From positions 16,196,212 through 16,260,211 of the forward strand of contig JASXTE010000008.1 in NCBI GenBank assembly GCA_030280995.1: 64,000 nt of DNA, given 5' to 3'. This document shows positions 1 through 64,000 of this stretch, in pieces. Each line of letters starts with the position of its first letter. The first letter of the stretch is position 1. The notes beneath the pieces are model-generated. The model made no database searches. It saw only the letters and a program-made list of their open reading frames with translations, and was not told the origin of the DNA. This DNA is from Hemileia vastatrix. Lineage: Eukaryota > Basidiomycota > Pucciniomycetes > Pucciniales > Zaghouaniaceae. The translations under genes and the position numbers were made by a program.

Positions 1-223
1 TTGAATAGTATCTGAATTTATATAATCTATTTTTCTACCAACTATAAAGATTGTAAGCCATATATAAGAATAGTGAGAATTTTATTACTGAGACCTTTAT
101 ATCTGATTATATTTTACAACTTAGTGGATTAGAACTACAGTATTCATATAGGACCATTAAAATCTTCTAGACAACTGACTATTCAAGCTAGTTCACGTCC
201 TTGTACTTGACCTTAGCCTGACA
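1..223 (+). repeat. Elem1 5' LTR, 3' end only
   Basis: Matches 8222-8444 base for base except one substitution, and ends in CTGACA like the 3' LTR. The rest of this LTR lies before the window. Confidence 0.95.
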
Positions 224-225
224 AT

Positions 226-238
226 TGGGGACCTTTCC
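226..238 (+). other. Elem1 primer-binding site
   Basis: TGGGGACCTTTCC starts two bases after the LTR end. The leading TGG would pair with the CCA end of a tRNA. The same place holds TGGGGGCCTTTCC in Elem8 and a related sequence in Elem3, 5 and 6. The tRNA itself was not identified. Confidence 0.6.
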
Positions 239-260
239 TCAAGAATTCTGTTATAATCCT

Positions 261-607
261 GTAAGTGAAATTTTCAAAAGAAGGTGCACGTAAATAATAT
301 CCCTATAGAAATATTTGGATAATTACAACAGGTTGGGGTCACTTATATAGTGATTTCAGAAAAAGAAGCCCTGTTATATTATAAAATTGTGATATTGAAT
401 CAACTATTTTACCACTAATTTAACTTATAATTGTTATTAGTGGGTCGTTCAATAGACCAATTAAATTTGAGATCTTTGCAGATAAAATTTTTACCACTAA
501 TTTAACATATAATTGTTCTTAGTGGGAGTCTGTCAATAGACCAATTAAATTTGTGATCTTTGCAGATAATAAACCAATTAAACTGATTAATTGTTTTCTT
601 TTAACAG
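261..607 (+). other. Candidate leader intron in Elem1
   Basis: A GTAAGT donor at 261 and a pyrimidine-rich TTTTCTTTTAACAG acceptor ending at 607 bound 347 nt of non-coding leader. Elem8 (56185-56678) and Elem3 (22851-23363, minus) have equivalent GTAAGT...AACAG or CACAG pairs ending just before the gag ATG. Splicing is inferred from sequence only. Confidence 0.35.
407..570 (+). repeat. Tandem duplication of an 82-bp leader unit with hairpins
   Basis: Two adjacent units (407-488 and 489-570) share most bases. Each has a short inverted repeat: CCACTAAT (412-419) with ATTAGTGG (436-443), and CCACTAA (494-500) with TTAGTGG (519-525). The unit is non-coding, lies inside the candidate leader intron, and could be a packaging or translation structure; the role is unknown. 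Confidence 0.75.
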
Positions 608-891
608 GACTCTTAATCTTTTCTTTTATTGGTTTGTAAAATTCATTAAATATTTAGAAAGAATCATACTGACAGTTGTTTTCTTTTGAATATAAAAACA
701 CGGCTACATATTGTAGACCAGTTAAATCAAGTGACCACATAAAAGCATATTTGACTTTTGGCACTTAAATATTCACTTCATACCAATAAGTAAGCAATAA
801 AATTGTCTTCAGTGGTATTGATAAATACTGATAAAACTCCTTTTTGAAGTTTTCATATCTAAACTTTCAATTCTTTAAATTCCACGTAAAA

Positions 892-1429
892 ATGTGTGAC
901 AACAATGACATTGTAAGTAATAAGGTAAAACCTTATAACTTAAGACCTAGAGCTGAAAGACCTGTTACAGGACATTCAAATGGAGGGCCAGGACTCTCCC
1001 ATAATCAACAACACTCCGTCAATGTCTCTGGAGGAAAGGGAAAAGCTTTTAAAGCAGGTTTCAATAAAGAAAACAAAAAATACTTTACAAGAACAAGTTC
1101 ACTCCCTATCCACCCTACTGAACACCTTGACAATAAGAGTCAACAATATAGTGGACCAGATCAACAATCTGGAAAAGAGAGCAGCTCAAGGTTTCATAGA
1201 AGTCAACCAAGCTCTAGTGGACATAAAGACTCAACCACCAACAGTGCCACCCAACAATTCCATAGCAACACCTCCAGCCCAAGAGGAGGACCAAAAAATT
1301 ACTGTAAGCAAATGGAAATGGGATTGGTACGCCCAAAACTACAACAATCCTCAACAGCAGGGCTCCAGCAGTCACCCTTACAGGGGAAAGCCAAGGAGAG
1401 GCAGGGGAAGTGGGATAAGACCTTGGTAA
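892..1429 (+). CDS. Elem1 ORF-a: coiled-coil Gag-like protein, spliced model
   Basis: Exon 1 (892-912) encodes MCDNNDI; removing 913-970 joins it in phase to 971-1429, giving about 159 residues ending in Pro-Trp-TAA. The second exon is rich in heptad-like Leu, Ile, Val and charged residues (coiled coil, about residues 25-85), then a Gln/Pro linker, a KWKWDWY motif, and a basic Arg/Gly tail that could bind RNA. KWKWDW-like motifs, the HPY or HSY plus basic tail and the final Pro-Trp recur in Elem3, 6 and 8 in the same frame relation. The same DNA is also open in the Pol frame, where it reads as low-complexity Ser/Gln/Gly. I infer this is the constrained frame. No named family is recognised; the function (assembly or RNA binding) is a guess. 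Confidence 0.55.
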
Positions 1430-1698
1430 GTCATCCAACTTCTTATGATCAATTATATCAACCTGAAAATAAATTACTTATAGGTAATGAGATTGATAAG
1501 AAAATATTGGATATTATTGATAAGGATTTAAAGGATTATTCATTTGAACAGAATATGTTAAACTTGTCTTTACATGAGGACAATGTAAATAGTTTTATTG
1601 ATCACCAGGAAAATACTATTAATATAAAAATGGAATCAAATGAATTAAATCTTGACCCTGAAAATGAGTCTTCTGAATTGGACACGGAAAAAATATAA
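892..1698 (+). CDS. Elem1 N-terminal part of the Gag-Pol frame, unspliced reading
   Basis: From the same ATG the unspliced RNA is open in the Pol frame to a TAA at 1696-1698. The start contains a YNLRPR motif. After about 1490 it is acidic and Asn/Asp-rich, unlike the low-complexity overlap before it. The TAA stands where Elem5 and Elem6 have GAA or GAG just before a Tyr-Phe pair, so it is best read as a nonsense mutation (Glu to stop) rather than the natural end. The next frame starts 21 nt later in the same phase. Confidence 0.5.
   Translation: MCDNNDIVSNKVKPYNLRPRAERPVTGHSNGGPGLSHNQQHSVNVSGGKGKAFKAGFNKENKKYFTRTSSLPIHPTEHLDNKSQQYSGPDQQSGKESSSRFHRSQPSSSGHKDSTTNSATQQFHSNTSSPRGGPKNYCKQMEMGLVRPKLQQSSTAGLQQSPLQGKAKERQGKWDKTLVSHPTSYDQLYQPENKLLIGNEIDKKILDIIDKDLKDYSFEQNMLNLSLHEDNVNSFIDHQENTINIKMESNELNLDPENESSELDTEKI
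913..970 (+). other. Candidate frame-switching intron, 58 nt
   Basis: GTAAGT donor at 913 and CTGTTACAG acceptor ending at 970. Exon 1 ends in phase 0 and exon 2 starts a codon, so removal moves reading from the Pol frame to ORF-a. Elem6 has a 58-nt segment (52842-52899, minus) with the same GTAAGT, a TTCTCCAG end and the same phases. Elem5 keeps the acceptor (GTAACAG then GACAT) but its donor has decayed to ATAAGT. Typical fungal intron size. No transcript evidence is available here. Confidence 0.55.
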
Positions 1699-1719
1699 TA
1701 TTTTTTAAAAGAGAATCCA

Positions 1720-4700
1720 ATGGAATCAAAAATAATAAGTAAATTATTATTGAGAATCGAAAAATTGGAAGAGTTCTCAAAAGAGTCAAACATTAATACA
1801 GAAAATGTATTATTACAACTAACACAATCATTGAGTACCACAGCCAATAAATTAAAAATTATTGAAAATTCAAATAATGAATTAATCAATGAGAATAAAA
1901 GATTAAAATCTGAGATTAGAAATTTAGAAAGTAAATTAGAACACTCTCAGAATATTATGGCTACCATAGAGGGACGTGTAAAATTGTCTTTTTCAAATGT
2001 AAATGATACTTTGACTCAAGTACCTGTAATAAAAGCTAGGTTACAAAGAGTAGAAATTGAAGTAGCTAACATTTTGAAAAATACTGAAACAATAAAAGAT
2101 AATACCTCTTATGTAGAAAGAGTACCAGTTTTTATGAAACACTCTGATGATAAACCAATGATTGAACCTGAACATAGTGTTATGGGCTCTGAGAATATAA
2201 AATCAGTAAAAGATGAAATAAATGATCATCTTTCTAAAGTAAGTGAATTACTCAATATTCCTCAGGTTAGGGAAGCAAAAACTAGCCAAAAGAACTGGCC
2301 TAAGTTAGATCAGTACCCTTCTTTTGACGGGGATTCAAAATCTGATTGGCAACAATTCATACAAAGAATTGATAACTTAAAATTTTCATACAAATTACCT
2401 GATGAAGAAATTACTTCAAAGTTAATATCTTTATTTACAGATGTGGCCTTATTATGGTTTGAATCTGTATTGAGTGAGGGAATTAATTACTCCTGGAATG
2501 AATGGAAGGCACTAATTGAAAGGCAATTTGGTGGCCCAAAATTTAGAATCACTCAACAAAGACTGTATGAAAGGGCCAGATATAATCCAAATGCTGGAGA
2601 TAAACCCATGGTCTTCTTAATGAATTTAATAAAAATCATGAAAGCTATGGATCCAAAAATGGATCATGAAGAGTGGAAAGAAAAAATAATATACAAATTG
2701 CCTATATCAGTTAGAGACATTATTGTTGCTAGAACTGAAACTGTCAGAGACACCTCTGGATTCATTAATATATGCAATGAGATATTATTAAACCACAAAT
2801 ATGAAACCAAGTATAGTAATTACAGACAAAGTGTTGACGTGGTAAAACCTACTACAAGTAAGTTACCAGTGGAAAAGAAAAAACCTTCAGCTCCCCTTGT
2901 CCCTAAGAGACAAGAAAATAACACTTGTTACAAATGTAATGAACCTTGGGTTAAAGGTCACACGTGTAAGAAAAGAATAAATGTTATTGAAACCTCACAG
3001 AATTCTGAACCTAGTAATCATGAAGATGAGAATGTGGAATCCAGTGAGGATTGCAAGAGTAACATATCTTACAGTGATGATGAAAATGAGATATTTGTAT
3101 TAGAACAGGATTTAATGTTCCTGAATGATTCTATACCTCATACAGACACATCTTTAACTTCCATAGAGGAAGCTGAAATAATTAAAGATGTATCTCATGA
3201 TACTTACAAAATAACACCTATCAGAGCACCTGTTATCATATGTGGAAAAGAAATGAATGCCATTCTTGACACTGGGGCTGCAGGTAGTGTAGTTTCACTT
3301 AATGCATTAATGAAACTTGATAGTAAGTACCAGGAAAAACTAGAACCTGTTCAGACAAAGAACTGGAGGGGTTTTGGTTCAGTATTAAATCCAATTGGCA
3401 AATACAAAACTGCTGTATTCTTTAAATATAATAATGGATATGTTAGAGCAGTTTGTGAATTTGTAGTAATGGATAATAATAATTGTAGTGATTGGTTTAT
3501 TATTGGCAATGATTTATTGACAAAGTTTGGCATTAAACTAGATCCTGCAAACAGTTGTTTCACCATAGGGGTGAATGGTAAAAGGAAATTCAAAATATGT
3601 TCTGAAAATTCAGTATATGCCATTTCTCCTAGAGGAGAACAACTGCAAGGTGGAAGAACCACCAATGAAGTGGGAGAATTGGAAAATGAAATCCAAAAAG
3701 CCTCTTTCAGTCCTCAACTCTCAAATATTGAACAAGAAGATATTTTGAGATTGATTAAATCATATCCTATGGCATTTGCTCATGGCTCAAATGAACTAGG
3801 ATTGGTCAAAGACCATGAGATGAAAATCTCTTTAAGCTGTGATTTGGATAATATTCCTGGCAGCTTAAAAAAGAAACCTTACCCAGCATCTCCTGCAAAA
3901 AGGAAAGATATTGAAGACAATATAAAATTGTTACTGGAAATGGGTATTGTTGAAAAAGTGGACACAACACCTAAGTATTGTGTCATTTCACCAGTATTAA
4001 TCTCTTATGAAAAAGATAAGGCAAGATTATGCGGTGATTATAGAGCTCTGAATACATATACAGTAGATGATATTTACCCTCTACCAAGGATAGCTTCTAT
4101 CCATGCTACCTTACAAGGAGCAAAATATATTTCCTGTCTGGATGGGAACAAGGGTTACCACCAGATTCCTGTGGAAAGAAATTCTCAAAATTACTTATTA
4201 ATAACCACACATATGGGTATATATAAGTATGTGAGAATGCCATTTGGCCCAAAGAATGCCCCTTCAGTCTTCCAAAAATTGATGGATAGTGTTTTTCATC
4301 AGGAAATGGTTGAAGGATGGTTATTGGTCTATATTGATGACATCATAGTGTTTTCAAAAACATATGATGAACATTTAAATCACCTGAAAAGAGTCTTTCA
4401 AAAAATGGATGAAATTAATATGACTATTGCATTAAAGAAATGTAAATTTGGATTTCAATCCTTGAAAGTACTTGGAAATGTTGTATCTGGATTACAAATT
4501 TGTGTTGACCAGAATAAAGTGGCAGCAATTAAAAACATTGGGATACCTAAAAATTTAAAAGAGGTTCAAAGTTTTTTGGGTATGTGTGGATATTATAGAC
4601 AATATATTAAAAATTACCAATCCATTGCAGCCCCTTTAACAACATTAATCAGGAAGAATGAAGCTTTCATTTGGAATAATGAAAGACAACACGCCTTTAA

Positions 4701-6402
4701 TAAATTAAAGGAATGTTTAATGTCAGCTCCAATATTAGGACTGCCAGATTTCACCCTACCTTTTATCTTGTACACTGATGCAAGTTTCATAGGTTTGGGT
4801 GCTGCTTTACAGCAGAAACAGATAATAAATGGAAAATTATCTGAAGTAGTTATCTGTTATATATCCAGAACCTTAAGAAAAACAGAATTAAGGTATGGTG
4901 CCACACAGCTAGAATGTTTAGCCGTGGTGTGGGCTTTGGAGAAACTTCATTACTATCTGGAAGACCAGAAGTTTGAACTTATAACAGATTGCAGCGCAGT
5001 AAAATCATTACTAAACATGAAAACACCTAATAGGCACATGTTTAGATGGCAACTAGCTGTACAAGAGTACAGAGGAAGAATGACAATCACTCACAGAGCA
5101 GGAACATTGCATTCAAATGTGGATTTATTATCCAGAAGTCCTTTTCCAAATGATGCTGACAACCCAGCTTATGTACCTGAAAATGAGGTTATACATATAT
5201 TTGGGATTTATATAGTGGATTTAGAAGAAGAGTTTATGCAAACTATATTGGAAAATTATTCATCTGATAAAGATTTGTCTAAACTATCTACCATTCTTAA
5301 TGATCCAACAAATGCCTCCATGAGTGCATTAATTAAAACCTTGCCTCCAAAGTATAAAAATGCGTTGGAAAAAGGTAAACTATCAATTAAAGATGGATAT
5401 ATATATTACAGGAAAAAGTTAAGCAATGTAATAGTAATACCACCTTCTATGAAAGAGTTAATGTTGAGTACTTGTCATGATGACATCTTAGCTGGTCATT
5501 TTGACTTTAACAAAACATTAACCAGAGTTCAAAATACAGCCTGGTGGATAAACATGAAAGAGGATGTACAAAAATACATTGAAACATGTGACTCTTGTCA
5601 GAAATCTAAAAGATTAACTGGGAAGAGAGCTGGGTTGTTACAACAAATAGAGCAGCCAAAAGCTCCATGGGAAATTATAAACATGGATTTTGTAACTGGC
5701 TTGCCATTAGCAGGAAAAGAAAGTTTCAATTCTTGCTGGGTAATAGTGGATAGATTAACAAAAATGTGTAAGTTTATCCCTACCCATAAAGAGGTATCTG
5801 CTAAAGACTTGGCATTACTATGGTGGACTCAGATGATGAATACTGCTGGGTTCCCCAAAGCTATAATCTCTGACAGAGATCCTAAATTTACTTCAGAGTT
5901 CTGGACATCTTTGATGGAAGTATCAGGTTGTCAATTAAAATTGTCTACAGCACACCATCCACAAACTGATGGGCTGGCTGAGAGGATGATACAAACTCTA
6001 GAAGACATGATCAGAAGATATTGTGCCTTTGGATTAGAATACAAAGACAATGAGAAATTCACACATGACTGGGTAACATTAATTCCTGGCCTTGAATTTG
6101 CTTATAACAGCACAACTCATTCTGTAACAGAGAAGAAACCATTTGAACTCTGGCTGGGATATGTACCAAATACCCCAGTAAATCTTTTAAATAAACTAAC
6201 AAGTTTGGATATACACCCTGGCACTAAATCCTTTATTCATATGCAACAAATGTGTAGAAAGCATGCAGAAGAATGCATCCAAAAAGCATTTGAATATGAA
6301 AAGAAAAGGTGGGACAAATCTCATAAAGAATTTGAATTTAAAAGGGAGATGAAGTCCTCATATCAACACTACATTTTAACTTACAAGGTAATGTTAAATT
6401 AA
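1720..6402 (+). CDS. Elem1 Gag-Pol polyprotein, main part
   Basis: 1,560 codons. Order: a coiled coil (about 5-80), Gag capsid-like region (about 190-375, starting WPKLDQYPSF), a zinc knuckle of form CX2CX7HXC at 403-416, aspartic protease with DTGA at 517-520, reverse transcriptase with YIDD at 871-874, RNase H with its first Asp near 1020, and integrase with His/Cys zinc residues from about 1253 and DD35E residues Asp1323, Asp1385 and Glu1421. The polyprotein makes cDNA in virus-like particles and inserts it in the genome. The ATG at 1720 is only the first Met after the nonsense codon; the frame is open upstream. It ends early by a 1-nt deletion near 6340: Elem9 reads on through the same site into the chromodomain. 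Confidence 0.93.
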   Translation: MESKIISKLLLRIEKLEEFSKESNINTENVLLQLTQSLSTTANKLKIIENSNNELINENKRLKSEIRNLESKLEHSQNIMATIEGRVKLSFSNVNDTLTQVPVIKARLQRVEIEVANILKNTETIKDNTSYVERVPVFMKHSDDKPMIEPEHSVMGSENIKSVKDEINDHLSKVSELLNIPQVREAKTSQKNWPKLDQYPSFDGDSKSDWQQFIQRIDNLKFSYKLPDEEITSKLISLFTDVALLWFESVLSEGINYSWNEWKALIERQFGGPKFRITQQRLYERARYNPNAGDKPMVFLMNLIKIMKAMDPKMDHEEWKEKIIYKLPISVRDIIVARTETVRDTSGFINICNEILLNHKYETKYSNYRQSVDVVKPTTSKLPVEKKKPSAPLVPKRQENNTCYKCNEPWVKGHTCKKRINVIETSQNSEPSNHEDENVESSEDCKSNISYSDDENEIFVLEQDLMFLNDSIPHTDTSLTSIEEAEIIKDVSHDTYKITPIRAPVIICGKEMNAILDTGAAGSVVSLNALMKLDSKYQEKLEPVQTKNWRGFGSVLNPIGKYKTAVFFKYNNGYVRAVCEFVVMDNNNCSDWFIIGNDLLTKFGIKLDPANSCFTIGVNGKRKFKICSENSVYAISPRGEQLQGGRTTNEVGELENEIQKASFSPQLSNIEQEDILRLIKSYPMAFAHGSNELGLVKDHEMKISLSCDLDNIPGSLKKKPYPASPAKRKDIEDNIKLLLEMGIVEKVDTTPKYCVISPVLISYEKDKARLCGDYRALNTYTVDDIYPLPRIASIHATLQGAKYISCLDGNKGYHQIPVERNSQNYLLITTHMGIYKYVRMPFGPKNAPSVFQKLMDSVFHQEMVEGWLLVYIDDIIVFSKTYDEHLNHLKRVFQKMDEINMTIALKKCKFGFQSLKVLGNVVSGLQICVDQNKVAAIKNIGIPKNLKEVQSFLGMCGYYRQYIKNYQSIAAPLTTLIRKNEAFIWNNERQHAFNKLKECLMSAPILGLPDFTLPFILYTDASFIGLGAALQQKQIINGKLSEVVICYISRTLRKTELRYGATQLECLAVVWALEKLHYYLEDQKFELITDCSAVKSLLNMKTPNRHMFRWQLAVQEYRGRMTITHRAGTLHSNVDLLSRSPFPNDADNPAYVPENEVIHIFGIYIVDLEEEFMQTILENYSSDKDLSKLSTILNDPTNASMSALIKTLPPKYKNALEKGKLSIKDGYIYYRKKLSNVIVIPPSMKELMLSTCHDDILAGHFDFNKTLTRVQNTAWWINMKEDVQKYIETCDSCQKSKRLTGKRAGLLQQIEQPKAPWEIINMDFVTGLPLAGKESFNSCWVIVDRLTKMCKFIPTHKEVSAKDLALLWWTQMMNTAGFPKAIISDRDPKFTSEFWTSLMEVSGCQLKLSTAHHPQTDGLAERMIQTLEDMIRRYCAFGLEYKDNEKFTHDWVTLIPGLEFAYNSTTHSVTEKKPFELWLGYVPNTPVNLLNKLTSLDIHPGTKSFIHMQQMCRKHAEECIQKAFEYEKKRWDKSHKEFEFKREMKSSYQHYILTYKVMLN

Positions 6403-6809
6403 AGGATCCCTTTGTAGGACCTTTTGTAGTAAATAAAATGGTTGGGAATAATGCAGTGGAAGTCATATTATATGCTCCATATGATAGGAAACATCCAGTT
6501 TTCCCTATCTCATTATTGAAACCTTACCATGCAAATGATCCTGACTTATTTCCAAAAAGAAGGGGAAGGCCTAAAAAGCAACCTGAAGAAATTGTGGAAA
6601 AAGCAGAGATTGAAAAAATACTCAAGAAAAGAATCCTTACTAAAGAAAAAGGAACTGAGTATTTACTGAGATTTAAAGGGAAATCAAATGAATTTGATAA
6701 ATGGATACCTGAAAAAGAAATTTCTAATTTATCCACCCTTCTTAAAAAATTTAAACAGAAATATATTTCTGTTCAACCAGCTGAGGGGTTAAAAAACCAG
6801 TACTCATAA
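6345..6809 (+). pseudogene. Elem1 integrase C-terminus and chromodomain, out of frame
   Basis: Continues the Gag-Pol protein in another frame after the 1-nt loss near 6340. It has the GPF/Y-type segment (DPFVGPFVV), a basic RRGRPKK stretch, and a chromodomain (about 6600-6730) with the KILKKRI, YLLRFKG and KWIPEKEI blocks typical of chromoviruses. Chromodomains guide integration by binding histone marks. The intact version is the end of the Elem9 frame. Confidence 0.85.
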
Positions 6810-6931
6810 TATTTTATTATGTTTTATTTCTTTAAAGTTGAATCTTTAATGCTACAGATTTATTCTGAATACCTGAAAATTACAAATTAAATAAAATAAA
6901 ATGTATAACTTATCATTTTTTTATTGTTTTT

Positions 6932-6944
6932 TTGGGTGGGCAAG
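6932..6944 (+). other. Elem1 polypurine tract
   Basis: TTGGGTGGGCAAG ends directly at the 3' LTR. Related tracts precede the LTR in Elem5 (GGTGAGGGAG), Elem6 (GGTAAGGGAG) and Elem9 (AGAGTGAGGGAG). It would prime plus-strand DNA synthesis. Confidence 0.7.
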
Positions 6945-8444
6945 TGTCAGCCTGTATATCTCCAGGACTGAGTAAAAAGTAACTATAAGTTATGTTAAAC
7001 ACATGAACTATACATGGGAATAATAAATGAGAGTACACAAATAGTATACATAAGTAAAATTATGATAATACACAAAAAATGCCATTATAACACCTTATAT
7101 ACACGCATATATCCACCTTTTATAGGTCTTATGTACTTAATATTAAGTTGGAGTATGTTAGGGTAATCTTAAGAACCTTAAGTATAAGGCTACATAATTT
7201 TTAAGTACACTTAAAGCTGTTATATTCATTGTTTTATTCAAAAAACAAGAAATGCGCTTTATTTCACTTAAAAGTTGACTATATGCGCTATAAAATTGAG
7301 AATATCGAAATTGCGCTTTGACAGATCAATTGGGCTCATTTAGAACTATTGATTTGGCTATTTAAATGCATAAAAATAACACTTTTCAAATTTGGTGTTT
7401 TTTATGCCAGAAATGGCTTCTGTGTACTGGCCACATACTGCCTGCTTTTTTCCCGTGTGAATAGCTTCATTTTTAGCAAAGTTAGCTTTTTCACACTATA
7501 ATTACCCCACATTCTACGCCCACTGTGGGGAAACACACTAAAATAGGCGACAGGCGCTTATTTAGTGTCCTAGCTTAATTAATAATGCATTGACCCTGTT
7601 TATATGCACTAATTTCATTAATAACCTCACTCTTGGCACTTTATTTCATCACCACGCTTAAATTCGCCTAATTTTAGTCAAGGATTTACCCGTGCAAGCG
7701 CCTGCCAAGAACTGCATGTAGTTACCCCACATCTCACGCTCTTTTTTAAGTTTTTGGGTGGTTTCTCAGTCAATTTTGGTTATTTTTGAATGGGAATTTC
7801 ACGTAGTATAATGTCAGGATTAGCCCCATTATTTCTACAGTCAATCCCCCTTATTATTAAGCTATTATTAACCTTAAAAAGTCTCCTTTAGTCCCTAATA
7901 TTATTGTTTTATATGCATATACTCTCTTTTTGTCTTCTTCTTTAATTTTGATGGATTTCCCTTATTATTTCAGGATTTTGGCGGTTATTACTCTTCTAAT
8001 TATGTCATGGGTCACTGGGAACGTTGATGGGAATGTCTATTAGTTGTTTAGAGGCGTGATTTACTGTGTATTGGGTGGTACATCAAGGGAATCATTGGGG
8101 AACTCAGTGTGTATAAAAGGAGGAGGTTTTTGGGTTGTATTTCTGCATTCTTTATCATTACAATTAACCAATATAACCAAACCAATTACAATACATATCA
8201 ATTATTACTTTTACAAGACTTTTGAATAGTATCTGAATTTATATAATCTATTTTTCTACCAACTATAAAGATTGTAAGCCATATATAAGAATAGTGAGAA
8301 TTTTATTACTGAGACCTTTATATCTGATTATATTTTACAACTTAGTGGATTAGAACTACAGTATTCATATAGGACCATTAAAATCTTCTAGACAACTGAC
8401 TATTCAAGCTAGTTCACGTCCTTTTACTTGACCTTAGCCTGACA
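6945..8444 (+). repeat. Elem1 3' LTR
   Basis: 1,500 bp, from TGTCAGCC to CCTGACA. It holds a hairpin (CCCCACA 7505-7511 with TGTGGGG 7524-7530), several GCGC cores in AT-rich sequence (near 7255, 7286, 7314, 7554, 7699) and a TATA box at 8112. The solo LTR at 19888-21389 is the same family on the other strand. No credible gene lies inside it. Confidence 0.95.
8112..8120 (+). promoter_or_regulatory. LTR TATA box
   Basis: TATAAAAGG followed by GAGGAGG. The same box lies in the solo LTR (20213-20221, minus), Elem8 (55692-55700) and Elem9 (59484-59492, minus), so it is conserved across LTR families; transcription probably starts some 30 nt downstream. Confidence 0.65.
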
Positions 8445-8445
8445 C

Positions 8446-9626
8446 TGTGGTAGCCTAAAGTTTAGTACGGCACCCAAGTATGTAAATGGAGTTATCACGG
8501 CATGCAAGATTGGCGTTATTATTTTTTATAAAAGGGTTTTATTTAATTTATTGGAGTTTAAAATATGAAGAAATTGGTCACGAGTGAATGCCTACACAAA
8601 ACAATTTATTTTACGGAGAAAACTTATTTTTACGGTCTAAAAAATTTATAAGTATTAAGTCGAGTCACTCAAGAACCTTGGGAAATTTTCCCAGAATTTT
8701 TACTATTTTTCTTAAATTTTTAAATGAATTTTAAGGTTTTATAGAAATATTTACGTTTTCAAAAATTACTTAACTTTGATGAATTTTCACGGGGTAATTA
8801 GAGCTGCGCAGACTACTAAAATTAGTTTGGTATGTAAAGGGGAAGTAGCTCTATAATGTGTAATTTTTCTAGATTTTTTATTATGGTTTTAAGGTTCTAA
8901 ATTGAGTCCGGAAGTCCGGACGGACTCCGTTTCCACTCCGTACGGACTCCGTACGGACTCCGCTTTGACTCCGTACGGACTCCGCTTTGACTCCGTACGG
9001 ACTCCGTACGGACTCCGTACGGGCTCCGGATTGACTCTGGAAGAGCTCTGGCGGGGAAAACTTAGGCACGTGACTAGGAATACTTAAGCGCTTCTCAAAC
9101 TCGAAATTGAGAGGGGGGACATATCATACAGCTTAATCATTAACCACCACAGACTCATTTTTTATTACTCAACAAATTAAAATAACTTTTAATACCCTTA
9201 TAACATTATTATTTTTTTTACATAAAATTTTAGAAATACTACTCAACAATTAAAATCACACTTCATACAGGGTATCTTTAGAAAGGTCTTCATCACTGGG
9301 ACTTGATTATTGCTGTCTCATAAAAATTAAAAATATTATAAAAACATAAAAGTCAATCTTTTCAGATCTTTCACTGGTACACCTTAATTGTTGTCATCAG
9401 TATTTCTTTTATCAACAGCCACTCTCTTTAAATCTCAATAAGCGTTAAATATTTTAGAGTTTCATTATTTTTTTTATCAATCAGATCTAAGTAGATTGGT
9501 TAGCTTAGTGATTTAGAATTCCCATTTTGTTATTTTTATTGGAAGGACGGGGTTTTCAGCTAAATCCACATATCTCCTCCGGATTCTGCTTACAGCAAGG
9601 CAACTGTAAGAGTTTACCTTACCATA
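8446..9626 (+). repeat. Elem2 5' LTR
   Basis: 1,181 bp, TGTGGTA at the start and TACCATA at the end, an imperfect inverted pair. It matches 18324-19459, which is 45 bp shorter mainly because it holds fewer minisatellite units. No clear TATA box was picked out. Confidence 0.95.
8904..9040 (+). repeat. GC-rich CGTACGGACTC minisatellite in the Elem2 LTR
   Basis: Repeats of an 11-nt unit (TACGGACTCCG), some spaced by CTTTGACTCCG, in otherwise AT-rich DNA. Each unit contains the self-complementary CCGTACGG and several CpG sites. The 3' LTR copy (18780-18870) has fewer units. Small frames on both strands here are by-products of the repeat. Confidence 0.9.
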
Positions 9627-9628
9627 GT

Positions 9629-9645
9629 TGGCGCCCAACGTGGGG
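9629..9645 (+). other. Elem2 primer-binding site, tRNA-Lys type
   Basis: TGGCGCCCAACGTGGGG begins two bases after the LTR. It equals the sequence known as the tRNA-Lys(1,2) primer site of several retroviruses. Elem4 has the same site with two changes at 45475-45491. Confidence 0.85.
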
Positions 9646-9697
9646 TTCGATTTCTCTAGCTTTCTTTAAAAGACTTACTTGGATCAAGAACGTTATT

Positions 9698-9760
9698 AGC
9701 CTGCAAGAGGCTTATTCTCTGGAACTCTAATTGGATTTTTGTTATTGGCCTGCAAGAGGC
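9698..9760 (+). other. Two leader hairpins in Elem2
   Basis: AGCCT-GCAAG-AGGCT (9698-9712) and GCCT-GCAAG-AGGC (9748-9760) are two copies of one small hairpin in the gag leader. They resemble the stem part of the downstream hairpin-tail motif but lack its TAAACTGG tail. Confidence 0.55.
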
Positions 9761-9771
9761 TTGTTATTTTA

Positions 9772-9816
9772 ATGGTTGTTAATGCTTTTCTTATGTTTTG
9801 GGATGTCTTCTACTAG
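9772..9816 (+). CDS. Possible upstream ORF overlapping the gag start
   Basis: An ATG at 9772 opens 14 codons ending TAG at 9816, in a frame different from gag and running past the likely gag ATG at 9803. If translated it would lower gag initiation. It could equally be chance. Confidence 0.2.
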   Translation: MVVNAFLMFWDVFY

Positions 9817-11008
9817 TGGAACTGCTGTGTTGGCTGCTGGTGTACCTGTTAGGGCATCAGTAAGGATTGTATCTTGGGTTGGGCCCAAGTTTTCTGGAGA
9901 TGATTTAGAAGGATTTTTAAATAGGTATGAAACTGCAGCTGCGATTGATGGTGCTTTACCTTTGGATATGGTGAAGCAGATTAGGTTCTTTATTTTGGAC
10001 AGAGAGGTGGAAAAGGAGGTTATTTCTATGGATGGTTATAAAGATCAAGATTGGAGAAAGCTCAAGATGGAAATGGAAAAAAGGTGGCCAAAAGTTTATT
10101 CATTGGAGGATCTAAAGGATATAGCTAGGAAATGGGAATCAAAAGGTGGTGTAACATCTCTGCATCAGTATCATCAGTTTATGGTTGAATTTCAGGTGGT
10201 TCTGGATTATTTGTTGGAGTATGAAATTTTATTTCATGATAATGCATCAAAGTATATTTTTTGGGATGCTATGGGGGAAAAGGTTAAGAAAGATGTTTTG
10301 ATGGTGCTTATTAATGCGAATTTAATGAAGGATTGCCCAGATGGAGAAACTAGGATTCCTGGTATGGAGGTGCTAAAGAAGGCTATTTTAGAACATCTGG
10401 ATACTCATAATTCTGTTGATTTGGACTCTGGAAAAGAGGGTTTTCTTGCTCAAGAGATAGAAGAGGGCGGTTTAGAAGAATTAGCTTCTGTTGAATTTCT
10501 GGATTCAGCCATTCCTGAAGATTTTGTCCAGCCTGAAGATATTATTTTTGTTGACTCTTCTGTTTGGAAAGAAGAGGTTTCTGAAGATGAAGATATTATT
10601 GTCACTGATGAAGAAAATTTGGATGTTGGGGATAATTTTGTTTTGGATAATTTGGAATTTGATTTAGAGGAATATTTACCTCAGGTTTTGTCTTCAAAAG
10701 CGGAGACTGTCTGCAATTCAGATGTGGATATGGTTTATGAATCTGGTATATGTATGGTGGATTTGTTTCAATCTCAGGAAGAGATTTTTATGGAGGATAT
10801 GGTTTTTCCTGCACTAATAGAGAGTGTAGTGCCATTGGACAATAGGGTGCATAAAGTGGATGCACTCATATTTTGGAAAATTGTTGTTTATTTTTTATGT
10901 CCTTTTATAGGACAAATTCTGGGAATTTATTTTTGGGTTTTATGGAATCGGTGGATAAGCCCTTGGGGCAAAATTATGGATTATCTCCAGGGGATATCAA
11001 GAATTTAA
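9803..11008 (+). CDS. Elem2 Gag-like protein
   Basis: 401 codons from ATG 9803; an in-frame ATG at 9782 would add seven residues. Residues about 25-190 form a capsid-like domain (FSGDDLEGFLNRYE, then KWES) shared with the decayed Elem4 gag at 44950-45330. Residues about 190-350 are very acidic. Near the C-terminus (about 355-384) is a hydrophobic stretch rich in Ile, Phe, Trp and Leu that could span a membrane. No zinc knuckle is present, which is unusual for a Gag. The protein would build the virus-like particle. A hairpin motif copy follows the stop directly, and pol starts 56 nt downstream in another frame. Confidence 0.85.
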   Translation: MSSTSGTAVLAAGVPVRASVRIVSWVGPKFSGDDLEGFLNRYETAAAIDGALPLDMVKQIRFFILDREVEKEVISMDGYKDQDWRKLKMEMEKRWPKVYSLEDLKDIARKWESKGGVTSLHQYHQFMVEFQVVLDYLLEYEILFHDNASKYIFWDAMGEKVKKDVLMVLINANLMKDCPDGETRIPGMEVLKKAILEHLDTHNSVDLDSGKEGFLAQEIEEGGLEELASVEFLDSAIPEDFVQPEDIIFVDSSVWKEEVSEDEDIIVTDEENLDVGDNFVLDNLEFDLEEYLPQVLSSKAETVCNSDVDMVYESGICMVDLFQSQEEIFMEDMVFPALIESVVPLDNRVHKVDALIFWKIVVYFLCPFIGQILGIYFWVLWNRWISPWGKIMDYLQGISRI

Positions 11009-11010
11009 TT

Positions 11011-11550
11011 CCTCCGAAATGAGGATAAACTACCTAAACTCGGCTGAAATTTTTTTTTATTGTTATGTCTTCAATTTATTCAGGATTCAAATTATTATGG
11101 TTGCCCTCATTTTTTGGGGTAGCAGGGGCTGATCGCTCTAATGTTGTAATCTCTCCTCAGGATGAGATCCCGGATTGCAATAGGTCAGCTCACTTGGAGA
11201 TAATTCAAGTGGATTCTCAATTATTTTCTGTTAATATTACTTTGGAGTGCAAATACGTTTTGGACTTTTCTATATGTTTATTGGATTTACCCGGTTTTTC
11301 TATTAATTTTAAAAACGGTGAAAAAGGCAAAATGGGCCAAATTAGGTTGGATAAAAATTGGAAGGGTATGTTTGAGGACCTCCAGCAAGAGGTTAAACTG
11401 CAATTATCACCTTCTATTTTGGACCTCCAGCAAGAGGGTAAACTGCAAAAATTACATCAAAATCCAATAAAAAATCTCAGTATAATTAAAACACAACAAA
11501 ATAATTTTTGTGAAAATTCAATTCCGGTCCTCCAGCAAGAGGTTAAACTG
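11011..11550 (+). other. Four hairpin-tail motif copies between gag and early pol
   Basis: Copies at 11011-11032, 11378-11400, 11422-11444 and 11527-11550. Each has CCTC pairing with GAGG around a six-base loop (CGAAAT or CAGCAA), followed by TAAACT. The first is non-coding; the other three encode D/V-L-Q-Q-E-V/G-K-L in the pol frame. Confidence 0.75.
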
Positions 11551-14500
11551 CCGACTTTCTTTACGGGTGATTTACTGTTGGATAAGGGAAGCAAAGGTGT
11601 TGGAAAATCTGTTTATAAATTAGACGAGGGAAAGGAGAAAAGGGTAAAATTTAAAAACAAAATAAAATATTTTTCTAATTTTTCTTATTCCGATTCTGAC
11701 GATGAAGAAGATTCATTTGATGAAAGTTTTAATGGCGATGTTTTACCTCAAGTTAATTTAGATGTGGACGCAGCCAAATATAAGAAAGTAGCAAATAAAG
11801 TTCGACCTATTAATGAACCGCTACCTGCTGAATTAAATCCACCTTTGAGAAGACCAAGGTTATCAAGAGATCCTTATGAAAGTCCCTTGGTAAAGAATCC
11901 GCCTGAATTTTCTGAGACGTCAAGAATCACTTTTGAGAGACTGGGTGTTGTTAATTTTGGACCTGATGGTTGGTTGTCTGGAGAAGAGAAGAAGTTGTTG
12001 TTGGATGTGATGGTCAAGCGAGAGAAGGCCATTGCTTTTGTAGAAGAGGAGAGGGGTGTGTTGAAGCATTCCTATGGGGAGCCTTACAAGATTCCTGTGG
12101 TATGTCATGAACCGTGGCAGCAGAAACCGATTCCTATTCCGGCTGCATTAAAAGAAGCCTATATTGAAGTTGTCAGAGAACGGATACGCACTGGACTGTA
12201 TGAGCAATCAACGTCAAGTTATTCTAGTCCTGTATTTTGTATCAAGAAACCGAATGGCAAGCTTAGAGTTGTTCATGATCTTAGGGAATTAAATAGGGTT
12301 ACAATAAAGGATGCTGGGATACCACCTAGTGCTGAGGAGTTTGTTGAAGCGTTTGCAGGGAGAGTGTGTTATGGTTTGGGAGATATTATGGGTGGATATG
12401 ATGAGAGAGAGTTACATCCGGACTCAAGACCTCTCACTACATTTGATACACCACTTGGACGTTTACAGTTAACAAGATTACCTCAAGGAGCAAAAAATTC
12501 GGTTGCAGTTTATCAAGCTCAGATGGCTTGGATCCTTCAAGATGAAATTCCACAATATGCTGGAATCTTTATAGATGATGGAGGAATTAAGGGACCAACA
12601 ACCGACTATGATAACCAGGTGTTGGAAGAGAATCCCGGGATACGCAAATTCATTTGGGAGTTTGCAATTACTTTAGAAAGAATCTTGTTTCGAATTGAAG
12701 AGGCTGGTTTAACTATTTCAGGTTCAAAATTTTCCTGTTGTGTGCCAGCCTTAGAAATATTAGGCCATGTGGTATGTAGAGAGGGTAGGATTATGTCCAA
12801 GAAGAAAGTTAACAAAATTCAGTCCTGGCCAAGACCCAAGAATACGACCAAAGTTAGAGGGTTTTTAGGCGTTTGCGTATATGTTAGAATGTTTATCAAG
12901 GACTTTTCTTCATTGGCAGCTCCATTGAGACGGTTAACGAGAAAGGATGCAGACTGGGAGTGGGATGAAGAGTGTGAGAAGGCGTTTGTGAAGTTGAAGG
13001 AGGTTGTGGGGAAGGATTTAGTCCTGCACAAGTTAGATTATGGAAAAGATGCTGGTAGAATTTATTTAGCAGTTGATTCAAGTCAGGTTGCAGCTGGGGC
13101 GGTTTTGTCTCAGACGGATAAAGCTGGTTACATCAGGCCAGTTAGGTATGAATCTGTAGTATTTACTGAGGTCGAATCAAGATATTCTCAACCAAAATTG
13201 GAATTATGTGGTGTGGCGAAAATACTGAAGAAACTTCAGCATATTTTGTGGGGGCAACATTTTGAGTTGCAAGTGGATGCGAAATCGTTAATCCAGATGA
13301 TTAATTCCCCAAGTTTACCGAATGCACCCATGACGAGATGGGTAGCTTTTATTCAACATTTTTCATTTGATTTAGTTCATAAGCCTGGCAAAACTTTTAC
13401 TATGCCAGATGGTTTATCAAGGAGACCACCCACTGAAGAAGATTCAGACTCAGAAGAGTTCGATGAAGATATACCTATTATCAAAGCCAGCACTAAAGGA
13501 GCTGAAGACTTTCCATACCTCCCCCATGAGGTTAAACTGGCAGGACTATTGTGTTTAGATTATGGTGATGATGACCTCCACCAAGAGGATAAACTGGAAA
13601 ATAGTTTTTATGTTAATAAAGGTGTAGATAAATTCGGCAGAGAGGAGGTAGAAGAAGATGTGGTGTATGTAGAGGAAAATGGATTGGTAGTGTGGGATAG
13701 TAGTAAATTAAGGAATGGTGTATATGTTGGAGAATTAGAGAGCTTAAATAAAAAGGTGGATAAAGAGAAAGAGGTATTTTCAAATACGGTTTTCGAAGGA
13801 TCCAAAGGTTCAGAAGAAAAATGTCGACATAGCTTGATTAAAGATTTATTTAGGGGTCAACGATTATTGGCTCATTCATGTGCAGGTGATATTGGTGATA
13901 GAGAAGTCCCTATTGATGTTATATTAATCGATTTTCAAGATGAAGTCTGGGGTCAGACTGGTTTTTATTTTTTGTTAGTCAAATATTTGTTGACTTTAGA
14001 GAGGCCAGAAGATTGTGAAGACGATGAATGGGTGGCTATCAAGAGGAAGTCATCTACGTTTTACCTATCTGGTCGACGTTTAATGAGGAGGAGGTATCCA
14101 AATCCTCAAGTAGTTATAACTCAACAGAAGGGGCAAGAATTAGTTTTGAAATCACTGCATGAAGATCTCGGGCATAGAGGCGTTGGAGAAACATTTAGAA
14201 GAATTTCTGATCGATTTTGGTGGCCTGGCATGAAGATGGCTGTTAAACAGTGGGTTCAGTCATGCGAAGAATGTCAAAGACGAAGTTATTTAAGGCCAAA
14301 AGAACCTGGACGCGCGACCGGTGAATATACGCTCTTTGGAAGAGTTAGTTTAGATGCCGTTCATATAAAAGAGGGACGGTATAAATATTTAATTGTGGCC
14401 AGAGATGATTTATCTGGTTGGGTAGAGGCAGCGCCTCTTATTAATTTAACTGCCAAAAATGTGGCAGAATTTTTTTTGAATAATTGGGTATATAGGTATG

Positions 14501-15243
14501 GGGTGATGAAGTTGGTAACGGTAGATGGAGGTCCTGAATTTGGGACAGAGTTTAAAGAGGCCGTATTGAAAGTTGGATCAAAGGTTAGGGTAGCAACCCC
14601 ATATTATCCTGAAGCTGAAGGCATGGTTGAAAGAGGGCATCAAGTTATTAAGGATGCTTTAGTTAAAATGTGTGGGACAAGTGCCGAAAAATGGAGGCAC
14701 TATTTACCTTTAGTTTTATTTGCTGATCGAATCACTGCCAAAAGGACGACCGGATTTTCACCTTATGAACTTGTTTTTGGACAGAAAGCAGTTTTAACGG
14801 TTGATTTAGAAGCTGAATCATATCTTGGAGTTGACTGGGACACGGTCAAAACTACTGAAGAATTATTGTGTGCAAGAATGATGCAGCTAGAAAAGAAAGA
14901 AGAATATTTAGAAAAGGCATATTCGCGGATGATGAAGATCCGAAATCAATCAGTCAGATATTGGGATGAGCGGTTGGCACATCGATTAAGGAAACCTTTG
15001 AACCCAGGAGATATGGTCCTGGTGTATAATAGGAGTTTGGAAAGTCAGTGGGGAAAAATGTTTGCAGATAGGTGGAATGGACCGTATAAAATCAAGGAGC
15101 AAGTTTCCGGCGGTTCATATGTGCTAGAAGAGTTGGATGGAGTAGTCTTGAAGAAGAGGGTAGCTGCCGATCAAGTGAAACGGTTCTATCCTAGAGGCAC
15201 CAGGAGTGCCGAAGTCTTCCTCCGCAATGAGGATAAACTATGA
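11065..15243 (+). CDS. Elem2 Pol: RT, RNase H, integrase
   Basis: 1,392 codons from ATG 11065. Residues 1-290 hold no recognised domain; the first 20 are hydrophobic and acidic tracts follow. RT spans about 350-580, with FIDD at 502-505 replacing YIDD but keeping both Asp. RNase H has Asp671 and lies about 660-790. Integrase has zinc-binding His from about 1032 and Cys near 1067, then Asp1097, Asp1154 and Glu1189. The C-terminus has a WNGPYKI (GPY/F) module and no chromodomain. I see no DTG or DSG protease motif. Six copies of an LxxE(V/D)KL peptide, each a hairpin motif in RNA, lie at about 105, 120, 155, 818, 837 and 1385. The last is the C-terminus itself. Confidence 0.93.
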   Translation: MSSIYSGFKLLWLPSFFGVAGADRSNVVISPQDEIPDCNRSAHLEIIQVDSQLFSVNITLECKYVLDFSICLLDLPGFSINFKNGEKGKMGQIRLDKNWKGMFEDLQQEVKLQLSPSILDLQQEGKLQKLHQNPIKNLSIIKTQQNNFCENSIPVLQQEVKLPTFFTGDLLLDKGSKGVGKSVYKLDEGKEKRVKFKNKIKYFSNFSYSDSDDEEDSFDESFNGDVLPQVNLDVDAAKYKKVANKVRPINEPLPAELNPPLRRPRLSRDPYESPLVKNPPEFSETSRITFERLGVVNFGPDGWLSGEEKKLLLDVMVKREKAIAFVEEERGVLKHSYGEPYKIPVVCHEPWQQKPIPIPAALKEAYIEVVRERIRTGLYEQSTSSYSSPVFCIKKPNGKLRVVHDLRELNRVTIKDAGIPPSAEEFVEAFAGRVCYGLGDIMGGYDERELHPDSRPLTTFDTPLGRLQLTRLPQGAKNSVAVYQAQMAWILQDEIPQYAGIFIDDGGIKGPTTDYDNQVLEENPGIRKFIWEFAITLERILFRIEEAGLTISGSKFSCCVPALEILGHVVCREGRIMSKKKVNKIQSWPRPKNTTKVRGFLGVCVYVRMFIKDFSSLAAPLRRLTRKDADWEWDEECEKAFVKLKEVVGKDLVLHKLDYGKDAGRIYLAVDSSQVAAGAVLSQTDKAGYIRPVRYESVVFTEVESRYSQPKLELCGVAKILKKLQHILWGQHFELQVDAKSLIQMINSPSLPNAPMTRWVAFIQHFSFDLVHKPGKTFTMPDGLSRRPPTEEDSDSEEFDEDIPIIKASTKGAEDFPYLPHEVKLAGLLCLDYGDDDLHQEDKLENSFYVNKGVDKFGREEVEEDVVYVEENGLVVWDSSKLRNGVYVGELESLNKKVDKEKEVFSNTVFEGSKGSEEKCRHSLIKDLFRGQRLLAHSCAGDIGDREVPIDVILIDFQDEVWGQTGFYFLLVKYLLTLERPEDCEDDEWVAIKRKSSTFYLSGRRLMRRRYPNPQVVITQQKGQELVLKSLHEDLGHRGVGETFRRISDRFWWPGMKMAVKQWVQSCEECQRRSYLRPKEPGRATGEYTLFGRVSLDAVHIKEGRYKYLIVARDDLSGWVEAAPLINLTAKNVAEFFLNNWVYRYGVMKLVTVDGGPEFGTEFKEAVLKVGSKVRVATPYYPEAEGMVERGHQVIKDALVKMCGTSAEKWRHYLPLVLFADRITAKRTTGFSPYELVFGQKAVLTVDLEAESYLGVDWDTVKTTEELLCARMMQLEKKEEYLEKAYSRMMKIRNQSVRYWDERLAHRLRKPLNPGDMVLVYNRSLESQWGKMFADRWNGPYKIKEQVSGGSYVLEELDGVVLKKRVAADQVKRFYPRGTRSAEVFLRNEDKL
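13517..13597 (+). other. Two hairpin-tail motif copies in pol
   Basis: ACCTC-CCCCAT-GAGGT (from 13517) and ACCTC-CACCAA-GAGG (from 13574), each followed by a TAAACTGG tail. They fall in the RNase H to integrase spacer, in the same codon phase as the other pol copies. Elem4 keeps the first one at 27012-27036 (minus). Confidence 0.75.
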
Positions 15244-15434
15244 CATTTATCAAATTTTATGGATTCCTCCGCAATGAGGATAAACTATGAAATTTCTTAA
15301 ATTTTATCAACTCCGAAATGAGGATAAACTACAATTTTAATGATATTGATGAAATTTTATGGCTACCTCCGCAATGAGGATAAACTATGGTATCTACGAA
15401 ATTTTATGGATTCCTCCGCAATGAGGATAAACTA
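15219..15434 (+). repeat. Tandem array of five hairpin-tail motifs at the pol stop
   Basis: Copies start at 15219, 15266, 15311, 15366 and 15413. The core is CCTCCGCAATGAGG followed by ATAAACTA; spacers of 22-34 nt are AT-rich and alike (AAATTTTATGGATT). The first copy encodes the last residues of Pol; the TGA stop follows its tail at once. Confidence 0.9.
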
Positions 15435-15648
15435 TCTTCTTTTTATCAAAATAATTTACTATCATTACACTGCATATGGGCGACAAAACTATGATGAAAC
15501 TTAACGAAATTCAAGAAGACCTTCTTAGAAATTTTAAAAAACTTAAAATTCTTAAAATATGGGTGAAGATAGTGTTGGAAAACTTTTTAAAATTTATTGG
15601 AAGAAGTGTTCACAGGGGAACCTTCTTAATTTAATATTGGCAAGTGTG

Positions 15649-15689
15649 GGGGTAATTGATGGGCTGGCTGCTCTATACACAATTACCCC
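15649..15689 (+). ncRNA. Large 3' UTR hairpin with a perfect 10-bp stem
   Basis: GGGGTAATTG (15649-15658) pairs with CAATTACCCC (15680-15689) around a loop containing GGGCTGGCTGCT. Elem4 has the same hairpin twice on the minus strand (25047-25088 and 25300-25334); there the stem reads AACTG/CAGTT where Elem2 has AATTG/CAATT, a compensatory change, and in the first copy the loop core GCTGGCTGCT is kept. This is a cis-acting RNA structure candidate, not an independent gene. Confidence 0.6.
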
Positions 15690-15756
15690 ATAATGTTCGT
15701 TTCCAAAATTTTCCCTTTTTCTAGTTGAATCCTGGCTTTGTCTTTTAATTATAGGA

Positions 15757-15780
15757 AGTCCACTAAGACTATAAACTGGA
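15757..15780 (+). other. Single hairpin-tail motif copy
   Basis: AGTC-CACTAA-GACT followed by ATAAACTGG. It is the first copy with the AGTC/GACT stem, lying between the tandem array and the large array. Confidence 0.75.
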
Positions 15781-15902
15781 ACGAATCAAGAGACACTGCT
15801 CTCAACGCCGGATTCAAGATTTTCTTATTTTGTTTTTGATTTTTTTTTATGTTAGATTGTGATTTCTTTTCTTTAATATATATTATGAATTATTGTAAAG
15901 GT

Positions 15903-16059
15903 GATGCTCACTGGTGGTCTCTAATCATTTTTATAAATTGGAGGGAGCCCACCCAGTGATCATCATTATAAAAATTATCTTCTAAAAACTTTCATTTATT
16001 TTATTTTATTTTCAATTTCTCAAAATTGTGTAGCCACATCAAGTTGCACTTGGATGTGG
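15903..16059 (+). other. Two further inverted repeats in the Elem2 3' UTR
   Basis: An imperfect 19-20 nt inverted repeat pairs 15903-15921 with 15945-15964 (core TCACTGG with CCAGTGA). A tight hairpin at 16034-16059 pairs CCACATCAAG with CTTGGATGTGG around TTGCA with one bulge. Sequence alone supports folding; function is unknown. Confidence 0.55.
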
Positions 16060-16246
16060 GTATGATGTCGAGGGTACGGCTCATCAAATGGCCGGGGGGC
16101 ATCTTTTAAAATTTTACTTTTTAAATTTTTTTTTATTATTATTACTTTTTTTTATCTTTCTTTTCACATTCGTTTATCTTTCTTTAAAAATTAAATTTTA
16201 ACTTTTATTTCAAAAAATATCTTTTCTAAAATCATTTATTTTAAAT

Positions 16247-16550
16247 TAAAAATAAAATTAAAAAATAAAAATAAAAATAAAAATAAAAATAAAAAATAAA
16301 AATAAAAATAAAAATAAAAATAAAAATAAAAATAAAAATAAAAATAAAAATAAAAATAAAAATAAAAATAAAAATAAAAATAAAAATAAAAATAAAAATA
16401 AAAATAAAAATAAAAATAAAAATAAAAATAAAAATAAAAATAAAAATAAAAATAAAAATAAAAATAAAAATAAAAATAAAAATAAAAATAAAAATAAAAA
16501 TAAAAATAAAATAAAATAAAATAAAAATAAAATAAAATATTAAAATAAAA
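16247..16550 (+). repeat. (AAAAAT)n microsatellite
   Basis: About 300 bp of nearly perfect six-base repeats with slight interruptions at both ends, inside the Elem2 3' UTR. Confidence 0.97.
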
Positions 16551-16684
16551 AAAAAATTAATTAGTTAAATCAAAATTATTATATTTCTCAGTTATATTTT
16601 TTTAGTTTTATTCATTTAGTTTAGACAGGAAACAGGGTCTAGGGGAACTCAATACCTATGGGATTTTACTTCAAGACATCTGTT

Positions 16685-17657
16685 AGTCCTCCAAGACTTT
16701 AAACTGGCTACTGTTCAAAACGTTCTTTAAGGTTTTTTTTTACACGTATTTTGGATCTGTTTAGTCCTCCAAGACTTTAAACTGGCTACTGTTCAAGACG
16801 TTCTTTAAAGTTTTTTTTATTTACGAATTTTGGATCTGTTAGTCCTCCAAGACTTTAAACTGGCTACTGTTCAAGACATTCTTTACGGTTTTTTACACAT
16901 ATTTTCGATCTGTTAGTCCTCCAGGAATTTAAACTGGCTAATTTTCAAGACTTTCATTAAAGATTTTATATTGGAGCTGTTAGTCCTCCAAGACTTTAAA
17001 CTGGCTAATTTTCAAGACTGTCATTTTAGATTTTATCTTGGAGCTGTTAGTCCTTCAAGACTTTAAACTGAATTTCAAGGATGATCAAGATTTTATGGAT
17101 ATTTTTGGAGACGGATTTTTTTTTTTTTTTTTTTATCAATAAAATGTTAGGTCCACCAAGACCTTAAACTGGAGTGTTATCAAATGTTAGGTCCACCAAG
17201 ACCTTAAACTGGACTATTATCAAGTGTTGGGTCCACCATGACCTTAAACTGGATTTCTTATCGATTAAATGTTTGGTCCACCATGACTTTAAACTGGTAG
17301 TTCATTCATTGTTTAGTCCACTATGACTTTAAACTGGAAAATTAATATCTGCAGGATAATTCAACATTCATTGGACCACTATGGCCTTATACTGGATTAC
17401 TTGTCGATCAAATGTTTGGTCCACTATGACATTAAACTGGATTATCAAATTTATTCAATCTTTGGTCAAGCCTAGGCCTTACTTAGGAATATATCAAGAT
17501 ATTTATGCACTTAAACGATCTTTGGTCCACCAAGACCATAAACTGGCAATCGATTATATGTTTGGTCTACCAAGACTTTAAATTGGAATGTCAATCTTGT
17601 TTGGATAACTCAATTCAATCTTTTAATTTATCACTGTCCCCTAAGACTCTAAACTGG
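16685..17657 (+). repeat. Array of 16 hairpin-tail motifs in the Elem2 3' UTR
   Basis: Copies start at 16685, 16763, 16841, 16915, 16982, 17049, 17150, 17190, 17230, 17275, 17315, 17373, 17418, 17524, 17564 and 17635; a degenerate one lies near 17464. Stem classes are AGTC/GACT (first half) and GGTC/GACC (second half), with a few G-U pairs and four weakened stems (16915, 17373, 17418, 17635). Loops fit YNNNAW (CTCCAA, CACCAA, CACTAT). The tail TTAAACTGG is the most conserved part. Spacing varies from 40 to about 106 nt. Small frames across this region are by-products. Confidence 0.9.
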
Positions 17658-18313
17658 TTATTCAATTATTTCTGGAATTGGGTGCTGATAGCTTTAGGAG
17701 GTTAAAACTTTAGGTGGTGATGATGCTAAAGAAAGCATAATGGTTAATTAGGTGAAATTTGTGGCGCTTTAACATGGTCTAAAGTTAAAATTATTATTGG
17801 AAGCCTGGCAAAAGTATTTTATGGGTTTGCTGTATAGAAAAGTTTGAAAATTGTGATGAAGGAATCAGAAGTTAGGATGGTAGTTGGATTTTAGGGAATG
17901 ATTTTTTTTTAGTGCCTCATAGTTAGGCCATTTTTTTGGTGTGAAGCTTGGAGGACCTTATGGCGAGATTGGAATCATAGAATTCGGCTCAGTGGGGGGC
18001 CCTATGAGGTTGGAATCAGGAGTATTCGGCTCATAGGAAGATCCACTCTCTCAATGCTGTGACAAGAAGGAAGACTGGTTAATGGGAGTCTGAAGGGATT
18101 CAAACCTTGCTCTCGTAGTGGAATTATCACAAGATTTATATTATTTTATTTTATGTTATATCAAGCCAGAGAAGAAAGAAAAAAACATTTATGTTGAAAG
18201 TTAAAGAAGACCAGCTAAAACAAATTTATCAAATTATTTTATTAGAAAAGATAATTCTTTTGGAATTGCTCAACCACTTATTCAAAGTTATAAGAATGGG
18301 GACATTCTCGATT
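17658..18313 (+). other. Distal Elem2 3' UTR
   Basis: No convincing coding frame. It holds a short direct repeat with GGAATCA and ATTCGGCTCA near 17968-17993 and 18010-18031. Nothing else stands out. Confidence 0.5.
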
Positions 18314-18323
18314 GGAGGGAGGA
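18314..18323 (+). other. Elem2 polypurine tract
   Basis: GGAGGGAGGA lies directly against the 3' LTR start TGTGGTA. Confidence 0.85.
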
Positions 18324-19459
18324 TGTGGTAGCCTAAAGTTTAGTACGGCACCCAAGTATGTAAATGGAGTTATCACGGCATGCAAGATTGGCGTTATTAT
18401 TTTTTATAAAAGGGTTTTATTTAATTTATTGGAGTTTAAAATATGAAGAAATTGGTCACGAGTGAATGCCTACACGAAACAATTTATTTTACGGAGAAAA
18501 CTTATTTTTACGGTCTAAAAAATTTATAAGTATTAAGTCGAGTCACTCAAGAACCTTGGGAAATTTTCCCAGAATTTTTACTATTTTTCTTAAATTTTTA
18601 AATGAATTTTAAGGTTTTATAGAAATATTTACGTTTTCAAAAATTACTTAACTTTGATGAATTTTCACGGGGTAATTAGAGCTGCGCAGACTACCAAAAT
18701 TAGTTTGGTATGTAAAGGGGAAGTAGCTCTATTATGTGTAATTTTTCTAGATTTTTTATTATGGTTTTAAGGTTCTAAATTGAGTCCGGAAGTCCGGACG
18801 GACTCCGTTTCCACTCCGTACGGACTCCGTACGGACTCCGCTTTGACTCCGTACGGGCTCCGGATTGACTCTGGAAGAGCTCTGGAGGGGAAAACTTAGG
18901 CACGTGACTAGGAATACTTAAGCGCTTCTCAAACTCGAAATTGAGAGGGGGGACATATCATACAGCTTAATCATTAACCACCACAGACTCATTTTTTATT
19001 ACTCAACAAATTAAAATAACTTTTAATACCCTTATAACATTATTATTTTTTTACATAAAATTTTAGAAATACTACTCAACAATTAAAATCACACTTCATA
19101 CAGGGTATCTTTAGAAAGGTCTTCATCACTGGGACTTGATTATTGCTGTCTCATAAAAATTAAAAATATTATAAAAACATAAAAGTCAATCTTTTCAGAT
19201 CTTTCACTGGTACACCTTAATTGTTGTCATCAGTATTTCTTTTATCAACAGCCACTCTCTTTAAATCTCAATAAGCGTTAAATATTTTAGAGTTTCATTA
19301 TTTTTTTTATCAATCAGATCTAAGTAGATTGGTTAGCTTAGTGATTTAGAATTCCCATTTTGTTATTTTTATTGGAAGGACGGGGTTTTCAGCTAAATCC
19401 ACATATCTCCTCCGGATTCTGCTTACAGCAAGGCAACTGTAAGAGTTTACCTTACCATA
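18324..19459 (+). repeat. Elem2 3' LTR
   Basis: 1,136 bp, nearly identical to the 5' LTR apart from fewer GC-rich repeat units. The base after it begins Elem3 gag on the minus strand. Confidence 0.95.
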
Positions 19460-19882
19460 ACACTTTCCAAGTATAATGTTGGTTGTCCAGTGAAAAAGAT
19501 TCATACCACATTAAAGCTACATTGGAAAATAAAGAAATTAATTTAGAGACAATTTCTTCATCTGGAAATTTATAAGAGTTTTTCAGATTATCAATTCTCT
19601 GAACAAAGTGTTGCCAGTCAGATGAAGAGTCACCATCAAAGTGGGATATTGATCCAGTTTGTACCAATTTTTCTGGCTACTGGGATGGTTCATCATTTGG
19701 TTGGAATTATTTAACATTAATAATTCTTGAAGTTTAGCCAGGTGTTCAAAAATTTCATTATTTACAGAAAAAGTTGGTTCATGGCCATTAAAAGAGTTTT
19801 TGCTAGTAGAAAAAGATTTTACAGACTCATTGTCAGTTTTTTTAATGGCTGAAATATGGGGAAGAAAAGAGTTTCTCTGTTC
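19460..19882 (-). pseudogene. Elem3 gag, capsid part
   Basis: Minus-strand reading gives the capsid-like block DGDSSSDWQHFVQRIDNLK, matching Elem1 about residues 200-245 and Elem8 58370-58530. It is cut at 19460 by Elem2. Frame breaks occur near 19640. Confidence 0.85.
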
Positions 19883-19887
19883 AGGAT

Positions 19888-21389
19888 TTTCAGGCTGAGT
19901 TCAAGTACAAAGACATGAACTAGCTTGAATGGTCAGTTTTCTAGAAGATTTTAATGGTCCTATATGAATACTGTAATATAAATCCAACAAATAGTAAAAT
20001 ATAATCAAAAATAACAGTCTCAGTAATAAAATTCTCACTATGTTTATATGTGGCTTACAATCTTTGTAGTTGGTAGAAAAATAGATTTTAATAATTCAGA
20101 TACTATTAAAAAGTCTTATAAAAGTACTAATTGAGATGTATTGTAATTTATTTGGTTATATTGATTGGATTATAATGATAAAGAATGTAGAAACAAGACC
20201 CAAACACCTCCTCCTTTTATACACACTGAGTTCCCCAATGATTCCCTTGATGTACCACCCAATACACAGTTAATAACGCCTCCAAACCACTAATAGACAT
20301 GTCCATCAACATTCCCAGTAACCCATGACATGATTAGAAGAGTAACAACCATCAAAATCCTGTATTAATAAGGAAAATCCATCAAAAATAAATAATAAGA
20401 CAAAAAGAGAGTATATGCGTATTAAACAATAATATAAAAGACAAAAGAGGAAATTTTTAAGGTTAATAAAAGCTTAATAATAAGGGAGATTCACTGTAGA
20501 AGAAATGGGGCTAATCCTGACATTATACTATGTGAAATTCCCATTCAAAAATACTCAATATTGACTGGGAAACCACCCAAACACTCAAAAAAGAGCGTGA
20601 GATGTGGGGTAACTACATGCAGTCCTTGGCAGGCGCTTGCACGGGTAAATCCTTGACTAAATTTAGGAAAATTTAAGTGTGGTGATGAAATAAGACACCA
20701 AGATTGAGGTTATTAATGAAATTAGTGCATATAAACAGGGTCAATGCATTATTAATTAAGCTAGGACACTAAAAAAGCGCCTCTTGCCTATTTTAGCGTG
20801 TTTCCCCACAGTGGGCATAGAATGTGGGGTAATTATAGTGTGAAAAAGCTAACTTTGCTAAAAATGAAGTTATTCACATGGAAAAAAAGCAGGCAGTATG
20901 TGGCCAGTACACAGAAGCCATTTCTGGCATAAAAAACATCAAATTTGAAAAGTGTTATTTTTATGCATTTAAATAGTTAAATCAATGGTCCTAAATGAGA
21001 CAAATAGATCTGTCAAAGCGCATTTTTGATATTCTCAAATTTATGGCACATATAGTCAACTTTTAAGTGAAATAAAGCGCATTTCTTGTTTTTTGCATAA
21101 AAAAGTAAAAATAACAGCTTTAAGTGTACTTAAAAATTATGTATCCTTATACTTAAGGTTCTTAAGATTACCCTAATATATTCCAACTTAATATTAAGTA
21201 TATAATACTTATAAAAGGTGGATATATGCGTGTATATAAGGTGTTATAATGGCATATTTTGTATATTATCATAATTTTACTTATGTATACTGTTTGTGTA
21301 CTATTAATTATTATTCCCATGTATAGTTCATGTGTTTAACATAACTTATAAGTACTTTTTACTCAGTCCTGGGGATATACAGGCTGACA
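19888..21389 (-). repeat. Solo LTR of the Elem1 family
   Basis: 1,502 bp, TGTCAGCC at 21389 to CCTGAAA at 19888 on the minus strand, flanked by a perfect 5-bp target duplication ATCCT (plus-strand AGGAT at 19883-19887 and 21390-21394). It carries the TATA box at 20213-20221. A solo LTR arises by recombination between the two LTRs of a full element. Confidence 0.95.
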
Positions 21390-22845
21390 AGGATCCTTTC
21401 CTTTATTCTTATGCAGCTTATTGGCAGCACTTTCATCTACACCATAATGATTGATGGTTAAGGCTGAAAATGTTTCATGTAGGTCAGACACATAGTTTTT
21501 TATCCTTGGAATTTTAGACATATGGTCATTCATTTTTGAAAGGGATGAAACATTTCTGTCCTCAGAAACTGTGTTTTTGGTACTCAGTGCATGGAAATCA
21601 TTTTTTAGCTCTTTCAACTCATTGTGTAGAGACTTAATTTCATTTTTCAATGAATAATTTTCCTCAATAAGGGGTTTTAATTCACTCAAGGTTATATGCA
21701 GATTGATATTCTTATCTGAGATAGCTCTATGGTCACTTCTTATTTGTTTCTGTTGGCTAAGAACAATATTCAATGTTTCTTTGATTTTAAAATAAGCTGT
21801 ATCTTGTACAGGAGAACTCACTTTACAATGCAAGTGAAAATTATTAAATCTATCACTCTCACGTACTAATACATCTCTCAAATGTTTGTCTTTCACAACT
21901 TTAAAATCAAGTGTATCTTTCAATATCTCCTCAGAAGTTTACTCAAGTAAGGTATAGACTTCATGGGAAACAGAATCATTCTTAATTGCAAGAGAAGGAT
22001 TAATTAAAGAAGTAGAAGTCCAATGTAAATTTTCATCAAATGATAATTTGCTTATTACATCATTGGGGCTACTCATTAAAGGAAGTTGTTTTTTTATGGT
22101 TTTAACTGTTTTTTCACCATGATCCAGAATATTACCTGTGGAGGAAGATTTGTTATTATACATACCAACATGTTTATCAAACAAATTACTTCCCATGGAA
22201 AGGGAGGAAATTTCCCCTGTGCCTTCTCTCTTCTGCCTCCCTGATAAGGATGGGGCTGAGGAGATGGATGGTATTTTGGTGTCGTGGATGGGCCAGGGTG
22301 TTGAGCTGTTGGTTGCTGAACATTCTGTTGGTAATGTTTCATCAAGTAATCCCATTTCCACTTCTCCACCTGCAGAGTGCTTTGATTTTGAGTGAAGAAT
22401 CTGGGTACTTGATGAGGATGAGGTTGAGGCTGAGGCTGAGACTGAGACTGAGAGGCTGGGAAAGGAGGAGGTTGAACCTGTTTGGTATTTAATAACTCCT
22501 GCATCTGTTGCCAGAGTGTGTCTACTCTTGCCTTGTATTTCATACTTTTTACCTTCAGTTCTTTTATGTGACTGGAAAGGTTGTTTATTTGTTGAGTCAG
22601 AGGTTTTTTTTTATTCTTATACCCTTTAGTGGATTTTTGTGATTTATCTGAGGTTTTGCTTCTTTCAGAGGTGTTTGTTGAGGGGGGTTCTCCACTTCAC
22701 CTGCCATTTCCACGTCCTGAAGCTCTTTTTTCAGCTGAATAATTTTTTAAGCTAATTTAGAAGAACCTACAGATTCAGTGTGAACATCCACTTCAATTTA
22801 ATCCACAGGTAAGTTATCCATGCTGTTAGCCAAACTACTGGACAT
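21390..22845 (-). pseudogene. Elem3 gag, N-terminal part with both overlapping frames
   Basis: ATG at 22845 (minus). Two frames overlap as in Elem1. ORF-a (22543 down to about 22200) has the coiled coil, a Gln/Pro-rich linker, KWKWDYL and an HPYQGG basic tail; its closing TGG-TAA has become TGG-GAA. The Pol frame runs 22361-21395 with one TAA at about 21936-21938 where Elem8 has AAA. The later part (DHRAISDKNINL and following) is predicted coiled coil. The ORF-a start region also carries a stop near 22800. Confidence 0.8.
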
Positions 22846-22850
22846 AAAAA

Positions 22851-23363
22851 CTGTGAACAAAGAATAAGAATGATTTTAATGATTCAAATTAGTATTTTCA
22901 AAATAAAATATAATCAAATGATTTTTTAACAAAAACAAAAAATTTAAATTTTTATTCAAAAATCAATTAATTAACAAAAAATGTAATACAAAAAATATGT
23001 AATTACAATTTTTTATTAAGAAATACCAATAATTATTATGGGACCAACCAATAAGGGTTTAATAAGTTAACCAAAAATAATTGATACCAAAAAATATATT
23101 GGCAATAATGGGACTAAGCACTAAGTACTATTATGGTCAACCAATAAATCAAAAAAAAATTTAATAAAAATTAATTTAATAATTTATTAAAAATTTAATG
23201 ATCTTCTAGGACTAAGAGTATAGCTCTATTATGGTCAAATAGGAATAAATAATTAATAAAAAATTTGAACACTTACACTCAGTGATTCAGCAATTAAGCC
23301 ACAATCACTTTTATTGCAATAAAAATTTAATAATATAAGTGAGAGGTGCAAAGGTTAACTTAC
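22851..23363 (-). other. Candidate leader intron in Elem3
   Basis: Minus strand: GTAAGT at 23363 and TTCTTTGTTCACAG ending at 22851, five bases before the gag ATG. Around the donor, CACTATAGTAAGTTAACC matches the Elem8 donor context at 56178-56195. The 513 nt between are AT-rich and non-coding with short repeats (CTATTATGGTCAA). Confidence 0.45.
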
Positions 23364-23545
23364 TATAGTGATCAAGAAATTACTTCAAAATTATATATTA
23401 TTTAATATATTATAAACCCAAAAGTTCAAAACCAAGTTTTAACCACAGCTGCGGCAAAAATTTGCTTTTTTTTTAGTTGGTCTGTGCGCAATGTCGTTTG
23501 TCTCAAGTTGGCGTATTGTAGTTGTCATTTTGAAAGGCCCTCAAT

Positions 23546-24836
23546 TGTTGGAGGGTTGTCTAGAAGAAGAAGAAGGAAATAAAAGGGAACTAGGATAAGG
23601 TGATAAGATAGTATTTAATAATAAATGAGATTTAAAATTCTAAGGAAAATAAGAGGGAGAGATAAATAAATGCAACAACAATTTTCTGAGTAGAGACACA
23701 ACGGGAGGTTCAATTTATACATAATAATATTTATTTTTAATACATTTTATCTCAGTGTGCAGTTCACAATTATTATTATTAATAGACTTAGAGCAATCTT
23801 TAATAATTTATATACTATTTATATTAGATTGTAATACTAATAAAAATAGAAATAAATGTATTATAAAATATATGTTCAAGTTGAGTGTATAACAAGTGAT
23901 AGGGGCTACAGGGGGTTACCCAAGGCTTTTATATAGGCAATAGGCCCTCTGAAGCGCCATAATAAAGTATATACAAAGCATAATAAAAATATAATAACAA
24001 ATAACTATTGTTGAGTAAATGCAAGTGGAAATATGACACAATTAACTAAGACACATGAGTTAGAGCCCAAATATCCACCAATTTAAACCCAAAAAAGTTA
24101 CCATAAAATTAGTGAGTAACTAAATAAGTTTGAGACACATAAAAATTATTAATTTATTTTAAAACATGTCTTATAATCTTTTAAGTAATAACCAATTTAA
24201 ATGAAACATGAAAAATAGACTTATTTTAAAACATAAAAATAATGTAATTAATTAATTTAGCATAAGACATGAGTAATCAATTATTTAAATTACTTTTATT
24301 AGTGTAATAATTATTTTAAATTAAAACAAATACTTATTATAACAAAATTACTAAATTTCAGAATAGAACATTAATAATTTATTTAATAAAGTGCTTTAAC
24401 TTGTTTAATACTTTGATGACACAATTAGGAATCAAAAAAGCGCCCAATATAATTTTTAATAACATATGTAAGGTTGTATTTAATAAATAAATTTAATTAA
24501 TTAATTTAACTACATTATAAGTTAATTCTATACTTATAATTATAATATATGTTTATAATTAATTAATTATTAATTTATATTTATTAAATACATAAAAAAG
24601 CACTATAATTTATAGAATATAACATTTATTATGCTTAATTTAAATGTATATATAATTTATATAATAATAAAATTAATATAATACTTATTTTACTTATATT
24701 TAATAAAACACTTGTATAATTTAATTATGAAATATAATATTAATTTATATACATAATAAGCATATTTTTATGCCCTTTTTTGGTTCCATTAAATTGACAT
24801 AACATCTACTGGGCTCCTGGTATAGCCTGTCTGACA
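23546..24836 (-). repeat. Elem3 5' LTR
   Basis: 1,291 bp on the minus strand, starting TGTCAGACAGGCTATACC and ending CCTCCAACA, followed by a primer-like ATTGAGGGCCTTTC. Related to the LTRs of Elem8 and Elem9. Very AT-rich distal half. Confidence 0.85.
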
Positions 24837-25046
24837 GGTCCAGTCCAAAAAAAAGATTGCTGAGTGTTATCCCTCCAATAAGTAAAAATTATGGGATTCC
24901 ACCAGTGATACAACACCAATCCAAAGAAACAAAAACATAAGGAGCCAGTCCAAGCCAGTTAAAATTCATAGAAGACTAAAAACCTGAATAAAAAAGAGAA
25001 CTAGAATTAAACTAGGACAAAACCAAAGGTCTGAGACAGAAATTCT

Positions 25047-25334
25047 GGAGTAACTGTTCTAAAAAGCAGCCAGCTCATCAGTTACCCCCACACTTTCCAA
25101 TATAAAGTCTAAGGCCCCCCCTTGGTACCCTCTATCAAAAACACAACATCTAACACAAACATCCACACAGTGAGACAAACAGCCTTTGAAGACCAAAGAA
25201 AATTAATTTAAACTCATAGAGGACTTAAAAACTGTTAAAAGAAACCAATTCTAAGGTTCAAACAAATAAAGAGAAAGGTTTGGAAGTAGAAATTATTGGG
25301 TAACTGTTCATGGAGAAGTAATCCCATCAGTTAC
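25047..25334 (-). other. Two copies of the large UTR hairpin in Elem4
   Basis: Inverted repeats at 25047-25056/25079-25088 and 25300-25306/25328-25334 share the GTAACTG/CAGTTAC stem. They are homologous to 15649-15689 of Elem2 with a compensatory base pair. The flanking sequence 24837-25430 is non-coding 3' UTR. Confidence 0.6.
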
Positions 25335-25459
25335 AGCTACACTTTTCAAGTTCAAATCTAGAAGCCCCACACACAAGCACCCTCTAAAAAAGGTTACCAT
25401 AACAACTTTTGTTCTGAAACAAAAAAAACTCAAAGTAATTTAATGAAAGGTCCATATTT

Positions 25460-28400
25460 TATCCTCCTTTCACAGTCACTCTTAAACACTTCTAGTGCCG
25501 CTAGGATAAAACCTCTTCAATTGATCTTCAGCCACTCTTTTCTTTAAAACAGCACCATCCAACCCTTCTAAATATAAGAACCTCCAGAATCCTGAGATCT
25601 AACTCTGTAAGGTCCATTTAACTTTTTAGAAAAAATGTTTCCCTAAAGACTCTCCAAGCTTCTTATATCCACACCAACACAAAAAAATTAGGCTTTAAGG
25701 TGTTCCTGAGTCTATGAGCCATATTCTTTTTGCAGTATCAGACTGATTTATTTCTAATTTTCAAAATTCTAGAGTATGCCTTCTCTTTTCATCTCTCTTT
25801 AAATTCCAACTGCTTTATCCTGGCACAGAGAAAACCTTCTCTTCAGTGTACTTCATCCCAATCAATTCCAAGATAAGAAAATGCTTCCAAGTCCACTGGT
25901 AAAACTGATTTCTGTCTAAATATTGGCTCATATGGACAGTTTCCAGTTTTCCTCTTCACAGTGACTCTATCCAAAAGTATTACCAAGGGCAAGTAATGCC
26001 TTCACTTTTCAGAACTATCTCCACACATATTCACCAAAGAATTCTTGATAACTTGATGTCCTCTTTCAACCATGCCTTCAGCTTCAAGATAATAAGTTGT
26101 GGCCACTCTGACCTTTGAAACAATTCTAAAAACAGCATAATTGAATTAAGCACCAAAATTTGGCCCACTATAAATAGTCACCATTTTCATCAATCCATAT
26201 CTATATACCCATTCCTTCTTGAAAAATTTATCCACATTTTTAGCAGTCAAATTAACCAGAGGCATTTCCTGAACCCAACCACATAAATCATCCCTGGAAA
26301 TAAGCAGATATTTATGCCTACCCTCTTTGATATGTAAATTATCAAGGCTGAATCTTCCAAACAAAGCTTATTCACAAGTAGTATGACCAATTTCTTTTGG
26401 TTTCAAGTGACTTCTCCTTTGGAATGCTTCACAATATTGAACCCACACTGTACATCCAACTTCATACCAGGTCACTAAAGTCTGTCTTCTAATCTTCTAT
26501 AAGTCTCCACAAAGCCTCTATGACAAAGGTATTCATAAAAAGATTTCAACACAGCTTCTTGAACCTTCTTCTGAGTCAATAACACTTGAGGAATTGGATG
26601 CTTCCTCCACATCAATATTCTACCAGAAACATAGAGACCAGGACTTTTTCTTCTGATTGCCAGCCAAGTTTCATCATCAAAACTATCTAGCCTCTCTAAG
26701 GTCAACATATATTCAAACATAATGAAATAAAGCTCAGATTGACCCCAGTTCTCATCTTCAAAATCTAACAAAACAGCATTGAAGGGTACAACCTTGCATC
26801 AAAATCACCAGTATGCACATGAGCCACTTGACCAGCCCACTCAGATCACCAATATTTGAATTTTGGCACATACTTCTCTTTTTTTGAAGCCTCAGAGAAT
26901 CTAGTTCACCCAAACAAACACCATTTTCCAAATTTGATCCATCCCAAAAAACAGCCCCATCTTCATCAACAAAAACAATCTGATCACCAGAATATAGATC
27001 AGATCCAGCCAGTTTAGCCTCTTGGAGGAGGGCAGAAAAATCTTCAGCATCTTTTGTGAAGTTTTTAACCACTGGAAAGTCTTCATCAAACTCTTCAGAA
27101 TAAGAATCTTCATCTGTTGGTGGCCTCCTTGATAATACATCAGGAATAGTAAACGTTTTTCCTGGCTTGTGTATCAAGTTAAAAGAAAAATGTTGAATAA
27201 TTTCCACCCAATTAGTAATTGAAGAATTTGGAAGACTAGGTGTATTAGTCATCTTAAGCAAGGATCTCACATCCCCCAGAAGCTTAAAATGCTGACCCCA
27301 AAAAAAAGTCTGTAGCTTCTTCAAAATATTTACTACACCACATAACTCCAATTTAGGCCGAGAACACCTAGCTTTCACCTCATTAAAGAAAACTAACTCA
27401 TACCTTACTGACCTTACCCTTATATTTTTATCCTATTGAGACAAGAAATCACCAGAAATAATAAAACTTGATTCCACTGCTAGATATACTTTTTCAGAAC
27501 CAACACCATAATACAATTTTTGATGCACAATATCTTCACCAACAACTTTTTTCAACTTCTGGAAAGCTTCATCACACGTTCCAGTCCATTTCCAATATGC
27601 ATCTTTTCTGGTTATTTTCTTCAAAGGTGAAGCCAACAAAGAGAAATCCTTAATAAAACTCATGACATACACACACACACACCCTCAAACCCCCTTACTT
27701 CAGTAGTATTTTTAGTTCTTAACCATGACTGAATTTTATCAATTTTTATCTTTGCAATAATCCTTCCCTCCTTGCACACAACATTACCCAGAATTCCCTA
27801 TGCAGGAACACAAAAATACAATTTTTAGCCAGAAATAGTGAAACTTGCTTCTAGATTCTGAAAAACACTCTCTCTAGATCTATTGTATTTTTCCAAAAAA
27901 AACTCCTTATACCATGGTTTTACTTCAACACCTCATTAATATAATCAGTAGTTGGACCTTTAATTAAATTATCATCAATAAAAATACCAGCATGAGTAAG
28001 AACCTCATCCTGTGAAATCCATGTCATTTGTGCTTGATAAATTTCCAATGAATAAGTTGCTCCTTGAGGTAATCTAGTGAGTTGAAATCTTCCCAAATGA
28101 GTCTCAAAATTTGTGAGAGGTCTTAAATCCACATGAAGCCACCTCTCATCATAACATCCCATAATATCTTCCAAACCATAACACACCCTTTCAGGAAAAT
28201 CTTCAACAAAATACTCTGCACTAGGTGGCATTTCAGCATCCTTTATTGTGACCCTATTCAAGGCTCTAAGATCATTAAACACACTCAAATCTCTATTTTG
28301 CTTCTTCACATAGAAAACAGGACTATAATAACTAGATGTTGACTATTTACATAACCCAGTCATGACTCTTTCCCTAACAGTAACCACAAAATTATCTTTG

Positions 28401-29260
28401 ATAGCAGCTGGAATTAGAATTGGTTTGATTTTTCAAGGCTTATAGAAAACCACAGGAATAAAGTAAGGTTCCCCATAAGAGTATTTCAACATACCCCTTT
28501 CCTCTTCAACAAATGTCACCGCTTTCTCCCTCAGCACAATAATGTGCAGAAAAGACTTCTTTACCTCATCAGAAAACCACCCATCAGGACCAAAATTAAC
28601 AACTTTCAACCTTTTCACAGTTACTCTAGCAGTTTCCACAAATTCAGGAGGATTCTTTACCAGAGGAGTACACTACTTATTTCTTGATAAATGAGGTCTA
28701 TTCAACAAAGCATTCAAGCCAACTGGAAAAGGCTCTTTTAAAGGACTAATCTTCTGAGTTACCTTCTTGTATTTAGCTTCTCTATCTTCAACTTGAGAGA
28801 TCTTCAGGAATTCTTCATCACCATACCTTCAACAAAAACCAAGGGTTTTTCCATTGCTCACATTTTTGGCCAAGGTAATGTTTTTTGAAAGGTATAGAAG
28901 AAACCCTAGCAGTGCCAAATTGGGAGAACTTACTTTTATTCCCAAATCTCACCACTCCAAAGATTTTTCTTAAATTAAGATATTCATCTTCACTTCCAGC
29001 TTCTAAAACTTCAAATCTTGATCCATCTTCAGAGCCACATCTTCTTAAATTGTGCAGTTTAACCTCATTCTGCAGGTCCGGAAATTGATCTTGCTGATCT
29101 TCACAAAAAAAAAATTTTCTTCTTTCTTCAATATCTTCACATTTTTTTTCATTATCTTCTTGAATTATGTTGAGATTTTTTTCTTCTTTTCTTGAGTTTT
29201 CTTCTGACCTACAAAAATAACCAGGGGTTTCCCAAATTCTCACAGGTATGGCCAAGGTAA
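25460..29260 (-). pseudogene. Elem4 pol remnant
   Basis: Pieces in Elem2 Pol order, read right to left: N-terminal region with LQNEVKL (about 29050), RT start (28433-28639), RT core with VFNDLRALNRVTIKDA (27920-28309), RT thumb (27433-27678), RNase H with SRPKLELCGV (26758-27378), linker and integrase zinc region (26475-26771), integrase core (26146-26364) and GPY-like tail to about 25480. Stops and frameshifts separate them. In the integrase core the second catalytic Asp is lost (YSGP where Elem2 has VDGGP). Confidence 0.9.
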
Positions 29261-29837
29261 GTTTTTTGAAAGTTGTAGAAGATATCGTAGCAGTGCTTTA
29301 TTGGTAGGACTTACTTTTAGACCCCAATCTCACCTATCCACAGCTTTTCCTCATATCTTTCAGTAAAGATATGTAACCAACCTTCTTTTCAGAACTTGAG
29401 TAAAAAATAATTAAGAATCTTTAGAGAGAGCAGAGACTTGGTAAAAAACTTGATGAATACTTTTAGAGAAGAGAAAATTTAAGAAGAGAAAGTTGAAAAT
29501 CCACCTGGTATATCTTCAAGGGAGCTGAACTACTATAACCTAGGACTTCTTTATCTTGAGGAGAAGTTAAAGGACTAGGATGATTAGCCCTAATCACTCT
29601 GAAAAACACAGACTCCTACCAGAACCAGAGCCACACTACAAAAAGCCAGAGGCAGAATTAAATTCCTTCCTTCTTCTGTAAATATCCATACACTTACACA
29701 TATATGACAGGCAAAGTCTTTTTTCCCATACCTCTTAACCAGGGGTTGAAAACCTCATATTGATTCTCCACTTATCCTTACCAGTCAAATAAAGACTGAT
29801 TTTAAAATAAAACTAATAACCAATTCTTGCCTGAAAA
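29261..29837 (-). other. Elem4 gag-pol junction, no clear frame
   Basis: No convincing coding frame on either strand. It lies between the pol N-terminus and the protease remnant. Confidence 0.4.
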
Positions 29838-30949
29838 TCAATCAAGAATGATCCTCCTAAAAACAGCTGTTACTTCCTTCTTGGAAATATAAAAGTGAAC
29901 CTTCACAGTGGCTCCACCAGCATCCAGCTTAGCAAACTCAGCAGTACACACAAATTCTGTGAGATGACCTCCTGTCCCTCTTAAGTTCCCACAAATACCT
30001 GTCTTGATAGGGATACGTAAGTGAGTGGCCTCATACAAAGAAATAAGCTTGAGTTGAGAACCTGAATCCATCAACTACCTAGCCTCCCTGATATTCAGGG
30101 TGAAATAAACAAATCCCAATGGAGCAGAAAAATGAGTTTCTAATCCCTCCCCAAAGTTTTCAGCAGAATCACATATGTGTTACACTTCCCCAGGAGAAAC
30201 CCTTCTTCTTTTCAACAACCTTTTCTGTCTATCTTCCAATGCAGGACTGATAGCATACAATTCCCCATAAGTGAGGGAGACCTGAACCTGATTCATTCTC
30301 TCCAAAGCAGAGTCAATAACATTATACTGACCAGAAACAACTGGCCTCTCGAAATGAGCCATGGGTTTAACCACCATGGTCCTAGATGATTCATGAGGAC
30401 CAGAGCCCCCAAGAGATTTTCCATTAACAAAAAGCAAACCATATCCCTCTCCAGAACCTGTAAATAAAGCAGGCTTTGGAAATGAAGCCAAAGAGACATT
30501 CTCCTCAGATTCAGAATCCACATCTATTGGCATTAGACAAGCATTTAAATCAAATGCACCAAAACTGGGGGGGGGCCATATCTGACATACCCTTCTGCAT
30601 CTTATACAGATCCTCTTTTCTGTACTTACTCCCATATTCACTCAGCTTAGGATCCACCTGGGAAGTCTTAGGATTTTCTTGTGCCTGAGAGCTTCTCTTA
30701 GACCTTCCCACATTTCCAGATTCATCATCACAAACACCAGCTAAACACTCTCCACTTGACTGGCCACCACAAGAATAAAACTCCAAACCACCAAAGATGA
30801 TGAAAATTATACCATTTTGGCCAACTTTACCTTACCTTTTCCATCTTCTCCCCTTTTACCAGAAGAAGATGCCTCATTTGGAAGCTCCTCAAGCCTTGTC
30901 CTCCTTAAGCCATTGTGCCTACTCTTGACCAAATCAACAGGAGCCTGAC
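29838..30949 (-). pseudogene. Elem4 gag C-terminus and protease remnant
   Basis: Fragments on the minus strand: a Ser/Lys/Arg-rich gag tail (30550-30949), a Cys-rich patch (CIRCRRVC) that may be a worn zinc knuckle, an acidic stretch, and a protease-like piece with MDSGSQLKLIS (about 30040-30074), the DSG active-site type. Elem2 has no counterpart of this segment between its gag and pol. Confidence 0.7.
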
Positions 30950-32058
30950 TATCAGAATAGGTATCCCCATGACTGAGTACTTCTTATGTTTAAAATATGA
31001 TAATCTTAATTGAAATAATATTTTAAGTTAAGATTATACCTATTATACTTATATATATGGTTATTAGGCTTATATATATATTTATTACACCATTAAATGA
31101 CTTATATAAGTTTAGATAGCTTATCCATAGATCCATAATACTTACTCAGGTCCTAACATATCCATAATGTACTTATCTTAAGTGATATTAAGTAATTATA
31201 GATATACATAAGCTTATACTTATGCATAAACCTCATATTCAGTTGAATATGTAGTTATATTATATATATATAGGCCTATATATGAGTTTAACCCTCTAAA
31301 TAGCCTATAAGCTTTTTATTTTCCTTCTTTTAGGCCATATGGACATATTAAATGGACTCACCACACCTAAAAAAGCATATACCACTTTTTCAGGTGCATA
31401 TATCCAGTTTGGACAACTTAGTCTGCTTCCTTTAGTAGATTTTCATAGATTTATGGATTGGGATATGATTACTGGGTTAATATGGATGCTTTAGGATGTT
31501 ACTGGGGGCTTTTCCAGTTGATTAGGTTTTCATTTTATTCTCTTTTCATGAGTTAATTTACCTGTTTCTTTATGGTATCTGCTTTTATCTGTTGTCTCTA
31601 TTTATGGTATGGGTGTATGATATCATTGATTGTGATGAATGGTCTTTAATGGAGGTCTAAATATTGATAATTATTGAAGTAGATGCCATGGGGAGGTCTG
31701 GATTAAAGGTCTGTGCACTACAGTGGATTTTGGTATAAGCAAGGGAGGATTTGACAGGTTATTGGACATCACTTACTTACTGCACATAAAGTAAACATAA
31801 TAAAACAATTATTATCATATAAGAATATATTTAAAATCCCTTATAAATTGATATTATATTTATATTAGCTATATCTATATTTTATTAGTCTATTTTCCAC
31901 CACTAGTTCACAACAATTCAAATATTGTGAGTTAACATTGAAAATAACTGTTTTATTGGTCTTTCCTAGATGTTTAATTTATAAATAATTTAATATTAAG
32001 TAGTAGGAACATTAATAATTACTAGTAAATCATACTTATATACTAGCATACACTGGCA
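30950..32058 (+). repeat. Elem5 5' LTR
   Basis: 1,109 bp, from TATCAGAATAGG (worn TGTCAGCCTAG) to ACTGGCA, followed by ATTGGGTG (primer box remnant). Same family as the Elem6 LTRs. It carries a worn copy of the small ORF seen in the Elem6 LTR (about 31340-31520). Confidence 0.88.
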
Positions 32059-32835
32059 ATTGGGTGTTTTTTCTAATTTCTTACTTATTATTTTATTATA
32101 AGCCTTAGGACTTGATTTTTACTCTAGTATAGCTCATATAAACCAAATATTTGGGTCTTAAGCACATTAGTGGATCATAATAGCTCAGTTATTGCGGAAA
32201 TGAAGCCTTATCAAATTTTTACTCATTTTTTAAATAAAAATTGGGTATGTAAAGTGGTAATTGTACCCAATATAAACCCAATTTCACTTTGTATTTTATC
32301 ACCAATATCACCACATAATATGGGGGGCGGACTTACTAGCAAGTCTGCAACCTTAGACCCAAACTCACCACAGATTGAACACACATTGAGCTATTGACAA
32401 AGGAACCATAAAATCAGGGATGAACACCACTCAAAAGAACAGTTTTAGGTGGGTGTTCAAGTTGAGTTTGGTATGGGTTGAGTATGAGTTCAGTCTGAGT
32501 TCCATCTGATTTTCATCTGAGTTCAGGTTGAGAACTTACTAGGAAGTCCATTCCCTATATTGCGTAGTGTATAAAATCCAATTAAATTGGTATTTGGTTA
32601 AAGCTTGGTAATCTAATTATTGACCATAATAAAGGTCTAGTTAGATTTATTATTTAATTTTTTTATTTCAAAATTTTTTAAATTTTTACTATATTTTATT
32701 TAATTAAATAAAAATATAAATTCAGGTTAAGCTCCAGTTCTTTTATTAGTATTTATATTCCTAATATTTTTAGTCTACTGATTAACATACAAGTTTTCCC
32801 TTTATAAGGTGTATTGAATAGTTATTATAGACATT
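32059..32835 (+). other. Elem5 leader region
   Basis: Non-coding leader homologous to 52921-53429 of Elem6, interrupted by the small CACTA element at 32309-32569. No gene seen. Confidence 0.7.
32309..32569. mobile_element. CACTA-type MITE, 261 bp
   Basis: Ends CACCACATAATATGG and, reverse-complemented, CACTACGCAATATAGGG; 3-bp target duplication TAT (32306-32308, 32570-32572). Inside each end is a palindrome related to GGACTTGCTAGCAAGTCC. The right subterminal region has repeated TCCATCTGA-type units. Elem6 shows the empty site (about 53185). No coding capacity. Confidence 0.85.
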
Positions 32836-35640
32836 ATGGGTGTTTCACAGGACAACATAAGTGATAAACCTGCTTTTAATGCCTGTTCCAAAGCTAAACA
32901 CAATGTAACAGGACATAACTATAGAATGACGGTCTTATCATCAACTGGAAAAACTCAGCATAGAGGAAAAGGACACCCTCTTAAAAAAGGTAACTATAAA
33001 GAAGACATTACCTCCTCTTCAGGATCAACTGTCCCACTTGGACAGACAAGTTCTGAAGCTGGAGGAGTTGAAGTCTTTGTTCATTAAGGGGAGAAGAAAG
33101 TGGAGAACAATTGATAGAGAGGATTAGAACAATCAAATCAAACACTGGAAGAGCTGAAAGTTGTACAGGAAAACTATCAACCCCCTACCTTACAACGATT
33201 GGGTCAGTCTCAGGACAAGATCTTGGGGGGGGAAATGGAAATGAGATTGGTTTAACCAACAGTGGGCCAGCCACAATTTCAACAGGGATACAGCCACTCA
33301 TCAGACCACTTCCAATCACCCATAAAGACCAAAAAAAGGGTCAAAAGCCAGGGATTTTACCTATCCTATGGTAAATAAATTTCCTTCAAAAATTGCACAT
33401 AATACTGATTACTACATTTCAGGTAATTTGACTGATGTGAAATCTGTTCAGAAGATTGAGGAGGACTTGAGACAATTGGGCTTTGGTGTAAATTCATCTT
33501 ATTTATCTTTTGTAATTAACAATAGTACTATTTATGATAATAATACAGTTAACCCTCAGTTTCCATCACATATAAGTGATTTGAAAGAATCACTAAAAAT
33601 TGAAGAATGAGAAAAGGAAGATGTTGAATATTTTAATAAAAATCCAACTTTCCATAGAATTTTTTCAGAATTATAGAGTAAAATGACTGAGTGTGAGGAA
33701 CAAGAAATTAAGCTCAAAAGTTGAACATTTTTGTCCTTAACATTTTATATTTCTCAACAAGAAACAAAGAATTAGAGAAAGAACACTTGGCTCTGACTTT
33801 TAAATATAATCCTTTAAATAATAAAAATATTGAACTATCAATAGAATTAAGTGAGTTGGAAAAATTTTATGAAGCACATTTTTTAAAATATGAATCATGA
33901 AAAAAGTTATATTTGCACAAAAAAATTAAAATGTCTCTGATTTTTTACAAAGATTAAATTAGGTTGATATTGAAACTTCCAATCATCTAATGAATCAGGA
34001 TAATCAAAAGTACACATATTTTAATAATAATCCTTTAATTTGAAAAAATTAATCTCAATCATTCCCATTTCCACCAAAAATTAAAACATCTGGTGGAAGT
34101 ATCAAGTCTTAAAGAACAAATGTGAGTCACAAATCAGTAAAAGTGGAAATAAAAGACCATTTATCTAAATTAAATGAGTTATTTAATTTTTCTCAGGATT
34201 AGTGAGATTAAATTCAATCAGAAGAATTGGCCAAGAATAAATCAGTACCCAAATTATTATGGGGAATCTAGCTCTGATTGGCAATAAATTATTGAACTAA
34301 TTGACAATTTAAAATTTCATATAAGTTACTAGATGAAGAAATAACATCAAAAGTAATTTAATTATTTTATGATTTTTCTTTATTATGGTTTGAAGTTGTA
34401 GTAAGTGAGGGTAAATATTACTCTTGTGCTTAAAAGAAGTAACTAATTAAAAGAAAATTTGGAGGTTCTAAATTTAGAATAACTCAGAAAAGATAATATG
34501 AAAGAACAAGGTATAATCCATTGAATGGTGACAAACCTATGGTAATTTTAATGATTTTAAATGAAATATCAAAAGCCATTGAGCCAAATATGGATTTTAA
34601 CTTATTGAAAGATAAAATAATATGTAAATTACTTATATCTGTCAGAGACATTGTTGTAGCTAGAACAATGATGGTTATTGAATACTCTGAATTTATTTAT
34701 ATTTGTAATGAAATACTATTAAACCATAAGTATGAAGCAAGGTATTCCACTTATAAACAAAATATTGAACCTGTTAAAGATCAGAATTCAAAAACACTTC
34801 AGGAGAAGTAGAAAAAAACTACTGCACCTGTAGTACCTAAAAATTATGAAACGAATACTTGTTATAAGTTCAATAAGCCTTGGTTTAAAGTCACAAATTT
34901 GAGAAAACTATAAATATTGTTGAAAATCAGCATGAATCTGAAAATGACACAGAAAAAAGTAAAGATTCAAGTGATTTCGACAGTAATATCTCATATAGTG
35001 ATGAAAATGAAGTCTGTATGTTGGAAGATGATTTGTCCATCTTTTAAACTCCAATATTAAATATAGACTTAAATGTATCATCAATGAACTTTAAAGATGC
35101 TGAGATCATTAAAGATATACAAGTGGATAACTTAAGAATGACACCTATCACAGTTCAAGAAATAATTTCTGGAGAAACTGTAAATATAGTATTGGATAAA
35201 GGAGCTTCTAGTTCTGTTGTCTCTGCATGTACATTATAAAAATTGATAGTGATTATAAGTCAAATCTTGAATCCCCTTCAAAGTTAAAAGTGGAGAGGGT
35301 TTGGATCAGTACTACACCCCATTGGTAAATACAAAGCTGCTGTTTTCTTTAAACATCAACTTGGTTATTTTAGATTAACTTGTGACTTTGAAATTATGGA
35401 TAATAAACATTGTAGTAGCTGTTTTATTATTGGTCATGACATTCTGAAAAATTTTGATGTAAATTTGGGCCCTGCTAATTATAGTTTTACAATTGGCATG
35501 AATGGTAAAAGGAATTTTAAAGAAAATTATTTTAACACAGTCTTACACATTGAGTCAGTAATAGATATTCCTTTTAAAGGAAGAGAAAATAGTGAGCTGG
35601 AACTTCAGGAAATCAAGATTTTATAAGCATCATTTGGCAT
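32836..35640 (+). pseudogene. Elem5 gag to protease remnant
   Basis: ATG at 32836 with QDNISDKPAFN, like the Elem6 start. A frame-switch acceptor and the TGGTAAAT...TTTCAG|GTAAT segment near 33367-33421 are visible. Downstream come coiled-coil gag, a capsid block (about 34250-34800), a worn zinc knuckle (about 34855-34905), protease (about 35150-35260) with the active-site Gly of DTG lost (DKGA), and the DILKNFDVNLGPAN block. Many stops and frameshifts. Confidence 0.85.
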
Positions 35641-35679
35641 TTAGATAGGAAAAGCTGAGAAGACAATATTTTGGACTTA

Positions 35680-36126
35680 AATAATGAATTTGAGTATGAG
35701 AAAAAAAGATGGGATAAAGCCCATAAAGAGCAAATGTTCAAAGGAAGTTATAATGTCCTTATTTCTACACTAAATTTAAATTTAAATTGTAATTTTTAAT
35801 TGAAAGATCTATTCATTGAAGCATTTGTAGTAAAAGTGATGGTTGGTAACAATTCTGTTTATATTATATTATATGTACCATATGATAGAAAACATCCATT
35901 ATTTACTATTTTTGTTATAAAACCATACCATTATAATGATACTGCTTTATTTCCAAAAAGATCAGGAAGGCATAAAAAACAACCTGAAGAAATAGATGAA
36001 AAATCAGAGATTAAAAAGATACCTAAAAAGCAACATCTTACTAAAAAAAGGGGGGTTGAGTATCTATCAAGGTTTAAAAATAAATCAAGTGAATATGACC
36101 AGTGTATTACTGAAAATGAAATAACT
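35680..36126 (+). pseudogene. Elem5 integrase tail and chromodomain
   Basis: Begins at NEFEYEKKRWDKAHKE, matching the integrase C-terminus of the other chromoviruses, directly after the protease-end sequence; RT, RNase H and most of integrase are missing. The chromodomain (KKQHLTKK, EYLSRFKNKSSEYD) is cut by the CACTA element at 36127 and resumes at 37993 (TDLTKHMKKFK). Confidence 0.85.
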
Positions 36127-37992
36127 CACCACACAATATGGGGGGCGGACTTGCTAGCAAGTCCGCAACCTTTAACCCTAATTCATTTCTTTTTGAGCCC
36201 ACACTGAATTAGTGATGAAACCACCAAGAAAAAATATTGACATTCTGGTGAACTCAATATGAATATAACTTGAACATTTAATAAATCATAGGTAATAATA
36301 CTTTGAACAAATCTTGAGATATGAAGAATGAGATTTTTTTATAGAAATTTTAATACATTTCAAACCACACTCAAATTAATCTTAAAAATACATATTTTAA
36401 ACTATTTAAGCAGTTTCTTTGCAATTAAAAACAAAGAACACCAATGTATAGATCCAGCAAGATAGCATCTGAAATTATTATATAAGTTTCTTTGGCCAGA
36501 AATACATGGAGAAACTACAATTTGAAATATTTCAATTTGTTCATGAATGGTTATTTTGTGCATTTATATTATTTATTAAATTATATTCAAGAAATGAAAA
36601 AATTATATACTTATTTTATGACTAGATAATATTGAGTATTATAAATCATTAAAATATCTAAAGAAGGTGCAAAAATCTTAAAAATGATGTTACAAACACT
36701 TTACTTAGACACATAACTTTCAAGTTTAATTGACTTACTATATTTCACTATTAAATAAAAAAAATTCATACTAATATTTATTAAAATTTATTTCCCCTCT
36801 TCTTCATAATTTTCAAAATATTAAAATGTAGATTTTTATCTGATTTAAGTAAATGAGGAGAATAACAGTATAGGAGTTGTGGATTTTTAGGATTCAAGGA
36901 GTTTCTGTGCCTACTCTTTGTAACATATTTTATATATTTTATAATTTTTTGTATATTTATTTTGTATTACTCTCTTCTTTTATTGTTTTTTTACTCCCTC
37001 TCAAGAATACTTGACTCTTTTCCCTTTGAAATATTTCTTTATCTTCACCTCATCTTTCTCCCCAACCTTTTCACTCCCTTGATCATTATTTTCAACCCCT
37101 ATCCACATTTGCCTCTCCCTCTCCACTCCTCTCCTTCCAGTTTGCTTACCTCTTCATTTCTCTCTAACACTTTATTTTTATATACAGAAATACAGACTGA
37201 GTTGAAAGGGAGGAAATTGGGGTTCAAGGATTGTGGAGGCAAAGTAAGGGGGAGGAATGGGGCTACAAGGGTTGGGGAGGCTGGAGAGAGGGGTGAGGAA
37301 GGGTATATGGGGTAGCAAAAAGGTTGGGAAAGAGTTGGAAGGGAATATTAAGGGTTCCAATGCATTTTGAATGAAGAAAAGGGTCAGGGAGAGGTTAAGA
37401 GGGGTGAAATGGGGATCAAAAGAGGATGAAATACAATGGGGCTGGGGGGATAGTGAAGGGGATGGGGAGGGAATACAAGCATGTGTTGATAGAATTGAAA
37501 GGGATGGGGATTGGTGCAAACAGAGTGTGAAAATAGGAGGATGAACTCTTTTTATCAGGAAAAGAGCAGAGTTCACTTCCATAAAATATTAGCTGAAACA
37601 TAGTTTTCAATTCTGTAAAAACAGTTGTAGGTAATATAAAAAGTCACTGTATTTTTTATATATGTAATCTGAAATTTTTTAATTAAATTATTGTATTTAA
37701 AAATTGTGATATTGTCAATTGATTTTTATTGATCAACTTAATTTAATAAAGTATTATTTAAATAAGTTGCTTCAAAAAATACTGTTCATTGAGTAGACTC
37801 ATGGAATGACTTTTTCCGGCTTTCATTTAGTTATCTTCACACTTTCACTATGTTTTCAATATAGATCTATTATTATTTGTGTGATACTTCAATTGAAAGT
37901 TTAAGTATTACTTCAGTCTGAGTTCCATCTGATTTCCATCTGACTTCAAGTTGAGGACTTGCTAGCAAGTCCCTCCCAAATATTCTGTGGTG
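36127..37992. mobile_element. CACTA-type non-autonomous element, 1,866 bp
   Basis: Ends CACCACACAATATGGGGGG and, reverse-complemented, CACCACAGAATATTTGGG; target duplication ACT (36124-36126, 37993-37995). A perfect palindrome GGACTTGCTAGCAAGTCC sits near both ends. The interior is AT-rich apart from a pyrimidine-rich then purine-rich block (36960-37545). The frames there reflect base skew. No transposase is visible. Confidence 0.88.
36960..37545. repeat. Pyrimidine tract followed by purine tract in the 1.9-kb element
   Basis: About 36960-37170 is C/T-rich on the plus strand and about 37195-37545 is G/A-rich (many GGGG runs), giving an imperfect foldback. The 4.6-kb element has the same layout at 40540-41105. 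Confidence 0.7.
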
Positions 37993-37995
37993 ACT

Positions 37996-38150
37996 GATCT
38001 TACAAAACACATGAAAAAATTTAAACCAAAAAAATAGTGAAAAATACAATATATTTAATATAGAAATGTTGAAAATATTTTTCTATTCATCCCTTACTTA
38101 TTAATTAAAATGTCTTGGAATTTTTATTATTATTTTTTTGGGTGAGGGAG
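37996..38150 (+). other. Elem5 3' end before the LTR
   Basis: Last chromodomain codons, then an AT-rich segment and the polypurine tract GGGTGAGGGAG ending at 38150. Aligns with 46958-47110 of Elem6. Confidence 0.75.
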
Positions 38151-38765
38151 TTTCAGCCAAGGTATTGCCAGGACTGAGTACTTCTTATGTTTAAAATAAT
38201 ATAACCTTAATAAAATAAGCTTGGAAGTTAATATTATGCTTATAATACTTATATATAGGGCTATTATGCTTATACATATTTTTATTAAACTTTTAAAGGA
38301 CTTATATAAGTTTAAATAGCTTATCCATAGCCTAATAATACTTATTAAGGTGCTAATGTAGTCATAATATACTCATCTTAAGTGATATTAAGTAATTATA
38401 GACATAAATAAGCTTATATGTATGCATAAAACTCATATTCAGTTAATTATGCAGTTATAGTATGTATATATAGGCCTATATGCGGTTTTGACCCTCTAAA
38501 TAGCTTTTAAGAGTTTTTCTTCTTATTTTAGCTCATATGGAGGTTTTCAATGGACTAACCACGCTGAAGCAAGCATATAAACCTTTTTCACGCATGTATA
38601 TCCAGTTAGGACAACTTAATCTGCTTCCTTTGATGGATTTTCACAGACTTATGGGTTTGGATATGATTACTGGGTTAATATGGTTGCTTGGGGATGTTAC
38701 TGGGGCTTAGAAATCTGATTAGGGTTTCATTTTATTCTCTTTGCTTGAGTTATTTAACCTTTTTT

Positions 38766-39154
38766 GGAAAGATAAAATAATATATAAATTACCTTTAACA
38801 GTCAGAGACATTGTTGTAGCTAGAAAAATAATGGTACATAAGTACTCTGTGTTTATTATAGTTTTTAATGAAATATTATTAAACTATGAGTGTGAAGTAA
38901 GCTACACCACTTATAATACAAAATATGGAACCTGCAAAAATTCAGAATGCAAAATCACTTCAGAAAAAGCAGAAAAAACTTACTGCAACCATATTACCTA
39001 AAAATTATGAGACAGATACTTGTTATAAGTGAAATAAGCCTTGGATTAAAGTCACAAACATGAGAAAATTATAAATATTGTTAAAAATAAGCAATAATAT
39101 GAAAATAAACAGAAAAATTATAAGATTAAAGTGATTGTGACAGTAATATCTCAT
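38766..39154 (+). pseudogene. gag fragment embedded in the Elem5 3' LTR
   Basis: About 389 bp reading WKDKIIYKLPLTVRDIVVAR and then a worn zinc-knuckle region, homologous to 34606-34996 of Elem5 in the same orientation. It sits between LTR halves that are continuous in the 5' LTR (about 31575). No target duplication is obvious. Confidence 0.85.
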
Positions 39155-39684
39155 AATGGTATCTGCTTTTATCTGCTTTTATCTGTTTTCTCTATTTATG
39201 GTATGGGTGTATGATATCATTAACTGTGATGAAGGGTCCCTACTGTAGGTCTGGGTGTTGAAACTACTTGCAGTGAAAACGATGGGGAATTGATGAGCCC
39301 TCACAGTGCTTTTATTGTTGGGGATATCAGTGACATAATCTGGATTGAATGTCTGTGCACTCCAGTGGATTTTGGTATAAGGAAGGATTTGATGGGTTAT
39401 TGAGCATAAATTACTTACTAAAAATAAAAATAAAATTATGAAACAATTATTATCATATAAAAATATATTTAAAATCCCTTTAAAATTGATATTATCTTTC
39501 TATTAGTTATAACTATATTTTATTAGTCTTTTTTCCAACACTACTCCTCACCAACACAAATATTGTGAGTTGACATTGAGAATAAATTTTTTATTTGTCT
39601 TACCTGGAGGTTTAATTTATAAAGAATTTAGTATTAAGTAGTAGGACCATTAATATTTACTTTTAAATCATAATTAAATACTAC

Positions 39685-42600
39685 CACGACACAATATGGA
39701 AGGCAGACTTGCTAGCAAGTCCGCAACCTTGAACCCAAATTCATATCTAATTCAGAACACATTGAGGTGGTTTTGAAACAAGCATGTGGAAATATTGATT
39801 TTAATTTGAACACAACTTAAAATTAATTCAAACATTTAGTGAAGCACAGTTGATCATTAGAAAAACAAATCTTGATTCTTGAATTACTAGAATTTTTGGA
39901 GAAATATTGAAGTAAGTGAACCCCACTACCAAAAAAAAGTGGGCACATCAATAAGGTTGTGAAAAATCATGTTCTTTATTTTTTGTTTAAAAATATAAAA
40001 ATTGTTGTATAAATTGGACTAAATCCCCTTTGCATGCTTTTACAAGATTTTTTACTAATAAATTTATAAAGGAATCTCCCAATACTATAAAAAGTTATTC
40101 AAAAAAAATTATTAAAATGATACTTTTCATCAAAATTTTATTAGTAAAAATTTCCTGAAGTATATATTTGCTCTCCTTGAACAAGTATATATTCTTAAGT
40201 ATTTCTAAAGCTTTATAGTATCAGTAGAAGCTACATAAAGTTCAAAATTGATGGTAAAAATAATTTAGTTAATTGTACAATTCAAAAAATTAATATTTAT
40301 ACCATAACTTTAGATTTAAAAATATTTTATTGTCACTATTTTTTCAAAAAAATAATTTACCATTACCTTCATTATAGAAAATAAATATGTTTCAAGTTTC
40401 AACATGAATAAAATATATGGCTAAAAAGCTTTGCACAATTGTTATAAGTTTTTCTTTGTTTTGTGCCATTTCATTTTCAAATCTCTATAATTTATTATAT
40501 ATGTATATTATTTATTCTCTTTAAAAATTATCCTTCCTAATACTTTCCTCCCCTCTTTTGTGCTTCACATATGGTTGGCCTCAAACATTCTATCACTCTC
40601 TTAAATTTAGTACTACTCTCCCCAGTCCTCTCCCCTCATCACCCCTTGTATCCCCCTTCTCCACCACTTTCCCTACCACCTCACCTCACCTAAATCAATT
40701 TGTTACACGTATCACCCCTTTTGATTCCTTTTTCACCCTTATATATCTCATATCTTTATGAATAACAATGACTGATCTCCTTCTTACCCCTCTTCCTCTA
40801 TATGGAAAAAAGGGGTGAATTGACAAGCCAAAGAGGTTGGGTGAGAAGCAAAAGGATCAAGATGATTTTGAGGTTAAATGGTTGGGATGGGGAAGAAGAA
40901 GGTTAGATTTGGAAGCAAGATGTTTAGGATATCTTAAAAAGGGCTTGTTGGGTTAAAGAGTGGTAAGGAAAGGTCGAGGTGGGAGGTGAAAGAGGTGGGG
41001 TGGGGTAGGGATGAGTGGGAAAGGGGTGAGAATAGATGAGGGGGGAAGTGAGAGTAGTGTTGTGGGGTGAAAAGTAAAAGAGGCGGGGAGGAAAGTGGTG
41101 AGGAGTATTGAAACTTACTCATGAATGTTTAATACTACAGTAAATGCCTTGGGATTTTTATCAAAAGAAGAGATATGAGAAGGAATTCAGAAGGAATACA
41201 AAGGCAGAGAAAGGAATGTGTAGAGCTCAAAAGGATGTGAAACAAGATGAAAGAAAACTGAATGTGGACTTTATCTTTCGGCCAAAGAACAGATTTCACC
41301 CTATCTGATTTCAGCACTCATTTTCCACAATAAAAAACAAGATGTAAAAGTGGTTAATTACTATTCATACCCCTCAACACATACAAGCTATTGGTTTATT
41401 CAATGTTTGTAATAAGTACCAAAAACTGAGACTGAAGATCTATAGGAGTGTAAAAACTAGCCATTAAATACTATTTCAATTTTTTACAAAGTCTTTTACA
41501 GAATTTTCATTAAGAATTAAAATACAATAGAAAACCAATAAAATGGGTAAAGTTTTGAAACAAGTTGGAAAAAGTAGAAAAGCCTATATTTAAATTTTGA
41601 GCTAATGCAATTTTTTTCTTTTATTAGATGAATGTATATAGTTTTTAATTTAGTTCAGAAAAATTTTAGTGAGATTTATAATATTTTTAAATTCAAAAAT
41701 AAAATTTAAATAATTATTTAAAATGAAACACATTGATATACATAGTAAAACTTTTGCTTTACTTTATGTTCTATAATTACTGTACATGAAATAATAATTA
41801 GTCATGATAACCAAAAATTTAATAAAATGAGAATTTTAGCTTCCTCAATATGTTTTCTATAATCTATTAAATAAAAGAAATAACTTTTTTTGGTTCCTTT
41901 TTTTACAAAAGTTTTTTCATTTCAATGACTATCTACATTTTCCAAAAATAATATATCTTAATTTTGGTGGAACTTAGATTGAACTCACAATGAGATCCTT
42001 TTTTGGACTGCAGTTCAAGCTAAGTAAAACTGAGAGAAAATTTATATTTTTTAAAATTTTTATCAAATATATTTAAATGTAAACATAAGTATATTCTTAT
42101 CTCAAAATGATTTATATTAAATACTTTAAATATCTGGAAACAAATACAAATGATGAATCATTTCGGAGAAATTTTTTATTTAAAATATTTGGATGTTGAT
42201 TTTCTAATATTATGGAATTATTCTTTTTTCTTCATTAAAGATTAAGAAGATAACTAAAAATTATTTTAATATAACTATAACATATAAAAAAGGTATCAGA
42301 TCTTCTTTTTAGATTCATACTAACTCAAAAAAACAATTTGTTCATTTTAAGTAAAAATTATATAAATCCTTCAAAGGCTCGCATCTTTTTCTTGATTTTG
42401 ATTTATAAGATAAAGGAAAATCTCATAGGGTAAAAAAGTTTATCTTTTTAAAAATTTAAATTAATATATTTCAAATAAATATATATTGTTGTAAAAACTC
42501 AAAGTTTAACCTTAATTTTCTGTTTTAAATGTGTACTGATGAGTTGAAATATTCTCTATCCAAATTCATTTTTTTAAATATATTAATTCTAGTATTTCTT

Positions 42601-44316
42601 GTTTATAAGGCAAATTACAAGAAGATTTATAAAATCTTTTGTTTACATATAATTTCAAAGGTATTTTACTTTAAAGAATTTAAAATTTAATAGCAGAATA
42701 ATATAATTTTTACCTATCAGTGTGAATATCATTTTTCACATAAATGATTGATAAATTGTTAACTCATATATTCTATTTAATAAGTATGTGTAAATGTTCA
42801 GTTGTGAATTAATCCTGTCAAAAACTTTTTTCCAAAGACTAAAAAAGAAGCCTGAAACTTTTTACTTAATTTGTTCATCAACAACATAGAATTGAAATAT
42901 TCTTTCTATTCATTTAAAATATGCATCATTTTTTATTTTAATTAAAATATAATCTTTTTAAAGCTAGCTTTATTATATGAGTATAACTCAAAATACTTAT
43001 TGTGTCTTTTTTACATAATAGTTATAATATGGTAGTTATTCGATGAGCAACTAATATAATGATGTGAAATTACCACTTCTACCTATTAAGTTCAGTTCTT
43101 GCACAATAATTTACTCTGAAATTTGACCTGAACCACATTTTTTGACATGAGACCACTTTTGAAAATCTATGGTGCTTATTCCTAGTTGGACATAGCAATT
43201 ATCCCACCATATAGCATGGAAGAACAATTAAGCATTAATATTAAATTTAAAGAATTTTATGCTTTTTTGTTGTATTTTATCTTTATAAACTTACTCCTAG
43301 TTTGAATTTCAGTTTTTCATATGGAAAACTCATTGAGTAGTGATTAATTATTTTAACTCATGAAATCACTCACCAACTGACAATATTTTCATAGAATTTT
43401 AATGAACTAAATCATGAAAAGTTCTTGATTCTCATATATTTATTTTGTTAACTAAATGCTGATTGCAAAACTACTTAATATTTGAAGAATAAACAGAACA
43501 AATAAAAGTTCAAAAATTAATTTCCTTTTGATTTTAATCATTGAATTGCATTTGTTTATTTCAAAAGTGGGATTAAAATCTACTATTATAAGAGATATAC
43601 TTTTTTTTAGAACTATAATCAAACAATTTCTCAAATATTAGTGTTGAGTAGAAGGAATTTATTAGAGTACTTTATTTAGTCAGAGATTGAGAAAACACAT
43701 TGATAATTCTTTTTGTTTAGTTATATGTGGTTTAATGGTATTCTAGAAGTAAAAATATAAAAGATTTGATGGTTCAATATTTTTTGATAACTCAACTGAA
43801 TTGAAAATAGTTATATTGAATGAACAAAAAAATATAAAAATACATGAAATAAAGAATCAGGACATATGGATTAAAATTAAAACCAAATCATCAAATTCTG
43901 GGTTAAAACGAGTTTTCAACAATAAGAGTCACATATATAATTTTATATTTTTTCTCAAAAAGTTAATTAACTCATTAGAAAGCTTAGAAGTAATAACTTT
44001 TTAATAAGTACTATGATTTTCAGTCTTTTTATTGATAAAGTGAGATTCAAAAATAGAATTAAATTGTGTTTTATTAAAAAATACTGTTGATTTATCAGAT
44101 TCTTAACCTCCCCAACTTTGTATTTCTATTAATTTTTCATCAAACTCTAAATATTTTTTCAGCACAGTATTATTCATCCTTGGTTAAGAGCTCAAGATGT
44201 GTTCAAAATAAAGTTAAGTATCAGTTCATTATAGGTTCAGTCTGAGTTCCATCTGTGTTCCATCTATATTCAAGTTGAGGACTTTCTAGCAAGTCCCCCC
44301 CAAATATTGCTTGATG
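39685..44316. mobile_element. CACTA-type non-autonomous element, 4,632 bp
   Basis: Ends CACGACACAATATGG and, reverse-complemented, CATCAAGCAATATTTGG; target duplication TAC (39682-39684, 44317-44319). Palindromes near both ends are slightly mutated. The right subterminal TTCCATCTG units match the other two elements. The interior 41330-44200 is very AT-rich with only short frames, none of which I recognise; no transposase seen. Confidence 0.85.
40540..41105. repeat. Pyrimidine tract followed by purine tract in the 4.6-kb element
   Basis: 40540-40730 is C/T-rich and 40800-41105 is G/A-rich on the plus strand, an imperfect foldback resembling 36960-37545. Downstream sequence (41260-41320) also resembles 37545-37605, so the block is a shared internal module. 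Confidence 0.7.
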
Positions 44317-44336
44317 TACCATACACTGACACTGAC

Positions 44337-45375
44337 CATCAATAGGTTTAACAAATGAACCATCAGGAAACTTAAAAATTCTCCCATAAATCTCCACTTT
44401 TCCTTCAGAAACATCCCATTTTAAGGTACAAAAAACATAGTATTTGTTACCCTTCCTACTAAAGTAAGACAAAGCCCATGAGTCAATGTTACCACCAGAC
44501 CTACTTTCAAAACCCTTAAGTTAAGAAGCTGGATTCCTGGCTTTCTGACCCTCCTGAAAAAAAATACAAGGCTGTTTTATCAGATAAGTTATCTTTTCAT
44601 AAACAGGATCCATCTCTTTAGCCTTATCAGGGGCCTTCCCTTTACATCCATACTCCATTATCTTCCTAGAATCCTCTAAATCCTCAGAAAAGGCTTCACC
44701 AAATTTTCTAAAATACTTAATGTTAGCCTCCTAGAAATTTTCACATTCCAATAATTTAAGTTGGTTCTCCACAAATTCCTTGACCACAGAAAGAGCAGGT
44801 AGCTTCTGGTTACCATTAGGAAGCAAATTAATTTTATTGTTCCTTTACAAATCCTTCAACACATCAATCCTAACCTCCCTATCGAGGTCAAACCAGAGGA
44901 TATCCCTTGCAGATTTTGTACTCTCCATCTCTTGAATATCCATCATATAATCTACCACTGGCTCTAACTGAGCCAAAAACTTTGTATAGGAGTGTGAGTC
45001 ATCCACCCTTTACTAAGATTTCCCTTCACTTGCAATAATATTAAGATCCATGATAGAATACTTGTATCCCCACTTAATCATTATCTGAAAACACAACTTC
45101 TTCCAATAATTCCTTCTATAACCCTCAATAACAGAAACCTCCTTCATCAGAGCCCTATTACCAATATAGAAAATGACTTGATTCACCATGTACAAGTTAG
45201 AAGCCCCATCCAAATTCACAGAAACCTCAAATAGCTTTAGAAAGAGCTTCACATCTTCCCCCATGAACATATGACTTTTCCAGTACTTGATACTCAATGA
45301 GGGCCTAACAGAAACAGGAGGAGAACTATCCTCAGATTCTCCACCACCAAAAGAGAAACAGGTTCATGAAGCCAT
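44337..45375 (-). pseudogene. Elem4 gag remnant
   Basis: Minus-strand ATG at 45375, with a TGA as fourth codon. The capsid-like block (45013-45300: GEDVKLFLKLFEV, VSVIEGYRRNYWKKL, YSIMDLNIIA) matches Elem2 gag residues about 30-125. Further pieces run to 44337, where Elem5 interrupts; the frame resumes at 30944. Several stops. Confidence 0.85.
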
Positions 45376-45474
45376 AGATCCAAAGGAATCCAGAAAACCA
45401 ACTTCCAATCACAGAAATCCAACCACAGAAGAGAGTTTACAGTAGCAGAGATTCTAAAAGGAATCAAATCCTTG

Positions 45475-45491
45475 CCCCACTTTGGGAGCCA
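45475..45491 (-). other. Elem4 primer-binding site, Lys type
   Basis: Minus strand TGGCTCCCAAAGTGGGG, two changes from the Elem2 site, at the expected distance upstream of gag. Confidence 0.75.
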
Positions 45492-45782
45492 GAAATTTAG
45501 ACAATCCTGTAGTACTAGCTATAAGACTTTACTATGGGATTTGGAGAGAGAATTGACAGAAATCCCTCTTTCCCTTTAATAAATACCAGGTGGGATTATT
45601 TGCTACAGAAAATTAGAGAATTTTAAAATATCCCTTCAAAAAACTTTTTGACTGCTTGACAAGTCAAGAAAGTAGCCAATAGCAGACCACTGAAAACCAA
45701 AGAAACAAAATTGAACCAGATGGCCTATGTACAAGGTTGAGGGTGTTTGTGGGTAAGTGAGATTGGTAAATGTGATTGAAGA
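45492..45782 (-). repeat. Elem4 5' LTR, downstream end
   Basis: Position between the primer site and the Elem6 LTR implies this is the end of the Elem4 5' LTR. No second copy is available in the window to confirm it. Confidence 0.5.
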
Positions 45783-46957
45783 TGTCAGTGTATCTAGTAT
45801 GTAAGTATGATTTAATAGTATTTATTAATGGTCCTACTACTTATTTATAAATTATTTAGTGATTATACCTCAGGGGAAGACTAATAAAATAAATATACTC
45901 AAATAAAACTAACAATACTTGGATTTAAATGCGTGCTACTGGTGGAAAATAGATAAATAGAATATAGTTATAGCTTATATAATGATAATATCAATTTATA
46001 AAGGCTTTATAATATATTTCTAAATGATAATAATTTTTTTATGATGTTTATTTGAATTTTAGTAAGTAAGTGATGTCTAATAACCATCAAAATCCTCCCT
46101 TACTTATACCAAAATCCACTGGAGTGCACAGACCTTCAATTCAGATGATGTCACTGCTATCCCGTGAAATTACAGTACTGTGAAAGCCCATCACCTCCCC
46201 ATGACATCCACTTCAAGCATATTCAACACCCAGACCTCCAGTAAGAACCCTCCATCACAATTAATGATAACACAGACCCATACCATAAATAGAAAATCCA
46301 GATAAAAGCGGATACCATAAAGAAAAAGGTAAAATAACTAATCCAAAAGGGATAAAATAAAACCAAAAGCATATGAAGGAAAAAAATGAAATATCAAAGC
46401 CCCCAATAACATCACCAAGCATCCATATTAACCCAGCAATGACCTCCCAACCCATAAATCCTTGAAAATCCATCCAAGGAAGCAGATTAAGTTGTCCAAA
46501 CTGAGTGTATGCTCCTGAAATAGATGTATATGCTTCTTCAGGCGTTGTGAATTCACTGAATACGTCCATATGAACTAAAATAAGCAGAAAAACAAAGTTT
46601 ATAGGCTATTAAGAGGCTAAAACCCACTTATAGACCTAAATATACATAATATACTGCATATTTCACTGAATATGAGATTTATGTATTCATCTGAGCTTAT
46701 GTATGTCAATAATTACTTAATATCGCTTAAGATAAATATATAATGACTCCATTAACACCCTAATAAGTATTTTTAGGCTATGGATAAGCTATTTAAACTA
46801 CTATAAGTTATATAATAGTGTAATAATTATATATATATGTATTATAACATATATATAAGTGTTTTAACCTTATTTTTAAGATATAAGCTTAATGTATTTA
46901 AGGTTATCTTATTTTAAACATAAGAAATACTCAGTCCTGGGGATATCTAGGCTGACA
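45783..46957 (-). repeat. Elem6 3' LTR
   Basis: 1,175 bp from TGTCAGCCTAGATATCCC (46957) to CACTGACA (45783), preceded by the polypurine tract GGTAAGGGAG. It includes a 102-codon frame (46261-46569, minus) discussed in the findings. Confidence 0.92.
46261..46569 (-). CDS. Possible LTR-encoded small hydrophobic protein
   Basis: 102 codons from an ATG at 46569. The first 60 residues (QFGQLNLLPWMDF, VIAGLIWMLGDVIGG) recur from an equivalent ATG in the Elem6 5' LTR and both Elem5 LTRs, though with stops or sense changes. The C-terminal half is strongly hydrophobic (two possible membrane spans). It may be only DNA-level LTR homology; many differences change amino acids. Confidence 0.25.
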   Translation of the reverse strand: MDVFSEFTTPEEAYTSISGAYTQFGQLNLLPWMDFQGFMGWEVIAGLIWMLGDVIGGFDISFFSFICFWFYFIPFGLVILPFSLWYPLLSGFSIYGMGLCYH

Positions 46958-47070
46958 CTCCCTTACCCAAAAAAAACAATAAAAAAAATGATAAGACATT
47001 TTAATTAATAGTAAGGAGTGAATAGAAAAGCTTTTAAATTTTCTATAATACATATACTGAATAAACAGTA

Positions 47071-50000
47071 TTATTTTGATTTAAATTTTTTCAAGTGGTT
47101 TTTAAGATCAGATATTTGATTTTCTGGAATCCACAGGTCATATTCACTCGATTTATTTTTAAATCTTAATAGATACTCAACTCCCTTTTCTTTAGTAAGG
47201 TGTCTCTTTTTAAGTATCTTTTCAATTTCTGCCTTTTCAACTATTCCTTCAGGTTGCTGTTTTATGCCTTCCTTGAAATAGAGCAGTATCATTAGAATAG
47301 TATGGTTTTATAAGAGAAATAGAAAATACTGGATGTTTTCAATCATATGGTGCATAAAGAATAACCTCAACAGCATTGTTTTCAACCATCTTTTTAACTA
47401 CAAATGGTCCAATAAATGGATCTTTAAATTTAACATTACCATTCAAATTGAAATTTAGTGTAGAAATAAGGACTTCATTGCCCTCTTTGAGCATTTTTTC
47501 TTTATGGGCTTTATCCCATCTTTTCTTATCATAATCAAACACCTTATTATTACATTCTTGAGCATGGTTTCTGCATAAATGTTGCAAATGAAGAAAATAT
47601 TTAGTACCTGGATGGATATCCAATCTAAGCAATTTATTAAGAGTTTTAGCAGGGGTATAAGGTACATAACCCAACCATAACTCAAATGGCTTTTTTCCAG
47701 TGACAGAATGTACTGTACTATTGTATGCAAATTCCAAACCTGGGATAAGGGTTACCCAATCATTTGTGAATTTGTCATTGTCTTTAAAGTTAAGACCAAA
47801 AGCAAAATATCTTCTTATCATATCTTCTAAAGTTTGTATCATTCTTTCTGCTAGCCCATCAGTTTGTGGATGGTATGCTGTAGAAAGTTTTAATTGAAAC
47901 CCTGAAACATCCATAAGTGATTTCCAGAACTCAGAAGTAAATTTAGGATCTCTGTCCAAATCTATTGCTTTAGGGAAACCTTCTGTATTTAACATTTGTG
48001 TCCACCATAAAAAAAGCTAAGTCCTTTGCAGAAACCTCTTTGTAGGTAGGAATAAATTTACCCATCTTTTTAAATCTATCTACAATTACCCAGCAGGAGT
48101 TATAACTCTTATACCCTGCTATTTTCAAACCTGTTACAAATTCCATGTTAATTATTTCCCATGAAGCTTTTGGTTGCTCATTTTGCTGTAATAAACCAGC
48201 TCTTTTGCCTGTTAATCTTTTAGATTTTTGACAAGAGTCACATGTCTCAACATATTTTTGAACCTCCTCAGACATGTTAATCCACAAATCTGTGTTTTTT
48301 ACTCTGGTTAATGTTTTATGGAAGTCAAAATGACATGCTAATACATCATCATGACATATACTTGACATTAACTCCTTCATTGAAGGGGGAATTACAATTA
48401 CATTACTTATTTTTTTCCTGTAATATATAAAACCATCCTGAATGGAAAATTTTCCTTTTTCTAATGCCTCTTTATACTTATTTTGTAATGTTTTTATTAA
48501 AAAATTCATTGAAGCATTAGATGGATCATTTAATATTGTAGTGAGTTTACTCAAGTCAGAATCTGAAGCATACATATCAAGAATTGATTGCATAAATTCA
48601 TCCTCAATATCTACAATATAAATGCCATAAATGTAAATAATCTCTGATTCAGGAACATAAGCAGGATTATCATCATTATTAGGCAGAGTTACTCTAGATA
48701 AAAAATCTACATTAGAGTTTAAGGTTCCTGCTCTAAGTGTAATATTTATCTGTCCTCTGTATTCTTGTACAGATAATTGCCATCTAAACATTTTTCTATT
48801 AGGAGTTTTCATGTTTAAGAGTGACTTAACTGAACTACAGTCAGTTATTAACTCAAATTTTTGGTCTTCAAGGTAATAATGTAGCTTCTCAAGAGCCCAT
48901 ACTACTGCCAAACATTCAAGTTTAGTAGCACCATTTTTCAATTCACTACTTCTTAGAGTACATGAAATATAGCAAATTAATACTTCTAAAATTTTTCCTT
49001 CAATAAGTTGTTTTTGATGCAAAGAAGCACCCAAACCAATAAAACTTGCATCTGTATATAACACAAAAGGTGATTGGAAATCTGGTAATCCCAAGATAGG
49101 AGCTGTCATTAAACATTCTTTCAACTTATAAAAATCTTTTTTTCTTTCATTATTCCAAATGAAAGCTTCTGATTTCTTTATCAGTGTGGTCAATGGTGCA
49201 GCAATTAATTGGTAGTTATTTATATATTGTCTATAATAACCACACATACCAAGAAAAGATTGTACATCCTTTACATTCTGAGGAATGCCAATATTCTTTA
49301 TTGCAGCCACCTTATTTTGGTCTACACATATTTGTAAGCCAGATACAATATGACCAAGCACTTTTAAAGATTAAAACCCAAATTTTCATTTTTTCAATGC
49401 AAGGGTCATTTTTATTTCATCCATTTTTTGAAATACCTTCTTTAAATGGATTAAGTGTTCATCATATGTCTTAGAGAACACTATGATGTCATCAATGTAT
49501 ACCATTAACCAGCCCTCAATTATTTCATTATGGAATTTTATATCCATTAACTTCTGAAATACTGATGGAGCATTTTTTGGTCCAAATGGCATCCTGACAT
49601 ATTTTTAAATTCCCATGTATTTTGTTATCAACAAAAAGTTCTGTGAATTCTTTTCAACAGGAATTTGGTGGTACCCTTTATTTCCATCTAAGCAACTTAT
49701 ATACTTAGCACCTTTAAGGGTAGCATGTATAGAGGCAATCCTTGGCAAGGATAAATATCATCTACTGTAAATGTATTTAATGCACTATAATCACCGCACA
49801 GTCTTGCTTTATCATTTTCATAAGAGATTAGCACTGGTGATATTACACAATATTTTTGTGTAGTTTCACCCTTCTCAAGAATGTTCATTTTTAATAACAT
49901 CTTAATATTATCCTCTATGCCTTTCCTCTTCATTGGTGAAGCAGGGGATGGTTTCTTTTCAAGACTAGCAGGAATATTATCCATATGACAGGTTAAACTA

Positions 50001-52306
50001 ATCTTTATTTCATGATCTTTAACAAGGCCAAGTTCATTTGTACCATATACAAAAGCCATTGGAAATGCTTTAATTAATTCCAAAATATTATTTTTCTCAG
50101 AGTTACTTATCTGAGTGCCAAATGATGCTTTTGAAATTTCTGTTTCCAGAAGTTCCATCTCATTGGATTCTCTTCCTTTGCACAGAATATTTGTTACTGA
50201 CTCAATGTGTAAGACTGTGTTAAAAGAGTTTATTTTAAATTTCCTTTTACCATTCATTCCAATTGTAAAATTTTTATTAGCAGGGTCTAATTTCACACCA
50301 AACTTAGTCAGAATATCATTTCCAATGATAGAACAGTTACTAAAGTTAGTATTATCCATTAATACAAAGTCACAAGTTACTCTTACATAACCATGTTGAT
50401 TTTTAAAGAAAACAGCAGCTTTTTATCTACCAATGGGATTAAGTACTGATCCAAAACCTCTCCAATTTTTACTTTGAAGGGGTTCAAGCTTAGACTTATA
50501 GATACTATCAATTTTCTGTAATGTATTAGTAGAAACAACAGAACCAGCTGCTCCTGTGTCCAATACTATATTAACATTTTCACCAGAAATGATAGCTGGA
50601 GCTGTGATAACTGTCATTCTAAAGTTATCAGCTTGTATATCCTTAATGATTTCAGCATCCTCAAAATTCATTAAAATTTCATTTGAGTCCATATTTAATA
50701 TTGGATTTTCAAAGATGGAAAAATCATCTTACAACATACAGACTTCATTTTCATCACTATATGAGATATTGCTGTCATAATCACTTGATTCTTTACTTTT
50801 TTCAGTTTCAGTTTCAGATTCACGTTGATTTTCAACAATATTTATATTTTTCTCACATTTGTGACCTTTAACCCAAGGTTTGTTACACTTATAACAAGTA
50901 TTTGTCTCATAATTTTTTGGTAATACAGTTGCAGTAGGTTTTTTCTACTTCTCCTGAAGTGTTTTTGAATTCTGATTTTTCACAGGTTCAACATTTTGTT
51001 TATAAGTGAAATAATTTGCTTCATACTTATGGTTTAGTAATATTTCATTTCAAATATTAATAAAGTCAGAATATTCAGTAACATTAATTTTTCTAGCTAC
51101 AACAATGTCTCTGACATATATAGGTAATTTATATATTATCTTATCTTTCCATAAGTTAAAATCCATGCTAGGCTCAATGGCTTTAAATATTGTATTTAAA
51201 ATCATTAAAAATACCATAGGTTTGTCACCATTCAACGGATTATACCTAGTTTTCTCAAAAAGTCTCTGCTGAGTGAGCCTGTATTTAGAGCCTCCAAATT
51301 GTTTTTCAATTAGTTGTTTCTATTCAGCCCAAGAGTAATCTTTACCCTCACTCAAAACAGCTTCAAACCATAATAAAGCAAAATCCTTAAATAAAGAGAT
51401 CAATTTTGATGTTATTTCTTCATCTGGTAACTTATATGAGAATTTCAAATTTTCAATTATTTGGATAAAATTTTGCCAATCAGAGATGGCTTCCCCATCA
51501 TAAGTTGGGTACTGATCTATCTTAGGCCAGTTCTTCTGATTGGATTTTTTTTCACTAATCATAGGTAAATTCAAAAACTCATTTACTCTTGATAAATGGT
51601 CTTGTATTTCCTCTTGTACAGATTTGTGACTTACATTTTCAGATTTGACACTACCACCAGATGATTTTAGTTTTGGTGGTATAGGGAAGGAATGAGATTC
51701 ACTTTTTCCAATGAAAGGAATATTTATATACTGAGTATACTTATGATTATCTTGTTTCATTAGTAGATTGGCAGTTTCAATCTCAACTTTAGTTAATCTT
51801 TGTAGCAGCTCAGAGACATCTTGATTTGTCTTGGAAAAAGATAACTTGGTTCTTAATTCAGTTTTCAATAAATGTGTTACATACAATTTTTTCAACTGAC
51901 AGAATTTGTTTGAAAGTTCACTATATTTATAACTCAATGAATCATATTTAAGAGGTAGAGACAAATTTTCATTCTCTAATTCTTTATTACGTGTTGCCAG
52001 TTGAGAAATATTTAATGTTAAGGATGATATTGTATCACTTGTGAGCTTAACTGTCTGTTCCTCACAATCAGTCATTTTATTCCACAATGCTGAAAAAATT
52101 TTATGGACAGTTGGATTATTTTTAAAATACTCCCTGTTTTCCTTCTCAATTCTCTCACTCTCTTGTGAACTTCTCATCTCGCTAGTAAGTGGTGGCAACT
52201 GAAGATTAACTGTATTATAAGTACTACTGTTGTTATTGACAAAAGACAATTCAGGTGTATCTACATTAAAACCTAATTCTCTTGAGTACACCTCTATTTT
52301 CTGCAC
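47071..52306 (-). pseudogene. Elem6 Gag-Pol remnant
   Basis: Read right to left: coiled-coil gag and capsid start (51320-52306), capsid and knuckle (50780-51235), protease with DTGA (50423-50692), protease end and RT start (49697-50359), RT core with YIDD (49386-49592), RT thumb, RNase H and integrase start (47970-49361), integrase core to GPF module (47339-47995) and chromodomain (47071-47292). Each junction is a stop or frameshift. It is the best-preserved comparison for Elem5. Confidence 0.93.
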
Positions 52307-52329
52307 AGATTTGACATCAATAATATTAC

Positions 52330-52920
52330 CTACATTGTAATTATCAGTATTGTGTTAAATCTGAGAGGGTTATCTACTTACCACGGGATTTTTGTGAGCC
52401 CTGATTTTTGGCACCTTTTTTTTCCCTTGTAGGAGTGAACTGATGAAGTCTGATGAGGAGGAGGATCCTTGTTGCAGTTGTGACTGGACCATTTTTGATG
52501 GAACCAATCCCACTTCCATTTGTCTACCAGTATTCTCTCCTGGGAGTGATGTGACCCTCTTGGGGTAGGGGGTTTCTTACTTGGATGGCCTCCCTTTAGC
52601 TCTGCCAATGATTGGTTCATCTGCTGGAATTCTACCTTGAAATAGTTCTGTAATTGCTCTACCTCTTGAGAATGAGGGACTTTGATTCCTCCAACTTCAA
52701 TACCTGTTTTTCCAGATGGGATAGTTGATCTTGTAGAGGAGGAGACGTCTTTTTTATGGTAATCTTAAATAAGAGGGAATCTTTTTCCTCTATGCTCATT
52801 TTCTCTGCCTGGGGGTATGACTGACCCTCCATGGTTATGTCCTGGAGAAATGTTTTTGTTAGATTTAGACCTGGTATTATAAGCAGGCTTTTCACTTACA
52901 TTGTCCTGAGGAGCACTCAT
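52330..52920 (-). pseudogene. Elem6 gag start with overlapping frames
   Basis: ATG at 52920 (MSAPQDN), a 58-nt candidate intron at 52842-52899, then ORF-a with MEGQSYPQAEKMSIEEK and coiled coil; a frameshift near 52680 splits it. It resumes as EQLQNYFKVEFQQMNQSL, KWKWDWF, a basic tail and Pro-Trp-TAA at 52378. The TGGTAAGT at that stop and TTACAATGTAG|GTAAT ending at 52330 mirror Elem1. Confidence 0.8.
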
Positions 52921-53429
52921 ATTGATATTAATACCAATATATCACATCTACAGAAAGGAAAATCTATTGGAATTAGTAGATTAAAATTATTAGCAATGTT
53001 ATTACTAATAAAAAGCACTGGAGCTTACCCTGATTTTGAATCTTTATTTATTTAAATAATATGTAATGAAAATTAGAAAAAATCTGTTAAAAAATAACAT
53101 AATAGGTTTAACTAGACCTTTATAAGGGTGAGTGAATAGCTTACCAAGCTTTAACCAAATACCAATTTAATTGGGTGTTATTATGGTGACCAAAAACCAA
53201 GTGAAATTGGGTTTATATTGGGTACAGTAACTACTGTAAGTACCTAATTTTTATTATAAAAAGTTAGTAAAATTATTATAAGGGTTTTTCTCTGCAATAA
53301 CTGAGTTATGATGACCCACTAATGTGCAACAGACACAAATATTTGGTTTGTTTGAGCTATACTAAAGTAAAAATCATGTCCCAAGGCTTATACTAAATAA
53401 TAAGTAAAAACTAAGGAAAGACCCCTAAT
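52921..53429 (-). other. Elem6 leader region
   Basis: Non-coding leader with a primer-like ATTAGGGGTCTTTCC next to the LTR at 53415-53429. Near 53185 is the empty site matching the Elem5 MITE insertion. Confidence 0.7.
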
Positions 53430-54605
53430 TGTCAGTGTATCTAGTATATAAGTATAATTTAATAGTATTTATTAATGGTCATACAAATTATTGATAAATG
53501 ATTTAGTGATTAAAACTCAGGGGAAGACTAATAAAATATTTATACTCAAATAAAACTCACAATATTTGGATTTAAATGTGTGCTAGTGGTGGAAAATAGA
53601 TGAATATAATATAGTTATAGCTTATATAAAGATAATATCAACTTATAAAGGCTTTATAATATATTTTTAAATGATAACAATTGTGTTATAATTTTTTTTT
53701 GAATTTTAGTAAGTAAGTGATGTCTTATAACTCTCAAAATCCTCCCTTACTTATACCAAAATCCACTGGAGTGCACAGACCTTCAATCCAGATAATGTCA
53801 CTGCTATCCCCGGAAATTACAGCACTGTGAGGGCCCATCACCTCCCCATAGTGTTCACTTCAAGCAGATTCAACACCCAGACCTCCAGTAAGGACCCTCC
53901 ATCACAATTAATGATAACAAAGACCCATACCATAAATAGAAAATCCAGATAAAAGCGGATACCATAAAGAAACAGGTAAAATAAATCATCCAAAGAGGAT
54001 ATAATGAAACCCAAAGCATATAAAGGAAACAAATGAAATTTTTAAAGCCCCCAATAACATCCCCAAGCATCCATATTAGCCCAGCAATGACCTCCCAACC
54101 CATAAATCCGTGAATATCCATCCAAGGAAGCAGATTAAGTTGTCCAAACTGAGTGTATGAGCCTGAAATAGATGTTTATGCTTCTTTAGGAGTTGTGAGT
54201 TGACTGGATATGTCCATATGACCTAAAATAAGCAGAAAAACAAATTTTATAGGCTATTAAGAGGCTAAAACCCACTTATAGACCTAAATATACATAATAT
54301 ACTGCATATTTCACTGAATATGAGATTTATGTATACATCTAAGCTTATGTATGTCAATAATTACTTAATATCACTTAAGATAAGTATATTATGACTCCAT
54401 TAACACTTTAATAAGTATTATTAAGCTATGGATAAGCTATTTAAACTACTATACTTTATATAATAGAGTAATAATTATATATATATGTAATATATCATAT
54501 ATATTATTGTTTTAACCTTATTTTTAGGATATAAGCTTAATGTACTTAAGGTTATCTTATTTTAAGTATAAGAAATACTCAGTCCTAGGAATATTTAGGC
54601 TGTTA
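53430..54605 (-). repeat. Elem6 5' LTR
   Basis: 1,176 bp, ending CACTGACA at 53430. The start reads TAACAGCC instead of TGTCAGCC. Several percent different from the 3' LTR by eye. Confidence 0.9.
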
Positions 54606-54859
54606 GTTTCTGTTAAAGAGAGCATGAGAAGATAAGGTTTGAGCCATCTGGCTGCTTTTCAGGGTAAGAATGAAGAAGCGTAAACAACCTTTGATTGGTC
54701 GTTTTTGAAGGTTATAGGGTTGTTATGGAACAGGAGCTTGCAGGTTTGCAATAAGGGGCACAAACGGTCTGGCTGTTCTCCATCAAATTTGTCAGGAGAT
54801 TTCATGAAAGGAGTTTTGAATTTTGATCCCTCCAAAGACGTTGGATTTGAAAGCGTTTT
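54606..54859 (-). pseudogene. gag scrap of another retroelement
   Basis: Minus strand reading gives KSPDKFDGEQPDRLCPLL and VVYASSFL, the FDG...L pattern found at the start of many Ty3/gypsy Gag capsids. It does not match Elem1 or Elem2 gag. It is bounded by the Elem6 LTR on the left and the Elem8 LTR on the right, and may continue beyond Elem8 and Elem9 outside the window. Confidence 0.6.
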
Positions 54860-55997
54860 TGTCAGCCGGGCTGTCCCAGGATCCAAGTTATAAACATAAA
54901 ATTTTATTGGAGTTAATAAATGACATAATAATTGCAGCTTATGTATATACATTAAATTTATATTACATAATAAATTATATTAAAATAAATTTTATACTAA
55001 TTTTATTATAATATATATTAAGTATACATTAAAATAATTATTATATTCCATATAAAGAGGTGTTATATGTATTTAATGAATAATTAATTAATTACATGTT
55101 GATAATATAATTATATCTTATTAAATTATCTTATATTGTAATTACATTTATTTTTAAATTTAAATATATAATTGAACCCTTTTCATATTCAAAATTATCC
55201 ATAATTATTGACATTGTTTTTGACTCTTATTTGTGATGAATATTAAATGCATTATAATAATTATTATAATAAATTTAAATTCTAAATTTGGTTCAGTAGA
55301 AAAATTAATTACTTGTTTCAACTAGTTATTACATATTCAAAACAATTTATTAATTTTCTACAGACTAACACTAAAATTGATTACAATATTTATTGCGTCA
55401 AAACATTCCATTTGTTTCACTTAAAAAAATCTATTAAAAATATTGTTATACTTAATTTTATTACTTTTTCACATGGTTATCATGTCTCAGAGTTGTTTAA
55501 TTACTCACTATATTACTTAAATGATTTGGGAAATGGTGGCGTGACAATTGGTTTCTTAATTGGGATTTTAATTACTTGTTTCATATTTTTCTCTCCATTG
55601 TTATGTTTCAATTTTTTTCTATTATCTTTTTGTTTCATCCTATTATTACTTTGTATATACTCAGTGGTAGCGCCTCATTGGTCCCTTTGCCTATAAAAGG
55701 CCTTGTGTTATTTCATTTATAATCATCACTTACTACTCAAACATATTTTTAATTATACTACAAAATACATTTTATTTACTACTATTTAAATTCCGCTTCT
55801 GCCTATTTAAGTAATACAATAAAATATTAAAAGTTGTAATAAGAAAACTTTAGTATTAACAGTTGATAATTAAGCAGAGAGAATAAATCAGTACTTTCTT
55901 TATTGACCACATTAATCCCTGTTCAGTTTCTGTTAAAATTCTTTTTATTTTTATTATTAAAGTCCTTTTTTACCTTCTTCAAGATGACCGGCCGACA
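54860..55997 (+). repeat. Elem8 5' LTR
   Basis: 1,138 bp, TGTCAGCCGGGCTGTCCC to CCGGCCGACA. It is related to the Elem9 LTR (start TGTCAGCCAGGCTATTCC, end CCAGCCGACA) and has a TATA box at 55692-55700. Frames inside it are LTR by-products. Confidence 0.88.
55692..55700 (+). promoter_or_regulatory. LTR TATA box in Elem8
   Basis: TATAAAAGG flanked by GCC on both sides, matching the Elem1 and Elem9 boxes in sequence and in position some 300 bp before the LTR end. Confidence 0.6.
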
Positions 55998-55999
55998 AT

Positions 56000-56012
56000 T
56001 GGGGGCCTTTCC
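56000..56012 (+). other. Elem8 primer-binding site
   Basis: TGGGGGCCTTTCC two bases after the LTR end; one base different from the Elem1 box. Confidence 0.6.
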
Positions 56013-56184
56013 TAATCGACAATCGACTTTTCTCAACTTTTTGGACAAACGTCAAAACGCACGGACCACCTTGCGCAAAAAGTAAACTTTTTCCGCAAAT
56101 GTGAATTGAACCGGGGATCTAAATTTTAGGTTTATATATTCTTAAAAGTTATATTTTATTGTGGGTGATTTAAAGATCACTACT

Positions 56185-56678
56185 GTAAGTCAACCTTTGC
56201 TCCTATCAACTCTTATACTAGATTTTTTACTGCAATAACAGTGATTGTGGCCTTGTGCTGAGTCACTGAGTGTAAGTGTTCATTATTTTTTATTTTTTTT
56301 CCTAGTTGACCATAATAGAGTAAACCTCTTAGTCCTAGAAGACAATTAATAATTATTAAATTATTAAATTAATTGTATTATTATTTTTTGTATATTTGTT
56401 GACCATAATAGTATTCAGTACTTAGTCCCAATTTTAGCATCATATTAATTTTTGGTATTAATTATTTTTGTTGACTTATAAAAACCTTTATTGGTTGGTC
56501 CTATTTTAATTACTGATTATTTCTTAATAAATAATTTTAATTACATTTGTTTGTATTACTATTTTGTTAATTAATTGATTTTTGATAAAAATTAATTTTT
56601 TTTTTGTTAAAATTCAATAAATTTTATTTTGAAATAACAATTTGAATAATTAAAAATTATTTTTTTTGATTTTAACAG
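56185..56678 (+). other. Candidate leader intron in Elem8
   Basis: GTAAGT at 56185 and TTTGATTTTAACAG ending at 56678, five bases before the ATG at 56684. The 494 nt between are AT-rich and non-coding. The matching pair exists in Elem3. Confidence 0.45.
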
Positions 56679-56683
56679 TTTAA

Positions 56684-59114
56684 ATGTCCAATAGTTTGGC
56701 TAGCAGCATGGATAACTTACATGTGGATGAGATTGAAGTGGATAATGACATTGAATCTGTAGGTTCTTCTAAATTAACTTACAGAAATTATTCTGCTGAC
56801 AAAAAACCTTCTGGACGTGGAAATGGCAGGAGAAGCAATAAACCCCCCTCACCAAACACCTCTGAAAGAAGTAAAACCTCTAATAAATCAGGAGAATCAA
56901 CTCAAAGGTATAAAAATAAAAAAGATACCTCTCACCCAACAAGTTAACAATCTGTCCAGTCACATCAAAGAACTGAAGGCAGAAAGCATGAAGTACAAGG
57001 AAAGGGTAGATACACTCTGGAAGCAGATGCAGGAATTGTTAAATCCCAAACAGGCTCAAACTTCTCATTTCCCAGCCTCTCAACCTCAGCCTCTACCTCA
57101 GCCCAATCAGGTACCCAGCTCCTTCAGGCAAAATTAAAGCACTCTTCAAGTGGAACAGTGGAAAGGGGATTACTTGATGAGCCATTACCAGCAGAATTCT
57201 CAGAAACCAGCTCAACACCCTGGCCCATCCAGGACACAAACCTACCATCCATCTCCTCAGCCCCATCCATATCAGGGAGGCAGAAGAAAGAGGGCACAGG
57301 GGAAGTTTCCTCCCTTACCATGGTAAGTAATTTGTTTGATAAACATGTTGGCATGTATAATAACAAAGCTTCTTCAGGTAATCATGTGGATTATGGTTAA
57401 AGAAAAGTTAAACCTTTAAAAAGACAACTTCCATTAATGAGTAGCCCCAATGATTTAATTAGAAAATTATCATTTGATGAACCTTTACATTTGACTTCTA
57501 CTTCTTTAATTAATCCTTCTCTTGAAATTAAGAATGATTCTGTTTCCCCTGAGGTCTATACTTTAATTGAGAAAACTTCTGAGGAAATATTGAAAGATAT
57601 TCTTGATTTTAATGTTGTAAAAGACAAACATTAAAGAGATGTGTTAATACATGAGAGTGATAGATTAAATAATTTGCACTTGCATTGTAAAGTAAGTTCT
57701 TCTGTACAAGATACAGCTTATTTTAAAATCAAAGAAACCTTGAATATTCTTCTTAGCCAACAAAAGCAAATAAGGAGTGACCATAGAGCTATCTCAGAAA
57801 AAAATATCAATCTACCTAAAACCTTGAGTGAATTGAAACCCCTTATTGATGAAAATAATTCATTAAAAAGTGAAATAAAATCTCTACAAAATGAGTTTAA
57901 AAAGCTAAAGAATAATTTCCATGCACTAAGTGCCAAACACACAGTTTCTGAGGACAGAAATGTTTTATCTCTTGCAAAAGTAAATGACCAGATGTCTGAG
58001 ATTCCAAGGATAAGAAACTATGTGTCTGACCTGCAGGAAAAATTTTCAACCTTAACCATCCATAATTATGGTATAAATGAGAATGCTGCCCTTAAGCTGC
58101 ATAAAAATAAGGAAAAATAACCTGATCAGAGTTCCTCCTTTCTTCCTCATATTTCAGCCATTAAACAAACTGACAATGAGTCTGTAAAATCTTTTGCTAC
58201 TAGCAAAAAATCTTGTGATGGTCATGTACCACCTGTTTCTGTAAATAATGAAATTTCTGAACACCTGGCTAAGCTTCAGGAATTATTAATGATGAATAAT
58301 TCAAACCAAAAAATGGACCATCCCAGTAGTCAGAAAAATTGGCCTAAGTTGGACCAATATCCTACCTTTGATGGTGATTCTTCTTCTGATTGGCAACACT
58401 TTATCCAAAGAATTGATAATTTAAAATGATCTTATAAACTACCTGATGAGGAAATTTTTTCTAAGCTAATTTCTTTATTTTCCAATGTAGCTTTGATGTG
58501 GTATGAATCTGTCCTTTTAGATAACAATCATTATACATGGAATGATTGGAAATCCTTGATTGGGAATCAGTTTGGTGGTTCAAAATTCAGGCTAGCTCAG
58601 CAAAGACTGTATGAGAATACTAGATATATATCCTCCTCTGTTGAAATGCCCATTGTTTTTCTTATGAAAGTAACAAAAATCCTAAGAGCAATTGATCCAA
58701 AGATGGATTATGATATTTGGAGAGATAAAATCTTGTATAAATTACCAAATTCTCTTAGAGATTTAATTGTAGCTAGAACTGAGCATGTAAGGGAAAATTC
58801 TTCTTTCATTAATATCTGTAATGAGGTACTACTCAACCATAGTAATGAACCAAAGAATTACCTTGGTAAATCTTATCATGATCAAAATAAACCTTCTACA
58901 AAGCCCACAGAAAAATCTGGTGAACCCTCTGCCCCAGTTGCACCTAAAAATTATGCAACAAATACTTGTTATAAATGTAACAAACCATGGCAAAAGGGTC
59001 ATGTTTGTGACAAGAAAATTCATCTTGTTGAACAAAATGAAGACACTGATGAAGCTGAAATTGATGTCAATAATTCTTCTAGTGACTGTGAAAGTAATAT
59101 CTCCTATGGAAATG
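56684..59114 (+). pseudogene. Elem8 gag with in-frame stops
   Basis: ATG at 56684. The Pol frame runs through MSNSLASSMDNLHVDEIEVD, an overlap with ORF-a (56817-57326, ending Pro-Trp-TAA with one earlier stop at 57135-57137), coiled coil, a capsid block (58340-58850) and a CX2CX7HXC knuckle (58966-59008). Between 57158 and 59114 the phase never shifts, but stops occur at 57398, 57632, 58118 and about 58427; at three of these, related elements have sense codons (GAA, TTG, TTT). Elem9 is inserted at 59115. Confidence 0.88.
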
Positions 59115-60256
59115 TGTCGGCTGGTCGTCTAGAAGAAGGAGAAAGATAGAAGAAAGAAAGAGAGGAGGAGAAGGAGGAAAGGAGTATGGGTAATAAAACA
59201 AATAAAATTTAATAAAATTATTTATTTTATTGAGAGAAAGGCAACGACGAGTGAGCTGAGAAGAAATAACAATTTGGTTTTATAAATATTAATATTATTT
59301 AAGTAAGAATTCTGCGAGGCAACCAATATAATTACTATCAGACTTAAAGCAACCTTTAAATTGTTATATAAAATTTTAATTAGAATTTTATTACTAATAA
59401 AAAGAATATAAACGTAATATAAAAATTGTATTTAAATTGTTGAGTGTATAATAAGTGATAAGGCTACAGGGGATTATCCAAGGCCCTTTTATAGGCAATG
59501 GGTCCTCTGAAGCGCTACTATATCAGTAAATACAATGATTAGAAAGGAATAAAACAAACATATCAAAAGAGTAAATGAAACATAACAATATAGAGAAAAA
59601 CATGAAACAAATAATTAAAAACCCAATTAAGAATCCAATTTCCCCGCCATTAATCCCCAAATCAGTAAGTGACAATAGTAAATAACTAAACAAGAGTGGA
59701 AACATAGGAACTATGAGAAATATAATTCCCAACAGATGGTACATCCTGATTAGAGGACATTTTAAGTGAAACAAAAAATAATTTGACGCAACAAAACAAG
59801 CAATTAATCTCAATTTAGTTCAAATTAATTTATTTGTTTTTTTCTAACACAATTAAGGGTCAAAAGAAGCGTCCTTAATAATTGTTTAGTATCATATGAG
59901 AGGTATTAGTTAATATATAAATTTAAGTAATTAATTTAAATATATTATAAATCAAATTTACACTTGTAATTATAATATATGTTTTTTAATTAATTAAATA
60001 TAAATTTATAATTATTAAATATATAAAAATGCGCCATTATTTGTAGAATATATTATATTATGCTCAATTTAATTGTATGTAAAAATATATATAACCAATA
60101 AATTTAATGTAACATTTGTATATAATAAAATTCTTATATAATTTCATTATGTAATAAAATATTAAGTTATATTTATTAAATACAAGTCTTACTCACTCTT
60201 TAAGGTTTTATAATTTATATATCATTTACTGGACTCCTGGAATAGCCTGGCTGACA
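59115..60256 (-). repeat. Elem9 3' LTR
   Basis: 1,142 bp from TGTCAGCCAGGC (60256) to CCGACA (59115) on the minus strand; TATA box at 59484-59492. Homologous to the Elem8 LTR and more distantly to the Elem3 LTR. Confidence 0.9.
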
Positions 60257-60268
60257 CTCCCTCACTCT
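60257..60268 (-). other. Elem9 polypurine tract
   Basis: Minus strand AGAGTGAGGGAG directly before the LTR start. Confidence 0.8.
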
Positions 60269-60289
60269 AAAAAAACAATAAAAAAAATG

Positions 60290-63200
60290 CTAAGATTTTT
60301 TCTTTTTGTATTTTTTCAACAGAGCAGGCAGATTTGAAATTTCTTTGCCAGGTATCCATGCATCATGTTCAGATGATTTGTTCTTATATCTCAATAAATA
60401 TTCAGTACCTCTTTCAGAAGTGATAATTCTATCATTGAGAATTTTATCAATTTCTGCTGTTTCTGTGACTTCCTGAGGGTTCTTCTTAGGTCTTCCTCTT
60501 CTTTTTGGAAATAAGTCACTGTTGGAAGTATAAGGTTTAAGCAAAGAAATGGGAAAGACAGGATGTTTCCTATCATATGGAGAATACAATACAACTTCTA
60601 CTGCATTATCACCAACCATTCTTTTAACAACAAATGGTCCTACAAAAGGATCTTTTAATTTGTGGTTACCTTGTAAATTGAAATGGACAGTAGAGATCAA
60701 CACTTCATCACCCTTGTTAAATGTGTATTCTTTATGGGATTTATCCCATCTTTTCTTTTCATATTCAAATGCTTTATCAATACAACTCTGAGCATGTTTT
60801 CTGCATAGCTGTTGCATTTGCATAAAAGATTTTACACCAGGGTGTAGTTCCAACTTAGGTAATTTATTATTGAGAATTTGAGCAGGAGTGTTTGGGACAT
60901 AACCTAACCAAAGCTCAAAAGGCTTTTTCTCAGTGACAGAATGAACAGTGCTATTATATGCAAATTCAAGACCAGGCAAAAGAGTGACCCAATCATGAGT
61001 AAATCTGTCATTATCTTTATATTCTAAACCAAAGGCACAATACCTTCTAATCATATCTTCCAGAGTTTGAATCATTCTTTCAGCTAGACCATCAGTCTGA
61101 GGATGGTGAGCTGTAGACAATTTTAACTCACAGCCACAAATATCCATCAAAGAGGTCCAAAACTCAGAAGTGAATTTTGGATCCCTATCAGAGATAATGG
61201 CTTTTGGAAAACCAATAATATTAAACATGTAAGACCACCTAAAGAAAGCTAATTCTTTTGTGGATACATCTTTGTGGGTTGGAATAAATTTGCACATTTT
61301 TGTGAATCTATCAACTATTACCCAACAAGAGTTAAAGCTGTCTTTACCTGCAACAGGAAGACCAGTGACAAAATCCATATTAATGATTTGCCAGGGAGCA
61401 TTAGGTGCTTCAATATGTTGTAATAACCCTGCTCTCTTACCTGTTAATCTTTTAGATTTTTGGCAGGAATCACAAGATTCAACATATAATTTTGTGTCTT
61501 CAGACATATTAGCCCACCATGCAGTGTTTTTGATTCTAATCAATGTTTTTTCAAGATCAAAATGACCAGCTAATATGTCATCATGACAAAGTTTGAGGAT
61601 AGTTTCTTTCATTGAAGGAGGAATAACAATTACATTGGTAAGCTTCCTTCTATAATAAATATAACCATCTTCAATAGAAAACTTTCCTTTATTTAAAGCA
61701 TTTTGGTATTTTGCAGGAAGAGTTTTTATTAATGCTTGAATTGAAGCATTCTTAGGATCATTCAAAATAGTAACTAATTTATTTAAGTCAGAATCTTTAT
61801 CATATGAATCCAGTATTAACTGTAATAACTCTTCTTCCATATCAACTATAAATATACCATGTATATGAACAGTGTCATCCTCAGGTACATAAGCAGGATT
61901 GGAGTCATTATTTGGCAGAGGCAATCTGGAGAGCATATCAACATTAGAGTGAACATTTCCAGCTCTGTGGATAATAGTCATCCTTCCTCTGTATTCCTGA
62001 ACAGCAAGTTGCCACCTGAACATATGTCTGTTAGGTGTTTTGAGGTTTAAGAGAGATTTCACAGCACTACAGTCAGTTACCAACTCAAATGTTTGGTCAT
62101 CCAAGTAGTAATGAAGTTTCTCAAGAGCCCAAACAACTGCTAAGCACTCCAATTGAGTGGCACCATATTTCAATTCACTATTTCTTAAGGTTCTTGAAAT
62201 ATAACAAATTACAACCTCTGAGGATTTATCATTAATAATTTGCTTTTGGTGAAGGGCAGCACCCAGACCAATAAAGCTTGCATCTGTATAAAGTACAAAT
62301 GGCTTGTTAAAATCTGGGAGAGCCAATATAGGGGCTGACATTAAGCAATTTTTCAATGTATTAAAAGCTTTTTGACAGTCATCATTCCAGAGAAAAGCAA
62401 CATCTTTTCTGGTTAGTTTTGTAAGAGGCAAGGCTATGACCTGATAATTTTTAATATATTGTCTATAATAGCCACACATACCTAAAAAACTTTGGATTTC
62501 TCTTACAGAAGTTGGTGCTTTCACATTTTGAATGGCAGCAACTTTATTATGGTCTACACAAATTTGTAAACCTGACACAACATGGCCAAGGACTTTCAAA
62601 GATTGAAAACCAAATTTACACTTTTTTAAAGATAAGGTCATATTGATTTCATCCATTTTTTGGAAAACTCTATTTAAGTGAATCATATGTTCATCAAAAG
62701 TTTTAGAAAAAACAATAATATCATCAATATAAACCATGAGCCAACCTTCAATAATTTCTTGATGGAAAGTGTTATCCATGACTTTTTGGAAAACTGAAGG
62801 AGCATTTTTAGGGCCAAATGGCATCCTAACATACTTATATATTCCCATATGAGTAGCAATAAGCAAAAAATTTTGAGAATTTTTCTCAACTGGAACTTGA
62901 TGATACCCTTTATTACCATCCAGACAACTAATAAATTTTGCACCTTGCAAGGTAGCATGTATTGAATTAATTCTGGGTAAAGGATAAATATCATCAACAG
63001 TATAAGTATTTAAAGCTCTGTAATCTCCACATAATCTAGCTTTATCTTTTTCATAAGAAATTAAGACTGGGGAGATGACACAATATTTGGGGGTGACATC
63101 CACTTTTTCAATGATATTCATTTTCAATAATGTTTCAATATTATCTTCAATATCTTTTCTTTTTGATGGAGAAGCAGGATATGGTTTTTTCTTAAGGGAA

Positions 63201-64000
63201 GGAGGAATATCACTCAAATTACAGGATAAGGTAATTTTCATCTCTTCCTGAACAATTCCCAAGACATGAGAACCATGAGCAAAAGCCATAGGGAAAGAGG
63301 TAATAGAGGCAACAATAGAATCCTTTTGTTCATTAGTCAAATGATCACCAAAAGAAGCGGTATTTATTTCATGTAATAAATCATCCATTTCAGTTGTTGT
63401 TCTACCTTTACATTGGGTCAGTGAGTTACAAGATTTCAACAAATGCCCAGAAGGTTTAGGAGAAGAAATTTTGAATTTTCTTTTCCCATTCATTCCTAAG
63501 GTAAAGCAATTATTTGCTGGGTCCAGTTTCACACCAAACATGGTTAAAATATCATTTCCCATAATAAACCAATTGCTCAAATTATCATTTTTCATGACAA
63601 CAAATTCACAAATAGCCCTGACAAAACCACCATTATATTTGAAGAATACAGAGGTTTTGTATTTGCCAATAGGAAATAAGGTAGAACCATACCCTCTCCA
63701 TTTTTCAGAAGTTATAGGCAATAATTTACTCAAATATTCCTTATCCACTGAAGCCAAAGCTTTTTCAGATACTACACTTCCTCCAGCACCAGAATCAAGA
63801 ACTACATCAACATTTTTACCATTAATGATAACAGGTGCCTTTAAAGGGGATATAGGAATAGAATTGTTAGTAATATCTTTAATTATCTCAGCATTTTCTA
63901 CTGAAGATAAATTCAATACACAATCTTCAGATATATTATTTAAATAATGGACATCATGTTCCAACATTAAAACATCTTTAACAGATTCATTGTCATAGGA
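60290..64000 (-). CDS. Elem9 Pol polyprotein, partial but intact
   Basis: 1,236 codons are visible with no stop; the frame is open at the window edge, so gag lies beyond. Counting from the Met at 63967: aspartic protease with DSGA at 58-61 (Elem1 has DTGA), RT with YIDD at 413-416, RNase H with YTDASF near 560, integrase zinc region near 795-830, catalytic Asp about 865, Asp about 927 and Glu about 963, GPF module (DPFVGPFVV), then RRGRPKK and a chromodomain (KILNDRI, YLLRYKNK, AWIPGKEI) to the stop. It is the only complete pol among the chromoviruses here and the reference for lesions in the others. All catalytic residues I could check are present, so it may be active. Confidence 0.95.
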   Translation of the reverse strand, partial: SYDNESVKDVLMLEHDVHYLNNISEDCVLNLSSVENAEIIKDITNNSIPISPLKAPVIINGKNVDVVLDSGAGGSVVSEKALASVDKEYLSKLLPITSEKWRGYGSTLFPIGKYKTSVFFKYNGGFVRAICEFVVMKNDNLSNWFIMGNDILTMFGVKLDPANNCFTLGMNGKRKFKISSPKPSGHLLKSCNSLTQCKGRTTTEMDDLLHEINTASFGDHLTNEQKDSIVASITSFPMAFAHGSHVLGIVQEEMKITLSCNLSDIPPSLKKKPYPASPSKRKDIEDNIETLLKMNIIEKVDVTPKYCVISPVLISYEKDKARLCGDYRALNTYTVDDIYPLPRINSIHATLQGAKFISCLDGNKGYHQVPVEKNSQNFLLIATHMGIYKYVRMPFGPKNAPSVFQKVMDNTFHQEIIEGWLMVYIDDIIVFSKTFDEHMIHLNRVFQKMDEINMTLSLKKCKFGFQSLKVLGHVVSGLQICVDHNKVAAIQNVKAPTSVREIQSFLGMCGYYRQYIKNYQVIALPLTKLTRKDVAFLWNDDCQKAFNTLKNCLMSAPILALPDFNKPFVLYTDASFIGLGAALHQKQIINDKSSEVVICYISRTLRNSELKYGATQLECLAVVWALEKLHYYLDDQTFELVTDCSAVKSLLNLKTPNRHMFRWQLAVQEYRGRMTIIHRAGNVHSNVDMLSRLPLPNNDSNPAYVPEDDTVHIHGIFIVDMEEELLQLILDSYDKDSDLNKLVTILNDPKNASIQALIKTLPAKYQNALNKGKFSIEDGYIYYRRKLTNVIVIPPSMKETILKLCHDDILAGHFDLEKTLIRIKNTAWWANMSEDTKLYVESCDSCQKSKRLTGKRAGLLQHIEAPNAPWQIINMDFVTGLPVAGKDSFNSCWVIVDRFTKMCKFIPTHKDVSTKELAFFRWSYMFNIIGFPKAIISDRDPKFTSEFWTSLMDICGCELKLSTAHHPQTDGLAERMIQTLEDMIRRYCAFGLEYKDNDRFTHDWVTLLPGLEFAYNSTVHSVTEKKPFELWLGYVPNTPAQILNNKLPKLELHPGVKSFMQMQQLCRKHAQSCIDKAFEYEKKRWDKSHKEYTFNKGDEVLISTVHFNLQGNHKLKDPFVGPFVVKRMVGDNAVEVVLYSPYDRKHPVFPISLLKPYTSNSDLFPKRRGRPKKNPQEVTETAEIDKILNDRIITSERGTEYLLRYKNKSSEHDAWIPGKEISNLPALLKKYKKKKS

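What the first reader, a model, noticed from the sequence alone, without database searches (positions are those of the whole stretch)
11011..17657. A repeated hairpin-plus-tail motif in Elem2 whose stem covaries
Seen: about 28 copies of N4-YNNNAW-N'4 followed by one base and TAAACTGG (or TAAACTA). Stem classes differ (CCTC/GAGG, AGTC/GACT, GGTC/GACC) yet stay paired, while loop pattern and tail are held. Copies occur in non-coding DNA after gag, inside pol, at the pol stop and in 3' UTR arrays. Inference: selection acts on an RNA (or foldback DNA) structure with a single-stranded tail, perhaps for Gag binding, packaging, nuclear export or dimerisation. I know of no described retrotransposon element of this form. 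Neighbouring copies arose by duplication, so fewer than 28 are independent.
Basis: partly seen in the sequence, partly recalled or inferred. Interest (0 to 1): 0.88.

Follow-up and report, generated by a model that had tools for sequence, protein, structure and literature searches.

The report
Repeated mini-pseudoknot in fungal retrotransposon RNA
A young virus-like jumping gene, most like those of rust fungi, carries 28 copies of a 23-letter motif that evolution keeps foldable as a tiny RNA hairpin, probably a pseudoknot, in both its coding and non-coding parts, most likely as a label by which its RNA is recognised.

Summary
Elem2 (8446-19459) is a young Ty3/gypsy element closest in protein to rust-fungus elements. 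It holds 28 sense-strand copies of a 23-nt motif, 11011-17657; a dead relative in the window, 69% identical in pol DNA, holds at least four more, three at matching places. The motif is far better conserved than its flanks, is held at nucleotide level inside pol, and its stem stays paired through three sequence classes.

New here: the 'single-stranded tail' probably pairs back into the loop. Positions 7-9 match 21-23 (CCA/TGG, GCA/TGC, TCA/TGA, or CTA/TGG with a wobble) in 22 of 28 copies, a minimal H-type pseudoknot. Six copies, at the gag end and pol stop, cannot form it. Support is covariation only: 163 of 236 unrelated hairpins could form some 3-bp loop-tail helix, so I rate the pseudoknot about 0.6.

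Elem2 lacks the CCHC nucleocapsid and protease seen in several relatives, and its Gag is acidic. Recognition of the full-length RNA by a partner element's Gag or a host protein fits better than binding by its own Gag (inference). No described family was found in Rfam or the paper listings seen. The genome-wide test could not run.

The parts
8446..19459 (+). Elem2, Ty3/gypsy-type LTR retrotransposon; 4-bp repeat ACAC on both sides (8442-8445, 19460-19463)
   Evidence: LTR match, flanks and LTR divergence, RT/RNase H/integrase domains
8446..9626 (+). 5' LTR
   Evidence: 4 substitutions in 1136 aligned bases against the 3' LTR, 45 gap columns
9629..9645 (+). putative primer-binding site TGGCGCCCAACGTGGGG
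   Evidence: position just after the LTR; tRNA not identified
9782..11008 (+). gag ORF (open from TTG 9776; first ATG 9782, another at 9803): capsid-like part matches rust elements; no CCHC knuckle; acidic; hydrophobic stretch near the C terminus
   Evidence: tests used the 396 residues from codon 9818
11065..15243 (+). pol ORF (RT, RNase H, integrase); no protease found
11011..11033 (+). motif copy just after the gag stop, CGAAAT/TAC class (S1 only)
11379..11401 (+). motif copy in pol N-part, GCA/TGC pseudoknot
11424..11446 (+). motif copy in pol N-part, GCA/TGC pseudoknot
11529..11551 (+). motif copy in pol N-part, GCA/TGC pseudoknot
   Evidence: aligns with 29054-29076 of the relative
13518..13540 (+). 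motif copy in the RNase H-integrase spacer, CCA/TGG
   Evidence: aligns with 27009-27031
13575..13597 (+). motif copy in the RNase H-integrase spacer, CCA/TGG
15219..15435 (+). five copies (15219, 15266, 15310, 15366, 15413), the first overlapping the pol stop; CGNAAT/TAY class, S1 only
15649..15689 (+). stem-loop alpha, GGGGTAATTG...CAATTACCCC, 67 nt before the next motif copy; present twice in the relative with a T-A to C-G change in the stem
15757..15779 (+). motif copy, AGTC/GACT stem, CTA/TGG (U-G wobble)
16685..17071 (+). array of six copies (16685, 16763, 16841, 16915, 16982, 17049), AGTC/GACT; 17049 has the compensated TCA/TGA
17150..17657 (+). array of ten copies (17150, 17190, 17230, 17275, 17315, 17373, 17418, 17524, 17564, 17635), mostly GGTC stems
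18313..18323 (+). putative polypurine tract TGGAGGGAGGA
   Evidence: position just before the 3' LTR
18324..19459 (+). 3' LTR
29054..29076 (-). motif copy in the dead relative, pre-RT region (one S1 mismatch, one S2 mismatch)
27009..27031 (-). motif copy in the relative, RNase H-integrase spacer, intact S1 and S2
25203..25225 (-). degenerate motif copy after the relative's first stem-loop alpha
24955..24977 (-). degenerate motif copy after the relative's second stem-loop alpha; aligns with 15757

Best explanation
The motif is a cis-acting structure of the element's sense RNA: a 4-bp hairpin (positions 1-4 with 11-14) whose loop bases 7-9 can pair with tail bases 21-23 to close a minimal H-type pseudoknot (S1 4 bp, L1 2 nt, S2 3 bp, one junction base, L3 = N-UAAAC). 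Shown by computation: the copies, their conservation against the flanks, nucleotide-level constraint inside pol, and pairing that is kept while sequence changes. Inferred: a protein reads this fold with its conserved UAAAC strand to recognise the full-length element RNA (packaging, or delivery to the assembly site), with many copies giving avidity.
For: Motif identity 0.86-0.97 against 0.33-0.64 for the 15-bp flanks in the four groups of neighbouring copies examined, 23 copies in all (17373 was left out of its group). Six of six in-pol copies use Leu CTC (10 of 136 Leu codons in pol, six of them in the motif), GAG and AAA, while loop codons change the amino acid. On 24 distinct rows of 32: S1+S2 pair in 90.5% of cells against 73.6% shuffled and at most 46.5% slid; S2 alone 88.9% against 76.8%, covariation 0.295 against 0.151; 0 of 500 shuffles reach these. 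S2 pairs best of 28 loop-tail placements scored. With each sequence type counted once, S2 p is 0.005-0.007. Within three arrays (21 copies), 5 of 11 changed copies change both members of a pair (1.0-1.4 expected, p 0.001-0.005; slid pairings 0-1). Matching copies in the relative. Peptide PDLxNEVKL shared by the relative's 29076 copy and metagenome protein P0014. No nucleocapsid or protease segment matched Elem2 below E 0.1 by tblastn; LTRs differ by 4 substitutions. Papers: Ty3 packaging signals are not precisely defined, but UTRs and POL matter (PMC4974528, PMC11381356; passages).
Against: Six of 28 copies (11011, 15219, 15266, 15310, 15366, 15413) cannot form S2. Some 3-bp loop-tail helix is possible in 163 of 236 unrelated hairpins, so S2 rests on covariation, with few independent events and a register chosen after looking. 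Not all measures exceed shuffles: number of pairs changed on both sides (252 of 500 shuffles reach it for S1+S2, 255 for S2) and further pair types (393, 184, and 493 for S1) do not. Column pairs outside the structure, 2-14 and 14-23, score higher covariation than 7-23, so relatedness inflates the scores. S1 counted by type is not significant (p 0.20-0.24). Of the five within-array co-changes only 17049 and 17315 restore a standard pair. Predicted S1 formation is partial, mean 0.40 against 0.14 for 235 background hairpins. No copy was found in the LTRs, 5' leader or gag, where retroviral packaging signals usually lie (general knowledge). For Ty1, a role of its pseudoknot in encapsidation could not be demonstrated (PMC4974528, passage). 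Nothing here shows any protein binding the motif.
Confidence: 0.4

Rival explanations
1. The RNA structure is real, but its use is mRNA stability or translation: a chain of small pseudoknots in the 3' UTR works like the upstream pseudoknot domain of tobamo- and related plant viruses, or slows exonucleases.
For: 17 of 28 copies lie in the 3' UTR between stem-loop alpha and the 3' LTR, 16 of them in two arrays; five more sit at and just after the pol stop. The upstream pseudoknot domain of TMV is described as a 3' UTR element important in replication and translation (PMC4683447, abstract start in a listing).
Against: Five copies lie inside pol, where such a role is hard to see. No tRNA was found in the window and no Rfam family reached its gathering score in Elem2; a diverged tRNA-like end could be missed.
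Confidence: 0.2
2. The RNA structure is read by a host factor (export, localisation, silencing escape) and has nothing to do with Gag.
For: Elem2 Gag is acidic (pI 4.3, C-terminal half net -35) and shows no zinc knuckle, so an outside protein is likely needed in any case.
Against: No host protein is known to me to bind this fold; hosts were not searched.
Confidence: 0.2
3. The motif acts as double-stranded DNA: a site for a DNA-binding protein, as the Su(Hw) site cluster in Drosophila gypsy (recalled).
For: Clustered short repeats near retrotransposon ORFs are a known insulator design (recalled, not tested).
Against: Three unlike stem classes stay self-complementary, and S2 crosses S1, which a dimer site does not explain. 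25 sense and 0 antisense core matches, though array duplicates share orientation.
Confidence: 0.08
4. Selection is on the peptide LxxExKL in pol, and the 3' UTR arrays are inert duplicates of coding sequence.
For: All six in-pol copies share one frame. Among the best 120 of 964 homologues, the heptad recurs outside the RT lead in P0014 (twice) and P0015 (once).
Against: Non-coding copies are the more numerous, have their own stem classes and are far better kept than their flanks; rare CTC is used 6 of 6 times. The same heptad search also hit 13 proteins at an unrelated conserved LLPxExKL stretch, so the heptad alone is weak evidence.
Confidence: 0.06
5. A neutral minisatellite: recent tandem duplications without function.
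For: Many copies do lie in tandem arrays.
Against: Flanks have diverged while the motif has not; copies sit at matching places in a relative 69% identical in pol.
Confidence: 0.04

Closest known systems
H-type pseudoknots of luteovirus size (for example the beet western yellows virus frameshift pseudoknot)
   Same: Order S1-L1-S2-S1'-L3-S2', short L1, 3-bp S2 and an A-rich L3 beside S1 (recalled; the PMC6007934 passages mention loop-stem contacts and base triples in it, not the lengths)
   Different: S1 one pair shorter (recalled); many copies; no slippery heptamer before the in-pol copies
Upstream pseudoknot domain of tobamo- and related plant viruses
   Same: A chain of small pseudoknots in a 3' UTR
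   Different: Those stand before a tRNA-like end (recalled); here copies also lie inside pol and the RNA is a retrotransposon's
Dispersed packaging signals of single-stranded RNA viruses (PMC6281560, highlights in a listing)
   Same: Many small structures with a shared recognition pattern scattered through a genome RNA
   Different: Protein binding is not shown here; copies are clustered and none was found in gag; this is an LTR retrotransposon
Ty1 5' pseudoknot and predicted Ty3 GAG and POL pseudoknots (PMC4974528, PMC11381356; passages)
   Same: Pseudoknots in LTR-retrotransposon genome RNA
   Different: As described there they are single structures, not a repeated 23-nt unit
Ty3/gypsy elements of Puccinia (PCANC_01042, MJO28_009519)
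   Same: RT/RNase H region 71% identical; capsid part 30-33%; the P. coronata protein has one LxxExKL heptad between protease and RT
   Different: They keep the zinc knuckle and protease motif; their DNA could not be examined for the motif

Membership tests
Ty3/gypsy LTR retrotransposon | paired LTRs with flanking target repeat | tested here: met
   (4-bp repeat ACAC)
Ty3/gypsy LTR retrotransposon | RT, RNase H, integrase in that order | tested here: met
Ty3/gypsy LTR retrotransposon | aspartic protease and CCHC nucleocapsid encoded (autonomous element) | tested here: not met
   none found in Elem2; protease remnant found in the relative
H-type pseudoknot | loop-tail helix crossing S1, supported by compensatory change | tested here: inconclusive
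   for; 6 of 28 copies, and part against
H-type pseudoknot | folds as such in solution | not testable with these tools
   needs probing, NMR or melting
-1 frameshift signal | slippery heptamer a few nt upstream in a frame that extends an ORF | tested here: not met
   none before the six pol copies; AAATTTT stands 4-7 nt before 4 of 28 copies, all after the pol stop
Upstream pseudoknot domain | chain of pseudoknots before a tRNA-like 3' end | tested here: inconclusive
   chain present; no tRNA by ARAGORN and no Rfam match at gathering score, but neither excludes a diverged tRNA-like end
Dispersed packaging signals | bound by the capsid protein and needed for packaging | not testable with these tools
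   wet experiment
Rfam families | match to any of 4227 models over 8446-19460 | tested here: not met
   7 matches up to E 5, best E 0.33, all below gathering scores; one (snoR639, E 0.4) overlaps the last array at 17278-17366

The most novel reading that the evidence does not exclude
Elem2 is a parasite of its own family: having lost nucleocapsid and protease, it amplified a family-specific pseudoknot (28 copies, against four recognisable ones in the decayed, once protease-bearing relative) to win packaging by the partner's Gag. The repeated pseudoknot would then be a dispersed, avidity-based packaging signal in LTR retrotransposons.
Probability: 0.2. Interest if true: 0.85.

Novelty: new variant of a known kind. 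Interest (0 to 1): 0.66.

Why it matters
How LTR-retrotransposon RNA is selected for packaging is an open question; for Ty3 the signals are not precisely defined although UTRs and POL matter (PMC4974528, PMC11381356, passages). A short, countable, repeated structure in just those regions could be removed, added or moved one copy at a time, which makes the question directly testable. It would also be a case of a minimal pseudoknot used as a modular repeat.

Tried and rejected
Frameshift reading: rejected, no slippery site before the pol copies. Known RNA family: none at gathering score. tRNA: none in the window. Other loop pairing for the CGNAAT class: within about 40 nt on either side, 4 of 6 copies have no 4-6-bp partner with at least one G-C pair, the other two only upstream ones. 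Relatives elsewhere: IMG/VR by protein, by alignment and by two motif patterns (0 and 1 contigs, the one not inspected); GTDB contigs by alignment and by pattern (4 single hits in bacterial MAGs, about what my own arithmetic gives for chance; not inspected). Homologues of the pol N-part alone: none at E 1e-3. Homologues of the P0014 spacer: only P0014 and P0015. Papers: of nine answered searches, six asked about retrotransposon RNA structures or related elements; the rows listed (8 to 15 of 25 to 147 papers each) showed no repeated pseudoknot or hairpin element of this form in an LTR retrotransposon. The other three were for comparisons. Only listings were seen, except passages of PMC6007934, PMC4451515, PMC4974528 and PMC11381356.

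My note 1 gives 27 exact copies and rough LTR ends; one search gives 26, and the ends used here.
Full report
What is there. Elem2 is an 11.0-kb LTR retrotransposon at 8446-19459 on the + strand. Its LTRs (8446-9626, 18324-19459) differ by 4 substitutions in 1136 aligned bases plus 45 gap columns, and ACAC flanks it on both sides, so it inserted recently. It has a gag ORF and a separate pol ORF with RT, RNase H and integrase. Over RT/RNase H its best protein relatives are unnamed metagenome sequences (up to 75% identical); the best named ones are Puccinia proteins at 71-72%, besides one from a MAG labelled Sphingobacteriaceae at 71% (best 120 of 964 listed). The host is therefore probably a rust or near relative (inference). 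A second element of the same family lies on the minus strand at about 24.9-30.6 kb, 69% identical in pol DNA and broken by many stops.

The motif. Twenty-six copies with an exact tail word and two with one change lie in Elem2, all sense: one just after the gag stop, three in the pol N-part, two in the RNase H-integrase spacer, one on the pol stop with four tandem followers, one 67 nt after a 3' UTR stem-loop, then arrays of six and ten. Chance would give 0.2 at the score that 26 reach. A core pattern has 25 sense and 0 antisense matches in the element. A covariance model finds the 28 and four copies in the relative; the next match in the 64 kb has E=1 (the 32 copies are its own training set).

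Why it is selected. In four groups of neighbouring copies (23 copies; 17373 left out) the motif is 0.86-0.97 identical while its 15-bp flanks are 0.33-0.64 identical. Inside pol the six copies all read CTC nnn naw GAG gnt AAA CT(g/a). CTC is 10 of 136 Leu codons and six of the ten are these; the middle codons change the amino acid (Q, P, H, R, N). In the relative, copies align with 11529 before RT and with 13518 in the RNase H-integrase spacer, and the 3' UTR stem-loop plus motif module is present twice, with a compensated T-A to C-G change in its stem. The remnant at the relative's pol stop keeps the GAGGATAAA word but not the stem.

The fold. Stem S1 stays paired through CCTC/GAGG, AGTC/GACT and GGTC/GACC, with G-U intermediates. 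The tail is not random: bases 21-23 are TGG where loop bases 7-9 are CCA or CTA, TGC where they are GCA, and TGA in the one copy (17049) where they are TCA. Written as S1 plus S2 this is an H-type pseudoknot. On 24 distinct rows of 32, 90.5% of cells pair, against 73.6% in shuffles and at most 46.5% when slid. S2 alone pairs in 88.9% and covaries at 0.295 against 0.151, and it pairs best of the 28 loop-tail placements scored. Counting each sequence type once, the S2 match has p 0.005-0.007, but the S1 outer pairs only 0.20-0.24. The fairest test compares array members with their own array consensus (21 copies in three arrays): 5 of 11 changed copies changed both partners of a pair, 1.0-1.4 expected, p 0.001-0.005, and 0-1 in slid controls. 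Only two of these five restore a standard pair (17049, 17315); 15310 changes 7 and 23 together without making one, 17373 and 17635 change an S1 pair without restoring it.

What speaks against the pseudoknot. The six copies at the gag end and pol stop have A at both 8 and 22 and cannot form S2. A 3-bp loop-tail helix in some register is possible in 163 of 236 unrelated 4-bp/6-nt hairpins of the element, and in this exact register in 18 of 236, so only the covariation counts. Some covariation measures (number of pairs changed on both sides, further pair types) do not exceed shuffles, and two column pairs outside the structure covary more than 7-23, a sign of shared descent. I give the RNA-level element about 0.85, the pseudoknot about 0.6, and the packaging or localisation role about 0.35 (judgement).

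What it may do. Of 12 homologous proteins checked, six (P0007, P0012, P0013, P0014, P0015, P0034) carry a CCHC-like knuckle and five (P0007, P0013, P0014, P0015, P0048) a D(S/T)G protease motif; several of the rest are fragments or begin late. Elem2 has no match below E 0.1 to five nucleocapsid and five protease segments of these, in six frames, while the relative has a protease remnant (E 6e-11). Elem2's Gag has pI 4.3 over the 396 residues tested. It has nevertheless moved recently. The economical reading is that another element supplies nucleocapsid and protease and that the shared motif is the label. Its places, pol and the 3' UTR, agree with regions reported as needed for Ty3 RNA localisation and packaging, whose signals are not precisely defined (PMC4974528, PMC11381356; passages). 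Against it, the one retrotransposon pseudoknot tested there, Ty1's, could not be shown to act in encapsidation.

Limits. No binding, folding or packaging was measured.

Noticed in passing
8915-9028 and 18793-18862: Both LTRs hold tandem copies of the palindrome TCCGTACGGAC, 10.4 in the 5' and 6.4 in the 3' LTR, a length difference between otherwise nearly identical LTRs.
   Followed up: partly
15905-15962 (relative 24913-24849): A second 3' UTR stem-loop (CACTGGTGG...CCACCCAGTG in Elem2) foldable in both Elem2 and the relative, with the stretch ATTGGAGGGA kept.
   Followed up: partly
about 29345 and 28935, minus strand: The relative holds two copies of a module reading KVSxxNxAxL...SKxLP or similar, like two or three repeats between protease and RT in P0014 and P0015; nature unknown.
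   Followed up: partly
9818-11005: Elem2 Gag has a hydrophobic stretch (residues 350-368 counted from codon 9818) and a very acidic C-terminal half, unusual for a Gag.
   Followed up: partly
16243-16557: A 315-bp (AAAAAT)n-like tract in the 3' UTR, between the stem-loops and the first motif array.
   Followed up: no
15243-15412: AAATTTT heptamers stand 4-7 nt before four of the post-stop motif copies; probably duplication of AT-rich spacers.
   Followed up: no
1720-6402 and 60290-63967: Two further Ty3/gypsy pol ORFs, the second with a chromodomain; the covariance model found no motif copy there (a weak hit at 3518, E=1).
   Followed up: no
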